In this document: positions 1 to 64,000 of the stretch, piece after piece
Layout: every line of letters begins with the position of its first letter
How positions within the stretch are numbered: the first letter of the stretch is position 1
Assembly: GCA_951812525.1 (NCBI GenBank)
Contig: OX638316.1
Span: forward strand, 1,190,506 to 1,254,505
Source of the DNA: an uncultured Poribacteria bacterium
Lineage (GTDB): Bacteria; Poribacteria; WGA-4E; WGA-3G
Length of the DNA stretch: 64,000 nt
Direction of reading: 5' to 3'
Notes under the pieces: generated by a model
What the model saw: only the letters and a program-made list of their open reading frames with translations
The model's database searches: none
What the model was told of the DNA's origin: nothing
Translations under genes and position numbers: made by a program

Positions 1-201
1 GAGATCCAAATCCGTCAGACTCGTCAAACCCGACAGTGAACTTATACTCGATATCACATTAGACGAGAGATTCAGCGTTTCAAGACGCGTCAGACGCGAG
101 AGTGGACTCAGACTCGCTATCTGATTACCTGAAAGCGTCAAACTCGTCAAATTCTCGGCTTTCTCAAGACCCGTGAGGGTAACAATACTTTGATTCGGTG
201 C
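1..201. repeat. 201-bp intragenic repeat, copy 1
   Basis: Bases 1-201 match 2593-2793 with a single mismatch that I can see (attacctg against attgcctg). The unit encodes three LRRs and the start of a cap module. Such near-identity inside a diverged LRR array points to recent recombination within the gene. Confidence 0.9.
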
Positions 202-3200
202 AGTGAAGGTCCTTAGTCGTGCCATATCTTCTGGAAAGATTGGATCTCCAAGCTCCAGGTTGAGATTTGGAAGATCATTAAGCGCCGTCCTGAGCGCTGC
301 CACTAAGTTATCATCTCGGAAGGTCACTAATCCTGGAAGTGTTATATCGATACTCGTCCGTGCGACCGTCTTGAGTTTTAAGAGCACTCTGACGTTCTCC
401 AACTGTCCAGACTGCGTAAGGTCACTGATCAGGTTGTCATTACCACGGAGATACAACGTCTTCAACTCCAAACCTGACAGGGGCGTAACATCTGTCACGT
501 CGTTATCTTTCGCATCCAATTTACTACTATCTCGCAGATCCAACGTCTTGAGACCACGCAAACCCGATAGCGATGACACATTCTTAATATTATTATCCGC
601 TAAATCCAACCACTCAAGACTACTCAAGCCCGACAACGGATCGATATTGACAATCACATTCTGACCCAAATCTAACGACTTAAGACTACTCAAGCCCCGC
701 AGATTCTGTGGCAGGTTCCCAATCGTATTACCTGCTAAATCCAACGACTCAAGACTACTCAAACTCGACAGCGGATTGATATTCTCAATCGCATTCTGTC
801 CCAAATCCAACACCGTCAATCCAGTTGCTGCTTCAAGTCCTGTCAAATCGTCTATCTGCTTACTGGTGGCTGTGAGACGCGTCAGGTCGGTTAGGTCCGG
901 CATATCGGCTATCGGTCCCCTTAAAATAGGATAACCTCTGGGGATTCGGAGCACACTTCGCACTGACGCTGCTAAGTTAGCATTATTGAAGACTACGATA
1001 TCCGACAGGTTTGGAAGTGTAATCCCCGCAGGCAAAGTTATAGTTGTAGGCGGATCCTTCTGACGGAGGGTATACAGCACTGACGCTTTCGCCATCGTTA
1101 GACCCGTATTCCCGGAGAGATCCAACGTCCTCAAGGCACGCAACCCCTGTAATGCCAAGACATCTGTTATCCGGTTATTAGAGAAGTCTAAACTCGTCAG
1201 ACTTGTGAGATTTGACAGAGTCGTCAGACTCGATATACTATTATTGGCGAGATTCAGCGTTTCAAGTGCTGTCAACTTCGCCAGGGAGCTGACACTTGAT
1301 ATTTTATTACCCGAAAGATACAAATCCGTCAGACCCGTCAAGCCCGATAACGCACTTATACTCGATATATTCTTATTACCCGAGAGATCCAGATCCGTCA
1401 GACCCGTCAGTTTTGATAGCGGGGTCAGACTCGTTATTGTATTACCCGAGAGATTCAAATCCGTCAAGCCCGTCGCCGTCTCAAGACCCGTGATGTTGAC
1501 TATACTCTTACTCGGCGCAGTGAATGTCCTTAGTCGTGCCATATCTTCTGAAAAGATTGGATCTCCAAGCTCCAGGTTGAGATTTGGAAGGGCGTTGAGC
1601 GAACTTCGGAGTGCTGCCACTAAGTTATCATCTTGGAACGTCACTAATCTCGGAAGTGTTATATCGATACTCGTCCGTGCGACCGTCTTGAGTTTTAAGA
1701 GCACTCTGACGTTCTCCAGTTGTTCAGACTGCGTAAGATCACTGATAAGGTTATCATTACCACGGAGATACAACGCCTTCAACTCCAAACCTGACAGGGG
1801 CGTAACATCTGTCACATCGTTATCTTTCGCATCCAATTTACTACTATCTCGCAGATCCAACGTCTTGAGACCACGCAAACCCGATAGCGATGACACACTC
1901 TCAATATTATTATCCGCTAAATCCAACTTCTCAAGACTACTCAAACCCGACAACAGACCGATATTTACAATCACATTCTGACCCAAATCCAACGACTCAA
2001 GACTACTCAAACCCTGCAGATTCCTTGGTAGGTTCCCAATCGTATTACCTGCTAAATCCAACGACACGAGGTTCGCCAAACTCGACAGCGGATCGATATC
2101 TGCAATCACGTTCTGACCCAAATCCAACGCCGTCAAGCCAGTTGCTGCTTCAAGTCCTGTCAAATCGTCTATCTTCCTAGACGCAGCTGTTAGGCGCGTC
2201 AACTTCGCCATTTTGCTCTTTGTAACAGGAAAGCCTGTCGATATACGCAATGTACTTCTCACCGCCGCTTCTAAGGCGGCATTCTTGAATGACACAAGAT
2301 CCTCATCCGTCGGGACTATTACGCCTGTTATCGTCGTGCCTCCCTGCCTGAGTCTATACAGCACGTCTGCATTCGTTATACCCGTATTTCCTGAGAGATC
2401 CAACTCCCTAAGACTGCTCAAATCTTGCAACGGCAATACATTTGTTATACGATTATCTGATAAATCCAACTCCGTCAGATTGATTAAACTTTTTAAGGTA
2501 GTTACACTCGATATATTATTTCCCGAAAGATCCAAATCCGTTAGATCCGTCAGACGGGACAACGAGCTTACACTTGATATCCTATTACCCGAGAGATCCA
2601 AATCCGTCAGACTCGTCAAACCCGACAGTGAACTTATACTCGATATCACATTAGACGAGAGATTCAGCGTTTCAAGACGCGTCAGACGCGAGAGTGGACT
2701 CAGACTCGCTATCTGATTGCCTGAAAGCGTCAAACTCGTCAAATTCTCGGCTTTCTCAAGACCCGTGAGGGTAACAATACTTTGATTCGGTGCGCTGAAC
2801 GTCGTTAGTCGTGCCATATCTTCCGGGAAGATCGCGTCATTAGTTCCTAAACTGAGCTCAGTTCGCAGTGCCGATTTCAAGTTTGCATCCCGGACTGTCA
2901 CTGCAACGGGGAGCGTAATGTCAACTGTTGTTCCTGCTTCTTTGAGTATTACAAGCTGCTTAAGGTCAGCAAGATTCTTGTTGCCACGCACATATAGATA
3001 TCTCAGGTGCGTCATTCCCGAGAGTAGCGCGGTATCGGTTACATTATTATTCCGCAGATCCAGCCGCTCAAGGTTCGTCAATCCTGAGAGCGAGGAGATA
3101 TTTGTAATTTGATTAGTCGCTAAATCCAAGTTTTCAAGGAGGGTCAATCCTGAGAGTGGAGTGAGATCTGAAATTGCATTCTGACCAATATCCAACGTTT

Positions 3201-6200
3201 TCAAGCCCCCAGCAGTCTCAAGCCCACTTAAGGAGGTTATGCCTTTGCCGGAGGCAGTTAGCCGCGTCAACTTTACTATTACATCCGGTAGGATAGGATC
3301 GGCAGCGGCTAACCGCAGTGCTCTTTTGACTGCCGCTTCTAAGTTCGCATCCGTGATTGTTACGGCATTGGGAACTGTTACACCCCTTATTGTTGTACCG
3401 CCTTGGTCGAGGTGATAGAGGGCACCTGGATTCGCGACGCTATTGCCACCCAGATTCAATTGTGTGAGATTATCCAAACCTGCCAGTGGTGACACATCCT
3501 TAATTTGATTATTACGCAAGTCTAATCTCTCAAGACGCGTCAAGTCTTCCAAGGGTTCGAGATCCTCAATCTCGTTATTACTGAGATTCAAATCCGTTAG
3601 ACGCGTCAAATCCTCTAACGGCTCCAGATCTTCTATGTTATTGTTCGAGAGCGTTAAGTCCGTCAAACCTTCCGCCGTTTCAAGACCTGTCAAATCGGAA
3701 ATACTGCGATTCAAAGCCGTTAGACTCGTAAGCCCGTCCATGTCTTCTGGAAGGATAGGGTCTCCGGTGGGTAAACCCATTTGTACGCGGAGTGCCGCCG
3801 CCAAGTTCTCATCCGGAATATTCACGCCTTTCGGCAGCGTAATATCTATACGCGTATTTTCGAGTTTGAGCAATTGCTTCACATTCTCAAGATTCGCATT
3901 TCCACGTAGATACAGATTCTTTAGGGTCGTCAAACTCGACAACGGGGTGACATCCCTCACATCGTTATCTTTCCCATCCGAGCTACTATTATCTCGCAGA
4001 TCCAACGTCTTGAGAACACTCAGACCCGATAGCGATGACACATTCTCAATATTATTATCCGCTAAATCCAACCACTCAAGACTACTCAAACTCGACAGCG
4101 GACCGATATTTACAATCACATTCTGACCCAAATCCAACCACTCAAGACTACTCAAACTCGACAACGGACCGATATCTGCAATCGCATTCTGACCCAAATT
4201 CAACGTCGTCAAGCCAGTTGCTGCTTCAAGTCCTGTCAAATCGTCTATCTGCTTACTGGTGGCTGTGAGACGCGTCAGGTCGGTTAGGTCCGGCATATCG
4301 GCTATCGGTCCCCTTAAAATAGGATAACCCCTGGGGATTCGGAGCACACTTCGCACTGACGCTGCTAAGTTAGCATTGTTGAAGACTACGATCTCCGACA
4401 GGTTCGGAAGTGTAATCCCCGCAGGTAAAGTTATAGTTGTAGGCGGACGCTTCTGACGGAGGGTATACAGCACTGACGCTTTCGCCATCGTTATACCCGT
4501 ATTCCCGGAGAGATCCAACGTCCTCAAGGCACGCAACCCCTGTAATGCCAAGACATCTGTTATCCGGTTATTAGAGAGATCTAAACTCGTCAGACTTGTG
4601 AGATTTGACAGAGTCGTCAGACTCGATATACTATTATTGGCGAGATTCAGGTTCGTCAGATTCGTGAGCTTTGACAGCGGACTTATACTTGATATTTTAT
4701 TACCCGAGAGATCCAAATCCGTCAGACCCGTCAAACCTGATAATGGACTTATACTCGATATATTCTTATTACCCGAGAGATTCAGATCCGTCAGATCCGT
4801 CAGTTTTGACAACGCACTTATACTCGATATGTTGTGACCCGAGAGATCCAAATCCGTCAAACCTGTCGCCGTCTCAAGACCTGTGAGAGTGGCGATAGTC
4901 GCATCCGATTGCGGATTCGGCGCCGAAAGGGTCGTTAAGCTCTGCATATCGACCGGGAAAATCGGGTCATCGTCTTGTAAACTGAGTCGGTCCCGCAGTA
5001 AGGACACTAAGTTATTATCTCCGAAGGTCACTGATCTCGGAAGTGTTATATCAATACTCGTCCGTGCGACCGTCTTGAGTTTTAAAAGTGTTCTGGCGTT
5101 CTCCAGTTGTCCAGACTGCGTAAGATCACTGATAAGGTTGTCATTACCTCGAAGATACAACGTCTTCAGCTCCAAACCTGACAGGGGCGTAACATCTGTC
5201 ACATCGTTATCTTTCGCATCCAATTTACTACTATCTCGCAGATCCAACGTCTTGAGACCACGCAAACCCGACAGCGATGACACATTCTTAATATTATTAT
5301 CCGCTAAATCCAACCACTCAAGACTACTCAAACTCGACAACGGATCGACATTGACAATCACATTCTGACCCAAATCCAACGACTTAAGACTACTCAAGCC
5401 CCGCAGATTCTGTGGCAGGTCCTCAATCGCATTACCTGCTAAATCCAATGACTCAAGACTACTCAAACTCGACAGCGGATTGATACTTTCAATCGCATTC
5501 TGACCCAAATCCAACGCCGTCAAGCCAGTTGCTGCTTCAAGTCCTGTCAAATCGTCTATCTGCTTACTAGTGGCAGTTAGACGCGTTAGCGTATCAAGTC
5601 CCTTTTCACCCGACGGTAAAATTGGGTGTCCCCTCAATATACGTAACGCACTTCGAACCGCTGTTTCTAAAGCCGTATTCGTGAATACCACCACTTCCCC
5701 AGGTTCAGGAACATCCATATCTGGCGGCAACGTTATCGTCGTTCCTGGTCTGAGCCTATATAGCACCGCCGCATTCGTTATACCCGTATTCCCTGAGAGA
5801 TTCAATGTCCTAAGACTGCTCAAACCTTGCAACGGCAACACATCCCGGATACGATTCGTGGAGAGATCCAAACTCGTCAAACTCGTCAAACTCGATAGCG
5901 AACTCAAACTCGATATCTGGTTACCTGAGAGGTTCAAAGTCGTTAGACCCGTCAGGCGGGACAACGCACTTATACTCGATATTTTATTATCCGATAGATC
6001 CAAATCCGTCAGACCCGTCAAGCCCGATAACGCACTTATACTCGATATATTCTTATTACCCGATAGATTCAGATCCGTCAGACCCGTCAGTTTTGATAGG
6101 GAGGTCAGACTCGTTATTGTATTACCCGAGAGATTCAAATCCGTCAAGCCCGTCGCCGTCTCAAGACCCGTGAGGGTAACAATACTTTGATTCGGTGCAG

Positions 6201-9200
6201 TGAATGTCCTTAGTCGTGCCATATCTTCTGAAAAGATTGGATCTCCAAGCTCCAGGTTGAGATTTGGAAGGGCGTTGAGCGAACTTCGGAGTGCTGCCAC
6301 TAAGTTATCATCTTGGAACGTCACTAATCTCGGAAGTGTTATATCGATACTCGTCCGTGCGACCGTCTTGAGTTTTAAGAGCACTCTGGCGTTCTCCAAC
6401 TGTCCAGACTGCGTAAGGTCACTGATCAGGTTGTCATTACCACGGAGATACAACGTCTTCAACTCCAAATCTGACAGGGGCGTAACATCTGTCACATCGT
6501 TATCTTTCCCATCCAATTTACTACTATCTCGCAGATCCAACGTCTTGAGAACACTTAGACCCGACAGCGATGACACATTCTTAATATTATTATCCGCTAA
6601 ATCCAACCACTCAAGACTACTCAAACTCGACAACGGACCGATATTTACAATCACATTCTGACCCAAATCCAACGTCTCAAGACTACTCAAGCCCCGCAGA
6701 TTCTCTGGTAGGTTCTCAATCGCATTACCTGCTAAATCCAATGACTCAAGACTACTCAAACTCGACAGCGGATTGATACTTTCAATCGCATTCTGTCCCA
6801 AATCCAACGCCGTCAAGCCAGTTGCTGCTTCAAGTCCTGTCAGGTCATCTATCTGCTTACTGGTGGCTGTGAGACGCGTCAGGTCGGTTAGGTCCGGCAT
6901 ATCGGCTATCGGTCCCTTTAAAATAGGATAACCTCTGGGGATTCGGAGCACACTTCGCACTGACGCTGCTAAGTTAGCATTGTTGAAGACTACGATATCC
7001 GACAGGTTTGGAAGTGTGATCCCCGCAGGCAAAGTTATAGTTGTAGGGGGATCCTTCTGATGAAGGGTATACAGCACTGACGCTTTCGCCATCGTTATAC
7101 CCGTATTCCCGGAGAGATCCAACGTCCTCAAGGCACGCAACCCCTGTAATGCCAAGACATCTGTTATCCGGTTATTAGAGAGATCTAAACTCGTCAGACT
7201 TGTGAGATTTGACAGAGTCGTCAGACTTGATATACTATTATTAGCGAGATACAGATTCGTCAGATTCGTGAGCTTTGACAGGGGGCTTATACTTGATATT
7301 TTATTACCCGAGAGATCCAAATCCGTCAGACCCGTCAAACCCGATAGTGAACTTATACTCGATATATTCTTATTACCCGATAGATTCAGATCCGTCAAAT
7401 CCATCAGACGGGACAACGCACTTATACTCGATATGTTGTGACCCGAGAGATTCAAATCCGTCAAACCTGTCGCCGTCTCAAGACCTGTGAGAGTGGCGAT
7501 AGTCTCACCCGATTGTGGATTCGGTGCCGAAAGGGTCGTTAAGGTCTGCATATCCACTGGGAAGATCGGGTCATCGTCTTGTAAACTGAGTCGGTTCCAC
7601 AGTAAGGACACTAAGTTATTATCTTGGAACGTCACTGATCTCGGAAGCGTTATATCGATACTCGTCCGTGCGACCGTCTTAAGTTTTACCAGTGTTCTGG
7701 CGTTCGCCAGTTGTCCCGACTGCGTAAGATCGCTAATCAGGTTATCATTACCACGAAGATATAACGTCTTCAGCTCCAAACCTGACAGGGGCGTAACATC
7801 TGTCACATCGTTATCTTTCCCATCCAATCTACTACTATCTCGCAGATCCAACGTCTTGAGACCACGCAAACCCGATAGCGATGACACATTCTTAATATTA
7901 TTATCCGCTAAATCCAACCACTCAAGACTACTCAACCCCGACAACAGATCGATACTTACAATCACATTCTGACCCAAATCCAACCACTCAAGACTACTCA
8001 AGCCCCGCAGATTCTCTGGTAGGTTCTCAATCGCATTACCTGCTAAATCCAACGACTCAAGGTTCGCCAAACTCGACAGCGGATTGATACTCTCAATCGC
8101 ATTCTGTCCCAAATCAAGACTTGTCAATCCCGTCGCTTCCTCAAGTCCTGTCAGGTCATCTATCTGCTTAGACGTCGCTGTTAGGCGCGTCAACTCCGCT
8201 ATTTTGCTCTTTGTAACAGGAAAGCCTGTCGATATACGCAATGTACTTCTCACCGCCGCTTCTAAGGCGGCATTCTTGAATGACACAAGATCCGCATCCG
8301 TCGGGACTGTCATACCATCAGGTGGCGTTATATTCGTCCCTCCCTGTTGGAGTAGATACAACACTTCTATATTCGTTATGCCATCATTGCCTAAAAGATT
8401 CAGCGTCCGTAGGCCGCTCAGACCCTGCAGCGGCAATACATTCGTTATACGATTATCTGATAAATCCAAACTCGTCAGATTGATGAGTCCCGATAAAGAA
8501 CTCACACTCGATATATTATTAGCCGACAGATACAAATCCGTCAGACTCGTCAGGCGGGTGAGGGAACTTACACTCGATATTCTATTGCCTGAAAGATCCA
8601 AATACGTCAGACTCATCAGACCTGAGAGCGAACTTATACTCGATATATTCTTATTACCCGACAAATTCAGATCCGTCAGATCCGTCAGTTTTGACAACGC
8701 ACTTATACTCGATATGTTGTGACCCGAGAGATCCAAATACGTCAAACCTGTCGCCGTCTCAAGACCTGTGAGAGTGGCGATAGTCGCATCAGATTGCGGA
8801 TTCGGTGCCGAAAGTCTTGTTAAGGTCTGCATATCGACCGGGAAAATCGGGTCATCGTCTTGTAAACTGAGTCGGTCGCGCAGTAGGGACACTAAGTTAT
8901 CATCTCCGAAGGTCACTGATCTCGGAAGTGTTATATCAATAGTCGTCCGTGCGACCGTCTTGAGTTTTACCAGTGCTCTGGCGTTCGCCAGTTGACCAGA
9001 CTGCGTAAGATCACTGATCAGGTTATCATTACCTCGAAGATACAACGTCTTCAACTCCACTCCTGACAGTGGAGTAACATCTGTCACATCGTTATCTTTC
9101 CCATCCGAGCTACTATTATCTCGCAGATCTAACGTCTTGAGAACACTTAGACCCGATAGCGATGACACATTCTCAATATTATTATCCGCTAAATCCAACT

Positions 9201-9582
9201 TCTCAAGACTACTCAACCCCGACAACGGATCGAGATTGACAATCACATTTTGACCCAAATCCAACTCTTCAAGGCTCGTTAAACCCGAAAGCGGTCCGAG
9301 ATTCACAATCGCATTATTGCCTAAATCCAAATGCGTCAAACCGGTCGCATTCTCAAGTCCGGTTAAATTGACTATCTCCTTATTAGTGGCTGTTAACCGC
9401 TCCAGCGTTTGGAGATCGTCCTCTAAAATGGGATCCGCATCCGCTATCCGCAGCGCACTTTTCACCACCGCTTCTAAATTGGCATCTGGGAATGTTACCT
9501 CGTTCCCTTGTGCGAAGGCACTACTAACCCAACAACTACACGCTATAAATACGAGGATTAAAGAAATATTCAATCGTTTCAT
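1..9582 (-). CDS. Giant secreted leucine-rich-repeat protein, 3' end outside window
   Basis: The reading frame starts at an ATG at 9582 and is still open at base 1, giving at least 3194 codons. The N-terminus (MKRLNISLILVFIACSCW..SSAFAQG) is a signal peptide with an AxA-type cleavage site; a GAGGGAAA sequence upstream can serve as ribosome binding site. The mature part is built only of 22-residue LRRs (pattern LxxLxxLxLxxNxIxxVSPL) interrupted by cap modules of the form DxNLxxAxRxxLxI..DPI, which I find near 9470, 8890, 8240, 7590, 6950, 6280, 5660, 4985, 4345, 3790, 3320, 2860, 2250, 1610, 960 and 290 (at least 16). It lies 90 bp downstream of the other giant LRR gene on the same strand with no promoter seen between, so co-transcription is likely. 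Unlike its neighbour it has no protease or cadherin domain at its start. The role is unknown; extracellular binding or adhesion is inference. The C-terminus (dockerin or sorting tail expected) is not visible. Confidence 0.9.
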   Translation of the reverse strand, partial: MKRLNISLILVFIACSCWVSSAFAQGNEVTFPDANLEAVVKSALRIADADPILEDDLQTLERLTATNKEIVNLTGLENATGLTHLDLGNNAIVNLGPLSGLTSLEELDLGQNVIVNLDPLSGLSSLEKLDLADNNIENVSSLSGLSVLKTLDLRDNSSSDGKDNDVTDVTPLSGVELKTLYLRGNDNLISDLTQSGQLANARALVKLKTVARTTIDITLPRSVTFGDDNLVSLLRDRLSLQDDDPIFPVDMQTLTRLSAPNPQSDATIATLTGLETATGLTYLDLSGHNISSISALSKLTDLTDLNLSGNKNISSISSLSGLMSLTYLDLSGNRISSVSSLTRLTSLTDLYLSANNISSVSSLSGLINLTSLDLSDNRITNVLPLQGLSGLRTLNLLGNDGITNIEVLYLLQQGGTNITPPDGMTVPTDADLVSFKNAALEAAVRSTLRISTGFPVTKSKIAELTRLTATSKQIDDLTGLEEATGLTSLDLGQNAIESINPLSSLANLESLDLAGNAIENLPENLRGLSSLEWLDLGQNVIVSIDLLSGLSSLEWLDLADNNIKNVSSLSGLRGLKTLDLRDSSRLDGKDNDVTDVTPLSGLELKTLYLRGNDNLISDLTQSGQLANARTLVKLKTVARTSIDITLPRSVTFQDNNLVSLLWNRLSLQDDDPIFPVDMQTLTTLSAPNPQSGETIATLTGLETATGLTDLNLSGHNISSISALSRLMDLTDLNLSGNKNISSISSLSGLTGLTDLDLSGNKISSISPLSKLTNLTNLYLANNSISSLTTLSNLTSLTSLDLSNNRITDVLALQGLRALRTLDLSGNTGITMAKASVLYTLHQKDPPTTITLPAGITLPNLSDIVVFNNANLAASVRSVLRIPRGYPILKGPIADMPDLTDLTRLTATSKQIDDLTGLEAATGLTALDLGQNAIESINPLSSLSSLESLDLAGNAIENLPENLRGLSSLETLDLGQNVIVNIGPLSSLSSLEWLDLADNNIKNVSSLSGLSVLKTLDLRDSSKLDGKDNDVTDVTPLSDLELKTLYLRGNDNLISDLTQSGQLENARVLLKLKTVARTSIDITLPRLVTFQDDNLVAALRSSLNALPNLNLELGDPIFSEDMARLRTFTAPNQSIVTLTGLETATGLTDLNLSGNTITSLTSLSKLTGLTDLNLSGNKNISSISALSGLTGLTDLDLSDNKISSISALSRLTGLTTLNLSGNQISSLSSLSSLTSLTSLDLSTNRIRDVLPLQGLSSLRTLNLSGNTGITNAAVLYRLRPGTTITLPPDMDVPEPGEVVVFTNTALETAVRSALRILRGHPILPSGEKGLDTLTRLTATSKQIDDLTGLEAATGLTALDLGQNAIESINPLSSLSSLESLDLAGNAIEDLPQNLRGLSSLKSLDLGQNVIVNVDPLSSLSSLEWLDLADNNIKNVSSLSGLRGLKTLDLRDSSKLDAKDNDVTDVTPLSGLELKTLYLRGNDNLISDLTQSGQLENARTLLKLKTVARTSIDITLPRSVTFGDNNLVSLLRDRLSLQDDDPIFPVDMQSLTTLSAPNPQSDATIATLTGLETATGLTDLDLSGHNISSISALSKLTDLTDLNLSGNKNISSISPLSGLTGLTDLDLSGNKISSISPLSKLTNLTNLNLANNSISSLTTLSNLTSLTSLDLSNNRITDVLALQGLRALRTLDLSGNTGITMAKASVLYTLRQKRPPTTITLPAGITLPNLSEIVVFNNANLAASVRSVLRIPRGYPILRGPIADMPDLTDLTRLTATSKQIDDLTGLEAATGLTTLNLGQNAIADIGPLSSLSSLEWLDLGQNVIVNIGPLSSLSSLEWLDLADNNIENVSSLSGLSVLKTLDLRDNSSSDGKDNDVRDVTPLSSLTTLKNLYLRGNANLENVKQLLKLENTRIDITLPKGVNIPDENLAAALRVQMGLPTGDPILPEDMDGLTSLTALNRSISDLTGLETAEGLTDLTLSNNNIEDLEPLEDLTRLTDLNLSNNEIEDLEPLEDLTRLERLDLRNNQIKDVSPLAGLDNLTQLNLGGNSVANPGALYHLDQGGTTIRGVTVPNAVTITDANLEAAVKRALRLAAADPILPDVIVKLTRLTASGKGITSLSGLETAGGLKTLDIGQNAISDLTPLSGLTLLENLDLATNQITNISSLSGLTNLERLDLRNNNVTDTALLSGMTHLRYLYVRGNKNLADLKQLVILKEAGTTVDITLPVAVTVRDANLKSALRTELSLGTNDAIFPEDMARLTTFSAPNQSIVTLTGLEKAENLTSLTLSGNQIASLSPLSRLTRLETLNLSSNVISSISSLSGLTSLTDLDLSGNRISSVSSLSRLTDLTDLDLSGNNISSVTTLKSLINLTELDLSDNRITNVLPLQDLSSLRELDLSGNTGITNADVLYRLRQGGTTITGVIVPTDEDLVSFKNAALEAAVRSTLRISTGFPVTKSKMAKLTRLTAASRKIDDLTGLEAATGLTALDLGQNVIADIDPLSSLANLVSLDLAGNTIGNLPRNLQGLSSLESLDLGQNVIVNIGLLSGLSSLEKLDLADNNIESVSSLSGLRGLKTLDLRDSSKLDAKDNDVTDVTPLSGLELKALYLRGNDNLISDLTQSEQLENVRVLLKLKTVARTSIDITLPRLVTFQDDNLVAALRSSLNALPNLNLELGDPIFSEDMARLRTFTAPSKSIVNITGLETATGLTDLNLSGNTITSLTPLSKLTGLTDLDLSGNKNISSISALSGLTGLTDLYLSGNKISSVSSLAKLTALETLNLANNSISSLTTLSNLTSLTSLDFSNNRITDVLALQGLRALRTLDLSGNTGLTMAKASVLYTLRQKDPPTTITLPAGITLPNLSDIVVFNNANLAASVRSVLRIPRGYPILRGPIADMPDLTDLTRLTATSKQIDDLTGLEAATGLTVLDLGQNAIENINPLSSLSSLESLDLAGNTIGNLPQNLRGLSSLKSLDLGQNVIVNIDPLSGLSSLEWLDLADNNIKNVSSLSGLRGLKTLDLRDSSKLDAKDNDVTDVTPLSGLELKTLYLRGNDNLISDLTQSGQLENVRVLLKLKTVARTSIDITLPGLVTFRDDNLVAALRTALNDLPNLNLELGDPIFPEDMARLRTFTAPNQSIVTLTGLEKAENLTSLTLSGNQIASLSPLSRLTRLETLNLSSNVISSISSLSGLTSLTDLDL
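2593..2793. repeat. 201-bp intragenic repeat, copy 2
   Basis: Second copy of the unit at 1-201, in the same orientation and reading frame (offset 2592 bp, a multiple of three). The following sequence diverges immediately, into a different cap module. Confidence 0.9.
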
Positions 9583-9672
9583 AAATGCGTTTCCCTCAAT
9601 TAAATTACTTAAATATGCAAGCTAAGTTCGTAGTAAGGCGTACATCAGGGTACGAACTGGAATGCCCACCCA

Positions 9673-12600
9673 CTACTTGATAATCATCATCTTCCGTAGG
9701 AGCGAGACACCCTCTGTTTCGAGTTGGTAGAAGTAGATACCGCTCGCAACACGCTCACCGACCTCATTACGACCATCCCAATACGCTGCACGACTGGGAA
9801 TTCTGTAATACCCTTCAGATCGATAGCCCAACGCTAAACGTCGGACAACCGCACCCTTGGTATCATAAATCGCAATCCAGACATTGCTGCCACGCGCTAA
9901 CTGATACGGAATCCATGTTTCTGGATTGAACGGATTCGGATAGTTTACCAACAGTAAGGTCTGATTCGGTTGGATCGTTATCAGAATCGCCTGTAGGAAC
10001 GCAATCGTCTGCTGATATTTCAAAGAACCATCGCTTTTAGCACTCAGAATCGCAAGCTGCACGCGCAACTGACCGGCATCTATTCGTTCCAGCAGCTGCC
10101 AATTCAGGTCCGTATCCTGCACACTAAGCAGTGGCGGAGCAAGACGCACAGGACGATCCTGCTTCTCAAAGACAAACAGAAGATCATCAGTATCCACAAG
10201 ACCATCTCTGTTCGCATCCGCTGCCTCCCGATCCTCTCCATTAACTAAACCGTCTCCGTTGACATCTGGCGATTCTCCTGTGATGGTTGCCGTTATCAGA
10301 TACAGATCCGCTTCATCTACATCACTATCTTGGTTGACATCCCAGAACGGATACCGATATATCGTAATATCAATTTCGGTTCCACGACGTTCCAACTCCC
10401 GGAGCACAGAGGTGTCCAAAATCGGATTCCCAGCAAGCATTAACGTTTCAAGAGAATACAACTTCGAAAGCGGGGTGACATCTGTTATCCGATTGTTCCG
10501 CAAATCCAAACTTGTCAAACTCGTCATGTACTCACAGCCGCTAAGGTCTACTATGTTTCTATTCGAGGCTGGTAACGCCTCTAAACTTTCAAGAAGTTCC
10601 TCTGACAGCGGTAGATCATTGGATACCGTATTTCCTGCTGATCGGAGAGCGGTGCGGACAGCACTATCTAAATTTGCGTCTGGGATTCTGACGACATCCG
10701 GCAGATTAATATCCGATCGGAGATTTTCAAGCGCACCCAGCCATTCCAGGTTCTCAAGATTCTCATTGCCTCGAAGATAGATTTGGTTCAGGTTTGTTAA
10801 ATCCTTCAGCGGGGTAACATCCATCACAGCGTTATCTCGTAATTCCAGTCGCGTTAGACTACTTAAATTGCGCAGTGGCGACACATCTTCAATCTGATTA
10901 TCGTCCAAATCCAAAATTGTTAGATTACTCAAACCCGATAGTGAACGCAATGTTTCAATCTCGTTACCCGCTAAGTCCAACGTAGTCAAACCCGTCAAAT
11001 TTTCAAGCGGTTCCAAATCCGAAATCGCATTATCACCCAAATCCAAACTCTCAAGACGCATTGCTTGTTCAAGTCCCGTCAGGTCATCTATCCCTTTACG
11101 CGTCGCTGTTAGACGTATGAGGTCAGTTATTTTCTCTGGATAAATCGGGTAACCTGTCGATATACGCAACGCACTTCTCACTGACGCTTCTAAAGCTGTA
11201 TTGTTGAACACCACAGCGTTTGTCGGGAGCCTTATCCCTGGTGGCAAAACTACGGTCGTACCACCTTGCTCAAGTTTATAGAGCACATCCGCATTTGTTA
11301 TACCTACATTGCCAGAAAGGTTCAACGTCCGCAGACGACTCAAAACTTGCAGGGGTAAAACATTCCGAACCCGATTATCTGATAGGTTCAACGTCGTTAG
11401 ACTGCTTAAACCCGACAGTGAAGTTAGCGTTATTATCTGGTTCATCGACAGATTCAGTGTTGTTAGATTCGTCAGGCGAGAGAGCGAACTCACACTCGAT
11501 ATCCGATTACCTGAAAGATTCAAATCCGTCAGACTCGTCAAACCTGATAGCGAACTCACACTCGATATCTGATTAGTAGACAGGTTCAAATCCGTCAGAT
11601 GCGCCAAACGTGAGAGTGGACTTAGACTTGTAATCTGATTGTCCGAAAGCACCAAACGCGTCAACGCCGTGGCTGTCTCAAGACCCGTCAGGGTGACGAT
11701 ACCCGCATTCGGTGCGCTAAACGTCGTTAGCACTTCCATATCTTCGGGGAAGATTGGATCGTCGGGTTGTAAACCCAACGCACTTCGTAGGAATACCTTC
11801 AAGTTATCATCTCCGAACGTCACAGGTCTAGGGAGTGTAATGTCTACTATCGTCCCCGCTTCCTTGAGTTTTACGAGCTGCTTGAGACTCTCAAGATTCT
11901 CATTGCCGCGCACATACAGATACCGCAGATGCGTCATCCGCGAGAGTAGCGCGGTATCGGTTACATTGTTATTTCGCAAATCCAACCGCTCAAGGCGCGT
12001 CAAACCTGAGAGCGAGGATATATTTGTTATCGGATTATCCGCTAAATCCAACCGCTCAAGGCGCGTCAAACCTGAGAGTGGACCGAGATCCGAAATCGCA
12101 TTCTGACCGACATCTAATGTTTCCAACAGACCGGCATCCTCAAGTCCACTCAAGGAAGTTATACTTTTACCGGCGGCAGTTAGCTGCGTCAGTGTTGCCA
12201 TTACGTCTGGAGAGATAGGATCCGCAGCGGCTATCCGCAAAGCCTGTCTTACCACCGCTTCCAAGTTGGCATCAACAAATATAACATCCGTCGGGACATC
12301 AACACCTGTTATCGTTGTGCCGCCTCGCTGTAGTTCATAGAGTGCTCCCGGATTCGCGACGCTATTACCGCCGAGTTGCAACAGCGTCAGGCTTTCTAAT
12401 CCTGCCAATGGTGCAACATCTGTTATTAGATTATTCCGCAAGTCTAACGTTTCAAGACTCGTCAAATCTTCCAGCGGTTCGAGATCAACAATTTGGTTAT
12501 TACTGAGATTCAAATCCGTCAGACCCGCCAAATCTCCCAGCGGTTCGAGATCTTCAATCATATTATTCGAGAGCGTTAAATCTGTTACATCCGTCGCTGC

Positions 12601-15600
12601 TTCAAGACCCGTCAAATCGGAGATACTCCGATTTGTAGCTGTTAGGTTTGTTAATTGTTCCATCTCCTCTGGAAGGATGGGATCGTCGGTCGGTAAACTC
12701 AGTGCACTTCGTAAGGCTGCTGCTAAGTTCGTATCCGGAATATCAACGAAGTCAGGGAGAGTTATATCTATCGTCGTGCTGGCGAGTTTTAAGAGTCGTT
12801 TGATATTCGTCAGATTCTCATTACCGCGCAGATACAGATGCGTCAGATGTGTCATCCCTGATAGCGGCGTGACATCCATTATGTTGTTATTGCGTAGCTC
12901 TAAACGCCTCAAACTACTCAAACCTGATAACGCTGACACATTCTCAATCTTATTATTATTATCTAAATTCAAACTTGTTAGACGCGTCAAATTCTGTAGC
13001 GACGACACATTTTCAATTTGATTATACGACAAATCCAAACTTGTTAGACGCGTCAAGTCTGATAGCGGACTCAGACTAACGATCACATTATTGTCCAAAT
13101 CTAAACTCGTCAAACCTGTCGCCTTCTCAAGACCTGTCAAATTGACGATCGATTTACGCGTCGCCGTTAGACTCGTGAGATCATCAATATCCGTCTCTAA
13201 AACCGGATCATTACTGGCTATCCGCAGCACACTCTTAACCGCTGTCTCTAAGTTGTCATCCGTGAATACTACAGCATCAGGAATCTCTATCCCCGGCGGC
13301 AATGTTATCGTCGTACCACCTTGTTCGAGATGGTACAACTTCTCTGGATTCGTTATGCCCGTATTACCGCTCAGATCCAAAGTCGTCAGACTACTCAAGT
13401 CCTCCAGCGGTGAGACATCTGTTATCGAATTATTCGACAGATTCAATGTCTCAAGACTACTCAAACCCGAAAGATTTGACAGATTGACAATCTTATTAGC
13501 CGATAGATTTAGCGTCGTCAGACCGCTTAAGTCTTTGAGGTAGCGGAGATTGGCAATCTTATTACCTGATAGGTCCAGCGTCTCAAGATCCACTAAATCC
13601 TCCAATGGACTGAGATCGACAATCTCATTACCAGAGAGCGTCAAACTCGTCAAACCCGTCGCCTCCTCAAGACCCGTAAGGGTGACAATACTCTGACTTG
13701 ACGCGCTAAACGTCGTTAGCGTCGCCATCTCCGATGGGATAATCGGATCGTTGGTGGGGATATTCAGCTCACTTCGTAAGGCTGCGGCTAAGTTCGTATC
13801 GGGAATATCGACTGGATCTGGTAGGTCTATATCTATCGTCGTACTGGTCAGTTTCAGAAGTTGTTTGATATTCGTCAGATTCTCATTACCACTCAGATAC
13901 AGATGCGTCAAGTGTGTCATCCCTGACAGCGGCGTGACATCCATGACATCGTTATTTAGCAGCTCCAAACGCGTCAAGCTACTTAAACTCGATAGCGATG
14001 ACACATTCTCAATCTTATTACCATCTAAATCTAAACGCTCAAGACTACTCAAACCCGATAACGCTGATACATTCTCAATCTTATTACCATCTAAATCTAA
14101 ACGCGTCAAACTCGTTAAGCCTGATAGCGGACTCAGGCTAACAATCGAATTCTGACCCAAGTCTAATGTTGTTAAACCCGTGGCTTCCTCAAGACCCGTA
14201 AGGGTGACGATCTCTTTATTGGTCGCTGTTAGACTCGTGAGATCATCAATATCCGTCTCTAAAACCGGATCATTACTGGCTATCCGCAGCACACTCTTAA
14301 CCGCCGTCTCTAAGTTGTCATCCGTGAATACTACAGCATCAGGAATCTCTATCCCCGGCGGCAATGTTATCGTCGTACCACCTTGTTCGAGATGGTACAA
14401 CTTCTCTGGATTCGTTATGCCCGTATTACCGCTCAGATCCAAAGTCGTCAGACTACTCAAGTCCTCCAGCGGCGAGACATCCGTTATCGCATTATTCGAC
14501 AGATTCAATGTCTCAAGACTACTCAAACCCGAAAGATTTGACAGATTGACAATCTTATTAGCTGACAGATTTAGCGTCGTCAGACCGCTTAAGTCTTTGA
14601 GGTAGCGGAGATTGGCAATCTTATTACCTGACAGGTCCAGCGTCTCAAGATCCACTAAATCCTCCAATGGATTTAGATCGACAATCTCATTACCAGAGAG
14701 CGTTAAACTCGTCAAACCCGTCGCCTCCTCAAGACCCGTAAGGGTGACAATACTCTGACTTGACTCGCTAAACGTCGTTAGCGTCGCCATCTCCGATGGG
14801 ATAATCGGATCGTTGGTGGGGATATTCAGCGCACTTCGTAAGGCTGCGGCTAAGTTCGTATCCGGAATATCAACTGGATTTGGTAGGTCTATATCTATCG
14901 TCGTACTGGTCAGTTTCAGAAGTTGTTTGATATTCGTCAGATTCTCATTACCATTCAGATACAGATGCGTCAAGTGTGTCATCCCTGACAGCGGCGTGAC
15001 ATCCATGACCTTGTTATTTCGCAGCTCCAAACGCGTCAAGCTACTTAAACTCGATAGCGATGACACATTCTCAATCTTATTACCATCTAAATCTAAACGC
15101 TCAAGATTACTCAAACCCGATAACGCTGATACATTCTCAATCTTATTACCATCTAAATCCAAACGCGTCAAACTCGTTAAGCCTGATAGCGGACTCAGGC
15201 TAACAATCGAATTCTGACCCAAGTCTAATGTTGTTAAACCCGTGGCTTCCTCAAGACCGGTGAGTGTGACGATACTCTTATTCGTTGCGCTGAACGTCGT
15301 CAACGTCGCCATATCCTCCGGGAAGATAGAATCACTGGACGGGATACTCAAAGCACTGCGTAGTGCTGACGCTAAGTTCGTATCGGGAACATTAACCGGA
15401 TCTGGAAGATCTATATCTATCGTCGTACTGGTCAGTTTGACGAGGTGTTTGATATTTGTAAGATTCTCATTACCACTCAGATACAGATGCGTCAGATGTG
15501 TCATTGTTGACAATGGCGTGACATCCATGACATCATTATTCCGCAAATTCAGTGTCTCAAGACTACTTAAGCCCGATAATGATGATACATTTTCAATCTT

Positions 15601-18090
15601 ATTACCATCCAAATCCAACGTCTCAAGATTCGTCAAATTTCGCAGCGGCGACACATTCTCAATCGCATTACCCGCTAAATCCAAACCCGTCAAACTCGTC
15701 AAACCCGAAAGCGGACTCAGGCTAACAATCGAATTCTGACCCAAGTCTAATGTTGTTAAACCCGTGGCTTCTTCAAGACCCGTCAAATTCACGATCTCTT
15801 TATCGGTCGCTGTTAGACTCATGAGATCATCAATATCCGTCTCTAAAACCGGATCACTATTAGTTATCCCCAACGTATCTTTAACCGCCATCTCCAAATT
15901 ATCATCCGTGAACACTACAGCATCGGGAATCTCTATCCCCGGCGGCAACGTTATACGCGTCCCATCTTGTTCGAGATTGTACAACTTCTCTGGATTCGTT
16001 ATACCTGTATTTCCACTCAGATTCAAGGTCGTCAGACGACTCAAACCTGCCAGAGGTGAAACATCCGTTATCAAATTATTCGACAGATTTAATGTCACAA
16101 GATTACTCAAACCCGAAAGATTTGACAGATCCACAATCGCATTAGCTGACAGATTTAGCGTCGTCAAACTCGTCAAGTCTTCGAGGTATTGGAGATTTAC
16201 AATGTCATTCCGCGAGAGATTCAGTGTCTCAAGACTCACCAAATTCTCTAAGGCACTCAAATCAACAATCTCATTATTTGAAAGCACCAAATCCGTTAAA
16301 CCCGTCGCATATTCGAGTCCCGTCAGATCGCTTATGTCATCCCCTGACGCTGTCAAACTCATAAGAGATGCCAACGCATTCGTAAGGATAGACGCTTCTG
16401 AGGCTATACCCAGCGCCCTTCGCACCGCTGCTGCCAACGCTGTATCTGTAAAAGACACGATCCCAATGACGTTGATCGTGACCCTGATACTACCCGTGAG
16501 ATTTTCACTACCTGTCGCTATGACGGTTATCTCATACGTCCGCCGGGTATCATAGTTGAGCGAGGACCTGGTCTTCAATTGACCGGTTGTGCTTTCAATA
16601 GAAAAGGATCCTGCATCCGTGCCACCAAGGCTATAGGTTAAGGCGGGGTCATTGGGGTCTTCGTCCGTCGCCAACACAGGCGCACCGATATTTTGATTTG
16701 CTGAGGTCCCCTCTAATATTTCGCGAGTCGTGCTGGCTGTAGAAAACCTAGGTGGATCGTTGGCATCCGTGACGTTAATGGTAACCTCAATTGTATCTTC
16801 TATGGTACCATCATCGACAACGACAGTTAGGGTATAGGTATCTTTGACCTCGTAGTTAAGAGGCACTGATGTCTTCAACTGTCCGGTTGTGCTGTCAATA
16901 GCAAACGATGCGGCATCTGTCCCTCTGAGGCTGTAAGTCAAGGTGTCACCCGTGTCAGAATCTTCCGCTGTCACAGCACTACCGATATTTGTACCCGCAG
17001 CGGTATTCTCTGCTACTGAGCGGGTAGTAGTATCTGTGGCAAACACGGGTGGTGAGTTGATTGTCCATCCCATATCTTCAAGCATACCGAGCAAAATGGG
17101 ACCCGGATGGTGAATCGCTTCTGCCTGCCTAATAAACGGAGTCATTAAAGAGTTCGGGTCTTCTGCCGGGTATGTACTGTTATCCAAGTGGACGAAACTT
17201 GCACCCTGACTCCAGGTACTGGTTGCTTGAATCTTAGGACGGGATCCATCGTTTGCGGCTTTCCCTTGCGTCCCATCCCAGAAGAGGTCGTCACTGATAA
17301 ACTGTGTGAAAAGAACAGGGGACGGATCTTCAAAAGATGTGATCGCTGTCCCGGATCCATTTACCACAAAACTATCGTAGATATATGGATACCTCGGGTT
17401 TCCCTTCCTAACATAACCCTCGCTATCTTCTACAGTAGCAGCACTATAAACGCCGAGACCGTGGGCAATTTCATGAAGTGCAACGGTAACGAAGTCAAAT
17501 TGACCCGATGGTGGGTTGGCATTTGTGCCAAAATACCAGTTCATTGCGGGGTTATTGTTGAGAACCACGTTGATGTCTGCATTAAGAATATCCCTGTCCC
17601 GTCCTGCAAGTTTATTAGCGAGTGCCGCAGGGTACCACAGATTTGTTGCCCCGTGAGAAAACTTACCTAGCAAAATTGTACTGCCTATGCTCAAGATTCC
17701 AAGGTTTGTAAAGTCCACCTCTATCCGGATTGGTACCGGAGGCTGGATAAACGAAGCCCAGATGTCAACCGCATGTTGAAATGCTGCTCTCGCTCCCGCC
17801 GGAGCACGACCGTAGTATGTTACCACAAATTGTGAATCCGTTGTCCTCACCCTGCGATCACGCCCAGGTCTTTTCGCCAAGGGTGGTGGTGGAATACTGG
17901 TATTTGCATCTTCATGAATACCAATTAAAAAGCAGACCTGCCCATTGGCATGGTCACAATGATGTTGGTGAAGTGGTTGTGAAAAACCCCTCCCTTCTAA
18001 CATCCGATCTTGACTTATGGCGTGGGGCAAAACGCTAAACAGAAGGAATATCGAAAAAGAGAAGGCAAATATTATTTTCGCAAGTTTCAT
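9673..18090 (-). CDS. Giant secreted zinc-protease/cadherin/LRR/dockerin protein
   Basis: Start chosen at the ATG at 18090, which begins a signal peptide (MKLAKIIFAFSFS...HAISQ); an in-frame TTG at 18126 would add 12 residues. The protein is about 2805 aa. Order: a metalloprotease-like domain with HEIAHGLG (about residues 203-210, an HExxHxxG zinc site; the third metzincin histidine is not in the usual place); two cadherin-type repeats (about 347-537, each with a SFxIDSTTGQLKT-type motif); then about 2000 residues of 22-residue LRRs split by 12 cap modules (DxNLxxAxRxALxI); a type I dockerin (about 2583-2640, DVNQDSDVDEADLY and DVNGDGLVNGED); a linker; and a C-terminal FlgD/T9SS-like domain with YPNPFNPETWIPY, WDGRN and GIYFYQLE. 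It is presumably secreted and surface-bound. A sigma-54-type promoter lies 180-198 bp upstream. The protease activity and ligand are not known. Confidence 0.93.
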   Translation of the reverse strand: MKLAKIIFAFSFSIFLLFSVLPHAISQDRMLEGRGFSQPLHQHHCDHANGQVCFLIGIHEDANTSIPPPPLAKRPGRDRRVRTTDSQFVVTYYGRAPAGARAAFQHAVDIWASFIQPPVPIRIEVDFTNLGILSIGSTILLGKFSHGATNLWYPAALANKLAGRDRDILNADINVVLNNNPAMNWYFGTNANPPSGQFDFVTVALHEIAHGLGVYSAATVEDSEGYVRKGNPRYPYIYDSFVVNGSGTAITSFEDPSPVLFTQFISDDLFWDGTQGKAANDGSRPKIQATSTWSQGASFVHLDNSTYPAEDPNSLMTPFIRQAEAIHHPGPILLGMLEDMGWTINSPPVFATDTTTRSVAENTAAGTNIGSAVTAEDSDTGDTLTYSLRGTDAASFAIDSTTGQLKTSVPLNYEVKDTYTLTVVVDDGTIEDTIEVTINVTDANDPPRFSTASTTREILEGTSANQNIGAPVLATDEDPNDPALTYSLGGTDAGSFSIESTTGQLKTRSSLNYDTRRTYEITVIATGSENLTGSIRVTINVIGIVSFTDTALAAAVRRALGIASEASILTNALASLMSLTASGDDISDLTGLEYATGLTDLVLSNNEIVDLSALENLVSLETLNLSRNDIVNLQYLEDLTSLTTLNLSANAIVDLSNLSGLSNLVTLNLSNNLITDVSPLAGLSRLTTLNLSGNTGITNPEKLYNLEQDGTRITLPPGIEIPDAVVFTDDNLEMAVKDTLGITNSDPVLETDIDDLMSLTATDKEIVNLTGLEEATGLTTLDLGQNSIVSLSPLSGLTSLTGLDLAGNAIENVSPLRNLTNLETLDLDGNKIENVSSLSGLSSLETLNLRNNDVMDVTPLSTMTHLTHLYLSGNENLTNIKHLVKLTSTTIDIDLPDPVNVPDTNLASALRSALSIPSSDSIFPEDMATLTTFSATNKSIVTLTGLEEATGLTTLDLGQNSIVSLSPLSGLTSLTRLDLDGNKIENVSALSGLSNLERLDLDGNKIENVSSLSSLSSLTRLELRNNKVMDVTPLSGMTHLTHLYLNGNENLTNIKQLLKLTSTTIDIDLPNPVDIPDTNLAAALRSALNIPTNDPIIPSEMATLTTFSESSQSIVTLTGLEEATGLTSLTLSGNEIVDLNPLEDLVDLETLDLSGNKIANLRYLKDLSGLTTLNLSANKIVNLSNLSGLSSLETLNLSNNAITDVSPLEDLSSLTTLDLSGNTGITNPEKLYHLEQGGTTITLPPGIEIPDAVVFTDDNLETAVKSVLRIASNDPVLETDIDDLTSLTATNKEIVTLTGLEEATGLTTLDLGQNSIVSLSPLSGLTSLTRLDLDGNKIENVSALSGLSSLERLDLDGNKIENVSSLSSLSSLTRLELLNNDVMDVTPLSGMTHLTHLYLSGNENLTNIKQLLKLTSTTIDIDLPDPVDIPDTNLAAALRSELNIPTNDPIIPSEMATLTTFSASSQSIVTLTGLEEATGLTSLTLSGNEIVDLSPLEDLVDLETLDLSGNKIANLRYLKDLSGLTTLNLSANKIVNLSNLSGLSSLETLNLSNNSITDVSPLEDLSSLTTLDLSGNTGITNPEKLYHLEQGGTTITLPPGIEIPDAVVFTDDNLETAVKSVLRIASNDPVLETDIDDLTSLTATRKSIVNLTGLEKATGLTSLDLDNNVIVSLSPLSDLTRLTSLDLSYNQIENVSSLQNLTRLTSLNLDNNNKIENVSALSGLSSLRRLELRNNNIMDVTPLSGMTHLTHLYLRGNENLTNIKRLLKLASTTIDITLPDFVDIPDTNLAAALRSALSLPTDDPILPEEMEQLTNLTATNRSISDLTGLEAATDVTDLTLSNNMIEDLEPLGDLAGLTDLNLSNNQIVDLEPLEDLTSLETLDLRNNLITDVAPLAGLESLTLLQLGGNSVANPGALYELQRGGTTITGVDVPTDVIFVDANLEAVVRQALRIAAADPISPDVMATLTQLTAAGKSITSLSGLEDAGLLETLDVGQNAISDLGPLSGLTRLERLDLADNPITNISSLSGLTRLERLDLRNNNVTDTALLSRMTHLRYLYVRGNENLESLKQLVKLKEAGTIVDITLPRPVTFGDDNLKVFLRSALGLQPDDPIFPEDMEVLTTFSAPNAGIVTLTGLETATALTRLVLSDNQITSLSPLSRLAHLTDLNLSTNQISSVSSLSGLTSLTDLNLSGNRISSVSSLSRLTNLTTLNLSMNQIITLTSLSGLSSLTTLNLSDNRVRNVLPLQVLSRLRTLNLSGNVGITNADVLYKLEQGGTTVVLPPGIRLPTNAVVFNNTALEASVRSALRISTGYPIYPEKITDLIRLTATRKGIDDLTGLEQAMRLESLDLGDNAISDLEPLENLTGLTTLDLAGNEIETLRSLSGLSNLTILDLDDNQIEDVSPLRNLSSLTRLELRDNAVMDVTPLKDLTNLNQIYLRGNENLENLEWLGALENLRSDINLPDVVRIPDANLDSAVRTALRSAGNTVSNDLPLSEELLESLEALPASNRNIVDLSGCEYMTSLTSLDLRNNRITDVTPLSKLYSLETLMLAGNPILDTSVLRELERRGTEIDITIYRYPFWDVNQDSDVDEADLYLITATITGESPDVNGDGLVNGEDREAADANRDGLVDTDDLLFVFEKQDRPVRLAPPLLSVQDTDLNWQLLERIDAGQLRVQLAILSAKSDGSLKYQQTIAFLQAILITIQPNQTLLLVNYPNPFNPETWIPYQLARGSNVWIAIYDTKGAVVRRLALGYRSEGYYRIPSRAAYWDGRNEVGERVASGIYFYQLETEGVSLLRKMMIIK
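13163..14224. repeat. 1,062-bp tandem duplication inside LRR gene, unit 1
   Basis: Bases 13163-14224 and 14225-15286 are adjacent direct copies (354 codons each), matching almost base for base over long stretches, for example the cap modules around 13200 and 14262. Each unit encodes two cap modules plus about ten LRRs. Copy edges are approximate, because similarity decays gradually near the end of unit 2. Confidence 0.85.
14225..15286. repeat. 1,062-bp tandem duplication inside LRR gene, unit 2
   Basis: Second unit of the in-frame 354-codon duplication. Scattered single-base changes distinguish it from unit 1 (for example S to A and N to D in the encoded LRRs), so the duplication is recent but not a simple assembly double. 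Confidence 0.85.
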
Positions 18091-18269
18091 ACTTGGGATT
18101 GGAAAATATAGGCAGGTTGTTCGCAATGTATGTTTTATATAAATACAGATCTGTTAGCATCGTAGAAATACGTTAGACCACTGATTCTTAATCCTATTTT
18201 ATTATTAAATAAATATAAATTTTTATTTCTTTCAACGGTCTGATATGATTATATCAACTCGATTGAATG

Positions 18270-18288
18270 TAGCAAGTTTTGTGCCAAT
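18270..18288 (-). promoter_or_regulatory. Sigma-54-type (-24/-12) promoter of the 2805-aa LRR gene
   Basis: On the minus strand the sequence reads TTGGCACAAAACTTGCTA. The -24 GG and -12 GC are separated by exactly ten bases, and the match to the family consensus TTGGCAC-N4-TTGCW is nearly complete. The start codon lies about 180 nt downstream. Confidence 0.82.
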
Positions 18289-18322
18289 TTCCTCAAAAAG
18301 GTGCAATGTTTGTGAAAAAACG

Positions 18323-18332
18323 CTGGAATTCC
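18323..18332 (-). promoter_or_regulatory. GGAATTYCAG box upstream of sigma-54 promoter
   Basis: GGAATTCCAG, preceded by AAAATATGCGT, begins 47 nt upstream of the -24 GG. The same box and spacing recur at 24483 (48 nt) and 34033 (46 nt). It is a candidate site for an activator or a DNA-bending protein; the binding protein is unknown. Confidence 0.55.
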
Positions 18333-18726
18333 ACGCATATTTTTCTCTGTAATTCATCCATAGTCCTGACACACACTGGATTTTTCAAAATATGCGGGTC
18401 TTTCCTTTTTTCTAAAAAACCGTACTTACTGAGAAGATAACGCACCTTTGCATTCTTTCTCGCGTGTTGCTCAGCACACAAATATTGCAATGTATTACGC
18501 ATAAATTGTGGTATATTGCGCAATAACTGTAGGGTAAGATACTTTGGCGCAACGCAGGAAATTGGAAAATGGAGGATATGCAGCGGGCATCGTCAGAATC
18601 AGTTTAGTGAATTGACAGGATTATAAATCTGCTTGATAATAGTCGGGCAAATTGGAGTCGTTTTTGGGTAGGGATGTATAGAGAAGAGGGTTATCGTGAA
18701 CCTAACGCATTGCACCTTTACAAACA

Positions 18727-19968
18727 TTACACACCGCGCTCCAGAACCACATCTTCCCGCTCAATACGTTCAAACATCTCTCTGTACTCGGAACTACCAT
18801 CGTCATCCCAATAAGTCGTGGAAATAGGGGAGATATAACGCATTGGAATCAGGCGACTCCAATCCGGACGCACCATAAAAAGCGAATTCTTTGGATCCGC
18901 GATGTTATACATACTTGTGCCGTTCTTGAACTGAGACTTGATAATCCACCGTTGCTGTTCCGGTAGTTCTAAAGATTTTAGACGTTCCAATTCCTCGCGA
19001 TTCAGCGTCACACCAAGCCCAGAAGATTCGGGGACACGTACAAACCCATTAATCGGTGTCAAGTTTTCGTTGACCACATCGGTCTTCCACGTCTCAGTAT
19101 CCGAATGGAAATGGAAGGTCGCAGTCGGAAATGCTGCCATCATGTGAGTTGTCATCGCACGCGTGATATTCCCACCCACATTCTGAAGCATGAAAGGACT
19201 TCCATTTGCAGCAAACAGTCCAGCGCGTCGGATCGCATCACCAATCTTCGCATGACCCAGCATATAAATATCTGCAGGTTTCATGAATACCTCGTAGGTC
19301 GCGCCCATTGGAAAATGATGTAGCACAATCGGCAGTCGCGAGCGTTGACGGAGTTCAATATAGCCCTGTATATCCTCACCAGGCAACGGATCTTCAAAGC
19401 AACCTGCAATCCGGTATTTAGACAAGGCATCAACCAACTCAGGAATATGGTCATCCGTCCCGCCCATCGTAAAGTCGTAGTGGATTTTGAACCACTCCGG
19501 TGCAACGGCTTCCATCGCTTCGGTCTGATCAAGCACATTTTCGAAAGGCGAGAGGTGATACTTCATCCATGTGTACCCTTGTGTCGCATACCTAGCAACA
19601 GTGTCCGCCATACGCGACGGATTCGTTGAGACAGTCCAGCAACCCACAGGCACCCACGATCGATACTTTTGCCCGAACAGTTTATAGACAGGGACATCCG
19701 CAGCCTTCCCCATTAGGTCGTACATTGCTGTGCCAAGCCCAAGCGAGGTCTCATCTCCTACCCAGTCAAACGGATTTGTCCCGATGTATTGGTCAATAAC
19801 ATCTTGAGGCTCGCGCTTCCCACTTTCACCTAACCCTTCCAAGCCTGCATCCGTGTGAACAACATATACAGTACGCCGGATCGGACCGTAGAAGTGATTC
19901 AGTTGATAGGCGAGAAAGTCCTTATATTCAAGCGTGATCTCGTGAACTTCAATCTCTGTGATTTTCAT
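18727..19968 (-). CDS. Mandelate racemase/muconate lactonizing enzyme family protein
   Basis: Member of the enolase superfamily (413 aa from the ATG at 19968; a longer in-frame start at 20028 adds 20 residues that do not look like the family). It begins MKITEIEVHE, typical of the capping domain in this family. The barrel carries the expected acidic metal ligands: HYDFTMGG (D), FEDPLPGED (E) and a following LHHFP. MKYHLSP may stand for the usual KxK base. Enzymes of this family abstract a proton next to a carboxylate, in sugar-acid dehydration or racemisation; the substrate here cannot be told. It stands alone on the minus strand, 143 bp downstream of a decayed hydrolase gene. Confidence 0.85.
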   Translation of the reverse strand: MKITEIEVHEITLEYKDFLAYQLNHFYGPIRRTVYVVHTDAGLEGLGESGKREPQDVIDQYIGTNPFDWVGDETSLGLGTAMYDLMGKAADVPVYKLFGQKYRSWVPVGCWTVSTNPSRMADTVARYATQGYTWMKYHLSPFENVLDQTEAMEAVAPEWFKIHYDFTMGGTDDHIPELVDALSKYRIAGCFEDPLPGEDIQGYIELRQRSRLPIVLHHFPMGATYEVFMKPADIYMLGHAKIGDAIRRAGLFAANGSPFMLQNVGGNITRAMTTHMMAAFPTATFHFHSDTETWKTDVVNENLTPINGFVRVPESSGLGVTLNREELERLKSLELPEQQRWIIKSQFKNGTSMYNIADPKNSLFMVRPDWSRLIPMRYISPISTTYWDDDGSSEYREMFERIEREDVVLERGV

Positions 19969-20111
19969 ATCTAAGCATGATACCGATCCATTTCGTAGAT
20001 CGGGTTGAACGGATATATACAAACACACTTAACCCATAGAAAACTGATGTGCTGCTTCATCTCTAAAAAACGATTGACTTTTGCCTCAATTGACATCTCT
20101 GACCATCTTTC

Positions 20112-20864
20112 TCACTGTGTTACCGACAGCACCCAGTCTCGAATCAAGTTCAAAACCTCAGGCGAAATGGTCTCCTCAATGGCAGCATACTCGTTGACTA
20201 AGCCTGTTTTGGCGCGTTGAAACAAATGATTGTGTCCCGGCAGGCGATGCACGGCGACACCTGCCCGCGTCAGATGATCTGCCAGCACCCAAAACGGCTT
20301 GTGTCCAAATACCGTCTCATCTCGATCCTGCAAGCCGCTCCCGGAGATGAGGAGCACTGCTGGAAAAGGACCGTCGCCCGGTGGTATCGTCAAAGTGCCA
20401 GCAAGAGTGACGGGACCGTTTTCAAACACGACTTCTTCGATTTGATAAGGAAACGGTGGCTTTGGCTCTTGCGGTCTCACAGGGTCAGGAACTACCTCAC
20501 GGGAGAGACGGAAGCCAAACTTAGCAACACCTTGGCTAAACGTGCCACTGATGACCCCCTCTGGCAATTGCCCATCAAAGGTTGGATTCCCCGGCACGCC
20601 ACGAATGGAGAGCTTGACGCGCACCTCAGCACCATCTTTCTCAACACGGATATCAGACAGTGGCAAACCCTTCGCACCTTGTGCAGGAATATCAATAGCC
20701 CCGCTCCAATCGGTGTCTTTGACAGCGAGATCCACCTTCACAGCAAGAGGCTGACCGGGAATTTCAATATGTCCCTCCCAATGCCCCGTGACGCTATTCT
20801 CGGCGTAGGAAACCGAGATAGCCACCGCTAACACTATAACGATAAGGATTATTTTGTTTTGCAC
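20112..20864 (-). pseudogene. Alpha/beta hydrolase with catalytic core deleted in frame
   Basis: 250 codons from a GTG at 20864 with AAGGA about 10 nt upstream. It has a signal peptide (MQNKIILIVIVLAVAISVSYA), then the beta-sheet N-terminal domain common in secreted alpha/beta hydrolases of this type (GHWEGHIEIPG...IPAQGAKGLPLSD), then the start of the hydrolase domain, LLISGSGLQDRDETVFGHKP and ADHLTRAGVAVHR. At that point it jumps directly to the family's C-terminal end, LPGHNHLFQ...EYAAIEETISPEV. From knowledge of the family, roughly 200 residues with the GxSxG nucleophile and the acidic residue are missing, while the catalytic-type His (NHLF) remains. The frame is intact, so it could still be translated, but it cannot be an active hydrolase. 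Its start overlaps the end of the LamG remnant. Confidence 0.82.
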
Positions 20865-21298
20865 TTAACTTGATCCTTACGAGCGGGCTTTATATTTCCC
20901 CATGTAGTCGCTAATTTACCTGCCGGGTAAACCGCCAGCGCCGATTTGAGCACTTTTGTCACGAGGATTCCAATATCATCTTCCGTCAACGCGACACTGA
21001 AAAACGCAATTTTGTCAAATTGACCGGAAAAATATTGTCCCCATTGATCTAAAAAATTCGCACCGATACCAATCTCCGTAAAAGTATAGGAATCGGCAAC
21101 CGTGTCACCCTCTTTGCCGTTGTAATAACCCGTCACATTTCCCTCGCCATAAAATACAAAGGCATAGTATCCCCACTTATTATCATCAAATTCTGGGATA
21201 ACGGGTTTCCATGCGCTGCTCCAGACTTCAACCGTCCCATCCTGAAACCGAGTTGTGAAAGCAGGATTCTAGGAGTTGTCTTATGTACCGCAAACTGT
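20849..21298 (-). pseudogene. 5'-truncated LamG-domain protein remnant
   Basis: The frame is open from a stop codon inside the palindrome at 21287-21311 down to the stop at 20849, but there is no plausible start before a GTG at 21136, already inside the domain. Translation gives the C-terminal half of a LamG/concanavalin-like domain (VEVWSSAWKPVIPEFDD, KWGYYAFVFYGEG, GQFDKIAFFSVALTEDDI). It ends in the tail AVYPAGKLATTWGNIK, which is also found at the ends of the secreted proteins at 34365, 58551 and 60097. It overlaps the start of the hydrolase remnant by 16 bp. Most likely a secreted protein gene that lost its 5' part at the palindrome. Confidence 0.72.
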
Positions 21299-21311
21299 CA
21301 GTTTGCGGTAT
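21287..21311. repeat. Extragenic palindrome (CAAACTG/CAGTTTG family)
   Basis: Perfect palindrome with arms TACCGCAAACTG and CAGTTTGCGGTA around a single T. It lies 24 bp after the MFS stop codon and at the truncation edge of the LamG remnant. Related palindromes occur at 39954-40020 and 58456-58476. It could also act as a transcription stop hairpin. Confidence 0.85.
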
Positions 21312-21334
21312 AGGAGGTTTTCAAGCGGACAGTC

Positions 21335-22705
21335 TTAATCTTCGATTTCCTCTTCCACCTCATTTTCATGCATAATTTCTTTTAACTGTAGTCCAACGCG
21401 AAAAGCAACACAGCAAATACCCACCGAAATAGCGAACAACCACCGATAACCAATATACGGAGCGAGAACTCCACCCAGCAGCGGCGCAAAACTTACAGGC
21501 ATGAGCAGCGTATTCATAAAACCGATGTAACTCGGACGGTTTCGCGGCGGCGCAATATTCAGCATGTACGCCATAAAACTCACCATCATACCGTTTGACG
21601 AAATGCCACCAACTATAAAAATCAGAATAAAAGCAGGCATCTGTAATGCAGAAGGCAATATACTCGAAGAGAAAGCTAGTGTAGGAGAAATACCCATCAA
21701 TCCAGCTGTGATAATCAGTAGTGAGCGAACGCCTTTTCTTTCGCCAATGTACCCCCATATTGTGTTTGAAATCACACCGCTTAAGGCAGAGCAGACTATA
21801 AAAAAGCCTATTGCTGCCTCTGAAAACTTGAGTTCATTCAGGGCATAGGGTATATAGAACGGGGACGACATCCACGAGAAATGCGAAAAGACACGGAAAA
21901 GTATGAACCGGCGGTAATTGTCGTCTGTTCGCAGAAAGTACAGCCCCTGCTTCAAGTGTTGTGAGATAGGTTGTCGTGACGGTTGGACGGGATGAATAGG
22001 TTCGCGCACACCTAAAAAACTAACGAAAGAGAAAAACGCCGCCAACACCGAACAGATAAAGAGAAGACCGTAGTTATACGGAAATCCAAGATCTGTATCC
22101 ACTCGACAGATAGTGCCGATAAAATACATCGTGAATGTTTTAAAGGCGCGTGTAATATTCCCCAATATACCCGTAAATTCAGACTCGTCTCCGAGCACCG
22201 CACGAACCAGGAATCCAACCCAAATAGCGAAAAAACCACCGTACAACTGTCGCAGACTAAAGAAACGGGCGCGCTGCTGTGGAGCTATCGCCTTAGAAAC
22301 GATGTCCATATAGGGCAGCGTTGAAATCCCCATAGCAGAGGAGGACACGAAATAGAGCCCCAGAAAACAACCCGCAAGCAACATCGGACTCCGCTCACCA
22401 ATCGTGATGGTACACAAGAAGATGCCAAACCATGCCAAAACCCGAATGCTCATGCCGAGTATGTAGAACGGCATTTTACGCGGGCGATGCTCAAGCAGGT
22501 TCGATATCAGCAGCTGAGGCCACATCCAGCCAACCGTCATCATCGAACCCGTTAAACCGACCAGAACATCTGAGCCACTTAACTTATGGATAAAAGCAGG
22601 AAGCACCGTTGATGAATCCGCAAACGCCAAGTTGATACGCATGAAGGTGCCTTGCAGCAGCGCAAATCGAAAGTTTCGCCGTTGGTCACCTGCTTTTTTA
22701 GGCAT
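21335..22705 (-). CDS. Major facilitator superfamily transporter
   Basis: 456 aa, hydrophobic throughout, with about 12 predicted membrane segments; the N-terminal half includes SSTVLPAFIHKLSGSDVLVG and a basic cytoplasmic loop LEHRPRKMPFY, the second half starts near a DNYRRFILFRVFSHFSWM segment. The length and two-fold arrangement fit MFS permeases of the inner membrane. The acidic C-terminus (NEVEEEIED) is cytoplasmic. The substrate cannot be inferred. It is divergently oriented to the oxidoreductase gene at 22992 with a 286-bp intergenic region; a TATAAT-like -10 on the minus strand near 22740-22745 is a weak promoter candidate. Confidence 0.85.
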   Translation of the reverse strand: MPKKAGDQRRNFRFALLQGTFMRINLAFADSSTVLPAFIHKLSGSDVLVGLTGSMMTVGWMWPQLLISNLLEHRPRKMPFYILGMSIRVLAWFGIFLCTITIGERSPMLLAGCFLGLYFVSSSAMGISTLPYMDIVSKAIAPQQRARFFSLRQLYGGFFAIWVGFLVRAVLGDESEFTGILGNITRAFKTFTMYFIGTICRVDTDLGFPYNYGLLFICSVLAAFFSFVSFLGVREPIHPVQPSRQPISQHLKQGLYFLRTDDNYRRFILFRVFSHFSWMSSPFYIPYALNELKFSEAAIGFFIVCSALSGVISNTIWGYIGERKGVRSLLIITAGLMGISPTLAFSSSILPSALQMPAFILIFIVGGISSNGMMVSFMAYMLNIAPPRNRPSYIGFMNTLLMPVSFAPLLGGVLAPYIGYRWLFAISVGICCVAFRVGLQLKEIMHENEVEEEIED

Positions 22706-22902
22706 TCTCTCTTCGGTTCCTATCTAAATTCTTTGGTATATTATAGTGGGCATGCAAGTAGTCATTTCACCGGCTGCCTCAATATAGAGGAAGTTTACAG
22801 GTTTTCATGTTACGAAAATCGAGGCATTCACCGTAGCAAAAAAAAAATGCTGCGCCTTATCTTTTGACACAATTTTTCAAATAAGGTTGAATTAAAAATT
22901 GC

Positions 22903-22931
22903 TTTACAGGCGTCCAGAGTTGTGCTAAAGT
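22903..22931 (+). promoter_or_regulatory. Sigma-70-type promoter of oxidoreductase gene
   Basis: TTTACA at 22903-22908 and TAAAGT at 22926-22931 with a 17-nt spacer, about 60 nt ahead of the start codon at 22992. Confidence 0.5.
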
Positions 22932-22991
22932 TCCTACAAACTTAATAGTAGTAGGCACACTCCGTTGTGCCCTAACAGTAAGGAAACAGAC

Positions 22992-23945
22992 ATGGAACCT
23001 CTTCGAATTGGATTTCTCGGTGCCGGCGGTTTCGCAAGGCACACTATTTATCCCGCATTACATCTCGCCCCTGTCGCATTGCAAGCCGTTTGCGACGCTG
23101 ACGAAAATCGTGCTAAAGATGCTGCTGGCAAATTCGGCACCGGCAGATATTACACCGATCGGCACGAAATGTTTGAAAAGGAAGACCTTGAAGCCGTTAT
23201 CATCTCCATGGGACCCGACCCAAGGCAGCCGCTTGTGCTTGAAACGCTCGCTGCCGGGTATCACGTCTTCACACCGAAACCCCCGGCACCATCGCTCGCA
23301 GAAACCATCGATTTGGCAGAAACCGCAGAAAAATACAGCAAAACGCTAATGGTGAACTTCCAACGTCGGTTTAGCCTCGGTGTCCGAGAGGCAAGGCAGA
23401 TTATGCAGACCGAATCCTTCGGCACGCTCACACAACTCTTCTGCTCATTCTGCAGTGGGAAATACCCGACAGTGAAAAGCTATCTGCTCGATTTTGCTAT
23501 CCATCATTTCGATCTGGCGAGACACATCGCCGGTGCAGATGTGAAGGAACTCAGCGTTTTCCATAACGAAGTCGATGGACAAGGCGCATTTGCCGTCGCC
23601 GTAGAATACACAAACGGCGCGGTCGGAAGTTTGCAGTTGACCAGTCAACGCCTGTGGCAGCGTAATTATGACTACATCGAAATTACTGGACAACACGAAT
23701 ACATTGTTTTAGACGGGTTGTGGGGTGCGCAACATTTCACCGAATCCGGGAACACATTCCACTCAAACTTCTCTGATCAGCGAAATGGCGAATTGACTGG
23801 CGATGGCATTAGTCTTACCGAATTTGTCAACGCAATTCGTGAAAACCGAGAACCCATCTCAAGCATCCAAGACTGTGTCGGCACCATGCGGTTCTACGAT
23901 GCCGTCCTCCAACGCAAAAAAGGCATCATCTCCCTGGATGCTTAG
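22992..23945 (+). CDS. Gfo/Idh/MocA family oxidoreductase
   Basis: 317 aa from the ATG at 22992, which has AAGGAA 6-11 nt upstream; a nine-codon longer frame from 22965 lacks such a site. The N-terminal Rossmann fold shows IGFLGAGGFARHT (dinucleotide loop, about residues 5-17). The usual EKP motif appears as TPKPPAP, keeping the lysine. The C-terminal domain carries LLDFAIHHFDLARHIAG, matching the conserved Asp/His catalytic stretch. Such enzymes oxidise or isomerise sugars and inositols with NAD(P). The substrate is not evident. The adjacent MFS gene on the opposite strand might supply a sugar, but that is speculation. Confidence 0.88.
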   Translation: MEPLRIGFLGAGGFARHTIYPALHLAPVALQAVCDADENRAKDAAGKFGTGRYYTDRHEMFEKEDLEAVIISMGPDPRQPLVLETLAAGYHVFTPKPPAPSLAETIDLAETAEKYSKTLMVNFQRRFSLGVREARQIMQTESFGTLTQLFCSFCSGKYPTVKSYLLDFAIHHFDLARHIAGADVKELSVFHNEVDGQGAFAVAVEYTNGAVGSLQLTSQRLWQRNYDYIEITGQHEYIVLDGLWGAQHFTESGNTFHSNFSDQRNGELTGDGISLTEFVNAIRENREPISSIQDCVGTMRFYDAVLQRKKGIISLDA

Positions 23946-23960
23946 GGTGCCATCCTCCGC

Positions 23961-23983
23961 TGGCGAGGTTCACAACCTCGCCA
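23961..23983. repeat. Extragenic palindrome (GGCGAGGTT/AACCTCGCC family)
   Basis: Perfect 10-bp arms TGGCGAGGTT and AACCTCGCCA around CAC, just after the oxidoreductase stop codon. The same core occurs at 60836, 61914 and 61987. It may double as a terminator, but no T-run follows. Confidence 0.85.
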
Positions 23984-23988
23984 CCAAA

Positions 23989-24036
23989 ACCTCTCTATAT
24001 ATCCAGTCATAGCCCAGCAATCCCTTTAGACTGAAA
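23989..24036. repeat. Dispersed 48-bp repeat, copy 1
   Basis: Shares CAGCAATCCCTTTAGACTGA and flanking bases with 33725-33770, in the same orientation; the copies differ by a two-base gap and one substitution. Both lie upstream of a sigma-54-type promoter but some 300-500 bp away. A shorter match (CAGCAATCCCTTTA) occurs on the minus strand near 47500-47516. Confidence 0.85.
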
Positions 24037-24321
24037 TCTCAATCCTAAAACATTCGCCCTAAAACATACAACACTTTCCGTAGCACTTTCACAAAGCTAC
24101 AGTTCCTTCTTTTTTCGTCCACAGTAGACGAAATTCTCTAACCCATTGTCAGTCCTAAAAATGTGCTTCACTCACCGGCACACAACACTCACCTAAAAAA
24201 GACTTCACCAGCCTTCTATCCACAAGATTCGTAAAATGAAACGCTTGTAGACATGAGCGATATGCCGTATATGCACCTATCGCACATAGAGGTAGCATAA
24301 GAGAACAGGCAATTCTTGCCA

Positions 24322-24560
24322 GATTCTTACAATTTGTGAAATTCTATTACAATTTCTGTGTATTTACAGTAAAGAAATGACTACAAACAGATTTCCGCGA
24401 ACGCAGTTTTGGACAAATATGGACAAAGATAACTTTTTGAAGAAACTGAGTAGTTATCTGTGTTCTATAAGCAAAATATGGCGGAATTTCAGAGTTATGA
24501 CGCAAATATTACACATTTTTTCGCAGGATCGGCACAAAACTTGCTATATTGCAATCATAA
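24322..24560 (+). promoter_or_regulatory. Conserved upstream regulatory block, copy 1
   Basis: Aligns with 33868-34105 at a nearly constant offset (9550 bp at the left end, 9548 at the promoter). Shared parts include TATTACAATTT near 24345, GCAAAATATG..CGGAATTTCAG near 24470-24492 and the -24/-12 element. The palindrome AATTGTA-T-TACAATT of copy 2 is imperfect here. Conservation outside coding DNA suggests activator sites at fixed distances from the promoter. Confidence 0.7.
24529..24547 (+). promoter_or_regulatory. Sigma-54-type promoter of the ECF sigma gene
   Basis: TCGGCACAAAACTTGCTATA: GG at 24531-24532, GC at 24543-24544, exact spacing. The ten bases after the GG are the same as in the promoter at 18270-18288. 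The start codon is about 258 nt downstream. Confidence 0.78.
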
Positions 24561-24801
24561 TAAACCATAATTTTATTATTTTATTTTTATTTATAAACAA
24601 CTATTTTATGGTTCATTATTATTTATCAACTCTACCACTTTAGAGTCCGCATTAGACAGAAGCCTTGGTTATCAATCGTAAATTCAGCAGGAAATACCTC
24701 AAATATGCAAGAAATGCAGCGATCTTCGAGAGCGATTGAGTCCTTATCCAGAAATACAATTTTAGTTGTAATTTGTGAGAGGGGGTAACAATTTTCGCAT
24801 T

Positions 24802-25362
24802 ATGGACAAAGAAAATGAGGCTCAACTGATTAACGATGTTTTGGACGGTGATGACACCGCATTCAACACCTTAGTCCGAAAGTATCAGAAAAGTATCCAT
24901 GCATTTGTGTGGCAAAAGATTGGCGATTTTCACTTCGCTGAAGAGATTACGCAAGACACTTTCCTCAAAGCACATACAAATCTTTCGACCCTCAATGATC
25001 CGAGTCAGTTTTCTGGATGGCTGTATGCCATCGCGAATCGGCTCAGCATTAATTGGATTCAAAGAAACAAATCCACGGTGCACTCGCTGGAGGATATATC
25101 GGTGTGGGAAATAGAAAAATCCTCTTACAGACATTACGTCTTAGAGGAACGCGAGCGAGAAGCAACTGAAGATCGCTATCAACGTGTGGAAAATCTTTTG
25201 GAAAGGCTACCGAAAAATGAGCAGACAGTCATCACCCTCTATTACTTCGGTGAAATGACAACCAAAGAGATAGCGAATTTGTTGGGAGTATCCGTAAACA
25301 CAATTACAAGCCGGCTCCAGCGCGCCCGAAAACGTATGCAGAAGATGATTAAGAACACCTAA
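24802..25362 (+). CDS. ECF-type RNA polymerase sigma factor
   Basis: 186 aa from the ATG at 24802 (a GTG at 24775 is the alternative and would include the GAGAGGGGG stretch that may be the ribosome binding site). Region 2 is recognisable in AFNTLVRKYQKSIHAFVWQK and AEEITQDTFLKAH, followed by SGWLYAIANRLSINWIQR; region 4 in LERLPKNEQTVITLYYFG and the helix-turn-helix MTTKEIANLLGVSVNTITSR. The protein ends shortly after region 4, with no C-terminal extension. No anti-sigma gene is next to it; the next gene is the 1606-aa LRR protein. A sigma-54-type promoter upstream suggests that this sigma factor is itself switched on by sigma-54 RNA polymerase. Its targets are unknown. Confidence 0.92.
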   Translation: MDKENEAQLINDVLDGDDTAFNTLVRKYQKSIHAFVWQKIGDFHFAEEITQDTFLKAHTNLSTLNDPSQFSGWLYAIANRLSINWIQRNKSTVHSLEDISVWEIEKSSYRHYVLEEREREATEDRYQRVENLLERLPKNEQTVITLYYFGEMTTKEIANLLGVSVNTITSRLQRARKRMQKMIKNT

Positions 25363-26000
25363 ATTAATTCAGATATTCTCAACAGTTAACAGATATCGAA
25401 GGGATAATTTTGACATACTCCCCAAGCTAAATCATCCGGATTCTTGCGAGTCTTCCACTGCTTGGCAGATTGTCAGATCAACGAGAGTTACTTGCGATTG
25501 CAAGCCTAACGCCATCTCTTTCAAAGGACAATAATCGTGTTATCATATATTTTTTTTTATTTTATGCACGTTTTTGGGTTCATAATTGTGTCTAATTAGC
25601 GATGACTATCAGATTGATGTTTGCTTAAGAGCAAGTTATCTGAAAACAATTCCTAAATGGGCTGAAAATCGGAAGGACATTAGTCGAAATGCGTTGTTCC
25701 TCCCGGAGACGTTGATTCTTAAGTAAGCAGCAAGGTTGATAAAGTTCTAAAATCACATATTTGAGTAGAACCATTTGGCACTAATTATGCGTTTCTCGTG
25801 AATTAAAGCATTTTTATGTGGCTAATTTGGTTTAAATTATATAGTTAATATAAAATAATTATTTAATATTGACTATATTTTTGTCATATATTGATTATAT
25901 TTAGTTTCTATCTAGAGGTTAACTTACCTATACCGCCTCAACTGACGAGTTCCGTAGGTTGACACTAACACTGCACAAATGAAAGGAAATGAGTTAGATA
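25363..26000. other. Intergenic promoter region of the 1606-aa LRR gene
   Basis: 638 bp without a gene. It contains a sigma-54-type promoter (25775-25793) and then a 100-bp AT-rich leader with repeated ATATT/TATATT runs (25830-25910). The GGAATTYCAG box found upstream of the other three promoters is not present at the matching distance. Confidence 0.7.
25775..25793 (+). promoter_or_regulatory. Sigma-54-type promoter of the 1606-aa LRR gene
   Basis: ATTTGGCACTAATTATGCGT: GG at 25777-25778, GC at 25789-25790, with a complete TTGGCAC -24 element but a weaker -12 element (ATGCG). The start codon is about 208 nt downstream. Confidence 0.68.
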
Positions 26001-29000
26001 ATGAACGCATCAAAAATAAGTCGCTATTGGGGATTTGCTATTGCTTTGTTTATGTTAGCTGTCGCGCTCCCGACTGCAAACGCACAAGATCTTTTTCACT
26101 TTAATCTTGGACCCAAACCACCGAACGTAGTGCCAGCGGACTGGCCCACTAGAAACACACGTAATACCCCTCCTCCTGAAGTGTGGATGCCGGATGCAAA
26201 TCTTAGAATGGCGGTTGAAGCCGAGCTTAGAGCCTGTAACCCTCCGCTTACGCTCACACAAGACAATTTAGGAATTTTAAGTTCCATAAGAGCTGATGGC
26301 AAAGACAAAAGTCCAATAACGAATATCACGGGCTTGGAACATGCGACGAGCCTAACATGGTTAGATTTGCAGGAGAATAACATCACTGATATTACTCCAC
26401 TGTCAGGTTTGATGAATTTAACCGAATTAGATTTGGGGTTAAATAACATCACTGATATTAGACTGATAGCAGTGATGGTGAATTTAGATCAATTAAATCT
26501 CGGTGGGAATACGATCAATGATATTAGTGTACTATCGGGTCTGACGAGTTTGACGAGATTAAGTCTCTCTCAAACTGGCATCTCTGATATTAGTGATTTA
26601 GCTCCGTTGACGAGTTTAACAAACTTATATCTCGCGTCGAATTCACTCACTGTAATTGACACGCTATCTAATTTTGGCAGTTTAGAGAGTTTAAGCCTCT
26701 ATCATAATAGAAACGATAATAGCAATGGCGTCTCTGATATTTCCGCTTTAGCCGGGTTGACGAATTTAACCTTCTTACATCTGGGAAGAAATGACATCTC
26801 TGATATTACTGCGCTTTCAAACTTGACGAGTTTAGATCACTTACTTCTCGGTGGGAACAACATTACTGAGATTGACACGCTAGCCAATCTTCCACTTCTG
26901 CTATCGTTAAGCCTTGATTTTAATGACCTCGATGATGATGATCTGACGCACCTATCGGATTTGACGACGCTGGAAGTGTTATCTCTCGGAGCGAATGAAC
27001 TCACTGATATTAGTGATCTTTCCGGGTTGGTAAATATGAGATACTTAGATCTCGCGCCAAATAACCTCTTTGATATTAGTGATCTTTCCGGGTTGGTAAA
27101 TATGACGCATTTAAATATCTCCTCGAATGACATCCCTGATATTACACCGCTTGCCGGTATGGAAAATATGCTGAAGCTATTGCTCTCTGGCAATAGAATC
27201 AATCGTATCATTTCGTTATTGAATATGGAAGTCTTAGAGAAGGTAGATCTCTCTGTAAATCCAGTTGATAACATCTATGCGAATACATATACAGTGGAAA
27301 CCTTACTGTCGAGGGGTACAGAAGTCATTATAGACGACTTAGTGGACACGCCAGACATCGGCTTCAAAGTTCCCCTTGATGTTCATCCCGCATCCCCAGT
27401 GAACGGGACGTTTCAGGTGTTCGCGAAGTTCCAGGGGCCAGTTGTGGGCTTCGACGTGTCAGAATTGGTATTAGCCCCGACGACAATCGCTTCTATCACA
27501 TCCCAAGCGTTCACAATAGAAGAAACAGAAGAGGGTGACTTTACTTATGCAGTGGATGTTACCCCGACGGACAGTGGCGAAGTGACCTTCAGTGTTGCTG
27601 AGCACGTGATGCGAGACGACGCGTATAACCGAAATAAGGCTTCGGATCCGTTGACGGTGGTTATAGATTTGGTTGATCCGGGCGTCAGCTTGGATGTTCC
27701 TTCAGGTATCCAAACCGCTCCGTTTGAGGTGGATGTGGTCTTCGACGAGACGGTCTCAGGCTTTGAAGCAAACGAACTTGTGTTAGACCCGACTACGATT
27801 GCGTTCATTACACCCAATTCGTTGGAAAAAACAGATGATGAAACTAACAATACTACCACCTATACAGTTGAGATTACCCCTGTGGCAGATGGTGATATCA
27901 CCTTCAGCGTTGCTGCGGGTGTGGCGACGGATCTTGCCGGCAACCCAAACACTGCTGCGGCAACGGAAAGGAGGCATCTAAATGTTCCTGAGCCCGAAGT
28001 TAGTATTATTGCTCCCTCAGGGGTCCAGAACGAAGCGTTTACGGTGACGATCACGTTCACGGAAACTGTCTCGGACTTTGTGAGTTCAGACATCGTATTA
28101 GGTGGACTATCTGCTAAGGTCTCGAATCTGGATCCCAATGGAGTAGACGCCAGCAGTTTTATCGCAACGATCACGCCGACCGTCACAACACCTGGAGAGA
28201 TCACGATTGATGTTCCTGCAGATGTGGCAAACAATACTGTTGGCACGCTAAACACTGCTGCGCCGACGCAGACGGTGTCTGTCGATTTACCGCCAGAAGT
28301 CAACCTGACTGTTCTTTCAGATGTTGCGAACGGTCCGTTTCAGGTATCAGTGGTCTTTTCGGAATCGGTCTCAGGATTCGATGAAGGTGAACTTGTGTTA
28401 AGCGGGGATGCCATGGCGTCGAAAACCATGTTTACCCAAGTGGATGCTGCCACGTACACAGCAGAGATTACCCCGATGCTCAGTGGAGAAGTCACAATTA
28501 ACGTTGCTGCAGGGGTCGCAACGGATGACTCCAACCTCGACAATATCGCTGCAGAACCGCTGACTGTGCCTGTGGATTTATTCGTCGAGATCCCTGATCC
28601 TAACCTATTGAGGCGTATCCGTAACACACTCGATTTAGACGTAAACGCCTCTGTTACGGAGAGTGAAATGGCAAGCCTGACATCTATAACTTACACAGCT
28701 AAATATCGCCCAGGGAATCGACGCATCCGTGACCTCACGGGATTGCAGTTCGCGACAAACCTTGAGGAATTATCGCTTCTTCACAATCGGGTCAGTGATC
28801 CCACGCCTATCGTGAATCTCACAAATCTTAGGATTCTGTCGTTTGGGCATAATAAACACATAGACTCAATAAGTTTCGTCGCAAATCTAATCAACTTGGA
28901 GGAGTTATATCTTTGGACAAACAACATTAAGGATATAAGCGGATTGGAAAACTTAACGGTGTTGAGATGCCTGTCTCTCAGACAGAATCCGATTGTTAAT

Positions 29001-30821
29001 ACCGCTGCGAATCGCGAAACGCGCCAGATTTTGCAAGATCGCTTAGGGTCAAAACTCAAAATAGACCCCTTTGTTGATGACGATATTGCACCCGAGGTTG
29101 AAATCTCAGTTCCATCGGGTGTTCAGAACGCACCGTTTGAGGTGACGTTCACCTTCACGGAGCCAGTTTTTGGATTTGTGGCATCAGATATTGTGTTAGG
29201 AAGACCGACTGCCACGGCCACGGATCCACAACAGGATTCAGAAGACGTGAAGGTTTATGTGGCGACGATCACGCCGACTGACACACTCGCTGGAAATATC
29301 ACGATTGATCTCCCCGAGGATGCGGTAACAGATGAAGCCAGCAACGGAAATACCGCTGCGACAACACAAACTGTCGCTGTCGATTTGCCACCAAACGTCA
29401 GTATCTATGTTCCACCTGGTTCCCAGTACGGTACGTTTGATGTGACAATCACCTTCTCGGAACCGGTGACAGGTTTCGCTGAGGAAGACATTGTGTTAAG
29501 TGGCACTGCAACAGCGGAAACCACGGGTTTTCAGATAAAGGATGGGAAACGATATATTGTTGAGATTAGCACATCATCGAAGGGTGATCTGACTGTCAGC
29601 GTCCCCACAGGTGTTGCAACAGATGCAGCAAACAACGGAAACACCGCTGCGACGTCTGAACCTGTACCCGTAGATGTGGATTTCGTCATAGAGTTCCCCG
29701 ATACGAATCTCGCGGCGGCAATCCGTTCTGCAGTTGGTTTGGACGCAGGGGACGATATCCTCGCAAGTCGAATACAAAATTTGAACTCTATTATGTCCAC
29801 TCAGCGTCCTTCTGACCCTAACCTCGTCAAAATAAGTAACCTCTCCGGCTTGGAATATGCAACGAATCTGAAGACGTTAAACCTCTATGCCAATAATGTG
29901 ACGGATCCCACTGTCCTTACGAAGTTACCGAATCTCACTTGGTTAAATCTCAGTAGCAATAGTCTAACTGACGTCACTGTACTTGGAGAGTTAACTAACC
30001 TTACCTTCTTAAATATCAGGAGAAATCAAATAACGGATATAAGCCCACTCTCTACGTTGACAACGTTAACGAGTTTATTACTCATGGGAAATCCGATTCT
30101 GGATACTTCCCCGATTTACCCACTTACACAAAATAATCTGACTTATGTGGATATTTCAGTTTCAGAATATCCACCGTGGGATGTCAATGAGGATGGGAGC
30201 GTGGATGCGACAGACTCAGCACTCGTTACCGCTGCCTTAGGGCAAAGGGGAACCGCTATAGCAGACCCACGCACGGATGTCAACGGTGATCGCATCGTCA
30301 ATAACGCCGACCTGCTCCTCGTCACCAATAATCTTGATGAAGAGGCGGAAGCCGCTCCGGGTATGAATCTTAGTATAAGCCAACTCCTGGATCCTGCAGC
30401 ACTTCAGTCGGTGGATAGAGAGGCACTCTACGCACAGTTAGAGATGCTACTCGCAGAGAGTGACGGTTCTTTAAAATACCGACATGCTATTGCGCTGATT
30501 GAGACCTTCTTGGCAGCGACGCGTCCCAAGGAGACACAACTCCTTGTGAACTATCCGAATCCGTTCAATCCTGAGACGTGGATCCCGTATCACTTGGCAA
30601 ACGCCAGTAACGTCCAAATCACGATTTATGATGTGCACGGCACAGTCGTTCGTCGTTTGGATCTTGGACATCAACGGGACGGCTACTACACAAATCGTAG
30701 CCGTGCGGCGTATTGGGATGGCAGAAACGCCTTCGGTGAACGCGTCGCAAGCGGTATCTATTTCTATCAACTCGAGGCAGATAATCTCTCACTGCTTCGC
30801 AAAATGGTAATTCTAAAGTAG
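26001..30821 (+). CDS. Secreted LRR/Ig-like/dockerin protein with FlgD-type tail
   Basis: 1606 aa. A signal peptide (residues 1-28, ending PTANAQ) is followed by a cap module and about 15 LRRs of 22 residues (about 60-435), Ig-like repeats of the type VPSGVQNAPFEVTFTFTEPV..F..SDIVL (about 450-860; they resemble the bacterial Ig-like families of adhesins), a second cap/LRR block (865-1015), two further Ig-like repeats (1030-1230), a third cap/LRR block (1230-1385), a type I dockerin (DVNEDGSVDATDSALVTAAL and DVNGDRIVNNADLLLVTNNL, about 1393-1450), a linker and the FlgD/T9SS-like tail (YPNPFNPETWIPYHLA to LLRKMVILK). The last 88 codons are nearly identical at DNA level to those of the next gene. 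Probably surface-exposed; the binding partner is unknown. Confidence 0.93.
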   Translation: MNASKISRYWGFAIALFMLAVALPTANAQDLFHFNLGPKPPNVVPADWPTRNTRNTPPPEVWMPDANLRMAVEAELRACNPPLTLTQDNLGILSSIRADGKDKSPITNITGLEHATSLTWLDLQENNITDITPLSGLMNLTELDLGLNNITDIRLIAVMVNLDQLNLGGNTINDISVLSGLTSLTRLSLSQTGISDISDLAPLTSLTNLYLASNSLTVIDTLSNFGSLESLSLYHNRNDNSNGVSDISALAGLTNLTFLHLGRNDISDITALSNLTSLDHLLLGGNNITEIDTLANLPLLLSLSLDFNDLDDDDLTHLSDLTTLEVLSLGANELTDISDLSGLVNMRYLDLAPNNLFDISDLSGLVNMTHLNISSNDIPDITPLAGMENMLKLLLSGNRINRIISLLNMEVLEKVDLSVNPVDNIYANTYTVETLLSRGTEVIIDDLVDTPDIGFKVPLDVHPASPVNGTFQVFAKFQGPVVGFDVSELVLAPTTIASITSQAFTIEETEEGDFTYAVDVTPTDSGEVTFSVAEHVMRDDAYNRNKASDPLTVVIDLVDPGVSLDVPSGIQTAPFEVDVVFDETVSGFEANELVLDPTTIAFITPNSLEKTDDETNNTTTYTVEITPVADGDITFSVAAGVATDLAGNPNTAAATERRHLNVPEPEVSIIAPSGVQNEAFTVTITFTETVSDFVSSDIVLGGLSAKVSNLDPNGVDASSFIATITPTVTTPGEITIDVPADVANNTVGTLNTAAPTQTVSVDLPPEVNLTVLSDVANGPFQVSVVFSESVSGFDEGELVLSGDAMASKTMFTQVDAATYTAEITPMLSGEVTINVAAGVATDDSNLDNIAAEPLTVPVDLFVEIPDPNLLRRIRNTLDLDVNASVTESEMASLTSITYTAKYRPGNRRIRDLTGLQFATNLEELSLLHNRVSDPTPIVNLTNLRILSFGHNKHIDSISFVANLINLEELYLWTNNIKDISGLENLTVLRCLSLRQNPIVNTAANRETRQILQDRLGSKLKIDPFVDDDIAPEVEISVPSGVQNAPFEVTFTFTEPVFGFVASDIVLGRPTATATDPQQDSEDVKVYVATITPTDTLAGNITIDLPEDAVTDEASNGNTAATTQTVAVDLPPNVSIYVPPGSQYGTFDVTITFSEPVTGFAEEDIVLSGTATAETTGFQIKDGKRYIVEISTSSKGDLTVSVPTGVATDAANNGNTAATSEPVPVDVDFVIEFPDTNLAAAIRSAVGLDAGDDILASRIQNLNSIMSTQRPSDPNLVKISNLSGLEYATNLKTLNLYANNVTDPTVLTKLPNLTWLNLSSNSLTDVTVLGELTNLTFLNIRRNQITDISPLSTLTTLTSLLLMGNPILDTSPIYPLTQNNLTYVDISVSEYPPWDVNEDGSVDATDSALVTAALGQRGTAIADPRTDVNGDRIVNNADLLLVTNNLDEEAEAAPGMNLSISQLLDPAALQSVDREALYAQLEMLLAESDGSLKYRHAIALIETFLAATRPKETQLLVNYPNPFNPETWIPYHLANASNVQITIYDVHGTVVRRLDLGHQRDGYYTNRSRAAYWDGRNAFGERVASGIYFYQLEADNLSLLRKMVILK
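30549..30811. repeat. 263-bp shared 3' module, copy 1
   Basis: Encodes the C-terminal sorting-like domain. It matches 33367-33629 with one mismatch that I can see (GATGGC against GACGGC), although the sequences on both sides and the rest of the two genes are clearly diverged. Confidence 0.93.
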
Positions 30822-30860
30822 TCTGTACAAGCAATTTAGTGCTTATGCAGCCTTGATTTT

Positions 30861-30920
30861 AGTCCATAGTAGCCATTACATGACACGCTCCGACATGCCA
30901 TGTAATGGCTACTATGGACT
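30861..30920. terminator. Long perfect hairpin between LRR genes
   Basis: 22-nt arms at 30861-30882 and 30899-30920 (AGTCCATAGTAGCCATTACA.. and its exact complement) around a 16-nt loop. No T-run follows, so a classical intrinsic terminator is uncertain; it may instead be an extragenic palindromic element or an mRNA-stabilising hairpin. Confidence 0.6.
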
Positions 30921-31002
30921 TCATACTTGTAGAGTTTAATATATTATGATCTATTAAAATTGTAAAAATTCACACTATTCCTTAGATTTTTGGAGGTAAC
31001 TC

Positions 31003-33639
31003 ATGAAGCACTTTTCTTTCCTTTTTGTTGTGTTATTACTACTCAATAATGCGATTAACTTTACGAGTGCAATACCTGATACAACGGCACCGGACGTGAG
31101 CATTTCTACGCCACCTGGTGTTCAGAACGGAGCATTTGATGTGTCGGTCACCTTCACGGAAATCGTATCAGATTTCGAGCATAACGAACTTGTCTTAACC
31201 GGCACTGCAACAGCGTCAATCACATCCTTCACCACTACAGATAACACCACGTATACGGCTACGATCACACCCACCACTAGTGGCGATGTCACCTTCAACA
31301 TTGCTGCCGGCGTCGCAACTGATGCAGCTAATAACTCAAATATCGCTGCGACAGAAAAAACCGTCTCTGTCTCTGTGGATACAACCGTAGAGATACCAGA
31401 TTCGAATCTTGCTGCAGCACTCCGTAATGCCTTCAGCTTGGATACAGGTACATCTATTACTAAGAGTCAAATGGAAAGTCTGACGACTTTCACTTACAGA
31501 GCAGATCAACTGTCATCTACACGACGCGTCTATGACCTCACCGGTATTGAATATGCGACGAATCTTCAGATGTTGAATCTTCGTGGCAATGCGATCAGTG
31601 ATACCATACCTCTCACGAACCTGCGGCATCTCACGGAATTGATTCTTTCAGGTAATAGAATCAATTCAATAAGTGTGATCAAAGGTCTAACGAACTTACA
31701 GAAGCTGTATCTTACATCCAACTATATCAGTGATATAAGCGGATTGGAAGATCTGACTGCGTTGACGGAACTCCATATTAAGAAGAATCCGATTCTTGAT
31801 ATCGCTGAGAATCGTCAGACGCGTAGTATCCTCGAAACGCGCCCAGGATTAACACTCAAAATTGCCGCATTTCGGATCAACGATAATAGACCCGGCGTTG
31901 AAATATTCGTTCCCACGGGGACCCATAATGCTGCTTTTCAGGTGACGATTTCATTCACGGAAGTCGTATCAGGTTTCGAGGAAGTCGATATTATATTAGG
32001 TGGCGGAGCAACCGCCACGGTTGCGTCGCTTAGCACAACAGATAATATCATCTACACAGCAGAGATTACACCAACAGCAGATGGCAATGTGACACTCAAC
32101 ATCGCTCCGGGGATCGCAACGGATGCAGCTAATAACCCAAATACCGCTGCAACACAAAAAACTGTCACTGTGAATGTACCACCACAGGTCAGTCTCAGTG
32201 TCCCATCAGGGACCCAAGACAGCGCGTTTGACGTATCGGTCATTTTCACAGAAGTAGTATCAGATTTCGAGGAAATCGATCTTGTCTTAAGCGGCTCCGC
32301 AACGGCATCAATCACGTCCTTCACCACCACAGATAATATCACTTATACTGCCACAATCACACCCACAACTGATGGCGATGTTATCTTCAACGTCGCTGCA
32401 GGCGTCGCAACCGATTCTAGAAATAACGCGAATACCGCTGCAACACAAAAAACTGTCACTATCTCGCTGGAGACAACCGACTCGGTGGATATTGTCATAG
32501 AGATACCCGATGCGACGCTTGCATTGATAATTCGTGATAGACTCAGTTTAGGCGCAGAAACAATTATCACCAAGAGTCAAATGGAAAGTCTGACATACAT
32601 CTCGCGCGGTGGTGGGAATTTCAGGAAATCGGAGCGTGTCCGTGATCTCACCGGTCTGGAGTATGCAACGAATCTTCAGTCGTTGAATCTTATATCGCAT
32701 CGGATCACTGATATTACTGTGCTTGAAAAACTAACAAACCTAACCAAGCTGGATATCCGTAACAACATGAGCAGTGATATCACTGTGCTTAAGAATCTAA
32801 CAAACTTAACCCAGTTGAATCTTCGTAAAAATGGCATAACGGATGTAAATGCCTTGGCTGGGTTAACAGGATTAACAAGGTTAAACCTCCGTGGAAATAC
32901 GATTCTCGATACATCACCGCTTTACCCACTCCTTAAATCAAATGGTGGAAATCTGTCGATAGATATAGAGGTATCTGAATATCCACCGTGGGATGTTAAT
33001 AAGGATGGGAGTGTGGATGATGCCGATTCAGCACTCGTCACGGCGGCAATCGGGCAAATGGGAGATAATGTCGCAAATGCTCGCACGGATGTTGATGGCG
33101 ACGGCGATGTTGATGCGGATGACTTACTCCTTGTGACGGATAACATCGCCGAACCTGCTGCTAGCAGTGCCGCACCTTCAGTAAATGGCAATATCCTAAT
33201 CCAGCTTGACGCGGCGGCACTTGAAACATTGGATCGAGATATCCTACAAGCACAACTTTCCATCTTACGTGCCGAAAACAATGGTTCTGCGAAATATCTA
33301 CGAGCAATCGCGTTGATCGAAAACGTTCTGGCAGCGACGCGCCCTGAAAAGACGCAGATTTTGCCAAACTATCCGAATCCGTTCAATCCTGAGACGTGGA
33401 TCCCGTATCACTTGGCAAACGCCAGTAACGTCCAAATCACGATTTATGATGTGCACGGCACAGTCGTTCGTCGTTTGGATCTTGGACATCAACGGGACGG
33501 CTACTACACAAATCGTAGCCGTGCGGCGTATTGGGACGGCAGAAACGCCTTCGGTGAACGCGTCGCAAGCGGTATCTATTTCTATCAACTCGAGGCAGAT
33601 AATCTCTCACTGCTTCGCAAAATGGTAATCTTGAAATAG
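31003..33639 (+). CDS. Secreted Ig-like/LRR/dockerin protein with FlgD-type tail
   Basis: 878 aa; the start ATG is preceded by a strong GGAGGTAAC ribosome binding site. A signal peptide (about residues 1-24) is followed by an Ig-like repeat (VSISTPPGVQNGAFDVSVTF), a cap/LRR block (about 130-285), two more Ig-like repeats (295-490), a second cap/LRR block (500-640), a type I dockerin (DVNKDGSVDDADSALVTAAI, DVDGDGDVDADDLLLVTDNI) and the FlgD/T9SS-like tail. It is a shorter paralogue of the preceding 1606-aa protein with the domains in a different order. No separate sigma-54 promoter was found ahead of it; the 181-bp gap holds a long hairpin and an AT-rich stretch. Likely exported and surface-located. 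Confidence 0.93.
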   Translation: MKHFSFLFVVLLLLNNAINFTSAIPDTTAPDVSISTPPGVQNGAFDVSVTFTEIVSDFEHNELVLTGTATASITSFTTTDNTTYTATITPTTSGDVTFNIAAGVATDAANNSNIAATEKTVSVSVDTTVEIPDSNLAAALRNAFSLDTGTSITKSQMESLTTFTYRADQLSSTRRVYDLTGIEYATNLQMLNLRGNAISDTIPLTNLRHLTELILSGNRINSISVIKGLTNLQKLYLTSNYISDISGLEDLTALTELHIKKNPILDIAENRQTRSILETRPGLTLKIAAFRINDNRPGVEIFVPTGTHNAAFQVTISFTEVVSGFEEVDIILGGGATATVASLSTTDNIIYTAEITPTADGNVTLNIAPGIATDAANNPNTAATQKTVTVNVPPQVSLSVPSGTQDSAFDVSVIFTEVVSDFEEIDLVLSGSATASITSFTTTDNITYTATITPTTDGDVIFNVAAGVATDSRNNANTAATQKTVTISLETTDSVDIVIEIPDATLALIIRDRLSLGAETIITKSQMESLTYISRGGGNFRKSERVRDLTGLEYATNLQSLNLISHRITDITVLEKLTNLTKLDIRNNMSSDITVLKNLTNLTQLNLRKNGITDVNALAGLTGLTRLNLRGNTILDTSPLYPLLKSNGGNLSIDIEVSEYPPWDVNKDGSVDDADSALVTAAIGQMGDNVANARTDVDGDGDVDADDLLLVTDNIAEPAASSAAPSVNGNILIQLDAAALETLDRDILQAQLSILRAENNGSAKYLRAIALIENVLAATRPEKTQILPNYPNPFNPETWIPYHLANASNVQITIYDVHGTVVRRLDLGHQRDGYYTNRSRAAYWDGRNAFGERVASGIYFYQLEADNLSLLRKMVILK
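33367..33629. repeat. 263-bp shared 3' module, copy 2
   Basis: Second copy of the C-terminal module at 30549-30811 (offset 2818 bp), same orientation and frame. Confidence 0.93.
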
Positions 33640-33652
33640 GAACAATTTCCCT

Positions 33653-33695
33653 GTCGCGATCGTCCTGTAGAACGTATCCCGATCGCGACTGTTTG
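33653..33695 (+). terminator. Hairpin after the 878-aa LRR gene
   Basis: Perfect 10-bp arms GTCGCGATCG (33653-33662) and CGATCGCGAC (33680-33689), followed by TGTTTGG, 14 bp after the stop codon. Plausible intrinsic terminator with a weak T-run. Confidence 0.5.
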
Positions 33696-33724
33696 GTGGT
33701 GCAGCTTCTAACTGCGCCCCCAAT

Positions 33725-33770
33725 ACCTCTCTATATCAAGTCATAGCCCAGCAATCCCTTTAGACTGAAA
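33725..33770. repeat. Dispersed 48-bp repeat, copy 2
   Basis: Near-identical to 23989-24036; see that entry. Confidence 0.85.
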
Positions 33771-33867
33771 ATTCGGATTTTCGCCATTGCTAGCGTGGAT
33801 TTTCAGGGGTTCCTGTAAACTATCACCTCGCACCCATAAACCTACACCCAAGAACACACAATTTTTG

Positions 33868-34105
33868 CACAATTCCTTCAATTTTTGCGAATTGTATTAC
33901 AATTTTAGTATACTGCCGGTGAAAAAAAGAGGATAAAGAGATTACCATCTGCTAAGCGAGCAATCTTTTTTGGCAAAGATATTTTTTTTACAAACCTTGT
34001 TGATAACTGCGTTTTATGGCGAAAATATGCTCGGAATTTCAGGGATATGAGAGAAATATCACACTTTTTTTGTAAATCGGCATGAAATTTGCTATACAGA
34101 TGTTA
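33868..34105 (+). promoter_or_regulatory. Conserved upstream regulatory block, copy 2
   Basis: Aligns with 24322-24560. It contains the perfect palindrome AATTGTA-T-TACAATT (33890-33904), a TGGCAAAGATA stretch, the GGAATTTCAG box at 34033 (46 nt before the -24 GG) and the -24/-12 element. Confidence 0.7.
34077..34095 (+). promoter_or_regulatory. Sigma-54-type promoter of the lamin-tail gene
   Basis: ATCGGCATGAAATTTGCTATA region: GG at 34079-34080, GC at 34091-34092, exact spacing, TTGCT at -12. The start codon is about 270 nt downstream. Confidence 0.75.
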
Positions 34106-34364
34106 AAACCATTTTAATTCTATATTATATATTTTATTATAATGATTTTTTATGACTTCACATTGAGACTTGGATGTTAGAAACCTCGTCTACATGCCCA
34201 CCGCAAAGGATCGGTTTTGGGGGAAAAAATAATAAATTCTGCCTGAAATCCAGGGATCAAATTTCGCCTGATAGCATCATGTTCCCATGAAGAGTCATTA
34301 GGAACAATCCATCGCCTAGAAAGAGAAATTGAGATTTAACTGATTGAAAAGGAGAAAAACTTTA

Positions 34365-36950
34365 GTGTCCGCGAGTCCATTCACTGTTTTCTTAAGAAGT
34401 TTAGCACTACTGATCGTTGTCACCCACTGTTTTCCACAGACATCCACAGCACAGTTTGAGGCACAGAAGTTAATATCCCTACCGCTCGTACCTGCTCCGG
34501 GATTTCTGCCAAATACCTTTATCGTCTATGGTAGATCCGCAGAACCGAGTGTAGCGGAGCCAGACATAGTAGAAGGAGCAGGCATTGAGGGCAAGGTGAA
34601 ATATAAGCAAATAACTGACGATCTACCGGATTTGGAGATGTTTTTTGAATTTGGCGGCACGCTTGAACTCGTGACAACAGATTCCAATCTCAGAAAGCAC
34701 GATATTGCCATCAGCGAAATCATGTGGGGAATAGATACGAGCCACCCTGACGGTGATACCGATACACAATGGATTGAACTCTATATTCGGAATATCAGTC
34801 CCGCAATCACACCTGAACTCCGTTTGCTCTTCACACCTTTTGAGAGCCATCCGCACAGGGAAAAACTTACCTCTTCCGATGTTAATATTGTGCTTCCATC
34901 TGGTAAGGATGTGCGTGTTCTAGACGCGATCAGTAACCTGCACTTAGGAAAATGGAGCTTGCCCGGTAGGAGCGGTAGACGACCATATAGTAATGTTGTC
35001 TCGGCGTATCGGAACATTACTTACCCAGAAGGTGACAACGGCACTCAGGCAGAAATACCTATCCCACCCGGGTCATATAAGGCAAGTTGGAAAGCGACTC
35101 CCGAAGCAGGCAAGAGAAATATGGATATAACATTGCCCTATGTCGCCACACCTGGCAGACGACATGTCCCGACCATGTTCTTTCAGGCACCCTTAAAAAC
35201 ATCCGTCCGTTCAGACCAAATCGTTATTAACGAGGTCCGTAACGATACATCACACTACAACCGCGACTGGGTCGAGTTGAAAAATGTGGGGCGTCTGACA
35301 GTGAACATAGAAGACTGGGAGTTGAGCATCGTGACGGGTGTCAACCAAGACGATGATTTGGTGAATCTGCCGGATTACGAGATGGCACCCGGAGAGATTC
35401 TACTGTTGGCATCCCGTCCTCCGCAGTATACGATGCTTGCGGGCGGTGTTGATATTGAAAATCTTGACGCCCATGGAGCAACACACAAGTATTTTACCGA
35501 CACCCGGCTCAACCTTCCAAACACTGGGAAGTTTCTGCTGCTTCTCAGAAGTCAAGCGGATAAGAACGGAGAAGACGCTGCAATTGCCGATTACGCTGGC
35601 AACGGTTTTTTCACCGATACTTCCCCGGTTTTCAACACCGACTTCTGGCCCCGCAAAGGTCAACAGATTCCCACAGATGTCGCCAATTTCGGAGATCTGA
35701 CTACGTTTGGCTCACTGGATACGGCGTGGGCACGACTCCGGTATCAAAGGAATGATGGGCATCATAAAGACGCATGGGCAGAGGTCGGTATACAAGGCTG
35801 CATCGGTTATGACCCAAATACCGATCTGTCGATTTCTCCAGGCACACCGGGGTATGAGAACACCGCACTCAAAACGCGAATGGAGGACCACAATGCAAGA
35901 ACACCACCGGCTGACGACGAATATCGTGCGGGAACATTGAGCATTAGCGAAATCATGTCGGATGCTGGACCCCGTCGAAACCAAACACAGTGGATTGAAC
36001 TCTATAACAGTTCGCTGACAGAAGCAATCAACCTTGAAGGTTGGGAGTTGGAGATACTCAACCTTCAAGATGATACGTCTATCTACCCCAATGGTCGTCT
36101 GGTTTTCAACGAGGCTATAGTCCTACCCAACCAGACACTCCTGCTTGTTGCTAAGAATGCCCCGAATAACGTGTCGCCTAACCGAATCTATAACATCCAC
36201 AACCAGCATAGGCACGAGTTAAGTGTCTCCAACCCGTGGGTCCTGCTGAATCCAGAAGGCTTCTATCTGAAACTAACGGATGAAGGAGATCCGCAGTTTG
36301 ACAGTGATGATATTGTTGTTGATGAAGTGGGTAACTTGAGTGTAGACGATCGGAACCCGACGCGTTTGTGGAATCTGCCAGTGCCCGACCCGTCGGCGCG
36401 GCGACCACTTGTGCGACAATACGGTGCGCCGTTCAGGTGGAATCAGCGAGACAATGTGCCGGATGCACCGATGCGTGGGAACCAACAAGAAGCGTGGCGA
36501 CAGGTAGGTGCACGACAGGTGGGTGCTACATATTATGGAAATACTAATGACAGAGGCACACCCGGATATCGTTTGGGGAGTCCATTACCCGTCGAACTGT
36601 CCAGTTTTCGTCCGAGTCGCGACAAAGCAAGTGACAAGGTCGTTATTACTTGGAGAACCCAATCAGAGTTGAACAACGCCGGCTTCAATATCCTACGGAG
36701 TAAAAGTAAAAATGGCGAATTCAAAAGAATCAATGCCACCTTAATCCAAGGCGCAGGCACAAGCAGTGAAAAGCACACATATAGCTTCAGAGACACAACA
36801 GCACACCCAAACATTGCCTATTATTACCAGATAGAGGATGTCTCGTTCAGTGGAGTCCGTCGGACATTAGCAACAGTGCGTCTGAAAGGACATATCTCTG
36901 GTGTTGGTAAACTCACAACAACATGGGCAAATACGAAAAAGCAAAAATGA
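34365..36950 (+). CDS. Secreted lamin-tail-domain protein with KLTTTW tail
   Basis: 861 aa from the GTG at 34365, which has AAGGAG at a 10-nt spacing; an in-frame TTG at 34344 would include that site in the coding region and is less likely. A signal peptide runs to about STAQ. Three lamin-tail-like domains are recognisable by their starts: IAISEIMWGIDTS..TQWIELY, IVINEVRNDTSHYNRDWVEL and LSISEIMSDAGPRRNQTQWIEL. Near the C-terminus a fibronectin-like stretch LPVELSSFRPSRDKASDK..TWRTQSELNNAGFNILRS resembles domains that precede type IX sorting signals. The protein ends with GKLTTTWANTKKQK. Lamin-tail domains are found in many secreted bacterial proteins and nucleases; no nuclease motif is seen here. 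It is probably controlled by the sigma-54-type promoter at 34077. Confidence 0.88.
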   Translation: MSASPFTVFLRSLALLIVVTHCFPQTSTAQFEAQKLISLPLVPAPGFLPNTFIVYGRSAEPSVAEPDIVEGAGIEGKVKYKQITDDLPDLEMFFEFGGTLELVTTDSNLRKHDIAISEIMWGIDTSHPDGDTDTQWIELYIRNISPAITPELRLLFTPFESHPHREKLTSSDVNIVLPSGKDVRVLDAISNLHLGKWSLPGRSGRRPYSNVVSAYRNITYPEGDNGTQAEIPIPPGSYKASWKATPEAGKRNMDITLPYVATPGRRHVPTMFFQAPLKTSVRSDQIVINEVRNDTSHYNRDWVELKNVGRLTVNIEDWELSIVTGVNQDDDLVNLPDYEMAPGEILLLASRPPQYTMLAGGVDIENLDAHGATHKYFTDTRLNLPNTGKFLLLLRSQADKNGEDAAIADYAGNGFFTDTSPVFNTDFWPRKGQQIPTDVANFGDLTTFGSLDTAWARLRYQRNDGHHKDAWAEVGIQGCIGYDPNTDLSISPGTPGYENTALKTRMEDHNARTPPADDEYRAGTLSISEIMSDAGPRRNQTQWIELYNSSLTEAINLEGWELEILNLQDDTSIYPNGRLVFNEAIVLPNQTLLLVAKNAPNNVSPNRIYNIHNQHRHELSVSNPWVLLNPEGFYLKLTDEGDPQFDSDDIVVDEVGNLSVDDRNPTRLWNLPVPDPSARRPLVRQYGAPFRWNQRDNVPDAPMRGNQQEAWRQVGARQVGATYYGNTNDRGTPGYRLGSPLPVELSSFRPSRDKASDKVVITWRTQSELNNAGFNILRSKSKNGEFKRINATLIQGAGTSSEKHTYSFRDTTAHPNIAYYYQIEDVSFSGVRRTLATVRLKGHISGVGKLTTTWANTKKQK

Positions 36951-37005
36951 TTTCGGCTTCTTTTTTCTTAAAACCAAAGCATGTCTATCCACCACGGGAT
37001 GTCGC

Positions 37006-38448
37006 CTAATCCTGGCTATTGATACTCTCCAATACCTCAAGACACGTTTCTCCACTAATCAATCGATGATAATATTCGGTGAGACGCTCCGTAAAGTCCT
37101 GATTCTCATGCAAACCACGCGACGCTGTATCAGCGGATGACCACAGTACCGCATTCGAGAGAATAGCAGAGATGCGTCCCCCTACAGCTGCTCGGCTCAC
37201 ACCAAACGCGCCCTTCAGAATGTCCTGTATCGTCCGGTCAGGATCACCGATCTCGTACTCCGCACCAGTATCTGTTATACCTTTATAATCATCGGTGTGC
37301 GGTGTCAGAAACCGGAGTACGGTTGCGAAGGAATAAGCAAAATCACACTTGAAAAGTTCCGTGCTGGCATTGTAGTTCGGCGAGCGGACAATATCCGCAG
37401 CCCGTTCGCGCAACTTCACAGTTTCGATGATGTTAATCCGCGCATTGTCATCTTTGACCCTACGGATACGATTAACGAATTCCAGCGAGTATGTGCGCGC
37501 ACTCTTCCCCGCTATTGGAATGTCTGCCTCCACAATCTCGGCATATCCCTCCATGAGACGTTCGAGATGCGGCGCGAAGATTGGATGCATCGCCGCTTCA
37601 TTCACATATTCAATGCCAGAGAGTGTCCCCTTATGCGTAATCCCCGGCACATGCACAGAATTCACCAATAGCAGCTTCCAATCGTGATACGGTTCAATGC
37701 TCTTCTGACTCACAACAACACCATAGTCCTGAAGTTCCCCGAACGGCACGCGTAACATGTTCCGCAAGTCCTCCAAAATAAGCGGAGTCGCAGGCGACTC
37801 CTCAGCGTAAGTTATCAGTTCATCTCGACCTTCAATCTGTGTCTGTGCTGCCTCTTTAATCTCGTCAGGCACAGCATAAACTTGCGGCACAAGCCGGTCT
37901 CCCATTTCGTTGAGAAAACCGACATTTGTTTCCAACCACGTCGTATAATCATCGCTGCGTTTCGGATACTCGTTGCAAAGAATATCTCGAATAATGTCCC
38001 CGTTATTTCGGAGGTTATCGGTATTGATGACGCAGAGCGTCGAATCTGCACCGTGGTGGGAAAAATAACGATAGAGGGTTTCGTCCAGCACATCCATCGC
38101 CAGTTCACCCTTAGCGATCCCCGCTTCGGTTACACCGATAAGCACAAGGTCGAGCGGATTCTCAGCTTGGGAATAGAACCATTCACGACCGGTTTTTGTG
38201 GAGAGTGTTGTCGCACCAACAATGCTCTCAACCCGTTGGATGTCGTGGATACCATCCATGTCAAATGTGACAACATGATATACGCCATCTTGTCGATTAA
38301 AGGCATCGGCTTTCTCAGTACCGCGCGGCTGTCCAACAAAGATACCACCGTTATAGAGATTCCGCTGGTTGAGGATGTGAACAAATTCATGGGTTAAGGC
38401 GCGTTGCAGACCCCCTGCACCGATGGCAAGAATTTTGATTGGAAGCAT
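37006..38448 (-). CDS. Mannitol dehydrogenase-family polyol/hexuronate oxidoreductase
   Basis: 480 aa from the ATG at 38448, which has AAGGAG 7-12 nt upstream; a longer frame starts at 38469. The N-terminal Rossmann part shows IKILAIGAGGLQRALTHEFV, and CVINTDNLRNNGD matches the DN(L)..NG signature of the mannitol dehydrogenase/tagaturonate reductase group. Members reduce or oxidise polyols or hexuronates with NAD. An exact substrate (mannitol, altronate, mannonate) cannot be assigned. It is the last gene of a minus-strand series and is separated from the upstream glycosyltransferase by a duplicated short repeat. Confidence 0.78.
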   Translation of the reverse strand: MLPIKILAIGAGGLQRALTHEFVHILNQRNLYNGGIFVGQPRGTEKADAFNRQDGVYHVVTFDMDGIHDIQRVESIVGATTLSTKTGREWFYSQAENPLDLVLIGVTEAGIAKGELAMDVLDETLYRYFSHHGADSTLCVINTDNLRNNGDIIRDILCNEYPKRSDDYTTWLETNVGFLNEMGDRLVPQVYAVPDEIKEAAQTQIEGRDELITYAEESPATPLILEDLRNMLRVPFGELQDYGVVVSQKSIEPYHDWKLLLVNSVHVPGITHKGTLSGIEYVNEAAMHPIFAPHLERLMEGYAEIVEADIPIAGKSARTYSLEFVNRIRRVKDDNARINIIETVKLRERAADIVRSPNYNASTELFKCDFAYSFATVLRFLTPHTDDYKGITDTGAEYEIGDPDRTIQDILKGAFGVSRAAVGGRISAILSNAVLWSSADTASRGLHENQDFTERLTEYYHRLISGETCLEVLESINSQD

Positions 38449-38468
38449 CTGTTTTCTCCTTAGTGGCA

Positions 38469-38614
38469 TTTATTATCTTGTAGGAGGGATTTCCGAATCC
38501 CGACTCCTGATTACAATCTGCCGACTACATTATCCTGTAGTAGCATTTAATTATTTTGTAGGGGGGATCTCCAAATCCCGACTCCTGATTACAATCCGCC
38601 GACTACATTATCCT
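38469..38614. repeat. Two tandem copies of a ~67-bp repeat
   Basis: Approximately 38469-38535 and 38547-38614 share ATCCCGACTCCTGATTACAA and CCGACTACATTATCCTG with a few substitutions. Non-coding; the function is unknown. Confidence 0.8.
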
Positions 38615-38684
38615 GAAAATCCTGACTCTGACAATATCCCACTGACCGCTGACAGCCGACGGCTGATAATTATTTCTTTGGCAA

Positions 38685-39851
38685 CTATTTCGCCAAAACA
38701 TCGGCATAGAGAGCTAAATAAGCATCGGCGATATATTTCCAATCGTAAGGCTTAACGCGTTCAACACTGGCTCTACCCATCTCAATGCGTCCTTTCCCAG
38801 CGTTAATGAGTTTGACCAGGCTACGCGCCAGTCCATCAGCATCCCCTGGATCAAAAAGAGCACCGTTAACGTCCTCCGCTACGAGTTCCTCAATCCCCTG
38901 AACGCGACTGGCAGCAATCGGAAGTCCCGTCCCCATCGCCTCCAAAACGACGAGCGGCATACCTTCCGCGAGTGAGGGCAAGATAAAGATATCCGCATCG
39001 CGATACTTCTGGGGTAATTCCGAATATGGCACCGAACCCGCAAAACGGATATGTTTAGCTACGTCAAGGTCTGCTGCCAACTTCAGGAGCTCTTTCTGAT
39101 ACGGTCCATCGCCCACAATTTCAATCTCAAAGTCGTGTGCTGCATTCTCAACGATCTGCGGAAGCGCACGGATAAGAAACTGGAAACCTTTGCGTGGAAT
39201 CAGTCGCCCGATTGTAAGGATTCGGACTCGTTCTGGACAAGGGTCGCGCAGTGTCGGTTCAAAACGACCCAAGTCTAAGCCATCAGGAATTACATCCATC
39301 CTCACATCGGAAGCCGTCTCGCGCGCAAGTTCACGCAAACCGTCGCTACAGGCAACAACCACCGAAGCGTTCCCCCAAATTGCCCGGATAACCGGCTTCA
39401 GCAGCATATACAACCATCGATAATACGGCGGATCCGGATTACGGCGAGGCACATCGCGACCGCCTAAAAACACGAGATATGGCACATTGTGAAACTTCTG
39501 CAGCAGATACGCACCACCCCCAGCAGGGATACCAAAAAAGACCTGTACGATATCCGGCTCAAACTCTTTGGCGAAACGCAGTCCGTAAAGGCTCGAACTG
39601 ATAGCATAAGTCAGCATCTCGTGAACTGCGCACACATCTGGATTCTTCCGAAGCGCACGCACCCGATGCACGTGAAAACCCTCTACCTCCTCATCTATCG
39701 GACAATCACGAAATCTCGAAGTAATCAGATGCACATCGTGTCCAGCCGCCGCGAAGTGTTTACCTAAGAAATAGCTGACCCAACCGCCACCCCCACCGAT
39801 CGGTGGAAACTCGTGATTGAACATCAAGATCTTTTTGGGTGTATCATCCAT
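38685..39851 (-). CDS. GT4-type glycosyltransferase
   Basis: 388 aa. The N-terminus ILMFNHEFPPIGGGGGWVSYFLGKHFAAAG is the glycine-rich donor/acceptor loop typical of GT-B fold family 4 enzymes, and the C-terminal part has SLAEGMPLVVLEAMGTGLPI (the EGxxxxxLEAMxxGxP nucleotide-sugar motif) preceded by IGRLIPRKGF. Such retaining enzymes transfer a sugar from a nucleotide donor to a lipid, polysaccharide or protein acceptor at the cytoplasmic membrane face. Acceptor and sugar are unknown. The gene stands 209 bp downstream of the rimK-like gene, with a palindrome pair between, so it may or may not belong to that operon. Confidence 0.9.
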   Translation of the reverse strand: MDDTPKKILMFNHEFPPIGGGGGWVSYFLGKHFAAAGHDVHLITSRFRDCPIDEEVEGFHVHRVRALRKNPDVCAVHEMLTYAISSSLYGLRFAKEFEPDIVQVFFGIPAGGGAYLLQKFHNVPYLVFLGGRDVPRRNPDPPYYRWLYMLLKPVIRAIWGNASVVVACSDGLRELARETASDVRMDVIPDGLDLGRFEPTLRDPCPERVRILTIGRLIPRKGFQFLIRALPQIVENAAHDFEIEIVGDGPYQKELLKLAADLDVAKHIRFAGSVPYSELPQKYRDADIFILPSLAEGMPLVVLEAMGTGLPIAASRVQGIEELVAEDVNGALFDPGDADGLARSLVKLINAGKGRIEMGRASVERVKPYDWKYIADAYLALYADVLAK

Positions 39852-39953
39852 TGTTCCTGCTATGTGCCTCGTGACGGTCGGTATGGGTTGAGGTGATTCC
39901 TCTTTGGTGCATAGTAATGTAAAAAGTAACGCGAGTTTGGTAAAGAGACTTTG

Positions 39954-40020
39954 TACCGTAAACTGTTAGTTTGCGATAGTTTTGAGGATCGCTTCGTACG
40001 CCACAAACTAACAGTTTGTG
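39954..40020. repeat. Pair of CAAACTG-family palindromes in inverted arrangement
   Basis: Palindrome-like unit TACCGTAAACTGTTAGTTTG (39954-39973) and perfect unit CACAAACT-AAC-AGTTTGTG (40002-40020), 28 bp apart and oriented as inverted repeats of each other. Same family as 21287-21311. Confidence 0.82.
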
Positions 40021-40060
40021 CTACAACCAGAACCCAATAACTTGGTCACATAGGATAACC

Positions 40061-40945
40061 CTAAGAGCGGTCTCGCGCAAACACCGTTACAAATTCGATA
40101 ATCGCATCCGCAATATTGATCCCTGTCACGGATTCCAGCTCCTCGAACCCCGGGGACGGATTGACTTCCAGCACAACAGGTCCCGCATTCGTCTGGAGCA
40201 AATCAACCCCTGCTACCTCCAACTCAAGCGCATCCGCTGCCTTGATAGCGATATTAGTGTATTCATCTGGTAGCGAGACCGCCTCCCCAGAGGCACCCCT
40301 ATGAACATTCGCTCGGAATTCACCAACGGGAGCACTCCTTTTCATCGCCGCAATCGCTTTACCGCCTACGACAAGAACACGGATATCAACACCACCTGCC
40401 TCCGCAATAAAAGGCTGAATCACATAATCTTCGTGGAGATCACACAGCGCATCCACTGCTGACGTGAGCGATGTCGGCGTATCTAATAACATAACGCCAG
40501 TGCCGTGCGTCCCATGAAATGGCTTTAAAATAAACGGATAATTTCCCATTTCGGCTACTGCACCCTCTAAAAATGCAGCGGAACCGACGGTGAGACTGGA
40601 AGGGATAGGCAAATCGTGTTGCGCGAGAATACGTAAAGAGTGGAATTTGTGTCGTGCCGCCGCGATCGCTCTCGCCTGATTCACAACAGGCGTACCGATC
40701 CACTCAAAATGTGCCACGACCTCTTCGCCGTATCGCACCGTCGTACGGCTGAGCCGTGGTATGAGGACATCAAAATCCTCTGCCGGTCTGCCCTGATACG
40801 TGACGCGGTTATTATCATTACCGATATGGAGATAGAAACCGAAGGGATCTAAAACTTCGGCGGTGTGCCCTGCCTTGAAAGCAGCTTCACTGAGGCTGCG
40901 CGTGGAGTGGTTTTGAGGTCCCCGAGAGAGGATACCAATTTTCAT
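40061..40945 (-). CDS. RimK-family ATP-grasp ligase
   Basis: 294 aa. The N-terminal preATP-grasp part begins MKIGILSRGPQNHSTRSL and includes DVLIPRLSRTTVRYGEEV; the ATP-grasp domain shows PFILKPFHGTHGTGVML, DYVIQPFIAEAGGVDIRVLV and the metal-binding end GPVVLEVNPSPGFEELE. The length is that of RimK (about 300 aa). RimK-type enzymes add amino acids, classically glutamate, to a carboxylate of a protein, cofactor or small molecule. The partner is unknown. It is the fourth gene of a tight operon behind sppA, phyH and a kinase-like gene (gap 18 bp). Confidence 0.88.
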   Translation of the reverse strand: MKIGILSRGPQNHSTRSLSEAAFKAGHTAEVLDPFGFYLHIGNDNNRVTYQGRPAEDFDVLIPRLSRTTVRYGEEVVAHFEWIGTPVVNQARAIAAARHKFHSLRILAQHDLPIPSSLTVGSAAFLEGAVAEMGNYPFILKPFHGTHGTGVMLLDTPTSLTSAVDALCDLHEDYVIQPFIAEAGGVDIRVLVVGGKAIAAMKRSAPVGEFRANVHRGASGEAVSLPDEYTNIAIKAADALELEVAGVDLLQTNAGPVVLEVNPSPGFEELESVTGINIADAIIEFVTVFARDRS

Positions 40946-40963
40946 AGCAACGTTTTAGAACTC

Positions 40964-42001
40964 TCAACCTTCATTTATTCCATACGTTTTACACAGAAAG
41001 TCCTCAAGCTCCTCAAAGGTATCAAAGATTTTTTCACACAAATTCTCAAAAAAGATACTCCGCGTCTCATTGTAGAGCGCATACACCGGCTTATTATGGC
41101 GGGAAGCGTAATTCATTTCACTCAGCACACCGGGCGACAACTTATCTGTAGGATAGATAACAACCACAAAATCGCTCTGGTGGATAAACTGATAATCCCG
41201 AGAGATTGTTCGTGTTTTAATCTGCTCGATCACGTCGTCATCCATCTCACTCATAGTTGGCGGCAGACTCAGCGTGTCAGCACCATCAGCTTTCGCACCG
41301 GTAACGAGTGCCATATCCTTAATAGAGAGCGGATCAAAGACAATAAACGAACGCGCCAATTTTTCCCCCATCTCACGAATTTTCTCAATTTCCGCTGGTG
41401 TGTCTCTTAAGAGCGTAATGGGATAGCTGAGATAAAATATCGGTTTCCTCGGCGAAAAGAGGAGTTCACAGAAATTTTCGAGATCGTGTTGTTTCGCCAC
41501 GGCATAGTACGGCTTCTCTATGAGTTGCGCAAGTTGTCGAGTCAAGAACTCTTCCTCATCCAACCAGACATTGAGTGTCGCGTTCCCCATACCTGCCCAC
41601 TGCATAGACCCTTCCATCCGATCCGATATATCAGTGATATTATCAACGACGTTGATTAGAATGTCGGGTTGGATAATCTCAATATCCTTAAAAGAAAAGC
41701 CTTCAAGTAAACTACCGCGCCATCGAAAACAGGCATGTAATCCTATAACGGCATGTTTATAATCCGCAGCGAGTTGTGTGATTTCATAGAAAGCAGTACG
41801 TCGCGCCAACGATAAAACCGCTGGATCCGAATCAAGCACCTTTTCCGTAAAATCGACATTCGATTCCGCCCCGATTTGCCGCATAAAATCACCAACATTG
41901 AAAAAGCCGATGTTCAGCCCTTTTTGCGCACAGAACGTCGCGAAATCTGCCATGAACTCTTTGCGTCCCGAACAACTAATGCCGGTACAGATAATTTTCA
42001 T
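40964..42001 (-). CDS. Adenylate-kinase-like P-loop protein with deoxyribosyltransferase-like C-terminus
   Basis: 345 aa. The N-terminal part (about 1-185) has the layout of archaeal-type adenylate kinases: KIICTGISCSGRKEF in the P-loop position, GFFNVGDFM, AVIGLHACFRW and QPDILINVVDN. The P-loop is unusual: GISCSGRKE has no Ser/Thr after the lysine. The C-terminal part (about 195-345) has YLSYPITLLR, FIVFDPLSIKDM and DFVVVIYPTDKLSPGVLSEMNY, similar in layout to nucleoside 2-deoxyribosyltransferase-type or TIR-like nucleotide-processing folds (SPGxxxE). The assignment is from motif layout only. It lies 13 bp downstream of phyH and 18 bp upstream of the rimK-like gene, so a nucleotide-related step in a shared pathway is possible. 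Confidence 0.55.
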   Translation of the reverse strand: MKIICTGISCSGRKEFMADFATFCAQKGLNIGFFNVGDFMRQIGAESNVDFTEKVLDSDPAVLSLARRTAFYEITQLAADYKHAVIGLHACFRWRGSLLEGFSFKDIEIIQPDILINVVDNITDISDRMEGSMQWAGMGNATLNVWLDEEEFLTRQLAQLIEKPYYAVAKQHDLENFCELLFSPRKPIFYLSYPITLLRDTPAEIEKIREMGEKLARSFIVFDPLSIKDMALVTGAKADGADTLSLPPTMSEMDDDVIEQIKTRTISRDYQFIHQSDFVVVIYPTDKLSPGVLSEMNYASRHNKPVYALYNETRSIFFENLCEKIFDTFEELEDFLCKTYGINEG

Positions 42002-42014
42002 AAAATACCTCTAA

Positions 42015-42821
42015 CTATGCCAGTTCCACCGCCAACGATTTCAGCTTTGCGAGTGCCTCTTGCTCCTCAGTTTGCCACGGACGATGTGCCGGTTTATCCG
42101 GCGTTCGCGGCGGTCCACCGAGCACGAGAATATATGCGCGCCGCATTGCCGCCGTTGTGTTCGGTGCAGAATAGTGTAAAGTCCGACAATGATGGAAAGT
42201 TGCACCCCCCGCAGGAATCGGGCACGCAACCGCCTCCGATGTGTCAACGTCGTCCGTTACCAATCCGTGCACGAGCGGGTCGTCGTCAATATGACGATGC
42301 CAACGCACCTTCCCCTTGTGCGATTTCGGAATAAATTGGAGACACCCACTCTCAACTGTCGCCTTGTCCAGCGGAAGCCAGACACTCAAACTCTGCGGCA
42401 GGATCTCAGGATTCCAGTACGCCTCATCTTGATGCCACGGTGTGGCATTCCCGTAATGCGCCGGCTTCAAAATCATGTGCCCGCCACCGCTGACCTTTTC
42501 GGATGCTACACCGAGCAACGCCGCAGCAAGCCGGTGCGCATTTCGGAAATAAACAGTCTCACGGAGTTCTGGAAACTGCGCCTCTGGACCCAATACCTGT
42601 GGCAAAGTTTCGCGTCCGTCGTGCGCACGCGGACCCGCTAAATCAAAGTAGCGTCCTTCTGCTTCCCCAGTCCGCTCTGTGAAAAGCTCGTCGTAAATGC
42701 CCTTGAGCCACTCCACCTCTTCATCCGTCGTGATGCGCGGGATGCTCAAGTACCCGTTTTCTCGGAAAAAGGCGATCTGTTCTTCAGTCAGGTCAACGTG
42801 AAAGTCGTTCTTGGAATTCAT
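42015..42821 (-). CDS. Phytanoyl-CoA dioxygenase (PhyH) family protein
   Basis: 268 aa. Fe(II)/2-oxoglutarate oxygenase fold: LTEEQIAFFRENGYLSIPRI at the N-terminus, the metal-binding HxD in PWHQDEAYWN, the distal His in FHHCRTLHYSAPNTT, and RRAYIL after it as the likely 2-oxoglutarate arginine region. VESGCLQFIPKSHK is typical of the family. Members hydroxylate or halogenate diverse small molecules; the substrate is unknown. Translationally close to sppA (6 bp gap) and to the downstream kinase-like gene (13 bp). Confidence 0.88.
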   Translation of the reverse strand: MNSKNDFHVDLTEEQIAFFRENGYLSIPRITTDEEVEWLKGIYDELFTERTGEAEGRYFDLAGPRAHDGRETLPQVLGPEAQFPELRETVYFRNAHRLAAALLGVASEKVSGGGHMILKPAHYGNATPWHQDEAYWNPEILPQSLSVWLPLDKATVESGCLQFIPKSHKGKVRWHRHIDDDPLVHGLVTDDVDTSEAVACPIPAGGATFHHCRTLHYSAPNTTAAMRRAYILVLGGPPRTPDKPAHRPWQTEEQEALAKLKSLAVELA

Positions 42822-42827
42822 AAACTA

Positions 42828-44696
42828 TCACCGTATCAAAATATCGTAAGGTAAAATTGTAACAACGCGTATCCCATCTTCAAAACCAAATAGGCTCAGC
42901 CAAACCATAACGTGTTCCCACCGCGCCCCCAACAGTGACAGCACAGGATGCCTAGCGGTCAATTGTAGCGGAAGCTGGACTGAACCCTCTGCGTCGTCGA
43001 TCATCCGCTCCAAAAGCTGCTCAAAAAAAGGTTTCTGCTTCGGCAATATAATAAGCTTAACTTCGTCCGTCTCGGAGAAACCCGCCTCTTTCTTAGCGAT
43101 AGACAGCGCTGTGTCCAGCCCGCCGAGTTCATCAACAAGTCCAAGTACTTTTGCCTGTTTACCCGTCCAGACCCGTCCCTGCGCGATCTCATCGATCTCG
43201 TCGAAGGATTTGTCTCTACCGGCTGCCGCCTTACGGACAAAATCACCATAGATCGTTGTCATCATCTTCTCGACACGCTCCCGCTCGGTAGGTGTAAAGC
43301 CTCCATAATCTGAATAGAGGGTAGCATTCTGTCCGTGTGTGATGATCTCCTTGGTCAGGCCGAGCTTGTTATAGAGCCCCTTCATGTTCAGTTTACCGCC
43401 AAACACACCAATTGAGCCAGTCAATGTGCTGGGATGCGCCACGATCGTCCCCGCCGCCATCGCGATATAATAACCGCCGGATGCGGCGACATCGCCCATC
43501 GAAACAACAACTGGTTTTTCGCGTTGCGTGAGCATCACCTCCCGCCAAATCAAGTCAGAAGCGAGCGCAGAACCACCCGGACTATCTACACGGAGCACGA
43601 CTGCCTTAATGGTATCGTCGGTGCGTACTTTCAGGAATGCCTTCTCTAACGCATCCGGCGTAATCACCGACATTGCACTGAAAAGCGAGTTATCAACATC
43701 AGGAAGGATGGGACCATTCGCATAGACAAGCGCAATCCGATCCTTTACTGTACCACTCTGTGCGCGCTGAGGCGGATTGAGCATGGTGAACAACTGCATG
43801 AGTCCTGCAAAACTATTCATATTCGGTACTTTGCGCTTACGCTCAAAGTCAGGCTCAACCACTTTAACATTCTCGTCCTTGGAGGCTGCTTTCAGCGCAG
43901 TAAGGAGTTCATCGTAATACTGCAAGGCATCAACCAACCCCTCCTGCAACGCCTCCGCCGCCGTGAATGGACCGCGGTCTATCAAACCTGACACGTCTTC
44001 TACAGTAATACCCTCTCGGCTTTCAACGATATGGTTCAGCAATTGCGCATACAAATCGTCAAGCACTGCCGTCATCGACTCACGAAAGGCATCCGACATA
44101 CCTTCGCGCATGTAGGGTTCAACACCGGATTTATATTTCCCCATCGCCAGCATATCGGCTTGGATATCTAACTTGTCTAACAACCCCTTAAAGAACATGA
44201 CCTCGGCACGTAAGCCAGTTAAATTAAGACCACCAGCAGGCATTAAAACCGTGCGGTCCATTGTAGCGGCAAGCAGATACTCGGCATTCCCACCGCCCTC
44301 TAGATACCCAATCGTCTCTTTTCCTGTTTCCCGGAACTCGTGAAGTTTGTTGCGAATCTCTTGGAGCGTTGCCCACCCCACACTCACATCATCTATTTTG
44401 AAGATAATCCCAGCGATCTCATCATCTGTTTTGAGCGCATCTAACTTCTCAAAAAGTCCCCGTAGCGTTTTCATCGAGGAGGTTCCAAAAGTGCTAGCAA
44501 CTTTGATATCAGCGTATGTACCGTTCAGCGTGAATTCAACATATTTTTTTGCAGGAAGAATTTCGTCTTCAACATATTTTTTTTCAGGAGGCATCGTCTC
44601 TTCCGCTGCATTTTCCTCAGCAAACATAGGTGAAATGAGGATAAGCAACGTGAACAAAAACGCCCATATTTGTAAGCTGGATTTCGACAATTTCAT
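42828..44696 (-). CDS. sppA: Signal peptide peptidase SppA, long (67K) type
   Basis: 622 aa from the ATG at 44696, with GGAGAGAAGG immediately upstream; an in-frame ATG at 44711 would contain this ribosome binding site. An N-terminal signal or anchor (SLQIWAFLFTLLILISPMFA) is followed by two tandem ClpP-fold halves. The catalytic lysine is in MGKYKSGVEPY (about residue 187) and the nucleophilic serine in VSMGDVAASGGYY (about 404), matching the Lys/Ser dyad of E. coli SppA. It degrades cleaved signal peptides or membrane peptides at the periplasmic face of the inner membrane. First gene of an operon with phyH, a kinase-like and a rimK-like gene, behind a good sigma-70-type promoter. Confidence 0.93.
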   Translation of the reverse strand: MKLSKSSLQIWAFLFTLLILISPMFAEENAAEETMPPEKKYVEDEILPAKKYVEFTLNGTYADIKVASTFGTSSMKTLRGLFEKLDALKTDDEIAGIIFKIDDVSVGWATLQEIRNKLHEFRETGKETIGYLEGGGNAEYLLAATMDRTVLMPAGGLNLTGLRAEVMFFKGLLDKLDIQADMLAMGKYKSGVEPYMREGMSDAFRESMTAVLDDLYAQLLNHIVESREGITVEDVSGLIDRGPFTAAEALQEGLVDALQYYDELLTALKAASKDENVKVVEPDFERKRKVPNMNSFAGLMQLFTMLNPPQRAQSGTVKDRIALVYANGPILPDVDNSLFSAMSVITPDALEKAFLKVRTDDTIKAVVLRVDSPGGSALASDLIWREVMLTQREKPVVVSMGDVAASGGYYIAMAAGTIVAHPSTLTGSIGVFGGKLNMKGLYNKLGLTKEIITHGQNATLYSDYGGFTPTERERVEKMMTTIYGDFVRKAAAGRDKSFDEIDEIAQGRVWTGKQAKVLGLVDELGGLDTALSIAKKEAGFSETDEVKLIILPKQKPFFEQLLERMIDDAEGSVQLPLQLTARHPVLSLLGARWEHVMVWLSLFGFEDGIRVVTILPYDILIR

Positions 44697-44736
44697 CCTT
44701 CTCTCCTTCATTTTTTATACCCAATTTAACGCTGAT

Positions 44737-44765
44737 ATTCTATCACAAAACAGGGATCGTGTCAA
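44737..44765 (-). promoter_or_regulatory. Sigma-70-type promoter of sppA operon
   Basis: On the minus strand TTGACA (44765-44760) and TAGAAT (44742-44737) with a 17-nt spacer, about 40 nt ahead of the sppA start. Confidence 0.82.
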
Positions 44766-44846
44766 GTCGCAAATTCGTCCCCAGCGTGGATTTCCTTAAT
44801 AATTAATCCAAGCTGCTACTCAACAGATTTCCGATATCTCAGTCAT

Positions 44847-45000
44847 AGCACCCACACCCTAAAGGGTGGGGTTTGTGCTTCGTAGCAGTCCGCCTTCTTA
44901 TGAAGGTCTTACATCTGCTCCACAGAGGACTCTAAGCAGCCCCGTAAGATGTTGATAGCAGCGTTGATGTCTCGGTCGTGGTGAGAACCACATTCAGAGC
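44847..45000 (-). ncRNA. Candidate omega/re-RNA at the tnpB 3' end
   Basis: From family knowledge, TnpB guide RNA overlaps the tnpB 3' end and runs to the right end of the element. Here this is the stretch from the last tnpB codons to the hairpin at 44847-44879. Boundaries are a guess; no promoter or guide end could be defined. Confidence 0.3.
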
Positions 45001-46060
45001 ATATCCATTGCCTATCTGAAAGCGAAAGATTCTTATTCTGGCGTCCACAATCCGAACACGGCTTACTCGTAGCAGTCCACTGCCCAACTTGACGCAACTC
45101 ACGATTATGTTTGAAACACTTGAACTTGAGAATCTCAACAAACTGGTAAAAGGAAAGATCAGATATCTTTCGTCCCCAAAGCCGTTTCATGCCCTCAAGG
45201 TTCAGGGTTTCGATAGCGATAAGGTCAAAACGCCTGCACAAATCGGTCGCGAGTTTCCAATGCCAATCTCTCCGTTGGTTAGCAACCTTATTGTAAAGAC
45301 GTGCGAGGTCTCTCACCGCACGCCACCAGTTGCCAGAACCTTTGATTTTACGAGAAAGGCTTTTGTTGAGTTGACGAAGTTGCTTCAAGGACGCTTTCAA
45401 GGGTTGCGGGTGTTGGATTTTCTCACCCGTGTTGAGTGTCAAATAAGCGTCTTTCATACCGAAGTCTACCCCTACGCTTTCACCTGTGGCGGGTATCACT
45501 TCTTTAGCGGTATTATCTGTCACGACATACAACCAATACGTTCCAACGGAATCCCGAAGGATTTGGATATAACGAACATCACCAGACCAATCGCGATGTT
45601 GATGGAAAGAGAAGTAGATACGCTCAAACTTCAAAGCATGCGAGTTGTTATCCCATGCCTTGAACGAAATACGGATACGCCCGTCCTGAAGTCTATAGCC
45701 GGTTTGGAACTTCGCAGAACGAAACTTATACTTTGCCTTATGTTTAGGCGTGCCGACGCGCCTGCCCTTCAGGTTTCCTTTTTTCTGCCAATCAAAGAAA
45801 CGCTGCCAAGCGATGTGCAGGCGGATAATCACAGCATCAAGGGTATCGCGTGGAATCCAAACCCAGTGTTGCTTGGTACGTTGGAGCAACTTCGTCAAGT
45901 GGGGTTGGAGTCGATACCGACCGGCATATTTACCATAGATGCGGTAATAGCGTTTCTCCAAGTCGAGAAAATGGTTATGGACATCAGCAAGGTCATCGAG
46001 CATGTTGCCCAAGCGTTTGTTCTGTGGATGGTTGCGTATCTGATATTTGTAGGTTCGCAT
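44909..46060 (-). CDS. tnpB: TnpB RNA-guided nuclease (IS200/IS605 OrfB)
   Basis: 383 aa from the ATG at 46060 (MRTYKYQIRNHPQNKRLG, a usual start; an ATG at 46078 adds six residues). The N-terminal helical part is followed by a RuvC-like nuclease with GVDFGMKDAY (Asp, about 197), IAIETLNLEGM (Glu, about 280) and the last Asp in HDRDINAAINIL (about 360), interrupted by an intact C4 zinc ribbon CSDCGRQNK...CSECG. All catalytic residues are present and the length is normal, so the protein should be active as an omega-RNA-guided nuclease. It lies between the sppA operon and the WD40 gene, on the same strand. Confidence 0.93.
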   Translation of the reverse strand: MRTYKYQIRNHPQNKRLGNMLDDLADVHNHFLDLEKRYYRIYGKYAGRYRLQPHLTKLLQRTKQHWVWIPRDTLDAVIIRLHIAWQRFFDWQKKGNLKGRRVGTPKHKAKYKFRSAKFQTGYRLQDGRIRISFKAWDNNSHALKFERIYFSFHQHRDWSGDVRYIQILRDSVGTYWLYVVTDNTAKEVIPATGESVGVDFGMKDAYLTLNTGEKIQHPQPLKASLKQLRQLNKSLSRKIKGSGNWWRAVRDLARLYNKVANQRRDWHWKLATDLCRRFDLIAIETLNLEGMKRLWGRKISDLSFYQFVEILKFKCFKHNRELRQVGQWTATSKPCSDCGRQNKNLSLSDRQWICSECGSHHDRDINAAINILRGCLESSVEQM

Positions 46061-46183
46061 ATCATTAGTATAGCCCATTATTTGACTCGACGCAAGTCAA
46101 AAACCAATGGAGACGGGCTTTCCTCCGCTATCTAAAGATAGCGGTCTCCAGCCCGAAGATTGATGAGACTTCCTAGCACTTTC

Positions 46184-46265
46184 CGCACCCCAGAGGGGTC
46201 TATGTCTATAGAAAACCCTACAGTCAAAAACCCGCACCCCAGAGGGGTGATATGTCTACAAAAAA
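46184..46265. repeat. Two-copy GCACCCCAGAGGGGT palindromic repeat
   Basis: Copies at 46184-46214 and 46234-46265 share GCACCCCAGAGGGGT, two variable bases, ATGTCTA and an A-rich end, 50 bp start to start. The palindromic core is CACCCC-AGA-GGGGT. It lies just outside the left end of the tnpB element. Only two copies, so not a CRISPR array. Confidence 0.85.
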
Positions 46266-46300
46266 TAACAATTTAGGTTAATGATCAACACTACCCTTTG

Positions 46301-47491
46301 CTATTCTCCGATGTGTTGTGCAACGAGTACCAAATCCAAAATGTTTACGATACCATCACTGTTAAGGTCCGGCGAATCCTTCCCAAAACGCGAGACAATA
46401 AAGGTCAAATCTAAGATATCCACAGCACCATCACTGTTAACATCCACTGAGGTCCCCACAGTTTCCAAAGCCCGCACTTCGATTGTGCCATCAAGACTCA
46501 CACTCGCAAGCGTTTTGCCATAATTACCGCGCACATCCAATAGGAACGCCAAAGCAACAACCGGAGCGGTATCACCTTCAAAAATTGCCTCTAACGCTCC
46601 AGTGTGTGGGTGCCAGATATGAATTGCGTTATCCCAACCCGCACTGGCGAGCGTCCTACCATAAACACCTTCGACATCTGGTGAGAATGCTAAAGCAAAG
46701 ACAGGCGCGGTATGATCTTCAAACGTTGTAAGCAGCTGACCGGTGTGCGGACTCCATACAGAAATTGTGCTCTCAGCGTCCGGATTCCAATAGCCACCGC
46801 TGGCTAAAATTTCATTGTCAGGAGAAAAGGCAAGCGTTAGGATTGAACTTGTATGTGCAGAAAGGTTATGTCGGAGCAGACCCGTTTCTACATCCCATAT
46901 CAAAATTGCATCGTAAAAACTGGTGCTGGCAAGGGTCTTGCTGTCCGGTGAGAACGCCAATGTGGTAACCATATCCCGGTGTCCCTGAAGAACTGTAGCA
47001 CGGGATACCACATCCGAGGTTAAGCCCCACAAACGAATCTCTTTGAAACTTCCACTGGCAAGGATGTTACTATCTGATGAGAACTTTAAAGACACGACCG
47101 GATCGGTGTGTCCTATGAAATCTGCCCTGTGTTCACCAGTACGGGTATCCCAGAGACGGACGGTCGCGTCTTCACTTGCACTCGCGATCGTCTGATTATC
47201 AGGTGAGAGTGCTAATGCTGTCACATCAGCCATTAACACAGGAAGCAGCGTTAGTACCTCTCCAGTATAGGTATCGTATAACGCAATGCCATTTCCGCTT
47301 GCGACAGCGAGTTGTGCGCCGTCAGCGGAAAAAGTAAGAGCATTCATTGCTGTTGAACCGAGAGGTACTTCGCCACCTCCAGGCAGGTGCCATCGCGTTA
47401 CATTTTCGGCGAAGCTGCTTGATAGGAACAGAACAGAAATAAATAGAAGTGAAAAGATATGAAATTTTCGTGCCGCTGGTTTATGTCCCAT
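46301..47491 (-). CDS. Secreted WD40-repeat protein with C-terminal dockerin
   Basis: 396 aa from the ATG at 47491, which starts a clear signal peptide (MGHKPAARKFHIFSLLFISV...SSSFA); an upstream ATG at 47554 would put 21 residues before it. About six to seven WD40 repeats follow (ALAFSPDSKTLASTSFYDAI, LWDTRTGEH and variants), forming a beta-propeller. The C-terminus is a type I dockerin with two loops, DVNSDGAVDILDLTFIV and DLNSDGIVNILDLVLVAQHI, ending the protein. Likely a periplasmic or surface propeller with calcium-binding dockerin; the partner is unknown. The stop codon of hslU lies 74 bp upstream of the chosen start. Confidence 0.87.
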   Translation of the reverse strand: MGHKPAARKFHIFSLLFISVLFLSSSFAENVTRWHLPGGGEVPLGSTAMNALTFSADGAQLAVASGNGIALYDTYTGEVLTLLPVLMADVTALALSPDNQTIASASEDATVRLWDTRTGEHRADFIGHTDPVVSLKFSSDSNILASGSFKEIRLWGLTSDVVSRATVLQGHRDMVTTLAFSPDSKTLASTSFYDAILIWDVETGLLRHNLSAHTSSILTLAFSPDNEILASGGYWNPDAESTISVWSPHTGQLLTTFEDHTAPVFALAFSPDVEGVYGRTLASAGWDNAIHIWHPHTGALEAIFEGDTAPVVALAFLLDVRGNYGKTLASVSLDGTIEVRALETVGTSVDVNSDGAVDILDLTFIVSRFGKDSPDLNSDGIVNILDLVLVAQHIGE

Positions 47492-47564
47492 GTGTCCAGT
47501 CAGTAAAGGGATTGCTGATAAAGTCGGACTTTCTCGGCACGAATGACATCTCATTGTTCTGTAT

Positions 47565-49052
47565 TTAAAGGATATACCGGCTCAAATCCTGATCCTTGAC
47601 GATCTCTGATAACTCCGACCTGACGTACTCAGCATCTATCGTGATCCTCTTTTTATCGAGGTTAGGCGCATCAAAAAACAGGTTCTCGAAAAGCTTTTCC
47701 ATAATCGTGTGGAGTCGACGCGCCCCTATATCCTCAACCGATTCATTCACCTGAAACGCAAGCGCAGCAATCTCGTCTATCGCATCATCAGTGATCTCGG
47801 CTTCTATGCCTTCCGTCCCAAGCAGTGCCGCATACTGTTTCACCAACGCATTCTTCGGCTCTGTCAAAATAGATTTGAAGTCATTCTTATTCAGACTTTT
47901 TAACTCCACTCGAATCGGAAAACGTCCCTGTAGTTCCGGGATAAGATCTGACGGACTCGATACATGAAACGCACCTGCTGCGATGAAGAGAATATGATGT
48001 GTTCGAACCGCACCATATTTCGTTGTCACTGTGCTACCTTCGACGATCGGGAGAATATCACGCTGCACACCCTCGCGAGAGACATCCGGTCCGTGCCGAG
48101 ACTCTCTACCGGCAATTTTGTCAATCTCGTCCAAAAACACAATACCCGAATTTTCAACGCGCTGAATCGCTTCAGTGATGACCGCATCCATATCAATCAG
48201 TTTTTCCGCTTCCTCTTGCATCAGGATTGTGCGTGCCTCGGATACCGGCACCCGACGTTTCTTCGTCTGACTCGGCAGAATGTTGTTAAACATGTCCTTG
48301 AAATTGATGTCCATCTCCTCAATACCACCGGGCGAGAAGATCTCCACAAACGGCATGTTCTGATGCTTGACATTGATTTCAACAGGTTTATCCTCAAGTC
48401 TACCCTCACGGAGCCAATCTCTAAATCTTTCACGCGTCTTCAGATAACGGTCGCGTTCTTTCTCTCGTGTCTCCTCTGCCTCTACTTCGGGATCGGGTCC
48501 AAGGTCGAATGGAAGTTGAAGCAGATCCTCCTCCTCCTCTTCCTCCGGTTCGTCAAGGGCATCGTCTTGTAAACGAGGACGCTGTTGCAACGCACGTGGC
48601 ACCGGAAAAATATAATCAAGCAGACGTTCCTCTGTTGCTTCTCGCGCCTTCTCCTCTACCGCATCCGTCTGTTCAGATTTCACACGACCAATAGCCGTTT
48701 CTGTCAGATCCCGAATCATCGACTCAACATCACGACCAACATAACCAATCTCCGTATACTTCGACGCTTCTACCTTGATGAAAGGAGCTTCAACCAGACG
48801 TGCAAGCCTTCTGGCAATCTCAGTCTTGCCAACACCCGTCGAACCTATCATAATAATGTTCTTCGGTGCGACCTCATCTTGCATATCTTCCGCTAACATC
48901 TGCCGACGTGCGCGGTTCCGTAGTGCGATCGCAACAGAACGTTTGGCTTCAAACTGACCGATAATATATTTATCCAATTCCGCAACGATCTGTTGAGGTG
49001 TAAGCGCATTCGCTAAAGTACTTTTTTCATCCGTTACATGCGATTTCTCCAA
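47565..49052 (-). CDS. hslU: ATP-dependent protease ATPase subunit HslU
   Basis: 495 aa, AAA+ unfoldase of the HslVU (ClpYQ) protease. The N-terminus [17 protein letters not shown] is diagnostic; Walker A is GSTGVGKT (70-77), the pore motif lies in [10 protein letters not shown], Walker B is [12 protein letters not shown], and the C-terminus SRYIL resembles the tail that docks into HslV. It is longer than the E. coli protein (443 aa), mainly through an acidic, low-complexity insertion at about 163-196 ([15 protein letters not shown]) in the intermediate domain. It lies 125 bp downstream of hslV on the same strand and is probably co-transcribed with it. Confidence 0.96.
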
Positions 49053-49177
49053 AGGTAACCTCCAAAAATTATCAAGCCTATCAGCTATCTCATAACCCTT
49101 TTGTCTGGATGAAGCCCGGTATTCTTCCCTACATAGTTTATATCAACATTAAAGCGATGCTCTCGAATAGCATCGCA

Positions 49178-49714
49178 CTATTTTTCTATTGTATCAATTT
49201 CAATTTGAGCGTTCGTATAAATACAAATCTCGCTAGTGAGTTGAAGCGCTTCTGAAATCACCTCTTTGGCAGTCAGATCTGAGTGTTTGAGCAAAACTTT
49301 CGCCGCTGCAAGCGCAATAGAGGCACCAGAACCGATGGCGAGAACATCGTCATCTGGAGCAATTACATCGCCATTCCCTGAAATCAGATAGCCATCGTTG
49401 GCATCTACAGCGATCATCAGTGCATCCACCTGTCTCAGGATCCTATCGTTTCGCCACTCGCGTGCGAGTTCCACCGCTGATTTCTGAAGATTCCCGCGAT
49501 ACTGTTGCAGCTTCTTCTCCAAATTCTCATATAAGGTGATTGCGTCCGATGCGGAACCAGCGAAACCAATTAATACCCTATCGTCGTGAATTTTACGAAT
49601 CTTTCGTGCACCGTGTTTAATCGCTGTATCGCCTAAAGTCACTTGGCCATCGCCGCCGATAGCTATCTCCCCGTCGCGGCGGACGGCTAAAATCGTTGTC
49701 GAGCGAATTCGCAT
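49178..49714 (-). CDS. hslV: ATP-dependent protease proteolytic subunit HslV
   Basis: 178 aa from the ATG at 49714 (an upstream in-frame start at 49738 is disfavoured). The N-terminus MRIRSTTILAVRRDGEIAIG contains the catalytic threonine of this proteasome-like peptidase, exposed after removal of a short propeptide. GGDGQVTLGDT, FAGSASDAITLYENLE and LAIGSGASIALAAAKVLL are conserved family stretches. It forms the dodecameric peptidase core with HslU, encoded next, in the cytoplasm. Confidence 0.96.
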   Translation of the reverse strand: MRIRSTTILAVRRDGEIAIGGDGQVTLGDTAIKHGARKIRKIHDDRVLIGFAGSASDAITLYENLEKKLQQYRGNLQKSAVELAREWRNDRILRQVDALMIAVDANDGYLISGNGDVIAPDDDVLAIGSGASIALAAAKVLLKHSDLTAKEVISEALQLTSEICIYTNAQIEIDTIEK

Positions 49715-49862
49715 CCTTGTTACTTTCCTTTTTTGCAATTAATTATAAAGTCCCTGTCAGAATAGACGATTTAATCCTCTTAAAGATTAATTGGAGCAGG
49801 TACACACAGTCGCCGACCTACAAAATCACCCATATATTTGCCGTCTATGTGCCAAGCCATAC

Positions 49863-50612
49863 CTATTTCCAAACATAAAACAGAAGAAAACTGAAAAATT
49901 GAAATGCTCCCATAAAGATGCCACATCTTATGCCAGCCACACCGGCATGTTGACCCCGACGAATCCCTGTAGTCACTTCTGCCTTGCCAGTCACGCCGAA
50001 AAAGTACGGACACAACAGGAAGGTAAATAGAAAACTCACAGGCACAAAAGCCGGAACCGTCGCAATCTGCGGCATCCGATCCACCTGTACCGCATTCCAT
50101 TCCCACAAACGCCCTGCACCAAGCCCATAAACAATAATACTACCAAGCGCAGCACTGATACCAGTGACACCCGCCGCCAGCACACCTATGCCCATGAAAC
50201 TCACCCGTGAACCGTGAGCTTCATCAGTAAAACGGGCTCGGAAAACCATCACAAGCCGTTGATAACAGTAGGCTGCCAATGTTGCGAACACCAACCAGCT
50301 GAGGATTATCCCAATAGGAGTCGTCACATTCGCCAGAAAATCTGGACGCAAGTAAAAGATCAGATGCGCTTTTCGAGAGAACAGCCAATCCATCGGCACG
50401 TACGTCAGTGTCACCGCAAGACCAAAAACAGAACTACTCAAAAGCAGCGAGGCATCCTCGTCAATTTTCCGGATACAATAGATAAACAAAACAACCGCAA
50501 TCAACACATTTGGATAAAGAATCCAGATATTGCCAACGCGGCTTGCTATTAAAAACGTTAAAAGTGTTATGCCTGTTACAGTAAAAACCGCTCTGTCCGT
50601 TTTGGTTCCCAT
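49863..50612 (-). CDS. Hypothetical multi-pass membrane protein
   Basis: 249 aa with about seven hydrophobic segments (for example GITLLTFLIASRVGNIWILY, PNVLIAVVLFIYCI, IGIILSWLVFATLAAY, FVPVSFLFTFLLCPYFFG). I do not recognise the family. It is encoded 17 bp downstream of the ArsA-type ATPase gene, so the two are likely co-transcribed; whether the ATPase acts on this membrane protein is unknown. No signal peptide other than the first membrane segment. Confidence 0.7.
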   Translation of the reverse strand: MGTKTDRAVFTVTGITLLTFLIASRVGNIWILYPNVLIAVVLFIYCIRKIDEDASLLLSSSVFGLAVTLTYVPMDWLFSRKAHLIFYLRPDFLANVTTPIGIILSWLVFATLAAYCYQRLVMVFRARFTDEAHGSRVSFMGIGVLAAGVTGISAALGSIIVYGLGAGRLWEWNAVQVDRMPQIATVPAFVPVSFLFTFLLCPYFFGVTGKAEVTTGIRRGQHAGVAGIRCGIFMGAFQFFSFLLFYVWK

Positions 50613-50629
50613 AGTCTCTCATTATATCT

Positions 50630-51823
50630 TTACGCGTCGCCTTCTCCCTGAAACTTAATCACGAGCCGGTCACCAGTTAGTTTTGCACCTGTTGTTTTTT
50701 TATTTGAGAGGCTCCGCGGCAATGCAACGTGTTGTTTGAAATTACCCACTGTGACAATCAATTCATCGCCATGTTTCGTGAGTCCAATCTCCTCTTTGCT
50801 CAGAAACGGCAGACGCATGGACAACTGATATGCGTCTGCTATTTTTTCAAACTGATACGGGCTTGCATTAGAAAATCGATCTGCCGGATCAATCTCTGCA
50901 TAGAGGACATCCGCTAACCGGTGGAGCCCTTGTTCACCCACAATTTCTTCAGCAAAAAGGTTAACCTTCCAGATCGGCACGTCCGAGAAATAGTTCACTG
51001 CCTCTTTAATGTAATGTTGTTGCGTCTGTTTCCAAGCTTCAAAGTACGCAGCATCAACCCCATCGGGAAAAACCCGATTGATAATGACGGCGTCAATACA
51101 GAGCCCATAAAGGCAAAAATACATAAAGGCACGTTGCGTCTCTTTGATAACAATCTTCTCTGGATTCGTCACCAAGCGGACAGTCGTGATTTTCGGATCT
51201 GCCAGCACATCATCGATCCCCTCTAATTTATCAAAAAGATCTTGGATGTTCTGGAAATAGTTATCCTTCGGAATCGGGACTGAACTCACCCGTTCAATCA
51301 CTGGACCCGCAACCCTCGCCAGATTGCGCTCTAATTTGAAAATGTGGTCCATATACCACTCCAGCGTTGTCGGGATACTGACAAACCGGAGCGACTCCCC
51401 TGTCGGCGCACAGTCCAAGATAATCACATCATAACGCTTCTCGCGGACATACTGATTGATATAGAGGAGCGCGCAAATCTCTTCCATCCCCGGAAACACT
51501 GCTATCTCTTCCGCAACGAGATTATCAAGTCCCGAACGATTGAGCAATGATCGGATGTAATTGTACACATCGTCCCAGTATTCAACAATCGCTTCTTGAA
51601 CGTTAATCTCCTGTATCCAGAGATTCTCTTTGATCTGAATTTGCTTCTCTTCGTGCTGGTGGACTAACTTTTCGTGGTTATCAAAGGCATCACGGAGGGA
51701 ATGCGCCACGTCGAGTGAGATGACAATAGTTTTGTAGCCGAGTGCAGCGAGTTTGATACCAGTCGCAGCAGCAATGGTTGTTTTACCAACACCACCCTTA
51801 CCTGTGTAAAGAATAATTCGCAT
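50630..51823 (-). CDS. ArsA/Get3-type ATPase
   Basis: 397 aa, single ArsA unit. The deviant Walker A is GKGGVGKTT (8-16), switch motifs are in ISLDVAHSLRDAF and DVIILDCAPTGESLR (P-loop ATPases of the ArsA/GET3 class), and the C-terminus (KHGDELIVTVGNFKQHVALP..KLTGDRLVIKFQGE) is the small beta-sandwich domain often found at the end of bacterial ArsA proteins. Arsenical-pump ATPases have cysteines for metalloid binding and usually stand with arsB; neither arsB nor arsR is here, so a role in membrane-protein targeting or another process is equally possible. A TTGCAA-N18-TATACT promoter lies just upstream. Confidence 0.87.
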   Translation of the reverse strand: MRIILYTGKGGVGKTTIAAATGIKLAALGYKTIVISLDVAHSLRDAFDNHEKLVHQHEEKQIQIKENLWIQEINVQEAIVEYWDDVYNYIRSLLNRSGLDNLVAEEIAVFPGMEEICALLYINQYVREKRYDVIILDCAPTGESLRFVSIPTTLEWYMDHIFKLERNLARVAGPVIERVSSVPIPKDNYFQNIQDLFDKLEGIDDVLADPKITTVRLVTNPEKIVIKETQRAFMYFCLYGLCIDAVIINRVFPDGVDAAYFEAWKQTQQHYIKEAVNYFSDVPIWKVNLFAEEIVGEQGLHRLADVLYAEIDPADRFSNASPYQFEKIADAYQLSMRLPFLSKEEIGLTKHGDELIVTVGNFKQHVALPRSLSNKKTTGAKLTGDRLVIKFQGEGDA

Positions 51824-52782
51824 TATCTGAATCCATGTCTACTATAGTTTGCATAAACCCTTTATAGTATAACACAAAAGAAATCGACATTGCAAAAAAT
51901 ACACAAAATAGCACTAACTGCCGATAACTGACAACCCCTAATCAGACAAAACTACATAATTTGATAAAATACCTGCATTTTTTGCTTATAACACATATAT
52001 TTTTATAAAATACACAAAAAAACTTGCATTTTTTGTGTTTAAAGTTTATCATAATTATGTTATCATATTATACAGATAGCATTTGGCGCGTAACAATTTT
52101 CTGGCATAGATACGATTATATATTCGTAAATAGTAAAGTAGCATAGATACACGGGGAGTTATTCTCCTTCTATCTTAACCCAAGTTACCCACTAAAAAAA
52201 TTAAAAATGTTCAGATGTTACTTGCTTGAGAATTATAGGTTTTCTTCGTGCGTTAAATCATACGAGGTCATATATTTTTTTTACAACCTTTATTGAATTT
52301 GACACAAAGCGGAAACTTAGGAAGTTGTTTTCAAGTAAATTTGGACATTCGTTATTACAAATTCAACCTGACTTATTAGTGTATAGGATTATATAAATAA
52401 TAAGTCACATCAATGTGTATAATGAAAGTCAATATACAAATAGATATATTGATTTGGCATGATTGAATAAGTTATCTTACTGATAACAACTTAAGTTACT
52501 TCACTGCAGCTTGCAGTAGACCGTGGAAAGGCAAACGCCTATCCATCTATATTAACTATAGTCCTCTTCTATCCACGCGCCACTATGTTTCAGACGTAAC
52601 TAACATTTTTTTATATCCGTAAATGCTAACTTACGTCAATATTCTAATATTATTTGTTGAGTACAGCGCAACACTGTCGTGCTCTGTAGTCATCCACTCA
52701 GGCACAACCTCGCGAGACTCGCAGACCTGCCTGCGTTGCGTGCACTAGGCAATTCTTAATTTATCATCAGAAGAGGTGAATC
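51824..52782. other. AT-rich gene-free stretch
   Basis: 959 bp between divergent genes. Apart from the ArsA promoter I see a direct repeat with TAAAATAC and TTGCATTTTTTG around 51965-52045, a GATAACTGACAACCCCTAA fragment resembling the CTGACAGCTGATAGC elements elsewhere, and several AT-rich palindromes. No coding frame, tRNA or recognised riboswitch. The last 200 bp upstream of the small gene at 52783 are GC-richer. Confidence 0.6.
51866..51895 (-). promoter_or_regulatory. Sigma-70-type promoter of ArsA-type gene
   Basis: Minus strand TTGCAA (51895-51890), 18-nt spacer, TATACT (51871-51866), about 45 nt before the ATG at 51823. Confidence 0.5.
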
Positions 52783-53121
52783 GTGAAAGAAGTCACGCTA
52801 ATACTGTCAGGACGATTAACCGACCCTGAAACAGGGAAGTCCGTTATGCTCAACGGCACTAAATTAACTGGAACACCCCTACAAGTCGGAATAATCTTTG
52901 AGCATCTGATGTCACTTCCAGGCGCCCCCGATCTAATTGGAGTAGCCACAAACATAGAAGTTTACAGAGAAGGTAAACTGGCTTTAAAACGGGTCAGATG
53001 TATTCAGAGCAATTCCACGGAAGACTACACGGATCCAGATAAAACCGATGAAGATGCCTTAGAAGAGATGAAAGAATTCTTAAATCTGAGTAGTCTGGTA
53101 AATCTGAGCAGATCCAAGTAA
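52783..53121 (+). CDS. Small hypothetical protein
   Basis: 112 aa starting at a GTG with AGAAGAGG a few bases upstream, a good ribosome binding site. The sequence (KEVTLILSGRLTDPETG, VGIIFEHLMSLPGAPDLIGV, acidic stretch DYTDPDKTDEDALEEMKEF) matches no family that I know. No signal peptide or membrane segment. The last residues SSLVNLSRSK are low in complexity. It precedes rplM by 293 bp, which has its own promoter, so it is probably a separate unit. Confidence 0.6.
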   Translation: MKEVTLILSGRLTDPETGKSVMLNGTKLTGTPLQVGIIFEHLMSLPGAPDLIGVATNIEVYREGKLALKRVRCIQSNSTEDYTDPDKTDEDALEEMKEFLNLSSLVNLSRSK

Positions 53122-53248
53122 ACCAAACCCAGCGACACCCCTGAAATCCGAATGAGATGGACGACTAACACGTCCATCTCACCTACCTCAGCTCGCCAAT
53201 AACCCAATAACTAACAACCAAATCTTCCCAAACTTGCAGCAAAAAATT

Positions 53249-53277
53249 TGACAAACCCTCTCCTTCATGATATAATA
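53249..53277 (+). promoter_or_regulatory. Sigma-70-type promoter of rplM-rpsI-purA
   Basis: TTGACA at 53249-53254 and TATAAT at 53272-53277 with a 17-nt spacer, a perfect consensus. The 137-nt leader contains an imperfect hairpin (TGTACA...ACGCCC-GTTGAA-GGGTGTACA, 53297-53327), which could serve autoregulation as in other L13 operons; that is conjecture. Confidence 0.88.
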
Positions 53278-53414
53278 TTATCTGGTTATGTCCACAATTG
53301 TACAAACACGCCCGTTGAAGGGTGTACATTATGAACGACAAACCCTAAACAGTTTTGAAAAGAAAAGATAAATTGCGCTTTAATAGCACAATTTGATTGA
53401 AGGGACAGGAAGTC

Positions 53415-53852
53415 ATGGTACTGAAAACGAAAACCTATTTTCCGAAAGAAGATAAAGACATTAAATGGTATGTAGTGGACGCCGAAGGACAGGTACTCGG
53501 ACGTTTGGCTTCGCAGGTCGCACGGGTGCTTCGGGGGAAACACGATCCTCGGTTCACACCGCATGCCGATTTAGGTTTTCGCGTTGCTGTTGTGAATGCG
53601 GAGAAGGTAGTCGTCACAGGCAATAAGAGGGAACAGAAAACTTATTTTAGGCATAGTGGGTACCCGGGTGGCGATAAATACCGAACCTTTAATGAACAGA
53701 TGAATCTAAAGCCTGAGATAATTATCACCAATGCTGTCAAGGGTATGCTTCCTAAGAGTTCCCTCGGTAGACAATTGATGAAGGGACTCAAGGTTTACGC
53801 CGGACCGTCTCACCCGCACCAAGCACAGGAACCGGAAGTCTTAACGTTTTAA
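53415..53852 (+). CDS. rplM: 50S ribosomal protein L13
   Basis: 145 aa from the ATG at 53415 with AGGAAG 4-9 nt upstream (an upstream in-frame TTG at 53397 is disfavoured). The family hallmarks are [41 protein letters not shown] and [24 protein letters not shown]. The length is normal (about 142). Part of the large ribosomal subunit; first gene of the standard rplM-rpsI pair. Confidence 0.97.
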
Positions 53853-53910
53853 TTGAGTTGAGGAACTGCCATCTGAAGGCACACCTACAACTATGGAGAG
53901 TATGAGCAGT

Positions 53911-54306
53911 ATGGCTATTGAACAATTCTGGGGAACCGGCAGACGCAAAACATCCGTCGCACGCGTCCGAATCATCCCAGGTGGTGAAGGCAATATTATC
54001 GTTAATAAGAAATCCATTGAAGACTACTTCGATCGTTCTGACCACGTACAAGCGGCAAAACGTCCCATTGAGCATGTCGAGAAGATCGGTGAGTACGCTA
54101 TCCATGTCAACGTGAAAGGCGGCGGAAACACCGGACAAGCTGGCGCAATCTCCCACGGACTTGCACGCGCACTCGTCAAAGCCGACGAATCCTTAAAGCC
54201 ATCCTTGAAAAAAGGTGGATTTTTGACACGCGATTCAAGAATGGTCGAGCGGAAAAAATACGGACAGAAAGGCGCACGCGCTCGTTTCCAATTCTCCAAG
54301 CGTTAG
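53911..54306 (+). CDS. rpsI: 30S ribosomal protein S9
   Basis: 131 aa from the ATG at 53911, which has GGAGAG at a 10-nt spacing; ATGs at 53893 and 53902 are in frame but badly placed relative to it. FWGTGRRKTSVARVRIIPG near the N-terminus and the C-terminus KKYGQKGARARFQFSKR, reaching the tRNA site of the small subunit, identify it. It lies 58 bp after rplM and 45 bp before purA. Confidence 0.97.
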   Translation: MAIEQFWGTGRRKTSVARVRIIPGGEGNIIVNKKSIEDYFDRSDHVQAAKRPIEHVEKIGEYAIHVNVKGGGNTGQAGAISHGLARALVKADESLKPSLKKGGFLTRDSRMVERKKYGQKGARARFQFSKR

Positions 54307-55632
<1,326 letters not shown>

Positions 55633-55733
55633 CGCTTGTCAATCCCTTGATGTGAATGCCGTTCATCTTTATGGCAGCATCTCAACCGCACTTTTATGCG
55701 CGTACGTCCTGCGAACTATTTTTGCATTTTAAT

Positions 55734-55762
55734 TTGACATCCACCCAAAAGTATGGTATCAT
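55734..55762 (+). promoter_or_regulatory. Sigma-70-type promoter of tRNA pair
   Basis: TTGACA at 55734-55739 and TATCAT at 55757-55762 with a 17-nt spacer, 16 bp before tRNA-Lys. Confidence 0.82.
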
Positions 55763-55778
55763 TAAATGTTGATAATTT

Positions 55779-55851
55779 GAGCCGTTAGCTCAGCTGGTAG
55801 AGCATCTGACTTTTAATCAGGTGGTCACAGGTTCGATCCCTGTACGGCTCA
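55779..55851 (+). tRNA. tRNA-Lys (TTT)
   Basis: Acceptor arms GAGCCGT and ACGGCTC pair fully; D arm GCTC..GAGC; anticodon loop CTTTTAA gives TTT; T arm ACAGG-TTCGATC-CCTGT. 73 nt, with no encoded CCA. Confidence 0.97.
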
Positions 55852-55860
55852 CATTCCTGT

Positions 55861-55935
55861 GCCCCGGTCGTCTAGCCTGGCCAAGGACACCGCCCTTTCA
55901 CGGCGGCGACACGAGTTCAAATCTCGTCCGGGGTA
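55861..55935 (+). tRNA. tRNA-Glu (TTC)
   Basis: Acceptor GCCCCGG with CCGGGGT (first pair G-U), anticodon stem CCGCC/GGCGG around loop CTTTCAC (TTC), T arm ACGAG-TTCAAAT-CTCGT. 9 bp after tRNA-Lys; no encoded CCA. Confidence 0.95.
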
Positions 55936-55998
55936 TTTCGCCAAAAGCATAAAAAAATTTTACAGCTATCGGCATTTCGATAATAAATTCTTTTGGAA

Positions 55999-56030
55999 AA
56001 CAAGCCCTCCACCATAGGGCTTGTTTTTTT
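55999..56030 (+). terminator. Intrinsic terminator after tRNA-Glu
   Basis: Stem AACAAGCCCT / AGGGCTTGTT around a 7-nt loop followed by a T-run (to 56030). Strong rho-independent terminator. Confidence 0.92.
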
Positions 56031-56088
56031 GCAGGGCTTTCTTATCAGCATTCCCTCTGATAAGGGGGTTAGAGGATTGACATAACGC

Positions 56089-57624
56089 ATGGACAATACC
56101 ACCATCACCTGTACAATTCTACTTCTCCTTTTTTTCACCATCGACGGCATCTGCCAAACGTCAAAAGGTGCTTCCCTCCACGGTATACTTGTTGATGCCG
56201 AAGATGGACAACCCATCCCCGATGTGCTGGTACGTGCTGCCCCAGAAAAAATCGAAAACGTCTACCCCGATCAAGCGTACGCACACGCAACGGTAACAAA
56301 CGCTGAAGGTACCTTTTCACTCACGATCCCCAACGAACCACAGACCTACTACGCCTTCTCACTCATCGCACTCCATCCAAAATATCAGGCGAAACGCTTA
56401 CGACAGGAGATGTTTCCCAGCAAGGGTCACTATGATTTAGGTGAGGTCCCGCTGAAACGCACCCTATCTTTACAAGGCAATGTCTCTGGCAACAAAGATG
56501 TCCAAGGACTCGTCGTAAACCTAAAGATGCACAATAAACCTAGAGACTTCTTTCGCGCCGCCGCACCGATCGAACACGCAGCAAAGATCGGCGACACAGG
56601 CAATTTCAATTTCTCTGACCTCTACCCAATTGAATACACCTTGACAATTTCCAAAAACGGTGCTATTATAGCGTTTGTGGACGCTATCAACCCACAAGTA
56701 CAAACCCGAATTTCTATCCACCTGCCGAAGTTAAAGACCCTATATGGCGCGGTAGTCGATACGCACGGACATCCGGTAGCAGAAGCACGAATTTATGCAA
56801 CGCGACACAGAGAAACACAGCACGGACACAGCACGCTCCTCACATCAACACAAACAAACAATACAGGCAATTTTCAGATGCAGGTGTTAGAAACCGAACC
56901 TCAACGCCTCTCTCTTGAGGTCAGCAAAAAAGGATATTTTTCCAGAGTCTACGAGAATGTGGAGATCGGAAAGGAACAGCTAATTGTCCCGCTTGAAAAA
57001 GGGCTGGCTATTAAAGGACAAGTTATTCTGCCACGAGACATCTCCTCGGATGCACACTACACTGTGAAAGTCTTTCCGGCAGATACCCAAATGGAATCAA
57101 GTCTCAACCCGTTAGTGTTACATAAACCACTCCTGTCCAGACACTTTTCCGCAACAGCACCTACTTTCATGGTAGACGGACTTTTTTCGGGGACATACAC
57201 GCTCTATATCGTTGGTAGTGGTATATCGGCAGCTGCTATTGATGCGGAAGCATCGGCGAATAGTGAACCGGTCTTTATTGTAGCAGATCGTCCCGGAAGC
57301 ACGTTACAGGGACAAGTGCTCTGGGCAGATACAAGTGAACCCGTGTATAATGCGGTCGTCTCGCGTTCATGGTATCCATGGGAACTGAACCCGTCCGACA
57401 TGTCTATGACGCTCGATCGGTTTGAGGTGGAAACCGACATAAACGGCACATTTAAATTCGACAACCTAACAGAAAATCGCTACCAACTGCATATTCGTGC
57501 TGTCCACGCCGTATTTGACAATGCCACAGAACGTTACCAGCGGACGCTCATTCACAAGCAGGTCAAAATTCCTGCTCCCGGCACCGCATATCACATCTAT
57601 TTAGGAAGACAAGATGCAAGGTAG
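56089..57624 (+). CDS. Secreted protein with carboxypeptidase-regulatory-like repeats
   Basis: 511 aa with a short signal peptide (ITCTILLLLFFTIDGICQ). At least three transthyretin/carboxypeptidase-regulatory-like beta-sandwich domains are suggested by their starts and ends: LHGILVDAEDGQPIPDVLVR...NAEGTFSLTIP, LYGAVVDTHGHPVAEARIYA...NNTGNFQMQV and LQGQVLWADTSEPVYNAVVS...DINGTFKFDNL. Such domains usually occur in secreted or cell-surface proteins as structural modules; no catalytic domain is seen. First of five plus-strand genes; it overlaps the next gene by 11 bp, so the genes are translationally coupled. Confidence 0.8.
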   Translation: MDNTTITCTILLLLFFTIDGICQTSKGASLHGILVDAEDGQPIPDVLVRAAPEKIENVYPDQAYAHATVTNAEGTFSLTIPNEPQTYYAFSLIALHPKYQAKRLRQEMFPSKGHYDLGEVPLKRTLSLQGNVSGNKDVQGLVVNLKMHNKPRDFFRAAAPIEHAAKIGDTGNFNFSDLYPIEYTLTISKNGAIIAFVDAINPQVQTRISIHLPKLKTLYGAVVDTHGHPVAEARIYATRHRETQHGHSTLLTSTQTNNTGNFQMQVLETEPQRLSLEVSKKGYFSRVYENVEIGKEQLIVPLEKGLAIKGQVILPRDISSDAHYTVKVFPADTQMESSLNPLVLHKPLLSRHFSATAPTFMVDGLFSGTYTLYIVGSGISAAAIDAEASANSEPVFIVADRPGSTLQGQVLWADTSEPVYNAVVSRSWYPWELNPSDMSMTLDRFEVETDINGTFKFDNLTENRYQLHIRAVHAVFDNATERYQRTLIHKQVKIPAPGTAYHIYLGRQDAR

Positions 57625-58435
57625 TAGGGTCTTTAGAAAAGCCATACGCGCTTTTCTCTTTCCGCGTGCCGCCAACTTCAATACAATAACACTTACGGCA
57701 ATCTTAATTCTCCAATTGCTCGTTCTCCCTGCAACTGCCGGCTTGCACGGAAGATACACAGACGGGGACAGAATTATTCTCAAGGAGGTGGCTGTCCCTC
57801 AAGTGGCAGGAGACTACTATCGGAGGCCGGGCAAATTCGTAGAATCCGAAGGTGACACCCGCTGGTTTGGACCGGAAATCGACAGTCGCGTGCTCTGTCC
57901 AAATACGACGCACGAATTTAACAAAGCCGGCTTTTTCGATATTATCTATACCAGAGAAGATGCCGAGATCTGGCCCTCCTCAAGACCTGGGAAGGTCTGG
58001 TGGTATCGGCGGCAGAAGTGGCAATTTGCAACCGCTGACACGCCCTGGGGGACAGACACCGTACAGGTCATCCTCGTGTCCGAAATCGGTTGGGAAGGTA
58101 TTGACGCATCGGACACTGTTACCGGGTTTCCATGGAGCGGATTCGAGGAACACTGGCGCAAAGGAGATGCCATCGAATCCAAGGCGGACGTAACAGGTTA
58201 TCACCGACATGAACACGCTGGGAAGAAATACCTCGCACCGAAGTACTATAAAAGCGGCACCCTACGTTACACATGTGCAACCGAGACAGGACAATATAAC
58301 TTGAAGGTCCTGGCATACACCGAAGGACACTTTACAGACCCAGAATTTCGACCCGAACTCAATAAACTTAGCTTCCGTGAAAAAGGAGCGTCGGAAAGTA
58401 CAACGGATTGGTACGACTGCATACCACTGAAATAA
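57614..58435 (+). CDS. Secreted hypothetical protein A1 (WFGPE family)
   Basis: 273 aa. The N-terminus is basic and then hydrophobic (LTAILILQLLVLPATAG), so export is likely. I do not recognise the family. Marks shared with the paralogue at 59342: WFGPE, FDI, PGxVxWYRxQxWxF, DTPWGT, GxPWSGxExHWR and the C-terminal WYDCIxxK. Cysteines at conserved places (RVLCPN, YTCATE, the final DC) may form disulfides. Paired with the downstream gene 58551; this A-B pair is duplicated. Confidence 0.75.
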   Translation: MQGSRVFRKAIRAFLFPRAANFNTITLTAILILQLLVLPATAGLHGRYTDGDRIILKEVAVPQVAGDYYRRPGKFVESEGDTRWFGPEIDSRVLCPNTTHEFNKAGFFDIIYTREDAEIWPSSRPGKVWWYRRQKWQFATADTPWGTDTVQVILVSEIGWEGIDASDTVTGFPWSGFEEHWRKGDAIESKADVTGYHRHEHAGKKYLAPKYYKSGTLRYTCATETGQYNLKVLAYTEGHFTDPEFRPELNKLSFREKGASESTTDWYDCIPLK

Positions 58436-58455
58436 CCCAAGTTCCCATCTTTGTA

Positions 58456-58476
58456 GCACAATCTGTTAGATTGTGC
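58456..58476. repeat. Extragenic palindrome (CAAACTG-related)
   Basis: GCACAATCT-GTT-AGATTGTGC, perfect 9-bp arms, 20 bp after the A1 stop codon; it resembles the units at 40002 and 21287 with T for A in one arm position. A second small hairpin GGTAGG/CCTACC follows at about 58512-58530. Confidence 0.75.
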
Positions 58477-58550
58477 CTGTAGGTGCTGTTTCTAACTGCA
58501 CTGATCGTAACGGTAGGTCTCATGCCTACCCAATACGGAACACCCGCAAT

Positions 58551-59246
58551 ATGATAAACACGGCAAACACCCTAAAAATAATCCTAATCATCTACACATT
58601 CTTCGTCTGGCAGACGGTAGCGGGTGCCGTTATTTGGGAAGACATCTTTGAACAAGAAGCAAAAGACGACTGGCAACACATGGGAAACGACACCATCTGG
58701 AAAGTTGAGGACGGCTTTTTAAAGGCAGAAATTCACGCACAAACGCAGTGGAGCACCGTATTTGAACTTTACCAATTCATCGCCTATCCCGGTCCCTATA
58801 ACGACTTTACAATTACCCTCGAAACGATAGGGGCGACGCAGGCACGGTTTGGTATCGCGCTCGCAAAGCACTTTCTGAACCCCGTCACCAAAATAGAGGA
58901 ATACGGCTACTATCTCTTTTTCACGAACGACATGCAAGCCTCAAGAAACGGCAGCATATTCGTCGGACCCGGCAAGCGATGGAACACGAACGAACTTCAA
59001 CAGATGGCACTGCACTTTGACAGCGGTAGATTCCAACTGCAAGCCGACGGAGAATCACGCATGGACTTTCGAGATGCAAACTTTGACCAGATCGATATCA
59101 TCGCCTTTGTACTCGCCGGATTCGTCACGGAAGAAGTCAACATCGGCAACGCATGGGTGGACACAATCACAATCGACGGACTCGCCGTCTCCCCGAAACG
59201 AAAACTAACAACCACATGGGCAAGTTTAAAACAAGCACAACCCTGA
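58551..59246 (+). CDS. Secreted LamG-like protein B1 with KLTTTW tail
   Basis: 231 aa from the ATG at 58551, which begins a signal peptide (MINTANTLKIILIIYTFFVW...VAGA); an in-frame start at 58473 adds 26 residues and crosses repeats. The body resembles concanavalin-like/DUF1080-type folds (WEDIFEQEAKDDWQHMGN, TIWKVEDGFLKAEI, GRFQLQADGESRMDF). It ends with AVSPKRKLTTTWASLKQAQP. Paralogue of the protein at 60097 (shared WKVEDGFL, YQF.A.P.PY..F.IT, F.DANFD). Possible carbohydrate binding, not proven. Confidence 0.8.
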   Translation: MINTANTLKIILIIYTFFVWQTVAGAVIWEDIFEQEAKDDWQHMGNDTIWKVEDGFLKAEIHAQTQWSTVFELYQFIAYPGPYNDFTITLETIGATQARFGIALAKHFLNPVTKIEEYGYYLFFTNDMQASRNGSIFVGPGKRWNTNELQQMALHFDSGRFQLQADGESRMDFRDANFDQIDIIAFVLAGFVTEEVNIGNAWVDTITIDGLAVSPKRKLTTTWASLKQAQP

Positions 59247-59300
59247 CCATTATCGGTTACAAACTAACAAACTATCTGCCTTAAACAACAACTCTCTTAA

Positions 59301-59326
59301 CTGACAGCTGACAGCTGATAGCTGAC
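59301..59326. repeat. Short tandem CTGACAG-type repeat
   Basis: CTGACAGCTG-ACAGCTGATA-GCTGAC: overlapping CTGA(C/T)AG units just upstream of gene 59342. Related pieces occur near 38641-38670 and 51915-51935. The function is unknown. Confidence 0.7.
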
Positions 59327-59341
59327 AACCATTAAAACCTT

Positions 59342-60085
59342 ATGTTGCGAAAAAATTTAGACCTAATCTTCGACGCATTTCTGCTCGTCCTCGTCCTCGG
59401 CATCGCCTTTTGGAACAGCCACGCCAGAGCGCGCGTGAACCCAGGAGAGCGCGCCAATCCCCCAAGTTCCGGTTCTTACTATAGAACCCCGGGTGTAAAC
59501 GGGATGTGGTTCGGACCCGAACTCAACTCCCTCACCCTCTGCGAAGGCGTTCATAACCCCTTCAACAACAGGGGGCAGTTTGACATCGTAGAAACCATTG
59601 AAAACGCAACGGTCTCCGCTTCAAGAATTCCGGGTGCAGTGCGTTGGTACCGTGGACAGCGGTGGCACTTCAGTACAGACGACACACCGTGGGGCACAAA
59701 TTACTCCTACATCACACTCTACGACGATTTAGGATGGAGTGAGATTAGTGCAGGGAGTGGAACAACCGGATACCCATGGAGCGGCATTGAACGGCACTGG
59801 CGCGATGGGAACATTATCCGCGCACAAGCCTCTGTAGTCGGTTGGCGGCGGTATGCACGCGGCACATCGCAATGGATCTGCCCAATGTATTACAAAATCG
59901 GTGGATGGGAAGGTGAACCCCTTGAGGTTAACTGTAAAACCCTCAGAACATGGTTTCCACCCGACTGGAACGTCCTGAAACAGAAAGACGGAGATTTCGA
60001 TCCGCCAACCGAGCGCGAACCCGGCGTCCTAAGTCGAAGAAGCAAGAAAACACAACTGTGGTACGACTGCATAAAAATCAAATAG
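59342..60085 (+). CDS. Secreted hypothetical protein A2 (WFGPE family)
   Basis: 247 aa. Signal peptide or anchor in LDLIFDAFLLVLVLGIAFW. Clear paralogue of A1: MWFGPELNS, FDIVE, PGAVRWYRGQRWHF, DDTPWGTN, TGYPWSGIERHWRDGN and the C-terminal WYDCIKIK, with cysteines at matching places. Unknown function. It is followed after 11 bp by B2, repeating the A-B order seen at 57614-59246. Confidence 0.78.
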   Translation: MLRKNLDLIFDAFLLVLVLGIAFWNSHARARVNPGERANPPSSGSYYRTPGVNGMWFGPELNSLTLCEGVHNPFNNRGQFDIVETIENATVSASRIPGAVRWYRGQRWHFSTDDTPWGTNYSYITLYDDLGWSEISAGSGTTGYPWSGIERHWRDGNIIRAQASVVGWRRYARGTSQWICPMYYKIGGWEGEPLEVNCKTLRTWFPPDWNVLKQKDGDFDPPTEREPGVLSRRSKKTQLWYDCIKIK

Positions 60086-60096
60086 CAACAGATCTC

Positions 60097-60798
60097 ATGC
60101 GAAACAAAAACACAACCATCCTCATACTCATTTACATCCTCATCACCTGCGCATTCTCGGCATCCGCCGAGACTTGGAATGACGACTTTGACACCGACAA
60201 CCCCGAAGCGTGGAGCAGCATCGGAAACGACGCCATCTGGAAAGTTGAAGATGGATTCTTACGCGTGGAAGTCAAACGCGAATGGGAGGTAGAATATGCA
60301 CTCTACCAATTCACCGCACTACCCGACCCCTATCGAAACTTCGTAATCACAATAAACGACTTCGGCGGCGACAAGACCCGTTTCGGCTTTTGTGTAGGAA
60401 GACACTTCCCCGACACACCCGAAGAAGATCCGTTTTTTTATGTATTCTTCCCCGACGAAATCAGAGCAAGGCGTTTCAACGGCAAAGGGAGCAGCCATCC
60501 GTTCCACGTTCGGCTCTCCAGAGAGCCACGCACCCGCTGGGAAACAGATGTCTTAACAGAAATGAAACTCTACTTTAATTCCGGGCATTTCATCCTATTC
60601 GCAGACGGCGAATTCCGCACAGCATTCCAAGACGCTAACTTTGATAAATTAGAGATCCTCGGCTTCGTTATGGAAGGCATCAACATCGCAAACCAATGGG
60701 TCGGTACTGCATGGGCAGATTCCTTCACCATTTCTGGACTCAACGTCTCCCCAGAGATAAGACTCACCTCAACATGGGGACAACTCAAAACAAGATAA
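60097..60798 (+). CDS. Secreted LamG-like protein B2 with RLTSTW tail
   Basis: 233 aa from the ATG at 60097 with a signal peptide (MRNKNTTILILIYILITC..SASA); longer frames from 59950 overlap gene A2 and are not supported. The body resembles B1: WNDDFDTDNPEAWSSIGN, IWKVEDGFLRVEV, YQFTALPDPYRNFVITI, SGHFILFADGEFRTAF. It ends NVSPEIRLTSTWGQLKTR, the tail motif shared with B1, the lamin-tail protein and the LamG remnant. Last gene of the plus-strand series. Confidence 0.8.
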   Translation: MRNKNTTILILIYILITCAFSASAETWNDDFDTDNPEAWSSIGNDAIWKVEDGFLRVEVKREWEVEYALYQFTALPDPYRNFVITINDFGGDKTRFGFCVGRHFPDTPEEDPFFYVFFPDEIRARRFNGKGSSHPFHVRLSREPRTRWETDVLTEMKLYFNSGHFILFADGEFRTAFQDANFDKLEILGFVMEGINIANQWVGTAWADSFTISGLNVSPEIRLTSTWGQLKTR

Positions 60799-60835
60799 TA
60801 GTACCTACAAACTCCATGCCCTTTAAAATAGGTAG

Positions 60836-60860
60836 ACGAGGTAGAAACCTCGCCTGTATG
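60836..60860. repeat. Extragenic palindrome (GGCGAGGTT family, imperfect)
   Basis: AGACGAGGTAGAAACCTCGCCT region after the B2 stop; same family as 23961, 61914 and 61987. Confidence 0.7.
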
Positions 60861-60968
60861 GAATAAACTATCAATTTAACCCGCAGGTTGGGTTGAGCGC
60901 GTGAAACCTAACACAACAAAACTCCATATCTCTACATCAAAGTCCTGCCAACCTTGACAAATCTAAAG

Positions 60969-61793
60969 TCAACCGCCAAAATTCTGCGCAACAAGCGTCA
61001 AATCCCAGATATTAACCTCACCATCGCCATTCACATCTGCCTCCGGACTTACATCTCCAAAACGAGAAGCCACAAAAACAAGATCCAATATATTAACAAC
61101 ACCGTCACCCGTTACATCATAAGCCAACGCATCTGTGAACAGATTGTAACTCACCAAATTAAAGACTCTCTCCTGATCCGTCTCAACTCTAACGATCCCA
61201 ACGTTCGGTGCCAACCACTGGTAAGAGGTCGAGCGACTTACCCCTAATCTTGAAGTCGTTCTTGACTCAAGCTGAACTTTAAGACAGTTCTCAAACGTGC
61301 CTGCGGGTGTTACCACATCTTCTACTTCGATAACTTCGTAAACACTCGAGAACGTAATCGGACCTGTAAGTATGACCTCTGACGCTAACGTAAACTCCCA
61401 CGAGTCTCCAAGTTCTAACGATGCTGGAAGGAAAAGTGCTGGCGGTGAAAGTACAGCAGTCGCTATACCAAACACTGGACCGAGATCGGCAACAACCCTA
61501 TGAAGTTTTATACCAACCGCATCAACATGCACAAATAAATCCTCACCTGTAGTATCGTCTGTCCCTAAAGTTGCTGCCGTTCTTCTCATTAGCGCGATCT
61601 CTTTACCATCCAAACGTTCCTCAGTAGCCTCAATCGTGTAGGTAGTCCGTTCAGTGCCATCCTCAGTCTCCAACACCCATATATTACCCAAACCCGTCGG
61701 ATAATACTCGACAGCCACTGCGGTTAGAAAAGAGGAAAAATAGAACAGTAAAAACACCAACGCCAGCAAAAAGGGAAGCCCCTTTCCAATCAT
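60969..61793 (-). CDS. Secreted protein with C-terminal dockerin
   Basis: 274 aa. Signal peptide MIGKGLPFLLALVFLLFYFSS...AVA. The middle part is a beta-rich domain of unknown function (YYPTGLGNIWVLETEDG, TTYTIEATEERLDG, VVTPAGTFENCLKVQL, YQWLAPNVGIVRVE), a layout common in bacterial lipoprotein-like surface proteins. The C-terminus is a type I dockerin with DVTGDGVVNILDLVFVASRF and DVNGDGEVNIWDLTLVAQNF, ending the protein just as in the WD40 protein at 46301. Likely exported. The upstream sequence shares a promoter-like element with the methyltransferase gene. Confidence 0.85.
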   Translation of the reverse strand: MIGKGLPFLLALVFLLFYFSSFLTAVAVEYYPTGLGNIWVLETEDGTERTTYTIEATEERLDGKEIALMRRTAATLGTDDTTGEDLFVHVDAVGIKLHRVVADLGPVFGIATAVLSPPALFLPASLELGDSWEFTLASEVILTGPITFSSVYEVIEVEDVVTPAGTFENCLKVQLESRTTSRLGVSRSTSYQWLAPNVGIVRVETDQERVFNLVSYNLFTDALAYDVTGDGVVNILDLVFVASRFGDVSPEADVNGDGEVNIWDLTLVAQNFGG

Positions 61794-61830
61794 TAAATCT
61801 CTCCTTTTATCAAACTGGTATTATACAATC

Positions 61831-61857
61831 AACGTAGCACTCAACACACAAAATCAA
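61831..61857 (-). promoter_or_regulatory. Shared promoter-like element, copy 1
   Basis: On the minus strand TTGATT, 15 bp, TACGTT, followed by GATTGTATAA. It shares ATCAACGTAGCAC and the flanking TTATA with 63940-63959. Confidence 0.4.
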
Positions 61858-61913
61858 GCAAAAACCAAAATCCACAGACATTTCACCGCAATCTCTCCGC
61901 TTTTAAAACAGGT

Positions 61914-61934
61914 AGGCGAGGTTTCTAACCTCGC
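61914..61934. repeat. Extragenic palindrome (GGCGAGGTT family)
   Basis: Perfect 9-bp arms GGCGAGGTT and AACCTCGCC around TCT. Confidence 0.85.
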
Positions 61935-61986
61935 CAATTCATCGGTTAAACCGGTAGCCGAGGTTTTGCGGCGTACTCGACCAAAT

Positions 61987-62006
61987 GCGAGGTTTCCAAA
62001 CCTCGC
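61987..62006. repeat. Extragenic palindrome (GGCGAGGTT family)
   Basis: Arms GCGAGGTTT and AAACCTCGC around CC, 28 bp from the methyltransferase stop codon. Confidence 0.85.
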
Positions 62007-62033
62007 CTGTCACCTCTCAACAATAACCCCTAA

Positions 62034-63752
62034 CTACTTCAACAACTCCATCTGCTGCCCACCAAAATGCCGATTCGACTTCTGACTCGGACGAATCCGC
62101 CACTCCATCGGCAACCGAACAAACGTGTTAATAATCTCTGGATTCTCAAAATACGCATCATCAATCTGCCAGAACTGCAGACGCGGATAATTTCGCCCGT
62201 TATGCTCAAAACTCCCCATATTCTCCGCCTGTTGCCGCATACCCGCGCTGATACGCGCAATCGTGATAAAAATCCCAATCTCCGCGTTGTTCTCATTCAT
62301 AACCTGACAAAAAGCGCGCACCTGCGTAATCGACGGTCTACCGGTCTTAACCTCCGCAAGAATCCGGGTATCTGTCTCTTTCATCTGCTGAGCATTCCAC
62401 AACGTTACATGTCCGACACCATCATGCCCACCGTCGCCGACATCCCGCGTCGGCTTCAATCCAAGCCGTGTCACTGCCCAATTCGAGAAGTCATGATATT
62501 TGCGTTTGTCCCCATCCTTCAAAAGCCTGCGGACCTCCTGCATGTTCGTCGGGTAGCCCTCAATCTGGTAATCCACTGACGGCTTTAACCCGTGCCGATC
62601 CATCAACCGCTGACGCATCGGATCCAGTGCCAGAATAGTTAAATCAATACCAACCCAATTCCTTTTCAGAGTATGCGCCGCATCAATAGTCGTACCACAC
62701 CCACAGAACGGATCCAACACAATGTCCCCTTCATTGCTGGAGGCTTCGATCAGGCGTTCATATAGCGCGAGCGGTTTCTGCGTAGGATAGCCGAGACGTT
62801 CCTTAGACTTGCTTGTAAGAGGATTTATGTCTGTAATAACATCATGAACTCTTCTCCCCCTTGAGGTAGATAAATACCGTTTAAAGCTTGGAACGTTACC
62901 CCTTGGAGGCCAGTAAATTAATCCATTTGCGTCCAATGCATCAAGCTTCTCGTGAACCGAGAGAGACTCATAATTTTCAGGGGGCTCAACGCCGTTGGGC
63001 CACGCCTCTCTGCGTGGTGCCCGCCAGTGGTTCCCCACTACATTCGGATCCACACCACGCCATGGTTTTCCGGATTCGCCTCGCCTAACTCCCGACGCGT
63101 TCAGATTGTCAACTCGGTAGATCCCTTTTTCGTCCTGATGACGGTAAGCCCTCTTTACGTACTCTGGATCGTGTGCTGTATAGATGGGATTCCACACGGT
63201 TTGTTTACTCTTGCTATAGAATAGAATTGTGTCGTGCACCCTACCATATTGCTTACCGTCGTTATGTGCACTGGTGCGTTGCCAGATAATCTCATTCCTA
63301 AAATTCTCCACTCCAAAGACAGCATCCATCACACCCTTGAGATAATGACTCGCAGTCGGGTCACAGTGCAGATAAATACTCCCCTTTTGGGTCAGCACTC
63401 GGTGCATCTCAGCAAGTCGAGGTCCCATAAAAGCAAGATAAGCGCGCATCGCCCCACTATTACCCGATACAGCGCGACGGAGAATTAAATCATATCCCTT
63501 CAGACATTCATCAAGAGCCTTGTAGGTATCGCTGGCATAGGCGTAGTGTTCGATGTCAGAGCGAGCATCCTGCGCAGCAGTATCCCATGTCCACGTATCC
63601 GTAAACGCCTTCTTCTGCGCAAGCGAATCCCCAATGAACGAATTATAATCGCGTCCACTATTGAACGGCGGATCCGTACAAATCAGATCCACCCGCCCAT
63701 CATCCATCTCCCGCAATATCTCAAGGTTATCACCAAAATAAAGCTTGTTCAT
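62034..63752 (-). CDS. DNA methyltransferase fused to PD-(D/E)XK nuclease-like domain
   Basis: 572 aa from the ATG at 63752 (MNKLYFGDNLEILREM, a typical start of site-specific N6A/N4C methyltransferases; upstream alternatives at 63761 and 63791 are weaker). Motif IV is TDPPFNSG (about 26-33), and the AdoMet motif I is DPFCGCGTT (about 345-353), so motif IV precedes motif I as in the beta class; the region between (60-340) holds the target-recognition part. After about residue 400 comes a second domain with DVGDGGHDGVG (about 440) and ILAEVKTG (about 466), matching the D..ExK pattern of Mrr-like PD-(D/E)XK nucleases, followed by QVRAFCQVMNENNAEIGIFIT. No separate restriction gene or specificity subunit is seen nearby, so both activities may be on one chain. 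Confidence 0.87.
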   Translation of the reverse strand: MNKLYFGDNLEILREMDDGRVDLICTDPPFNSGRDYNSFIGDSLAQKKAFTDTWTWDTAAQDARSDIEHYAYASDTYKALDECLKGYDLILRRAVSGNSGAMRAYLAFMGPRLAEMHRVLTQKGSIYLHCDPTASHYLKGVMDAVFGVENFRNEIIWQRTSAHNDGKQYGRVHDTILFYSKSKQTVWNPIYTAHDPEYVKRAYRHQDEKGIYRVDNLNASGVRRGESGKPWRGVDPNVVGNHWRAPRREAWPNGVEPPENYESLSVHEKLDALDANGLIYWPPRGNVPSFKRYLSTSRGRRVHDVITDINPLTSKSKERLGYPTQKPLALYERLIEASSNEGDIVLDPFCGCGTTIDAAHTLKRNWVGIDLTILALDPMRQRLMDRHGLKPSVDYQIEGYPTNMQEVRRLLKDGDKRKYHDFSNWAVTRLGLKPTRDVGDGGHDGVGHVTLWNAQQMKETDTRILAEVKTGRPSITQVRAFCQVMNENNAEIGIFITIARISAGMRQQAENMGSFEHNGRNYPRLQFWQIDDAYFENPEIINTFVRLPMEWRIRPSQKSNRHFGGQQMELLK

Positions 63753-63949
63753 GGTTCTCATACGTTCTATGAAGGCTAATATATTTCCCAATAATCGCGC
63801 TTCTCGCGCTTAGCGCGTAGGTTAGGTTGAACGGGATATGAAAAATCACTTCCATTCACCACAAAAATCTTCAAATTCCCATGCCACTTGAAATCCCCGA
63901 AACCCAAGTGAAACCCAACATTCTATCTATCAACTGATGTTATATAATC

Positions 63950-63978
63950 AACGTAGCACACGGCGCACGCAAAGTCAA
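63950..63978 (-). promoter_or_regulatory. Shared promoter-like element, copy 2 (methyltransferase gene)
   Basis: Minus strand TTGACT (63978-63973), 17-nt spacer, TACGTT (63955-63950). About 200 nt upstream of the start codon. It shares ATCAACGTAGCAC with the copy at 61826-61840. Confidence 0.45.
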
Positions 63979-64000
63979 GTGAAAAGCCAATATTCAGGAC

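Follow-up and report, generated by a model that had tools for sequence, protein, structure and literature searches.

The window, by which we mean the whole stretch of 64,000 nucleotides analysed here (G000:C1:1190506-1254505), begins inside a giant LRR gene, and raises the question of where this gene ends, whether its repeats are real and what its product could do. The window is part of a single contig of 5,062,467 bases (5.06 Mb) that makes up the whole genome G000 of a member of Candidatus Poribacteria; as this phylum is sponge-associated, it suggests a sponge origin. The initial annotation described a single minus-strand frame of at least 3194 codons, starting at the ATG at 9582 and running off the window edge. 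This frame (gene A, 1..9582, minus strand, residues 1-3194 of 3820) is open throughout its 3194 codons in the window. It does continue past the edge, but not far. Reading the contig 20 kb leftward added 1880 bases (626 codons and a stop; L003:8120-9999, minus strand) up to a normal stop, and the complete gene A (L003:8120-19582, minus strand) encodes 3820 aa. The chance that a random sequence of the same composition would stay open across the full frame is about 10^-97. The start codon is closely preceded by GAGGG, a ribosome-binding-like motif, and is followed by a signal-peptide-like N-terminus seen in the sequence (MKRLNISLILVFIACSCWVSSAFAQ, 9508..9582, minus strand).

The gene A product consists of the signal-peptide-like start, 18 LRR modules of 116-223 aa, each with its own N-terminal cap, a dockerin-like segment and an FlgD_ig/T9SS-type C-terminal tail. 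No cargo domain precedes module 1. Sixteen modules lie in the window, all on the minus strand. Modules 1-9 (3826..9498) show a strict odd/even alternation of cap-LRR domains. Modules 10 and 11 (2902..3825) are short (154 aa each), occupy the centre of the array and are positional orthologues of modules 12-13 in the 4053-codon gene of a relative. Modules 12-16 occupy positions 1..2901, with module 16 cut by the window edge, and modules 17 and 18, the dockerin-like segment and the sorting tail are situated left of the window. Antisense ORFs of 150-263 aa inside genes A and B were interpreted as mechanical by-products of the repeats.

Gene B (9673..18090, minus strand) has the orientation of gene A and is separated from the upstream side of that gene by 90 bases. 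Its product is 2805 aa long from the ATG at 18090 and 2817 aa long from an upstream TTG; the ATG is the better start because the signal-peptide-like segment begins there. The signal-peptide-like start is followed by a metalloprotease-like domain, two cadherin domains, 12 modules, a dockerin and a tail. The metalloprotease-like domain (17065..17646, minus strand) carries the motif HEIAHGLG, and the whole protein scores 55.0 bits with family NF038122, below the cut-off of 80; a PDB sequence search with the first 347 residues gave no match at E ≤ 0.01. The cadherin domains (16471..17031, minus strand, limits approximate) match PF00028 in two stretches with 82.9 bits. The twelve cap-LRR modules (10345..16458, minus strand), whose 3′ part is mosaic with a distant paralogue, are followed by a dockerin type I segment (10171..10341, minus strand; PF00404, 23.5 bits, cut-off 22.9) and an FlgD-Ig-like/T9SS-type C-terminal sorting tail (NYPNPFNPETWIPY; 9676..9951, minus strand). 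The 2805-aa neighbour consecutive with gene A was thus described correctly. The two genes had also been said to form more than 18 kb of consecutive LRR coding DNA; the adjacency of the two LRR genes stands, but the first ~550 residues of gene B are metalloprotease-like and cadherin sequence, not LRR. The estimate of at least 28 cap modules agrees exactly with 16 in the window part of gene A and 12 in gene B, once four hits of the search pattern that are not caps had been removed, in agreement with the profile; the complete pair has 18 + 12 = 30.

The modules were assigned to an LRR class by profile and PDB searches. The LRR_4 family matched at E = 0, internalin models scored up to 1007 bits, and internalin A headed the matches of the PDB sequence search. 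The BspA-type class LRR_5 (PF13306) was ruled out, having no match in genome G000. The prediction of module and junction structure, suggested as a check by the initial annotation, was carried out for modules 3-4-5 (6307..8322, minus strand) with AlphaFold2, using as input 18 in-register rows, which were drawn from the window and from locus L034 of a relative. The model reached a mean pLDDT of 91.3 and a pTM of 0.71, and presents three separate internalin-type capped LRR domains. In VIA-align comparisons, the even module (residues 226-440) overlays InlB 1d0b over 199 residues at 1.8 Å (Z 26.7) and InlA 2omx over 199 residues at 1.4 Å (Z 26.8), the cap included in both cases; the odd module (7-225) overlays InlB 7pv9 over 197 residues at 2.0 Å (Z 23.5). 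Internalin A also ranked top in Foldseek, yet with an rmsd above 30 Å across long alignments, and VIA-align alignments covering more than one module mostly exceeded 20 Å. Because single modules overlay internalins closely and multi-module alignments mostly do not, every cap is predicted to start a new domain, with the modules arranged as beads. One continuous super-solenoid is disfavoured, since the close matches break at the module borders. The lower pTM would fit flexible joints between the modules.

The modules of gene A fall into two classes. Odd modules are mostly 69-93% identical among themselves, and even modules mostly 61-93%, with the exception of the divergent modules 10 and 18; the amino acid identity between odd and even modules is about 43%. 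Direct repeats in gene A recur at about 1.29 kb, and the duplication unit is the odd-even module pair of this length. Among 38 genomes of the genus, only 2 contain the odd-even junction sequence (E ≤ 1e-14), while single cap modules are present in 78 of 85 genomes sampled in the phylum. In the nearest relative, G028, the gene A orthologue, D, is a 4053-codon gene with 20 caps. The cap counts per ORF are 20 (D), 18 (A), 14, 14, 12 and then 7 or fewer; they cover the inspected ORFs only, and arrays of this kind may be interrupted in draft assemblies. A 4869-codon ORF of G003 (contig 46, L131:2-12508, plus strand) was considered as a longer LRR array and rejected: it consists mostly of Big_12 and cadherin stretches (at least 18 and 10, respectively), with a small LRR part of few repeats and the same tail.

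The history of the pairs was followed in a 90-module tree that covers seven genes from the two species (G000 and G028). Modules 1, 10, 11 and 18 of gene A pair or group with their counterparts in D. In A, the majority of the internal odd modules (3, 5, 7, 9, 13 and 15) form one G000-only clade, and the odd modules 3, 5, 7, 9 and 15 of D group with other G028 modules. The even modules behave like the odd ones, with weaker support. Since the bookend modules group across species and the internal pairs by species, the pairs were either amplified separately in both lineages or homogenised within each. A PSCyt/PSD1 gene, seemingly the same one, is found next to gene A (L002:9014-12829, minus strand) and next to a 3239-codon paralogue in G028 (L116:9812-13642, plus strand), while D sits elsewhere in G028. 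This points to a rearrangement of the giant genes between the two species.

The distant paralogue of gene B, C (G000:C1:1726622-1732009), comprises 1796 codons with 6 modules and is located about 530 kb from genes A and B. The DNA identity of B and C is 86.6% in the first aligned module (module 8 of B and 2 of C) and 94-99.6% across the four C-terminal modules and the tail, one module being identical in protein. The N-terminal parts share 81% on average, fluctuating from 63 to 99% in 150-base steps. Gene conversion is the best explanation for this patchwork between loci 530 kb apart.

Selection was estimated as dN/dS pooled over five module sets with Nei-Gojobori counts. The values were 0.03 for the LRR core, 0.51 for the concave face, 0.38 for the convex face and 0.29 for cap and linker. 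The gene is kept as a protein, and the LRR scaffold is under strong purifying selection. The pooled difference of 0.13 between concave and convex faces was not significant (bootstrap interval −0.07 to 0.41), the results by module class were mixed, and no pooled dN/dS above 1 was obtained for the concave faces. Diversifying selection on the concave face is not claimed, as the bootstrap interval spans zero.

Both proteins end in a sorting tail of the kind associated with type IX secretion. The gene A tail scores 24.3 bits with TIGR04183 (cut-off 23); the gene B tail is not listed for this family, and scores 27.8 bits with FlgD_ig, just over the cut-off of 27. By sequence, the EF-hand part of the C-terminal tail matches dockerins and the last part FlgD. 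Its fold comparison was dominated by an internalin-like cap module, and no fold neighbour was assigned to the tail. Genomes of 30 species of the genus contain 50-106 matches of the tail family each, and all named relatives with the same tail are Candidatus Poribacteria MAGs. The genome encodes a divergent SprA/Sov-like homologue of 2248 aa (G000:C1:1481073-1487819; L129:3073-9819, minus strand) with four matching stretches and 140.9 bits, below the equivalog cut-off of 200. Elsewhere in the genome are 16 matches of the PorV family, 7 of them over the cut-off, and three matches of Peptidase_C25 over the cut-off. GldL and GldM searches gave no match in G000, and none in the control genomes either. 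Since the SprA homologue is below the cut-off and GldL/GldM are silent here and in the controls, a type-IX-like export route for the tails of A and B is no more than plausible. In the part of Kamke et al. 2014 (PMC3909097) consulted, TIGR04183 tails are described for Poribacteria, and Por structural genes are reported as not found. The SprA-like, PorV and Peptidase_C25 homologues bear on the secretion route of these tails, and the complete genome provides candidate export machinery for them.

The dockerin-like segment of gene A scores 20.1 bits with PF00404, below the cut-off of 22.9. Cohesin has 12 matches in the genome, all over the cut-off, several of them in other LRR proteins that end with a dockerin and the same tail. 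In at least six of the eight cohesin proteins scanned, the chain continues from the cohesin to a dockerin. The surface proteins at L141-L145 and L147 (G000:C1) show this order followed by the same sorting tail, except L147, which has no tail, and LRR proteins make up four of them. Such a neighbourhood of cohesin and dockerin is odd, and may represent a stalk or an assembly device. The window itself encodes two more LRR proteins with Big_12 Ig-like domains, a dockerin and a sorting tail (26001-30821 and 31003-33639, plus strand), just downstream of an ECF sigma factor gene (24775-25362, plus strand).

The reading that we prefer, with a probability of roughly 0.6, is that A and B are exported multivalent adhesins of the outer surface, built of independent internalin-type capped LRR domains, 18 in A and 12 in B. 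For export, the proteins would depend on the signal peptide and on a type-IX-like pathway recognising the conserved C-terminal tail; they would then be held at the cell surface. The concave LRR face of each domain would bind protein or glycan ligands, the likeliest sources being the sponge matrix, the cells of the sponge or microbes nearby, and the many sites per chain would provide avidity. Unequal recombination would duplicate the odd-even pair as a whole in A and in its orthologue D, and gene conversion would swap segments among the dispersed paralogues, so that the binding surface could be lengthened and reshuffled quickly. The pooled dN/dS test speaks against this reading in that it gave no sign of domains selected for different ligands.

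Several other explanations can be set against the adhesin reading. The LRR chain could be a stalk or mesh that distances N-terminal domains, such as the metalloprotease-like and cadherin domains of B, from the cell, with faces that bind nothing particular. The homogeneity of the modules, the strong constraint on their core, the concave faces without positive selection and an array length varying freely among relatives (6, 12, 14, 18 and 20 modules) are in line with such a spacer or coat. However, gene A carries no cargo to be distanced, internalin-type caps that close each module as a separate fold are a costly spacer design, and long chains encoded elsewhere in the genus are built from Big_12 and cadherin arrays; we consider this explanation unlikely. 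A role as scaffold of an extracellular complex, for degradation or of the cohesin-dockerin type, in which the dockerin-like segment joins A and B to cohesin proteins and the LRRs hold substrates near the protease, appears somewhat less credible still. The dockerin of gene B and the cohesins described above speak for it, but the order of cohesin and then dockerin in one chain fits a local stalk equally well, the dockerin of gene A is below the cut-off, and the protease-like domain, also below the cut-off, is found in B and not in A.

It might also be supposed that mis-assembly of the repeats, which are up to 95.6% identical over 505 bases, has inflated or shortened the array. Mis-assembly of the gene A array is unlikely because the longest exact repeat within the ORF is 192 bases, the core dN/dS is low and the 4053-codon homologue of the same architecture comes from an independent assembly. 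The frame is intact through 18 modules of a single 5.06 Mb contig, and the independently assembled relative carries homologues with 14-20 modules. An artefact of this kind therefore has a very low probability. A further extension of the adhesin reading is a recombining recognition repertoire, with capped domains serving as interchangeable cassettes that are duplicated pairwise and swapped among the giant genes, tracking a variable host or neighbour surface. We regard this proposal as quite doubtful.

LRR proteins of sponge symbionts are frequent candidates for host interaction, without a concrete anatomy; here, both the domain unit and the copy unit are clear. Expansion that appears independent in two related genomes would make binding and recombination testable per domain, and the array would be a natural example for studying how a giant surface gene of a bacterium undergoes concerted evolution.

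The two alternating module classes, the pair as duplication unit, the sorting tail and the exchange between loci go beyond what the initial annotation had noticed; its mention of symbiont-type bacteria agrees with the phylum. The array had been called extreme by the initial annotation. As to size, this view was rejected, since larger bacterial proteins are known (PMC11573180, PMC12863079) and UniProt contains 41,754 proteins of at least 5000 aa (PMC11573180). It holds for the capped LRR domains per chain, 12-20 against no more than 7 beyond this small gene family in the relatives inspected. The Giant1-5 genes of Apilactobacillus kunkeei, in the part of the source consulted (PMC12863079), are five consecutive genes for extracellular surface proteins of 3000-8000 aa diversified by recombination. 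They resemble A and B as consecutive giant genes for extracellular proteins in a host-associated bacterium, but belong to a lactic acid bacterium and have β-solenoid N-termini, and no internalin-type LRR modules are described there. The poribacterial “eukaryote-like” LRR (pfam12799) and cadherin proteins with TIGR04183 tails share phylum, domain types and tail with A and B; the consulted part of Kamke et al. 2014 (PMC3909097) counts domains and does not describe giant arrays or module pairs. A literature search for internalin domains in tandem, or for proteins resembling internalins in sponge symbionts, gave no relevant paper among those covered. Within the genus, other LRR-tail proteins (such as a 3240-codon ORF of G010 and a 2348-codon ORF of G005) combine cap-LRR modules with the tail as A and B do, but, unlike A, carry no more than 7 caps in a chain and do not match the odd-even junction.

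The closest known domains are those of the internalins InlA, InlB, InlH and InlF, which share with A and B an N-terminal cap followed by a domain of 22-residue LRRs. The cap and LRR of the modules overlay InlA 42-246 and InlB 39-241, the single modules at 1.4-2.0 Å, and the identity of the even module to InlA and InlB is 32-35%. Internalins of Listeria are secreted surface proteins, as A and B would be in the adhesin reading. Each internalin chain contains a single capped LRR domain; an Ig-like inter-repeat region comes after it, and anchoring is of the LPXTG or GW type. The A/B family, in contrast, has 6-20 capped domains directly in series and a T9SS-type C-terminus. No LRR-adjacent Ig-like inter-repeat family was found among the Pfam matches (E ≤ 0.001), each module running directly into the next cap, and no LPXTG or GW anchor is present in A or B, whose C-terminus is FlgD_ig/Por_Secre_tail-like. 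A and B use internalin-type domains yet are not internalins, since they have neither the Ig-like region nor the anchor. Their unusual features are the number of closed LRR domains per chain and the two-class alternation, rather than their length.

Follow-up and report, generated by a model that had tools for sequence, protein, structure and literature searches.

Short C-terminal signals near the stop codon, carried by many exported proteins, are characteristic of the LPXTG and PEP-CTERM systems, in which the motif is followed by a transmembrane stretch. The type IX sorting domain, type A (TIGR04183, Por_Secre_tail) is likewise a C-terminal module found on many unrelated proteins with signal peptides, while dockerin type I modules lie at the C-terminus of exported proteins and may attach them to a partner. 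For the Poribacteria, the available sections of Kamke et al. 2014 (PMC3909097) describe type IX-like protein ends and leave the secretion route open because no Por structural genes were found, and in the accessible part of one paper on Poribacteria and type IX secretion the type IX system is mentioned for Bacteroidetes only. Analysis of a 64,000-nucleotide window from an uncultured Poribacteria bacterium confirmed that sponge-associated Poribacteria carry a linked pair of genes, A and B, which encode exported proteins and were duplicated long ago, and showed that B ends in a tail of approximately 18 residues. This tail resembles the LPXTG and PEP-CTERM signals in being a short end signal near the stop on many exported proteins, but it has neither of their two elements, as LPxTG and PEP motifs were absent from all 112 tails inspected, as was any transmembrane stretch (15 residues with a mean hydropathy of at least 1.6). 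With dockerin type I it has in common that it is a C-terminal module of exported proteins which may attach to a partner; the tail is, however, far shorter and contains no calcium-loop repeats. The type IX sorting domain spans 72 positions and has 73 matches in the same genome; none of 42 tail proteins matched TIGR04183 at E 0.01, and the tail, as judged from its sequence, is not a type IX sorting domain.

The A-B order, which the initial annotation had described as repeated, was confirmed as four open frames, A1-B1-A2-B2, within a conserved Poribacteria locus (Table 1). The A1 frame is overlapped by the final 11 nt of the upstream gene for a protein with carboxypeptidase-regulatory repeats, a homologue of which was present at 47 of the 50 fetched A loci. 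For B1 the ATG was taken as the start, the mechanical open reading frame beginning at a GTG (58473).

Table 1. Features of the A-B locus and related features elsewhere in the window (positions are those of the window).
Feature	Position	Strand	Basis
Upstream exported protein with carboxypeptidase-regulatory-like (transthyretin-like) repeats	56089..57624	+	Pfam CarboxypepD_reg, E 5.7e-27
A1, exported protein, unknown family	57614..58435	+	ORF; 42% identical to A2; no Pfam/NCBIfam match
B1, jelly-roll protein with C-terminal tail (predicted)	58551..59246	+	ORF; 43% identical to B2
B1 tail, from V of VSPKRKLTTTWASLK to last residue	59187..59243	+	exact pattern site G000:C1:1249707-1249724
A2, family-wide A copy; predicted N-terminal hydrophobic helix, then beta-rich domain with conserved cysteines	59342..60085	+	model, mean pLDDT 82
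B2, jelly-roll protein with C-terminal tail (predicted)	60097..60798	+	model, mean pLDDT 84.6, concanavalin/GH16-type fold
B2 tail VSPEIRLTSTWGQLKTR, variant missed by exact pattern	60745..60795	+	sequence; in model outside jelly roll, low confidence
Lamin Tail Domains protein ending in tail KLTTTWANTKKQK	34344..36950	+	same module, unrelated protein
Tail closing short LamG-type frame	20882..20950	-	pattern site and tail-profile match G000:C1:1211387-1211455; LamG_3 match adjoining
Dockerin-like repeats at end of exported protein	60969-61793		Pfam Dockerin_1

The tail conforms to the pattern V-[ED]-[PA]-x-x-K-L-[AT]-T-T-W-[GA]-x-[LI]-K, positioned directly before the stop, and its tryptophan does not vary among the 59 B proteins. 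The proposal that B is tagged gained in substance, the tail being real and wider than had been claimed, a genome-wide and phylum-specific C-terminal module, with the cell surface as its putative destination. The exact pattern has 47 sites in the genome as compared to 3 in a reversed control, and a tail profile places the module on at least 150 ORFs from unrelated exported families. The distance from the tryptophan to the stop is 5-18 residues in 46 of the 47 pattern frames (including one chance frame of 14 codons), and 37 of the 44 testable tail frames have a signal-peptide-like start. A DNA-level repeat is disfavoured because the pattern sites represent 42 distinct 18-mers. Once both ends had been cut, 43 tail proteins fell into 15 unrelated clusters. 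A strict DNA pattern for the tail was found in 82 of 84 genomes of the phylum, in none of 302 others and not at all in a reversed control. A tail found on so many ORFs and phylum-wide, but in no other bacterium among those searched, is a candidate undescribed delivery signal; it is best read as a putative sorting or docking tag at the C-terminus, specific to the phylum and not described before.

LamG_3 or other jelly-roll proteins make up 23 of 42 tail carriers, and 93 of 97 LamG_3 proteins have the tail, as would suit a last strand of the LamG/jelly-roll fold that was inherited with the fold and has no function of its own. This explanation was already disfavoured and is highly improbable, given that the tail also closes Lamin Tail, F5/F8 C and CBM_4_9 domain proteins, with carriers in the 15 unrelated clusters, that in the B2 model it is placed, at low confidence, beyond the last strand, that in one LamG_3 protein a type IX-like end replaces it, and that the strict pattern is absent from the 302 genomes of other phyla. 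An amphipathic helix was not supported, 39% of residue orders reaching the observed moment at 100 degrees; at the strand-like angle of 160 degrees the moment was reached by 1.35% of residue orders, five angles having been tried.

In the mechanism that we propose, the products of the locus, namely the carboxypeptidase-regulatory-repeat protein followed by (A1-)B1-A2-B2, would all be exported. A predicted signal peptide would take B out of the cytoplasm, after which B is predicted to adopt a concanavalin/GH16-type jelly-roll fold that is non-catalytic, with the phylum-specific tail lying outside the fold. The tail, on B as on the other ORFs that encode it, would act as a C-terminal tag in sorting or docking: it would bring B and many lectin-type proteins to one extracytoplasmic place, the cell surface being the likeliest, or hold them there. 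A would be an untagged, cysteine-containing partner that is encoded with B and may contact it. We lean towards this proposal as a whole, which combines the observed gene order, co-occurrence and tail position and distribution with predicted folds and export, and from which we infer the function of the tag, its location and the A-B contact.

The tail may instead be a docking peptide only, through which exported proteins bind a common scaffold in a somewhat dockerin-like manner with no part in outer-membrane crossing or sorting. We consider this somewhat unlikely: many exported lectin-type proteins share a short, soluble and conserved end, free of transmembrane stretches in all 112 cases, as would be appropriate to such a peptide, and docking ends are in use in this genome, as dockerin-like repeats close other exported proteins (Table 1), but no scaffold offering many binding sites is known here, and for at least 150 ORFs encoding very different proteins a general route fits at least as well. 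A possible if tentative elaboration of the sorting-tag reading is that Poribacteria possess a dedicated, undescribed pathway which recognises the transmembrane-free tag on these mostly lectin-type proteins and directs them to the cell surface or anchors them there, beside a separate type IX-like pathway, the A-B locus then representing one conserved cargo set. A distant SprA-like ORF was detected in 60 of 60 genomes of the phylum searched, above the cut-off in one only; with a second C-terminal module and this candidate distant SprA homologue in hand, both secretion questions are therefore testable.

What is new here is that second C-terminal module of Poribacteria, besides the type IX-like ends already known from the sections of PMC3909097 cited above. 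The available parts of PMC3909097, PMC8546597 and PMC5087111 contain nothing on the tail, and in the open-licence full-text literature we found no mention of the tail motif strings, no report on a Poribacteria sorting signal, none on Poribacteria and LamG that was relevant as judged by its title, and no report linking a C-terminal sorting signal with LamG and Planctomycetes. Should the tail prove to function in sorting or docking, sequence alone would be enough to pick out much of the proteins that a widespread, uncultured sponge symbiont exports, and the tail would offer a handle for finding its receptor.

The B2 model matched concanavalin/GH16-type jelly rolls (Foldseek E 1e-7), and its VIA list consisted of GH16 enzymes throughout, headed by 3d6e_A and 4jqt_A (Z 15.4, rmsd 3.1 over 165 residues). 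The likeness to GH16 lies in the predicted fold, as known from the model only, whereas the ExDxE/ExDxxE catalytic motif, sought by regular expression, occurs in just one of 59 B proteins, at residue 31 and away from the expected catalytic strand position, and neither B1 nor B2 matched a Pfam family up to E 1, LamG_3 (PF13385) included. B is thus predicted to have a jelly-roll fold of the concanavalin/GH16 type but to lack the catalytic motif of GH16, and its assignment as a GH16 enzyme was rejected. Three tail proteins matched a clostridial neurotoxin receptor-binding domain weakly in Pfam, as B did once in Foldseek, because a lectin-like fold is common to both, and no toxin is suggested.

The A family, which the initial annotation could not place, was indeed not recognised by Pfam or NCBIfam, and a search against PDB sequences gave no match below E 1.2. 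In the requested prediction of its fold, the A2 model (Table 1) is beta-rich with conserved cysteines and had no Foldseek match at E 0.001, and the best VIA match, a fluorescent-protein barrel (Z 3.1, rmsd 6.0 over 100 residues), and a further one to the VtrA/VtrC complex (Z 2.7) are too weak to use. Within these searches, membership of a known family was not supported, and A is predicted to be exported and rich in beta structure; it contains cysteines and has no recognised relative.

The motifs WFGPE, DTPWGT, PWSGxExHWR and WYDCI are common to A1 and A2, as had been noted, and WKVEDGFL and YQF to B1 and B2; the KLTTTW tail ascribed to both B proteins is present as such in B1 only, B2 ending in RLTSTWGQLK, and both ends fit one tail pattern. 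Searched against the whole genome, each A query retrieved itself and its partner copy only (E 8.6e-46), as did each B query (E 6.6e-53), similarities which are far beyond chance. Direct DNA repeats in the window reach at most 40-44 nt, with 73-86% identity, and the duplication is, on these comparisons, an old one visible at the protein level. In trees, B1 and B2 form two sister clades running through the family, and A1 is confined to part of one genus, its placement beside A2 being weakly supported (82/66). Copying of the cassette as one unit that was then kept whole fits partly, given this restricted occurrence of A1; the best fit is an early duplication followed by loss of A1, a later origin of A1 being a less favoured possibility.

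A search for A-type genes beside B in other genomes, as had been suggested, found B closely downstream of 62 of 64 A genes at 50 named loci, the remaining two lying near contig ends. Among 97 genomes, 56 contained both A and B, one B only, none A only and 40 neither, the co-occurrence being largely within one family so that the genomes are not independent counts. A2 was present in 52 of 57 family genomes at more than 70% identity, with A1-type or distant copies set apart. Retained pairing, as originally claimed, therefore stood for A and in part for B: independent occurrence in most genomes was not seen for A, and B is partly independent. As A1 is often missing, the usual unit is B1-A2-B2 with the carboxypeptidase-regulatory-repeat gene ahead, and the view of two cassettes each needing both parts is too strong because B copies lie apart from A and B1 is kept without A1.

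These last features could mean that only shared descent keeps A and B side by side, an ancient tandem duplication having arisen in a conserved locus without any functional link between the two: several genomes have extra B copies away from A, the first B copy persists where A1 is missing (order B-A-B in 24 of 50 loci), and the remaining parts of the locus are conserved too. We regard this as unlikely, as no A occurred without B in the 97 genomes and two family genomes without A are also without B. Moreover, in a genome of another family (G072), A-B groups flank rhodanese, MauE and DUF1573 genes.

The four reading frames A1, B1, A2 and B2 that the initial annotation arranged as two consecutive gene pairs were all present, A being an exported cysteine-containing family without recognised relative and B a predicted jelly-roll protein. 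A1 and A2 share 42% identity and B1 and B2 43% in protein comparison, and whole-genome searches of the 5.06 Mb single contig recovered A alone with A queries and B alone with B queries, two copies each. The quoted shared motifs do occur in A1/A2 and B1/B2, save that the B2 tail reads RLTSTWGQLK and not KLTTTW. By itself the cassette is of modest interest, which is raised by the tail of B, V-[ED]-[PA]-x-x-K-L-[AT]-T-T-W-[GA]-x-[LI]-K, located just before the stop codon.

A degenerate DNA pattern encoding K-[LF]-[AT]-x-T-W was found at 47 sites in the genome of the window as compared to 3 for the reversed control. A stop codon follows 5-18 residues past the tryptophan in 46 of the 47 pattern frames, including one 14-codon chance frame, and the remaining site, with its stop 47 residues on, probably represents no tail. 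Positions not demanded by the pattern are conserved around it, namely V at -5 (39/42), G/A at +6 (40/42), L/I at +8 (39/42) and K at +9 (41/42). A signal-peptide-like hydrophobic start, as judged by a rough hydropathy rule in place of a signal-peptide predictor and passed also by many untagged genes of the window, was observed for 37 of 44 testable frames (of the 47). Of the seven without it, four have their beginning beyond the stretch that was fetched, one is the site whose stop comes 47 residues on, one belongs to a frame of 93 codons and one has no explanation; the complete gene for one of the first four (window 34344-36950) has such a start. When 30 N-terminal and 22 C-terminal residues were cut, 43 tail proteins formed 15 clusters, the largest of 22, and Pfam assigned LamG_3 (23), 3-keto-disaccharide hydrolase (3), Lamin Tail Domain (3), F5/F8 C (2) and CBM_4_9 (1) among 42 of them. 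The exact motif follows 25 and a variant 68 of the 97 LamG_3 matches in the genome (loose rule), the other four having a type IX-like end (one), KLPTRWGRVK with a longer end (one) or neither (two). A tail profile built from 78 of 112 collected tails matched the genome at least 150 times, with E no worse than 2.5e-4; this is a lower bound, as 150 of 233 candidates were scored, and the B2 tail is not among the matches listed.

In a sample of 386 genomes, one per species, the strict 30-base pattern K-[LF]-[AT]-T-T-W-[GA]-x-[LIMVF]-K was found in 82 of 84 Poribacteria genomes (2699 matches in total) and in none of 302 genomes outside this phylum, and the reversed control gave no match in all 386. 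A looser pattern returned the same picture in 97 genomes and was at background in 14 genomes outside the phylum (5 matches vs 5 in the control). This C-terminal module, specific to the phylum and borne by 150 ORFs or more in the window's genome, was not found in the literature searched.

In length the tail falls short of a domain, none of the 112 tails contains a transmembrane stretch and most are net basic; in this 112-tail table selection required V and W, so that those two columns carry no evidence there. As these short tails are situated on exported proteins, a candidate sorting or docking tag explains their features best. A firm claim of tag function is held back, as no receptor is known, the structure is uncertain and helical periodicity of the tail was looked for and not found.

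Other C-terminal modules occur in the same genome, the type IX sorting domain TIGR04183 having 73 matches, and the dockerin-like ends (see table) bring the kinds on exported proteins to at least three. Kamke et al. 2014 (PMC3909097) described type IX-like domains in Poribacteria but found no Por structural genes. A distant match to SprA was obtained in 60 of 60 phylum genomes searched, mostly within one ORF of approximately 2200 aa, and exceeded the family cut-off in just one; the ORF of the window's genome matched SprA_N (Pfam) at E 1.8e-4, below cut-off, and gave no SprA match against PDB by phmmer.

Features and their locations
Feature	Location	Strand	Remark
A1	window 57614-58435	+
B1	window 58551-59246	+
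A2	window 59342-60085	+
B2	window 60097-60798	+
SprA-like 2248-aa ORF (SprA, type IX translocon)	L248:574-7320; window's genome, G000:C1:1483008-1486355	-	distant match
Type IX-like end VASGIYFYQLE...LLRKM, common to three large exported-looking proteins	window 9673-18126 (-), 26001-30821 (+), 31003-33639 (+)
Dockerin-like repeats at C-terminus, exported-looking protein	window 60969-61793	-	Dockerin_1 E 3.1e-8
Dockerin-like repeats at C-terminus, exported-looking protein	window 46301-47554	-	by eye
21-nt palindrome	window 58456-58476		perfect, between A1 and B1
21-nt palindrome	window 40001-40021		looser copy
DNA methylase (N6_N4_Mtase)	window 62034-63791	-	just downstream of locus
Rhodanese, MauE-type and DUF1573 genes beside A-B cassette	L063:1853-3791; loci such as L163:6469-7469

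With A2 and B2 as queries against the same 97 genomes, A was present in 56 and B in 57: 56 genomes have both, G070 has B without A, no genome has A without B, and 40 have neither. G015 and G019 (78% and 91% complete), which belong to the same genus, are among those lacking both. An A profile matched 57 of 84 phylum genomes; within the family of the window it hit 56 out of 58, and elsewhere in the phylum one out of 26. A-B co-occurrence thus lies mostly inside one family, and the genomes are not independent evidence one by one. All 51 A-family loci fetched from named genomes were titled Candidatus or uncultured Poribacteria. Fifty of these contained A or B genes 70 or more residues long; in them, 62 of the 64 A genes are followed on the same strand by a B gene no more than 1500 bp away, in most cases less than 200, and the two exceptions (L162, L178) lie at most 700 bases from a contig end. 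B-A-B is the commonest order (24 loci), followed by A-B-A-B (14). Trees place B1 and B2 in two sister clades running through the family and limit A1 to part of one genus, beside A2 with weak support, which fits an old duplication and later loss of A1. Two intact cassettes, as originally proposed, therefore hold for the window's genome and not generally. Overall the observation stood, and its interpretation, that A and B work together with B tagged for the cell surface, was borne out only in part.

The A2 model (49-row alignment, mean pLDDT 82) predicts an N-terminal helix at 2-27 followed by a beta-rich domain, with no clear match among PDB structures. B2 (59 rows, mean pLDDT 84.6) is predicted to form a jelly roll, matching GH16 enzymes and other concanavalin-like folds over residues 22-218. 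Despite this fold, B was rejected as a GH16 enzyme, the GH16 motif being confined to one of 59 B proteins and lying at residue 31 in it; B probably serves as a module for binding or structure. The B2 tail, at about 219-233, is modelled outside the fold with low confidence, yet W227 does not vary across 59 sequences and K231 is conserved in at least 90%. Under a loose rule the tail is present in every one of the 59 B proteins, and under a tighter rule in none of 49 A proteins.

Of 50 fetched stretches (L130-L179), 47 contain a carboxypeptidase-regulatory-repeat gene, which in the window runs 11 nt into the A1 frame at its end; rhodanese-type, MauE-type membrane and DUF1573 proteins are encoded in 16, 15 and 14 of the 50, respectively. 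Homologues of the latter three are absent from the window; in G072, a genome of another family, they lie between two A-B groups. MauE acts in disulfide formation during methylamine dehydrogenase maturation, and as three cysteines are invariant in 49 alignment rows of A, these neighbours may have a disulfide link to A. The methylase listed in the table has an Mrr-type restriction-like C-terminal part. The palindromic element GCACAATCTGTTAGATTGTGC has one looser copy in the window, the chance expectation being none.
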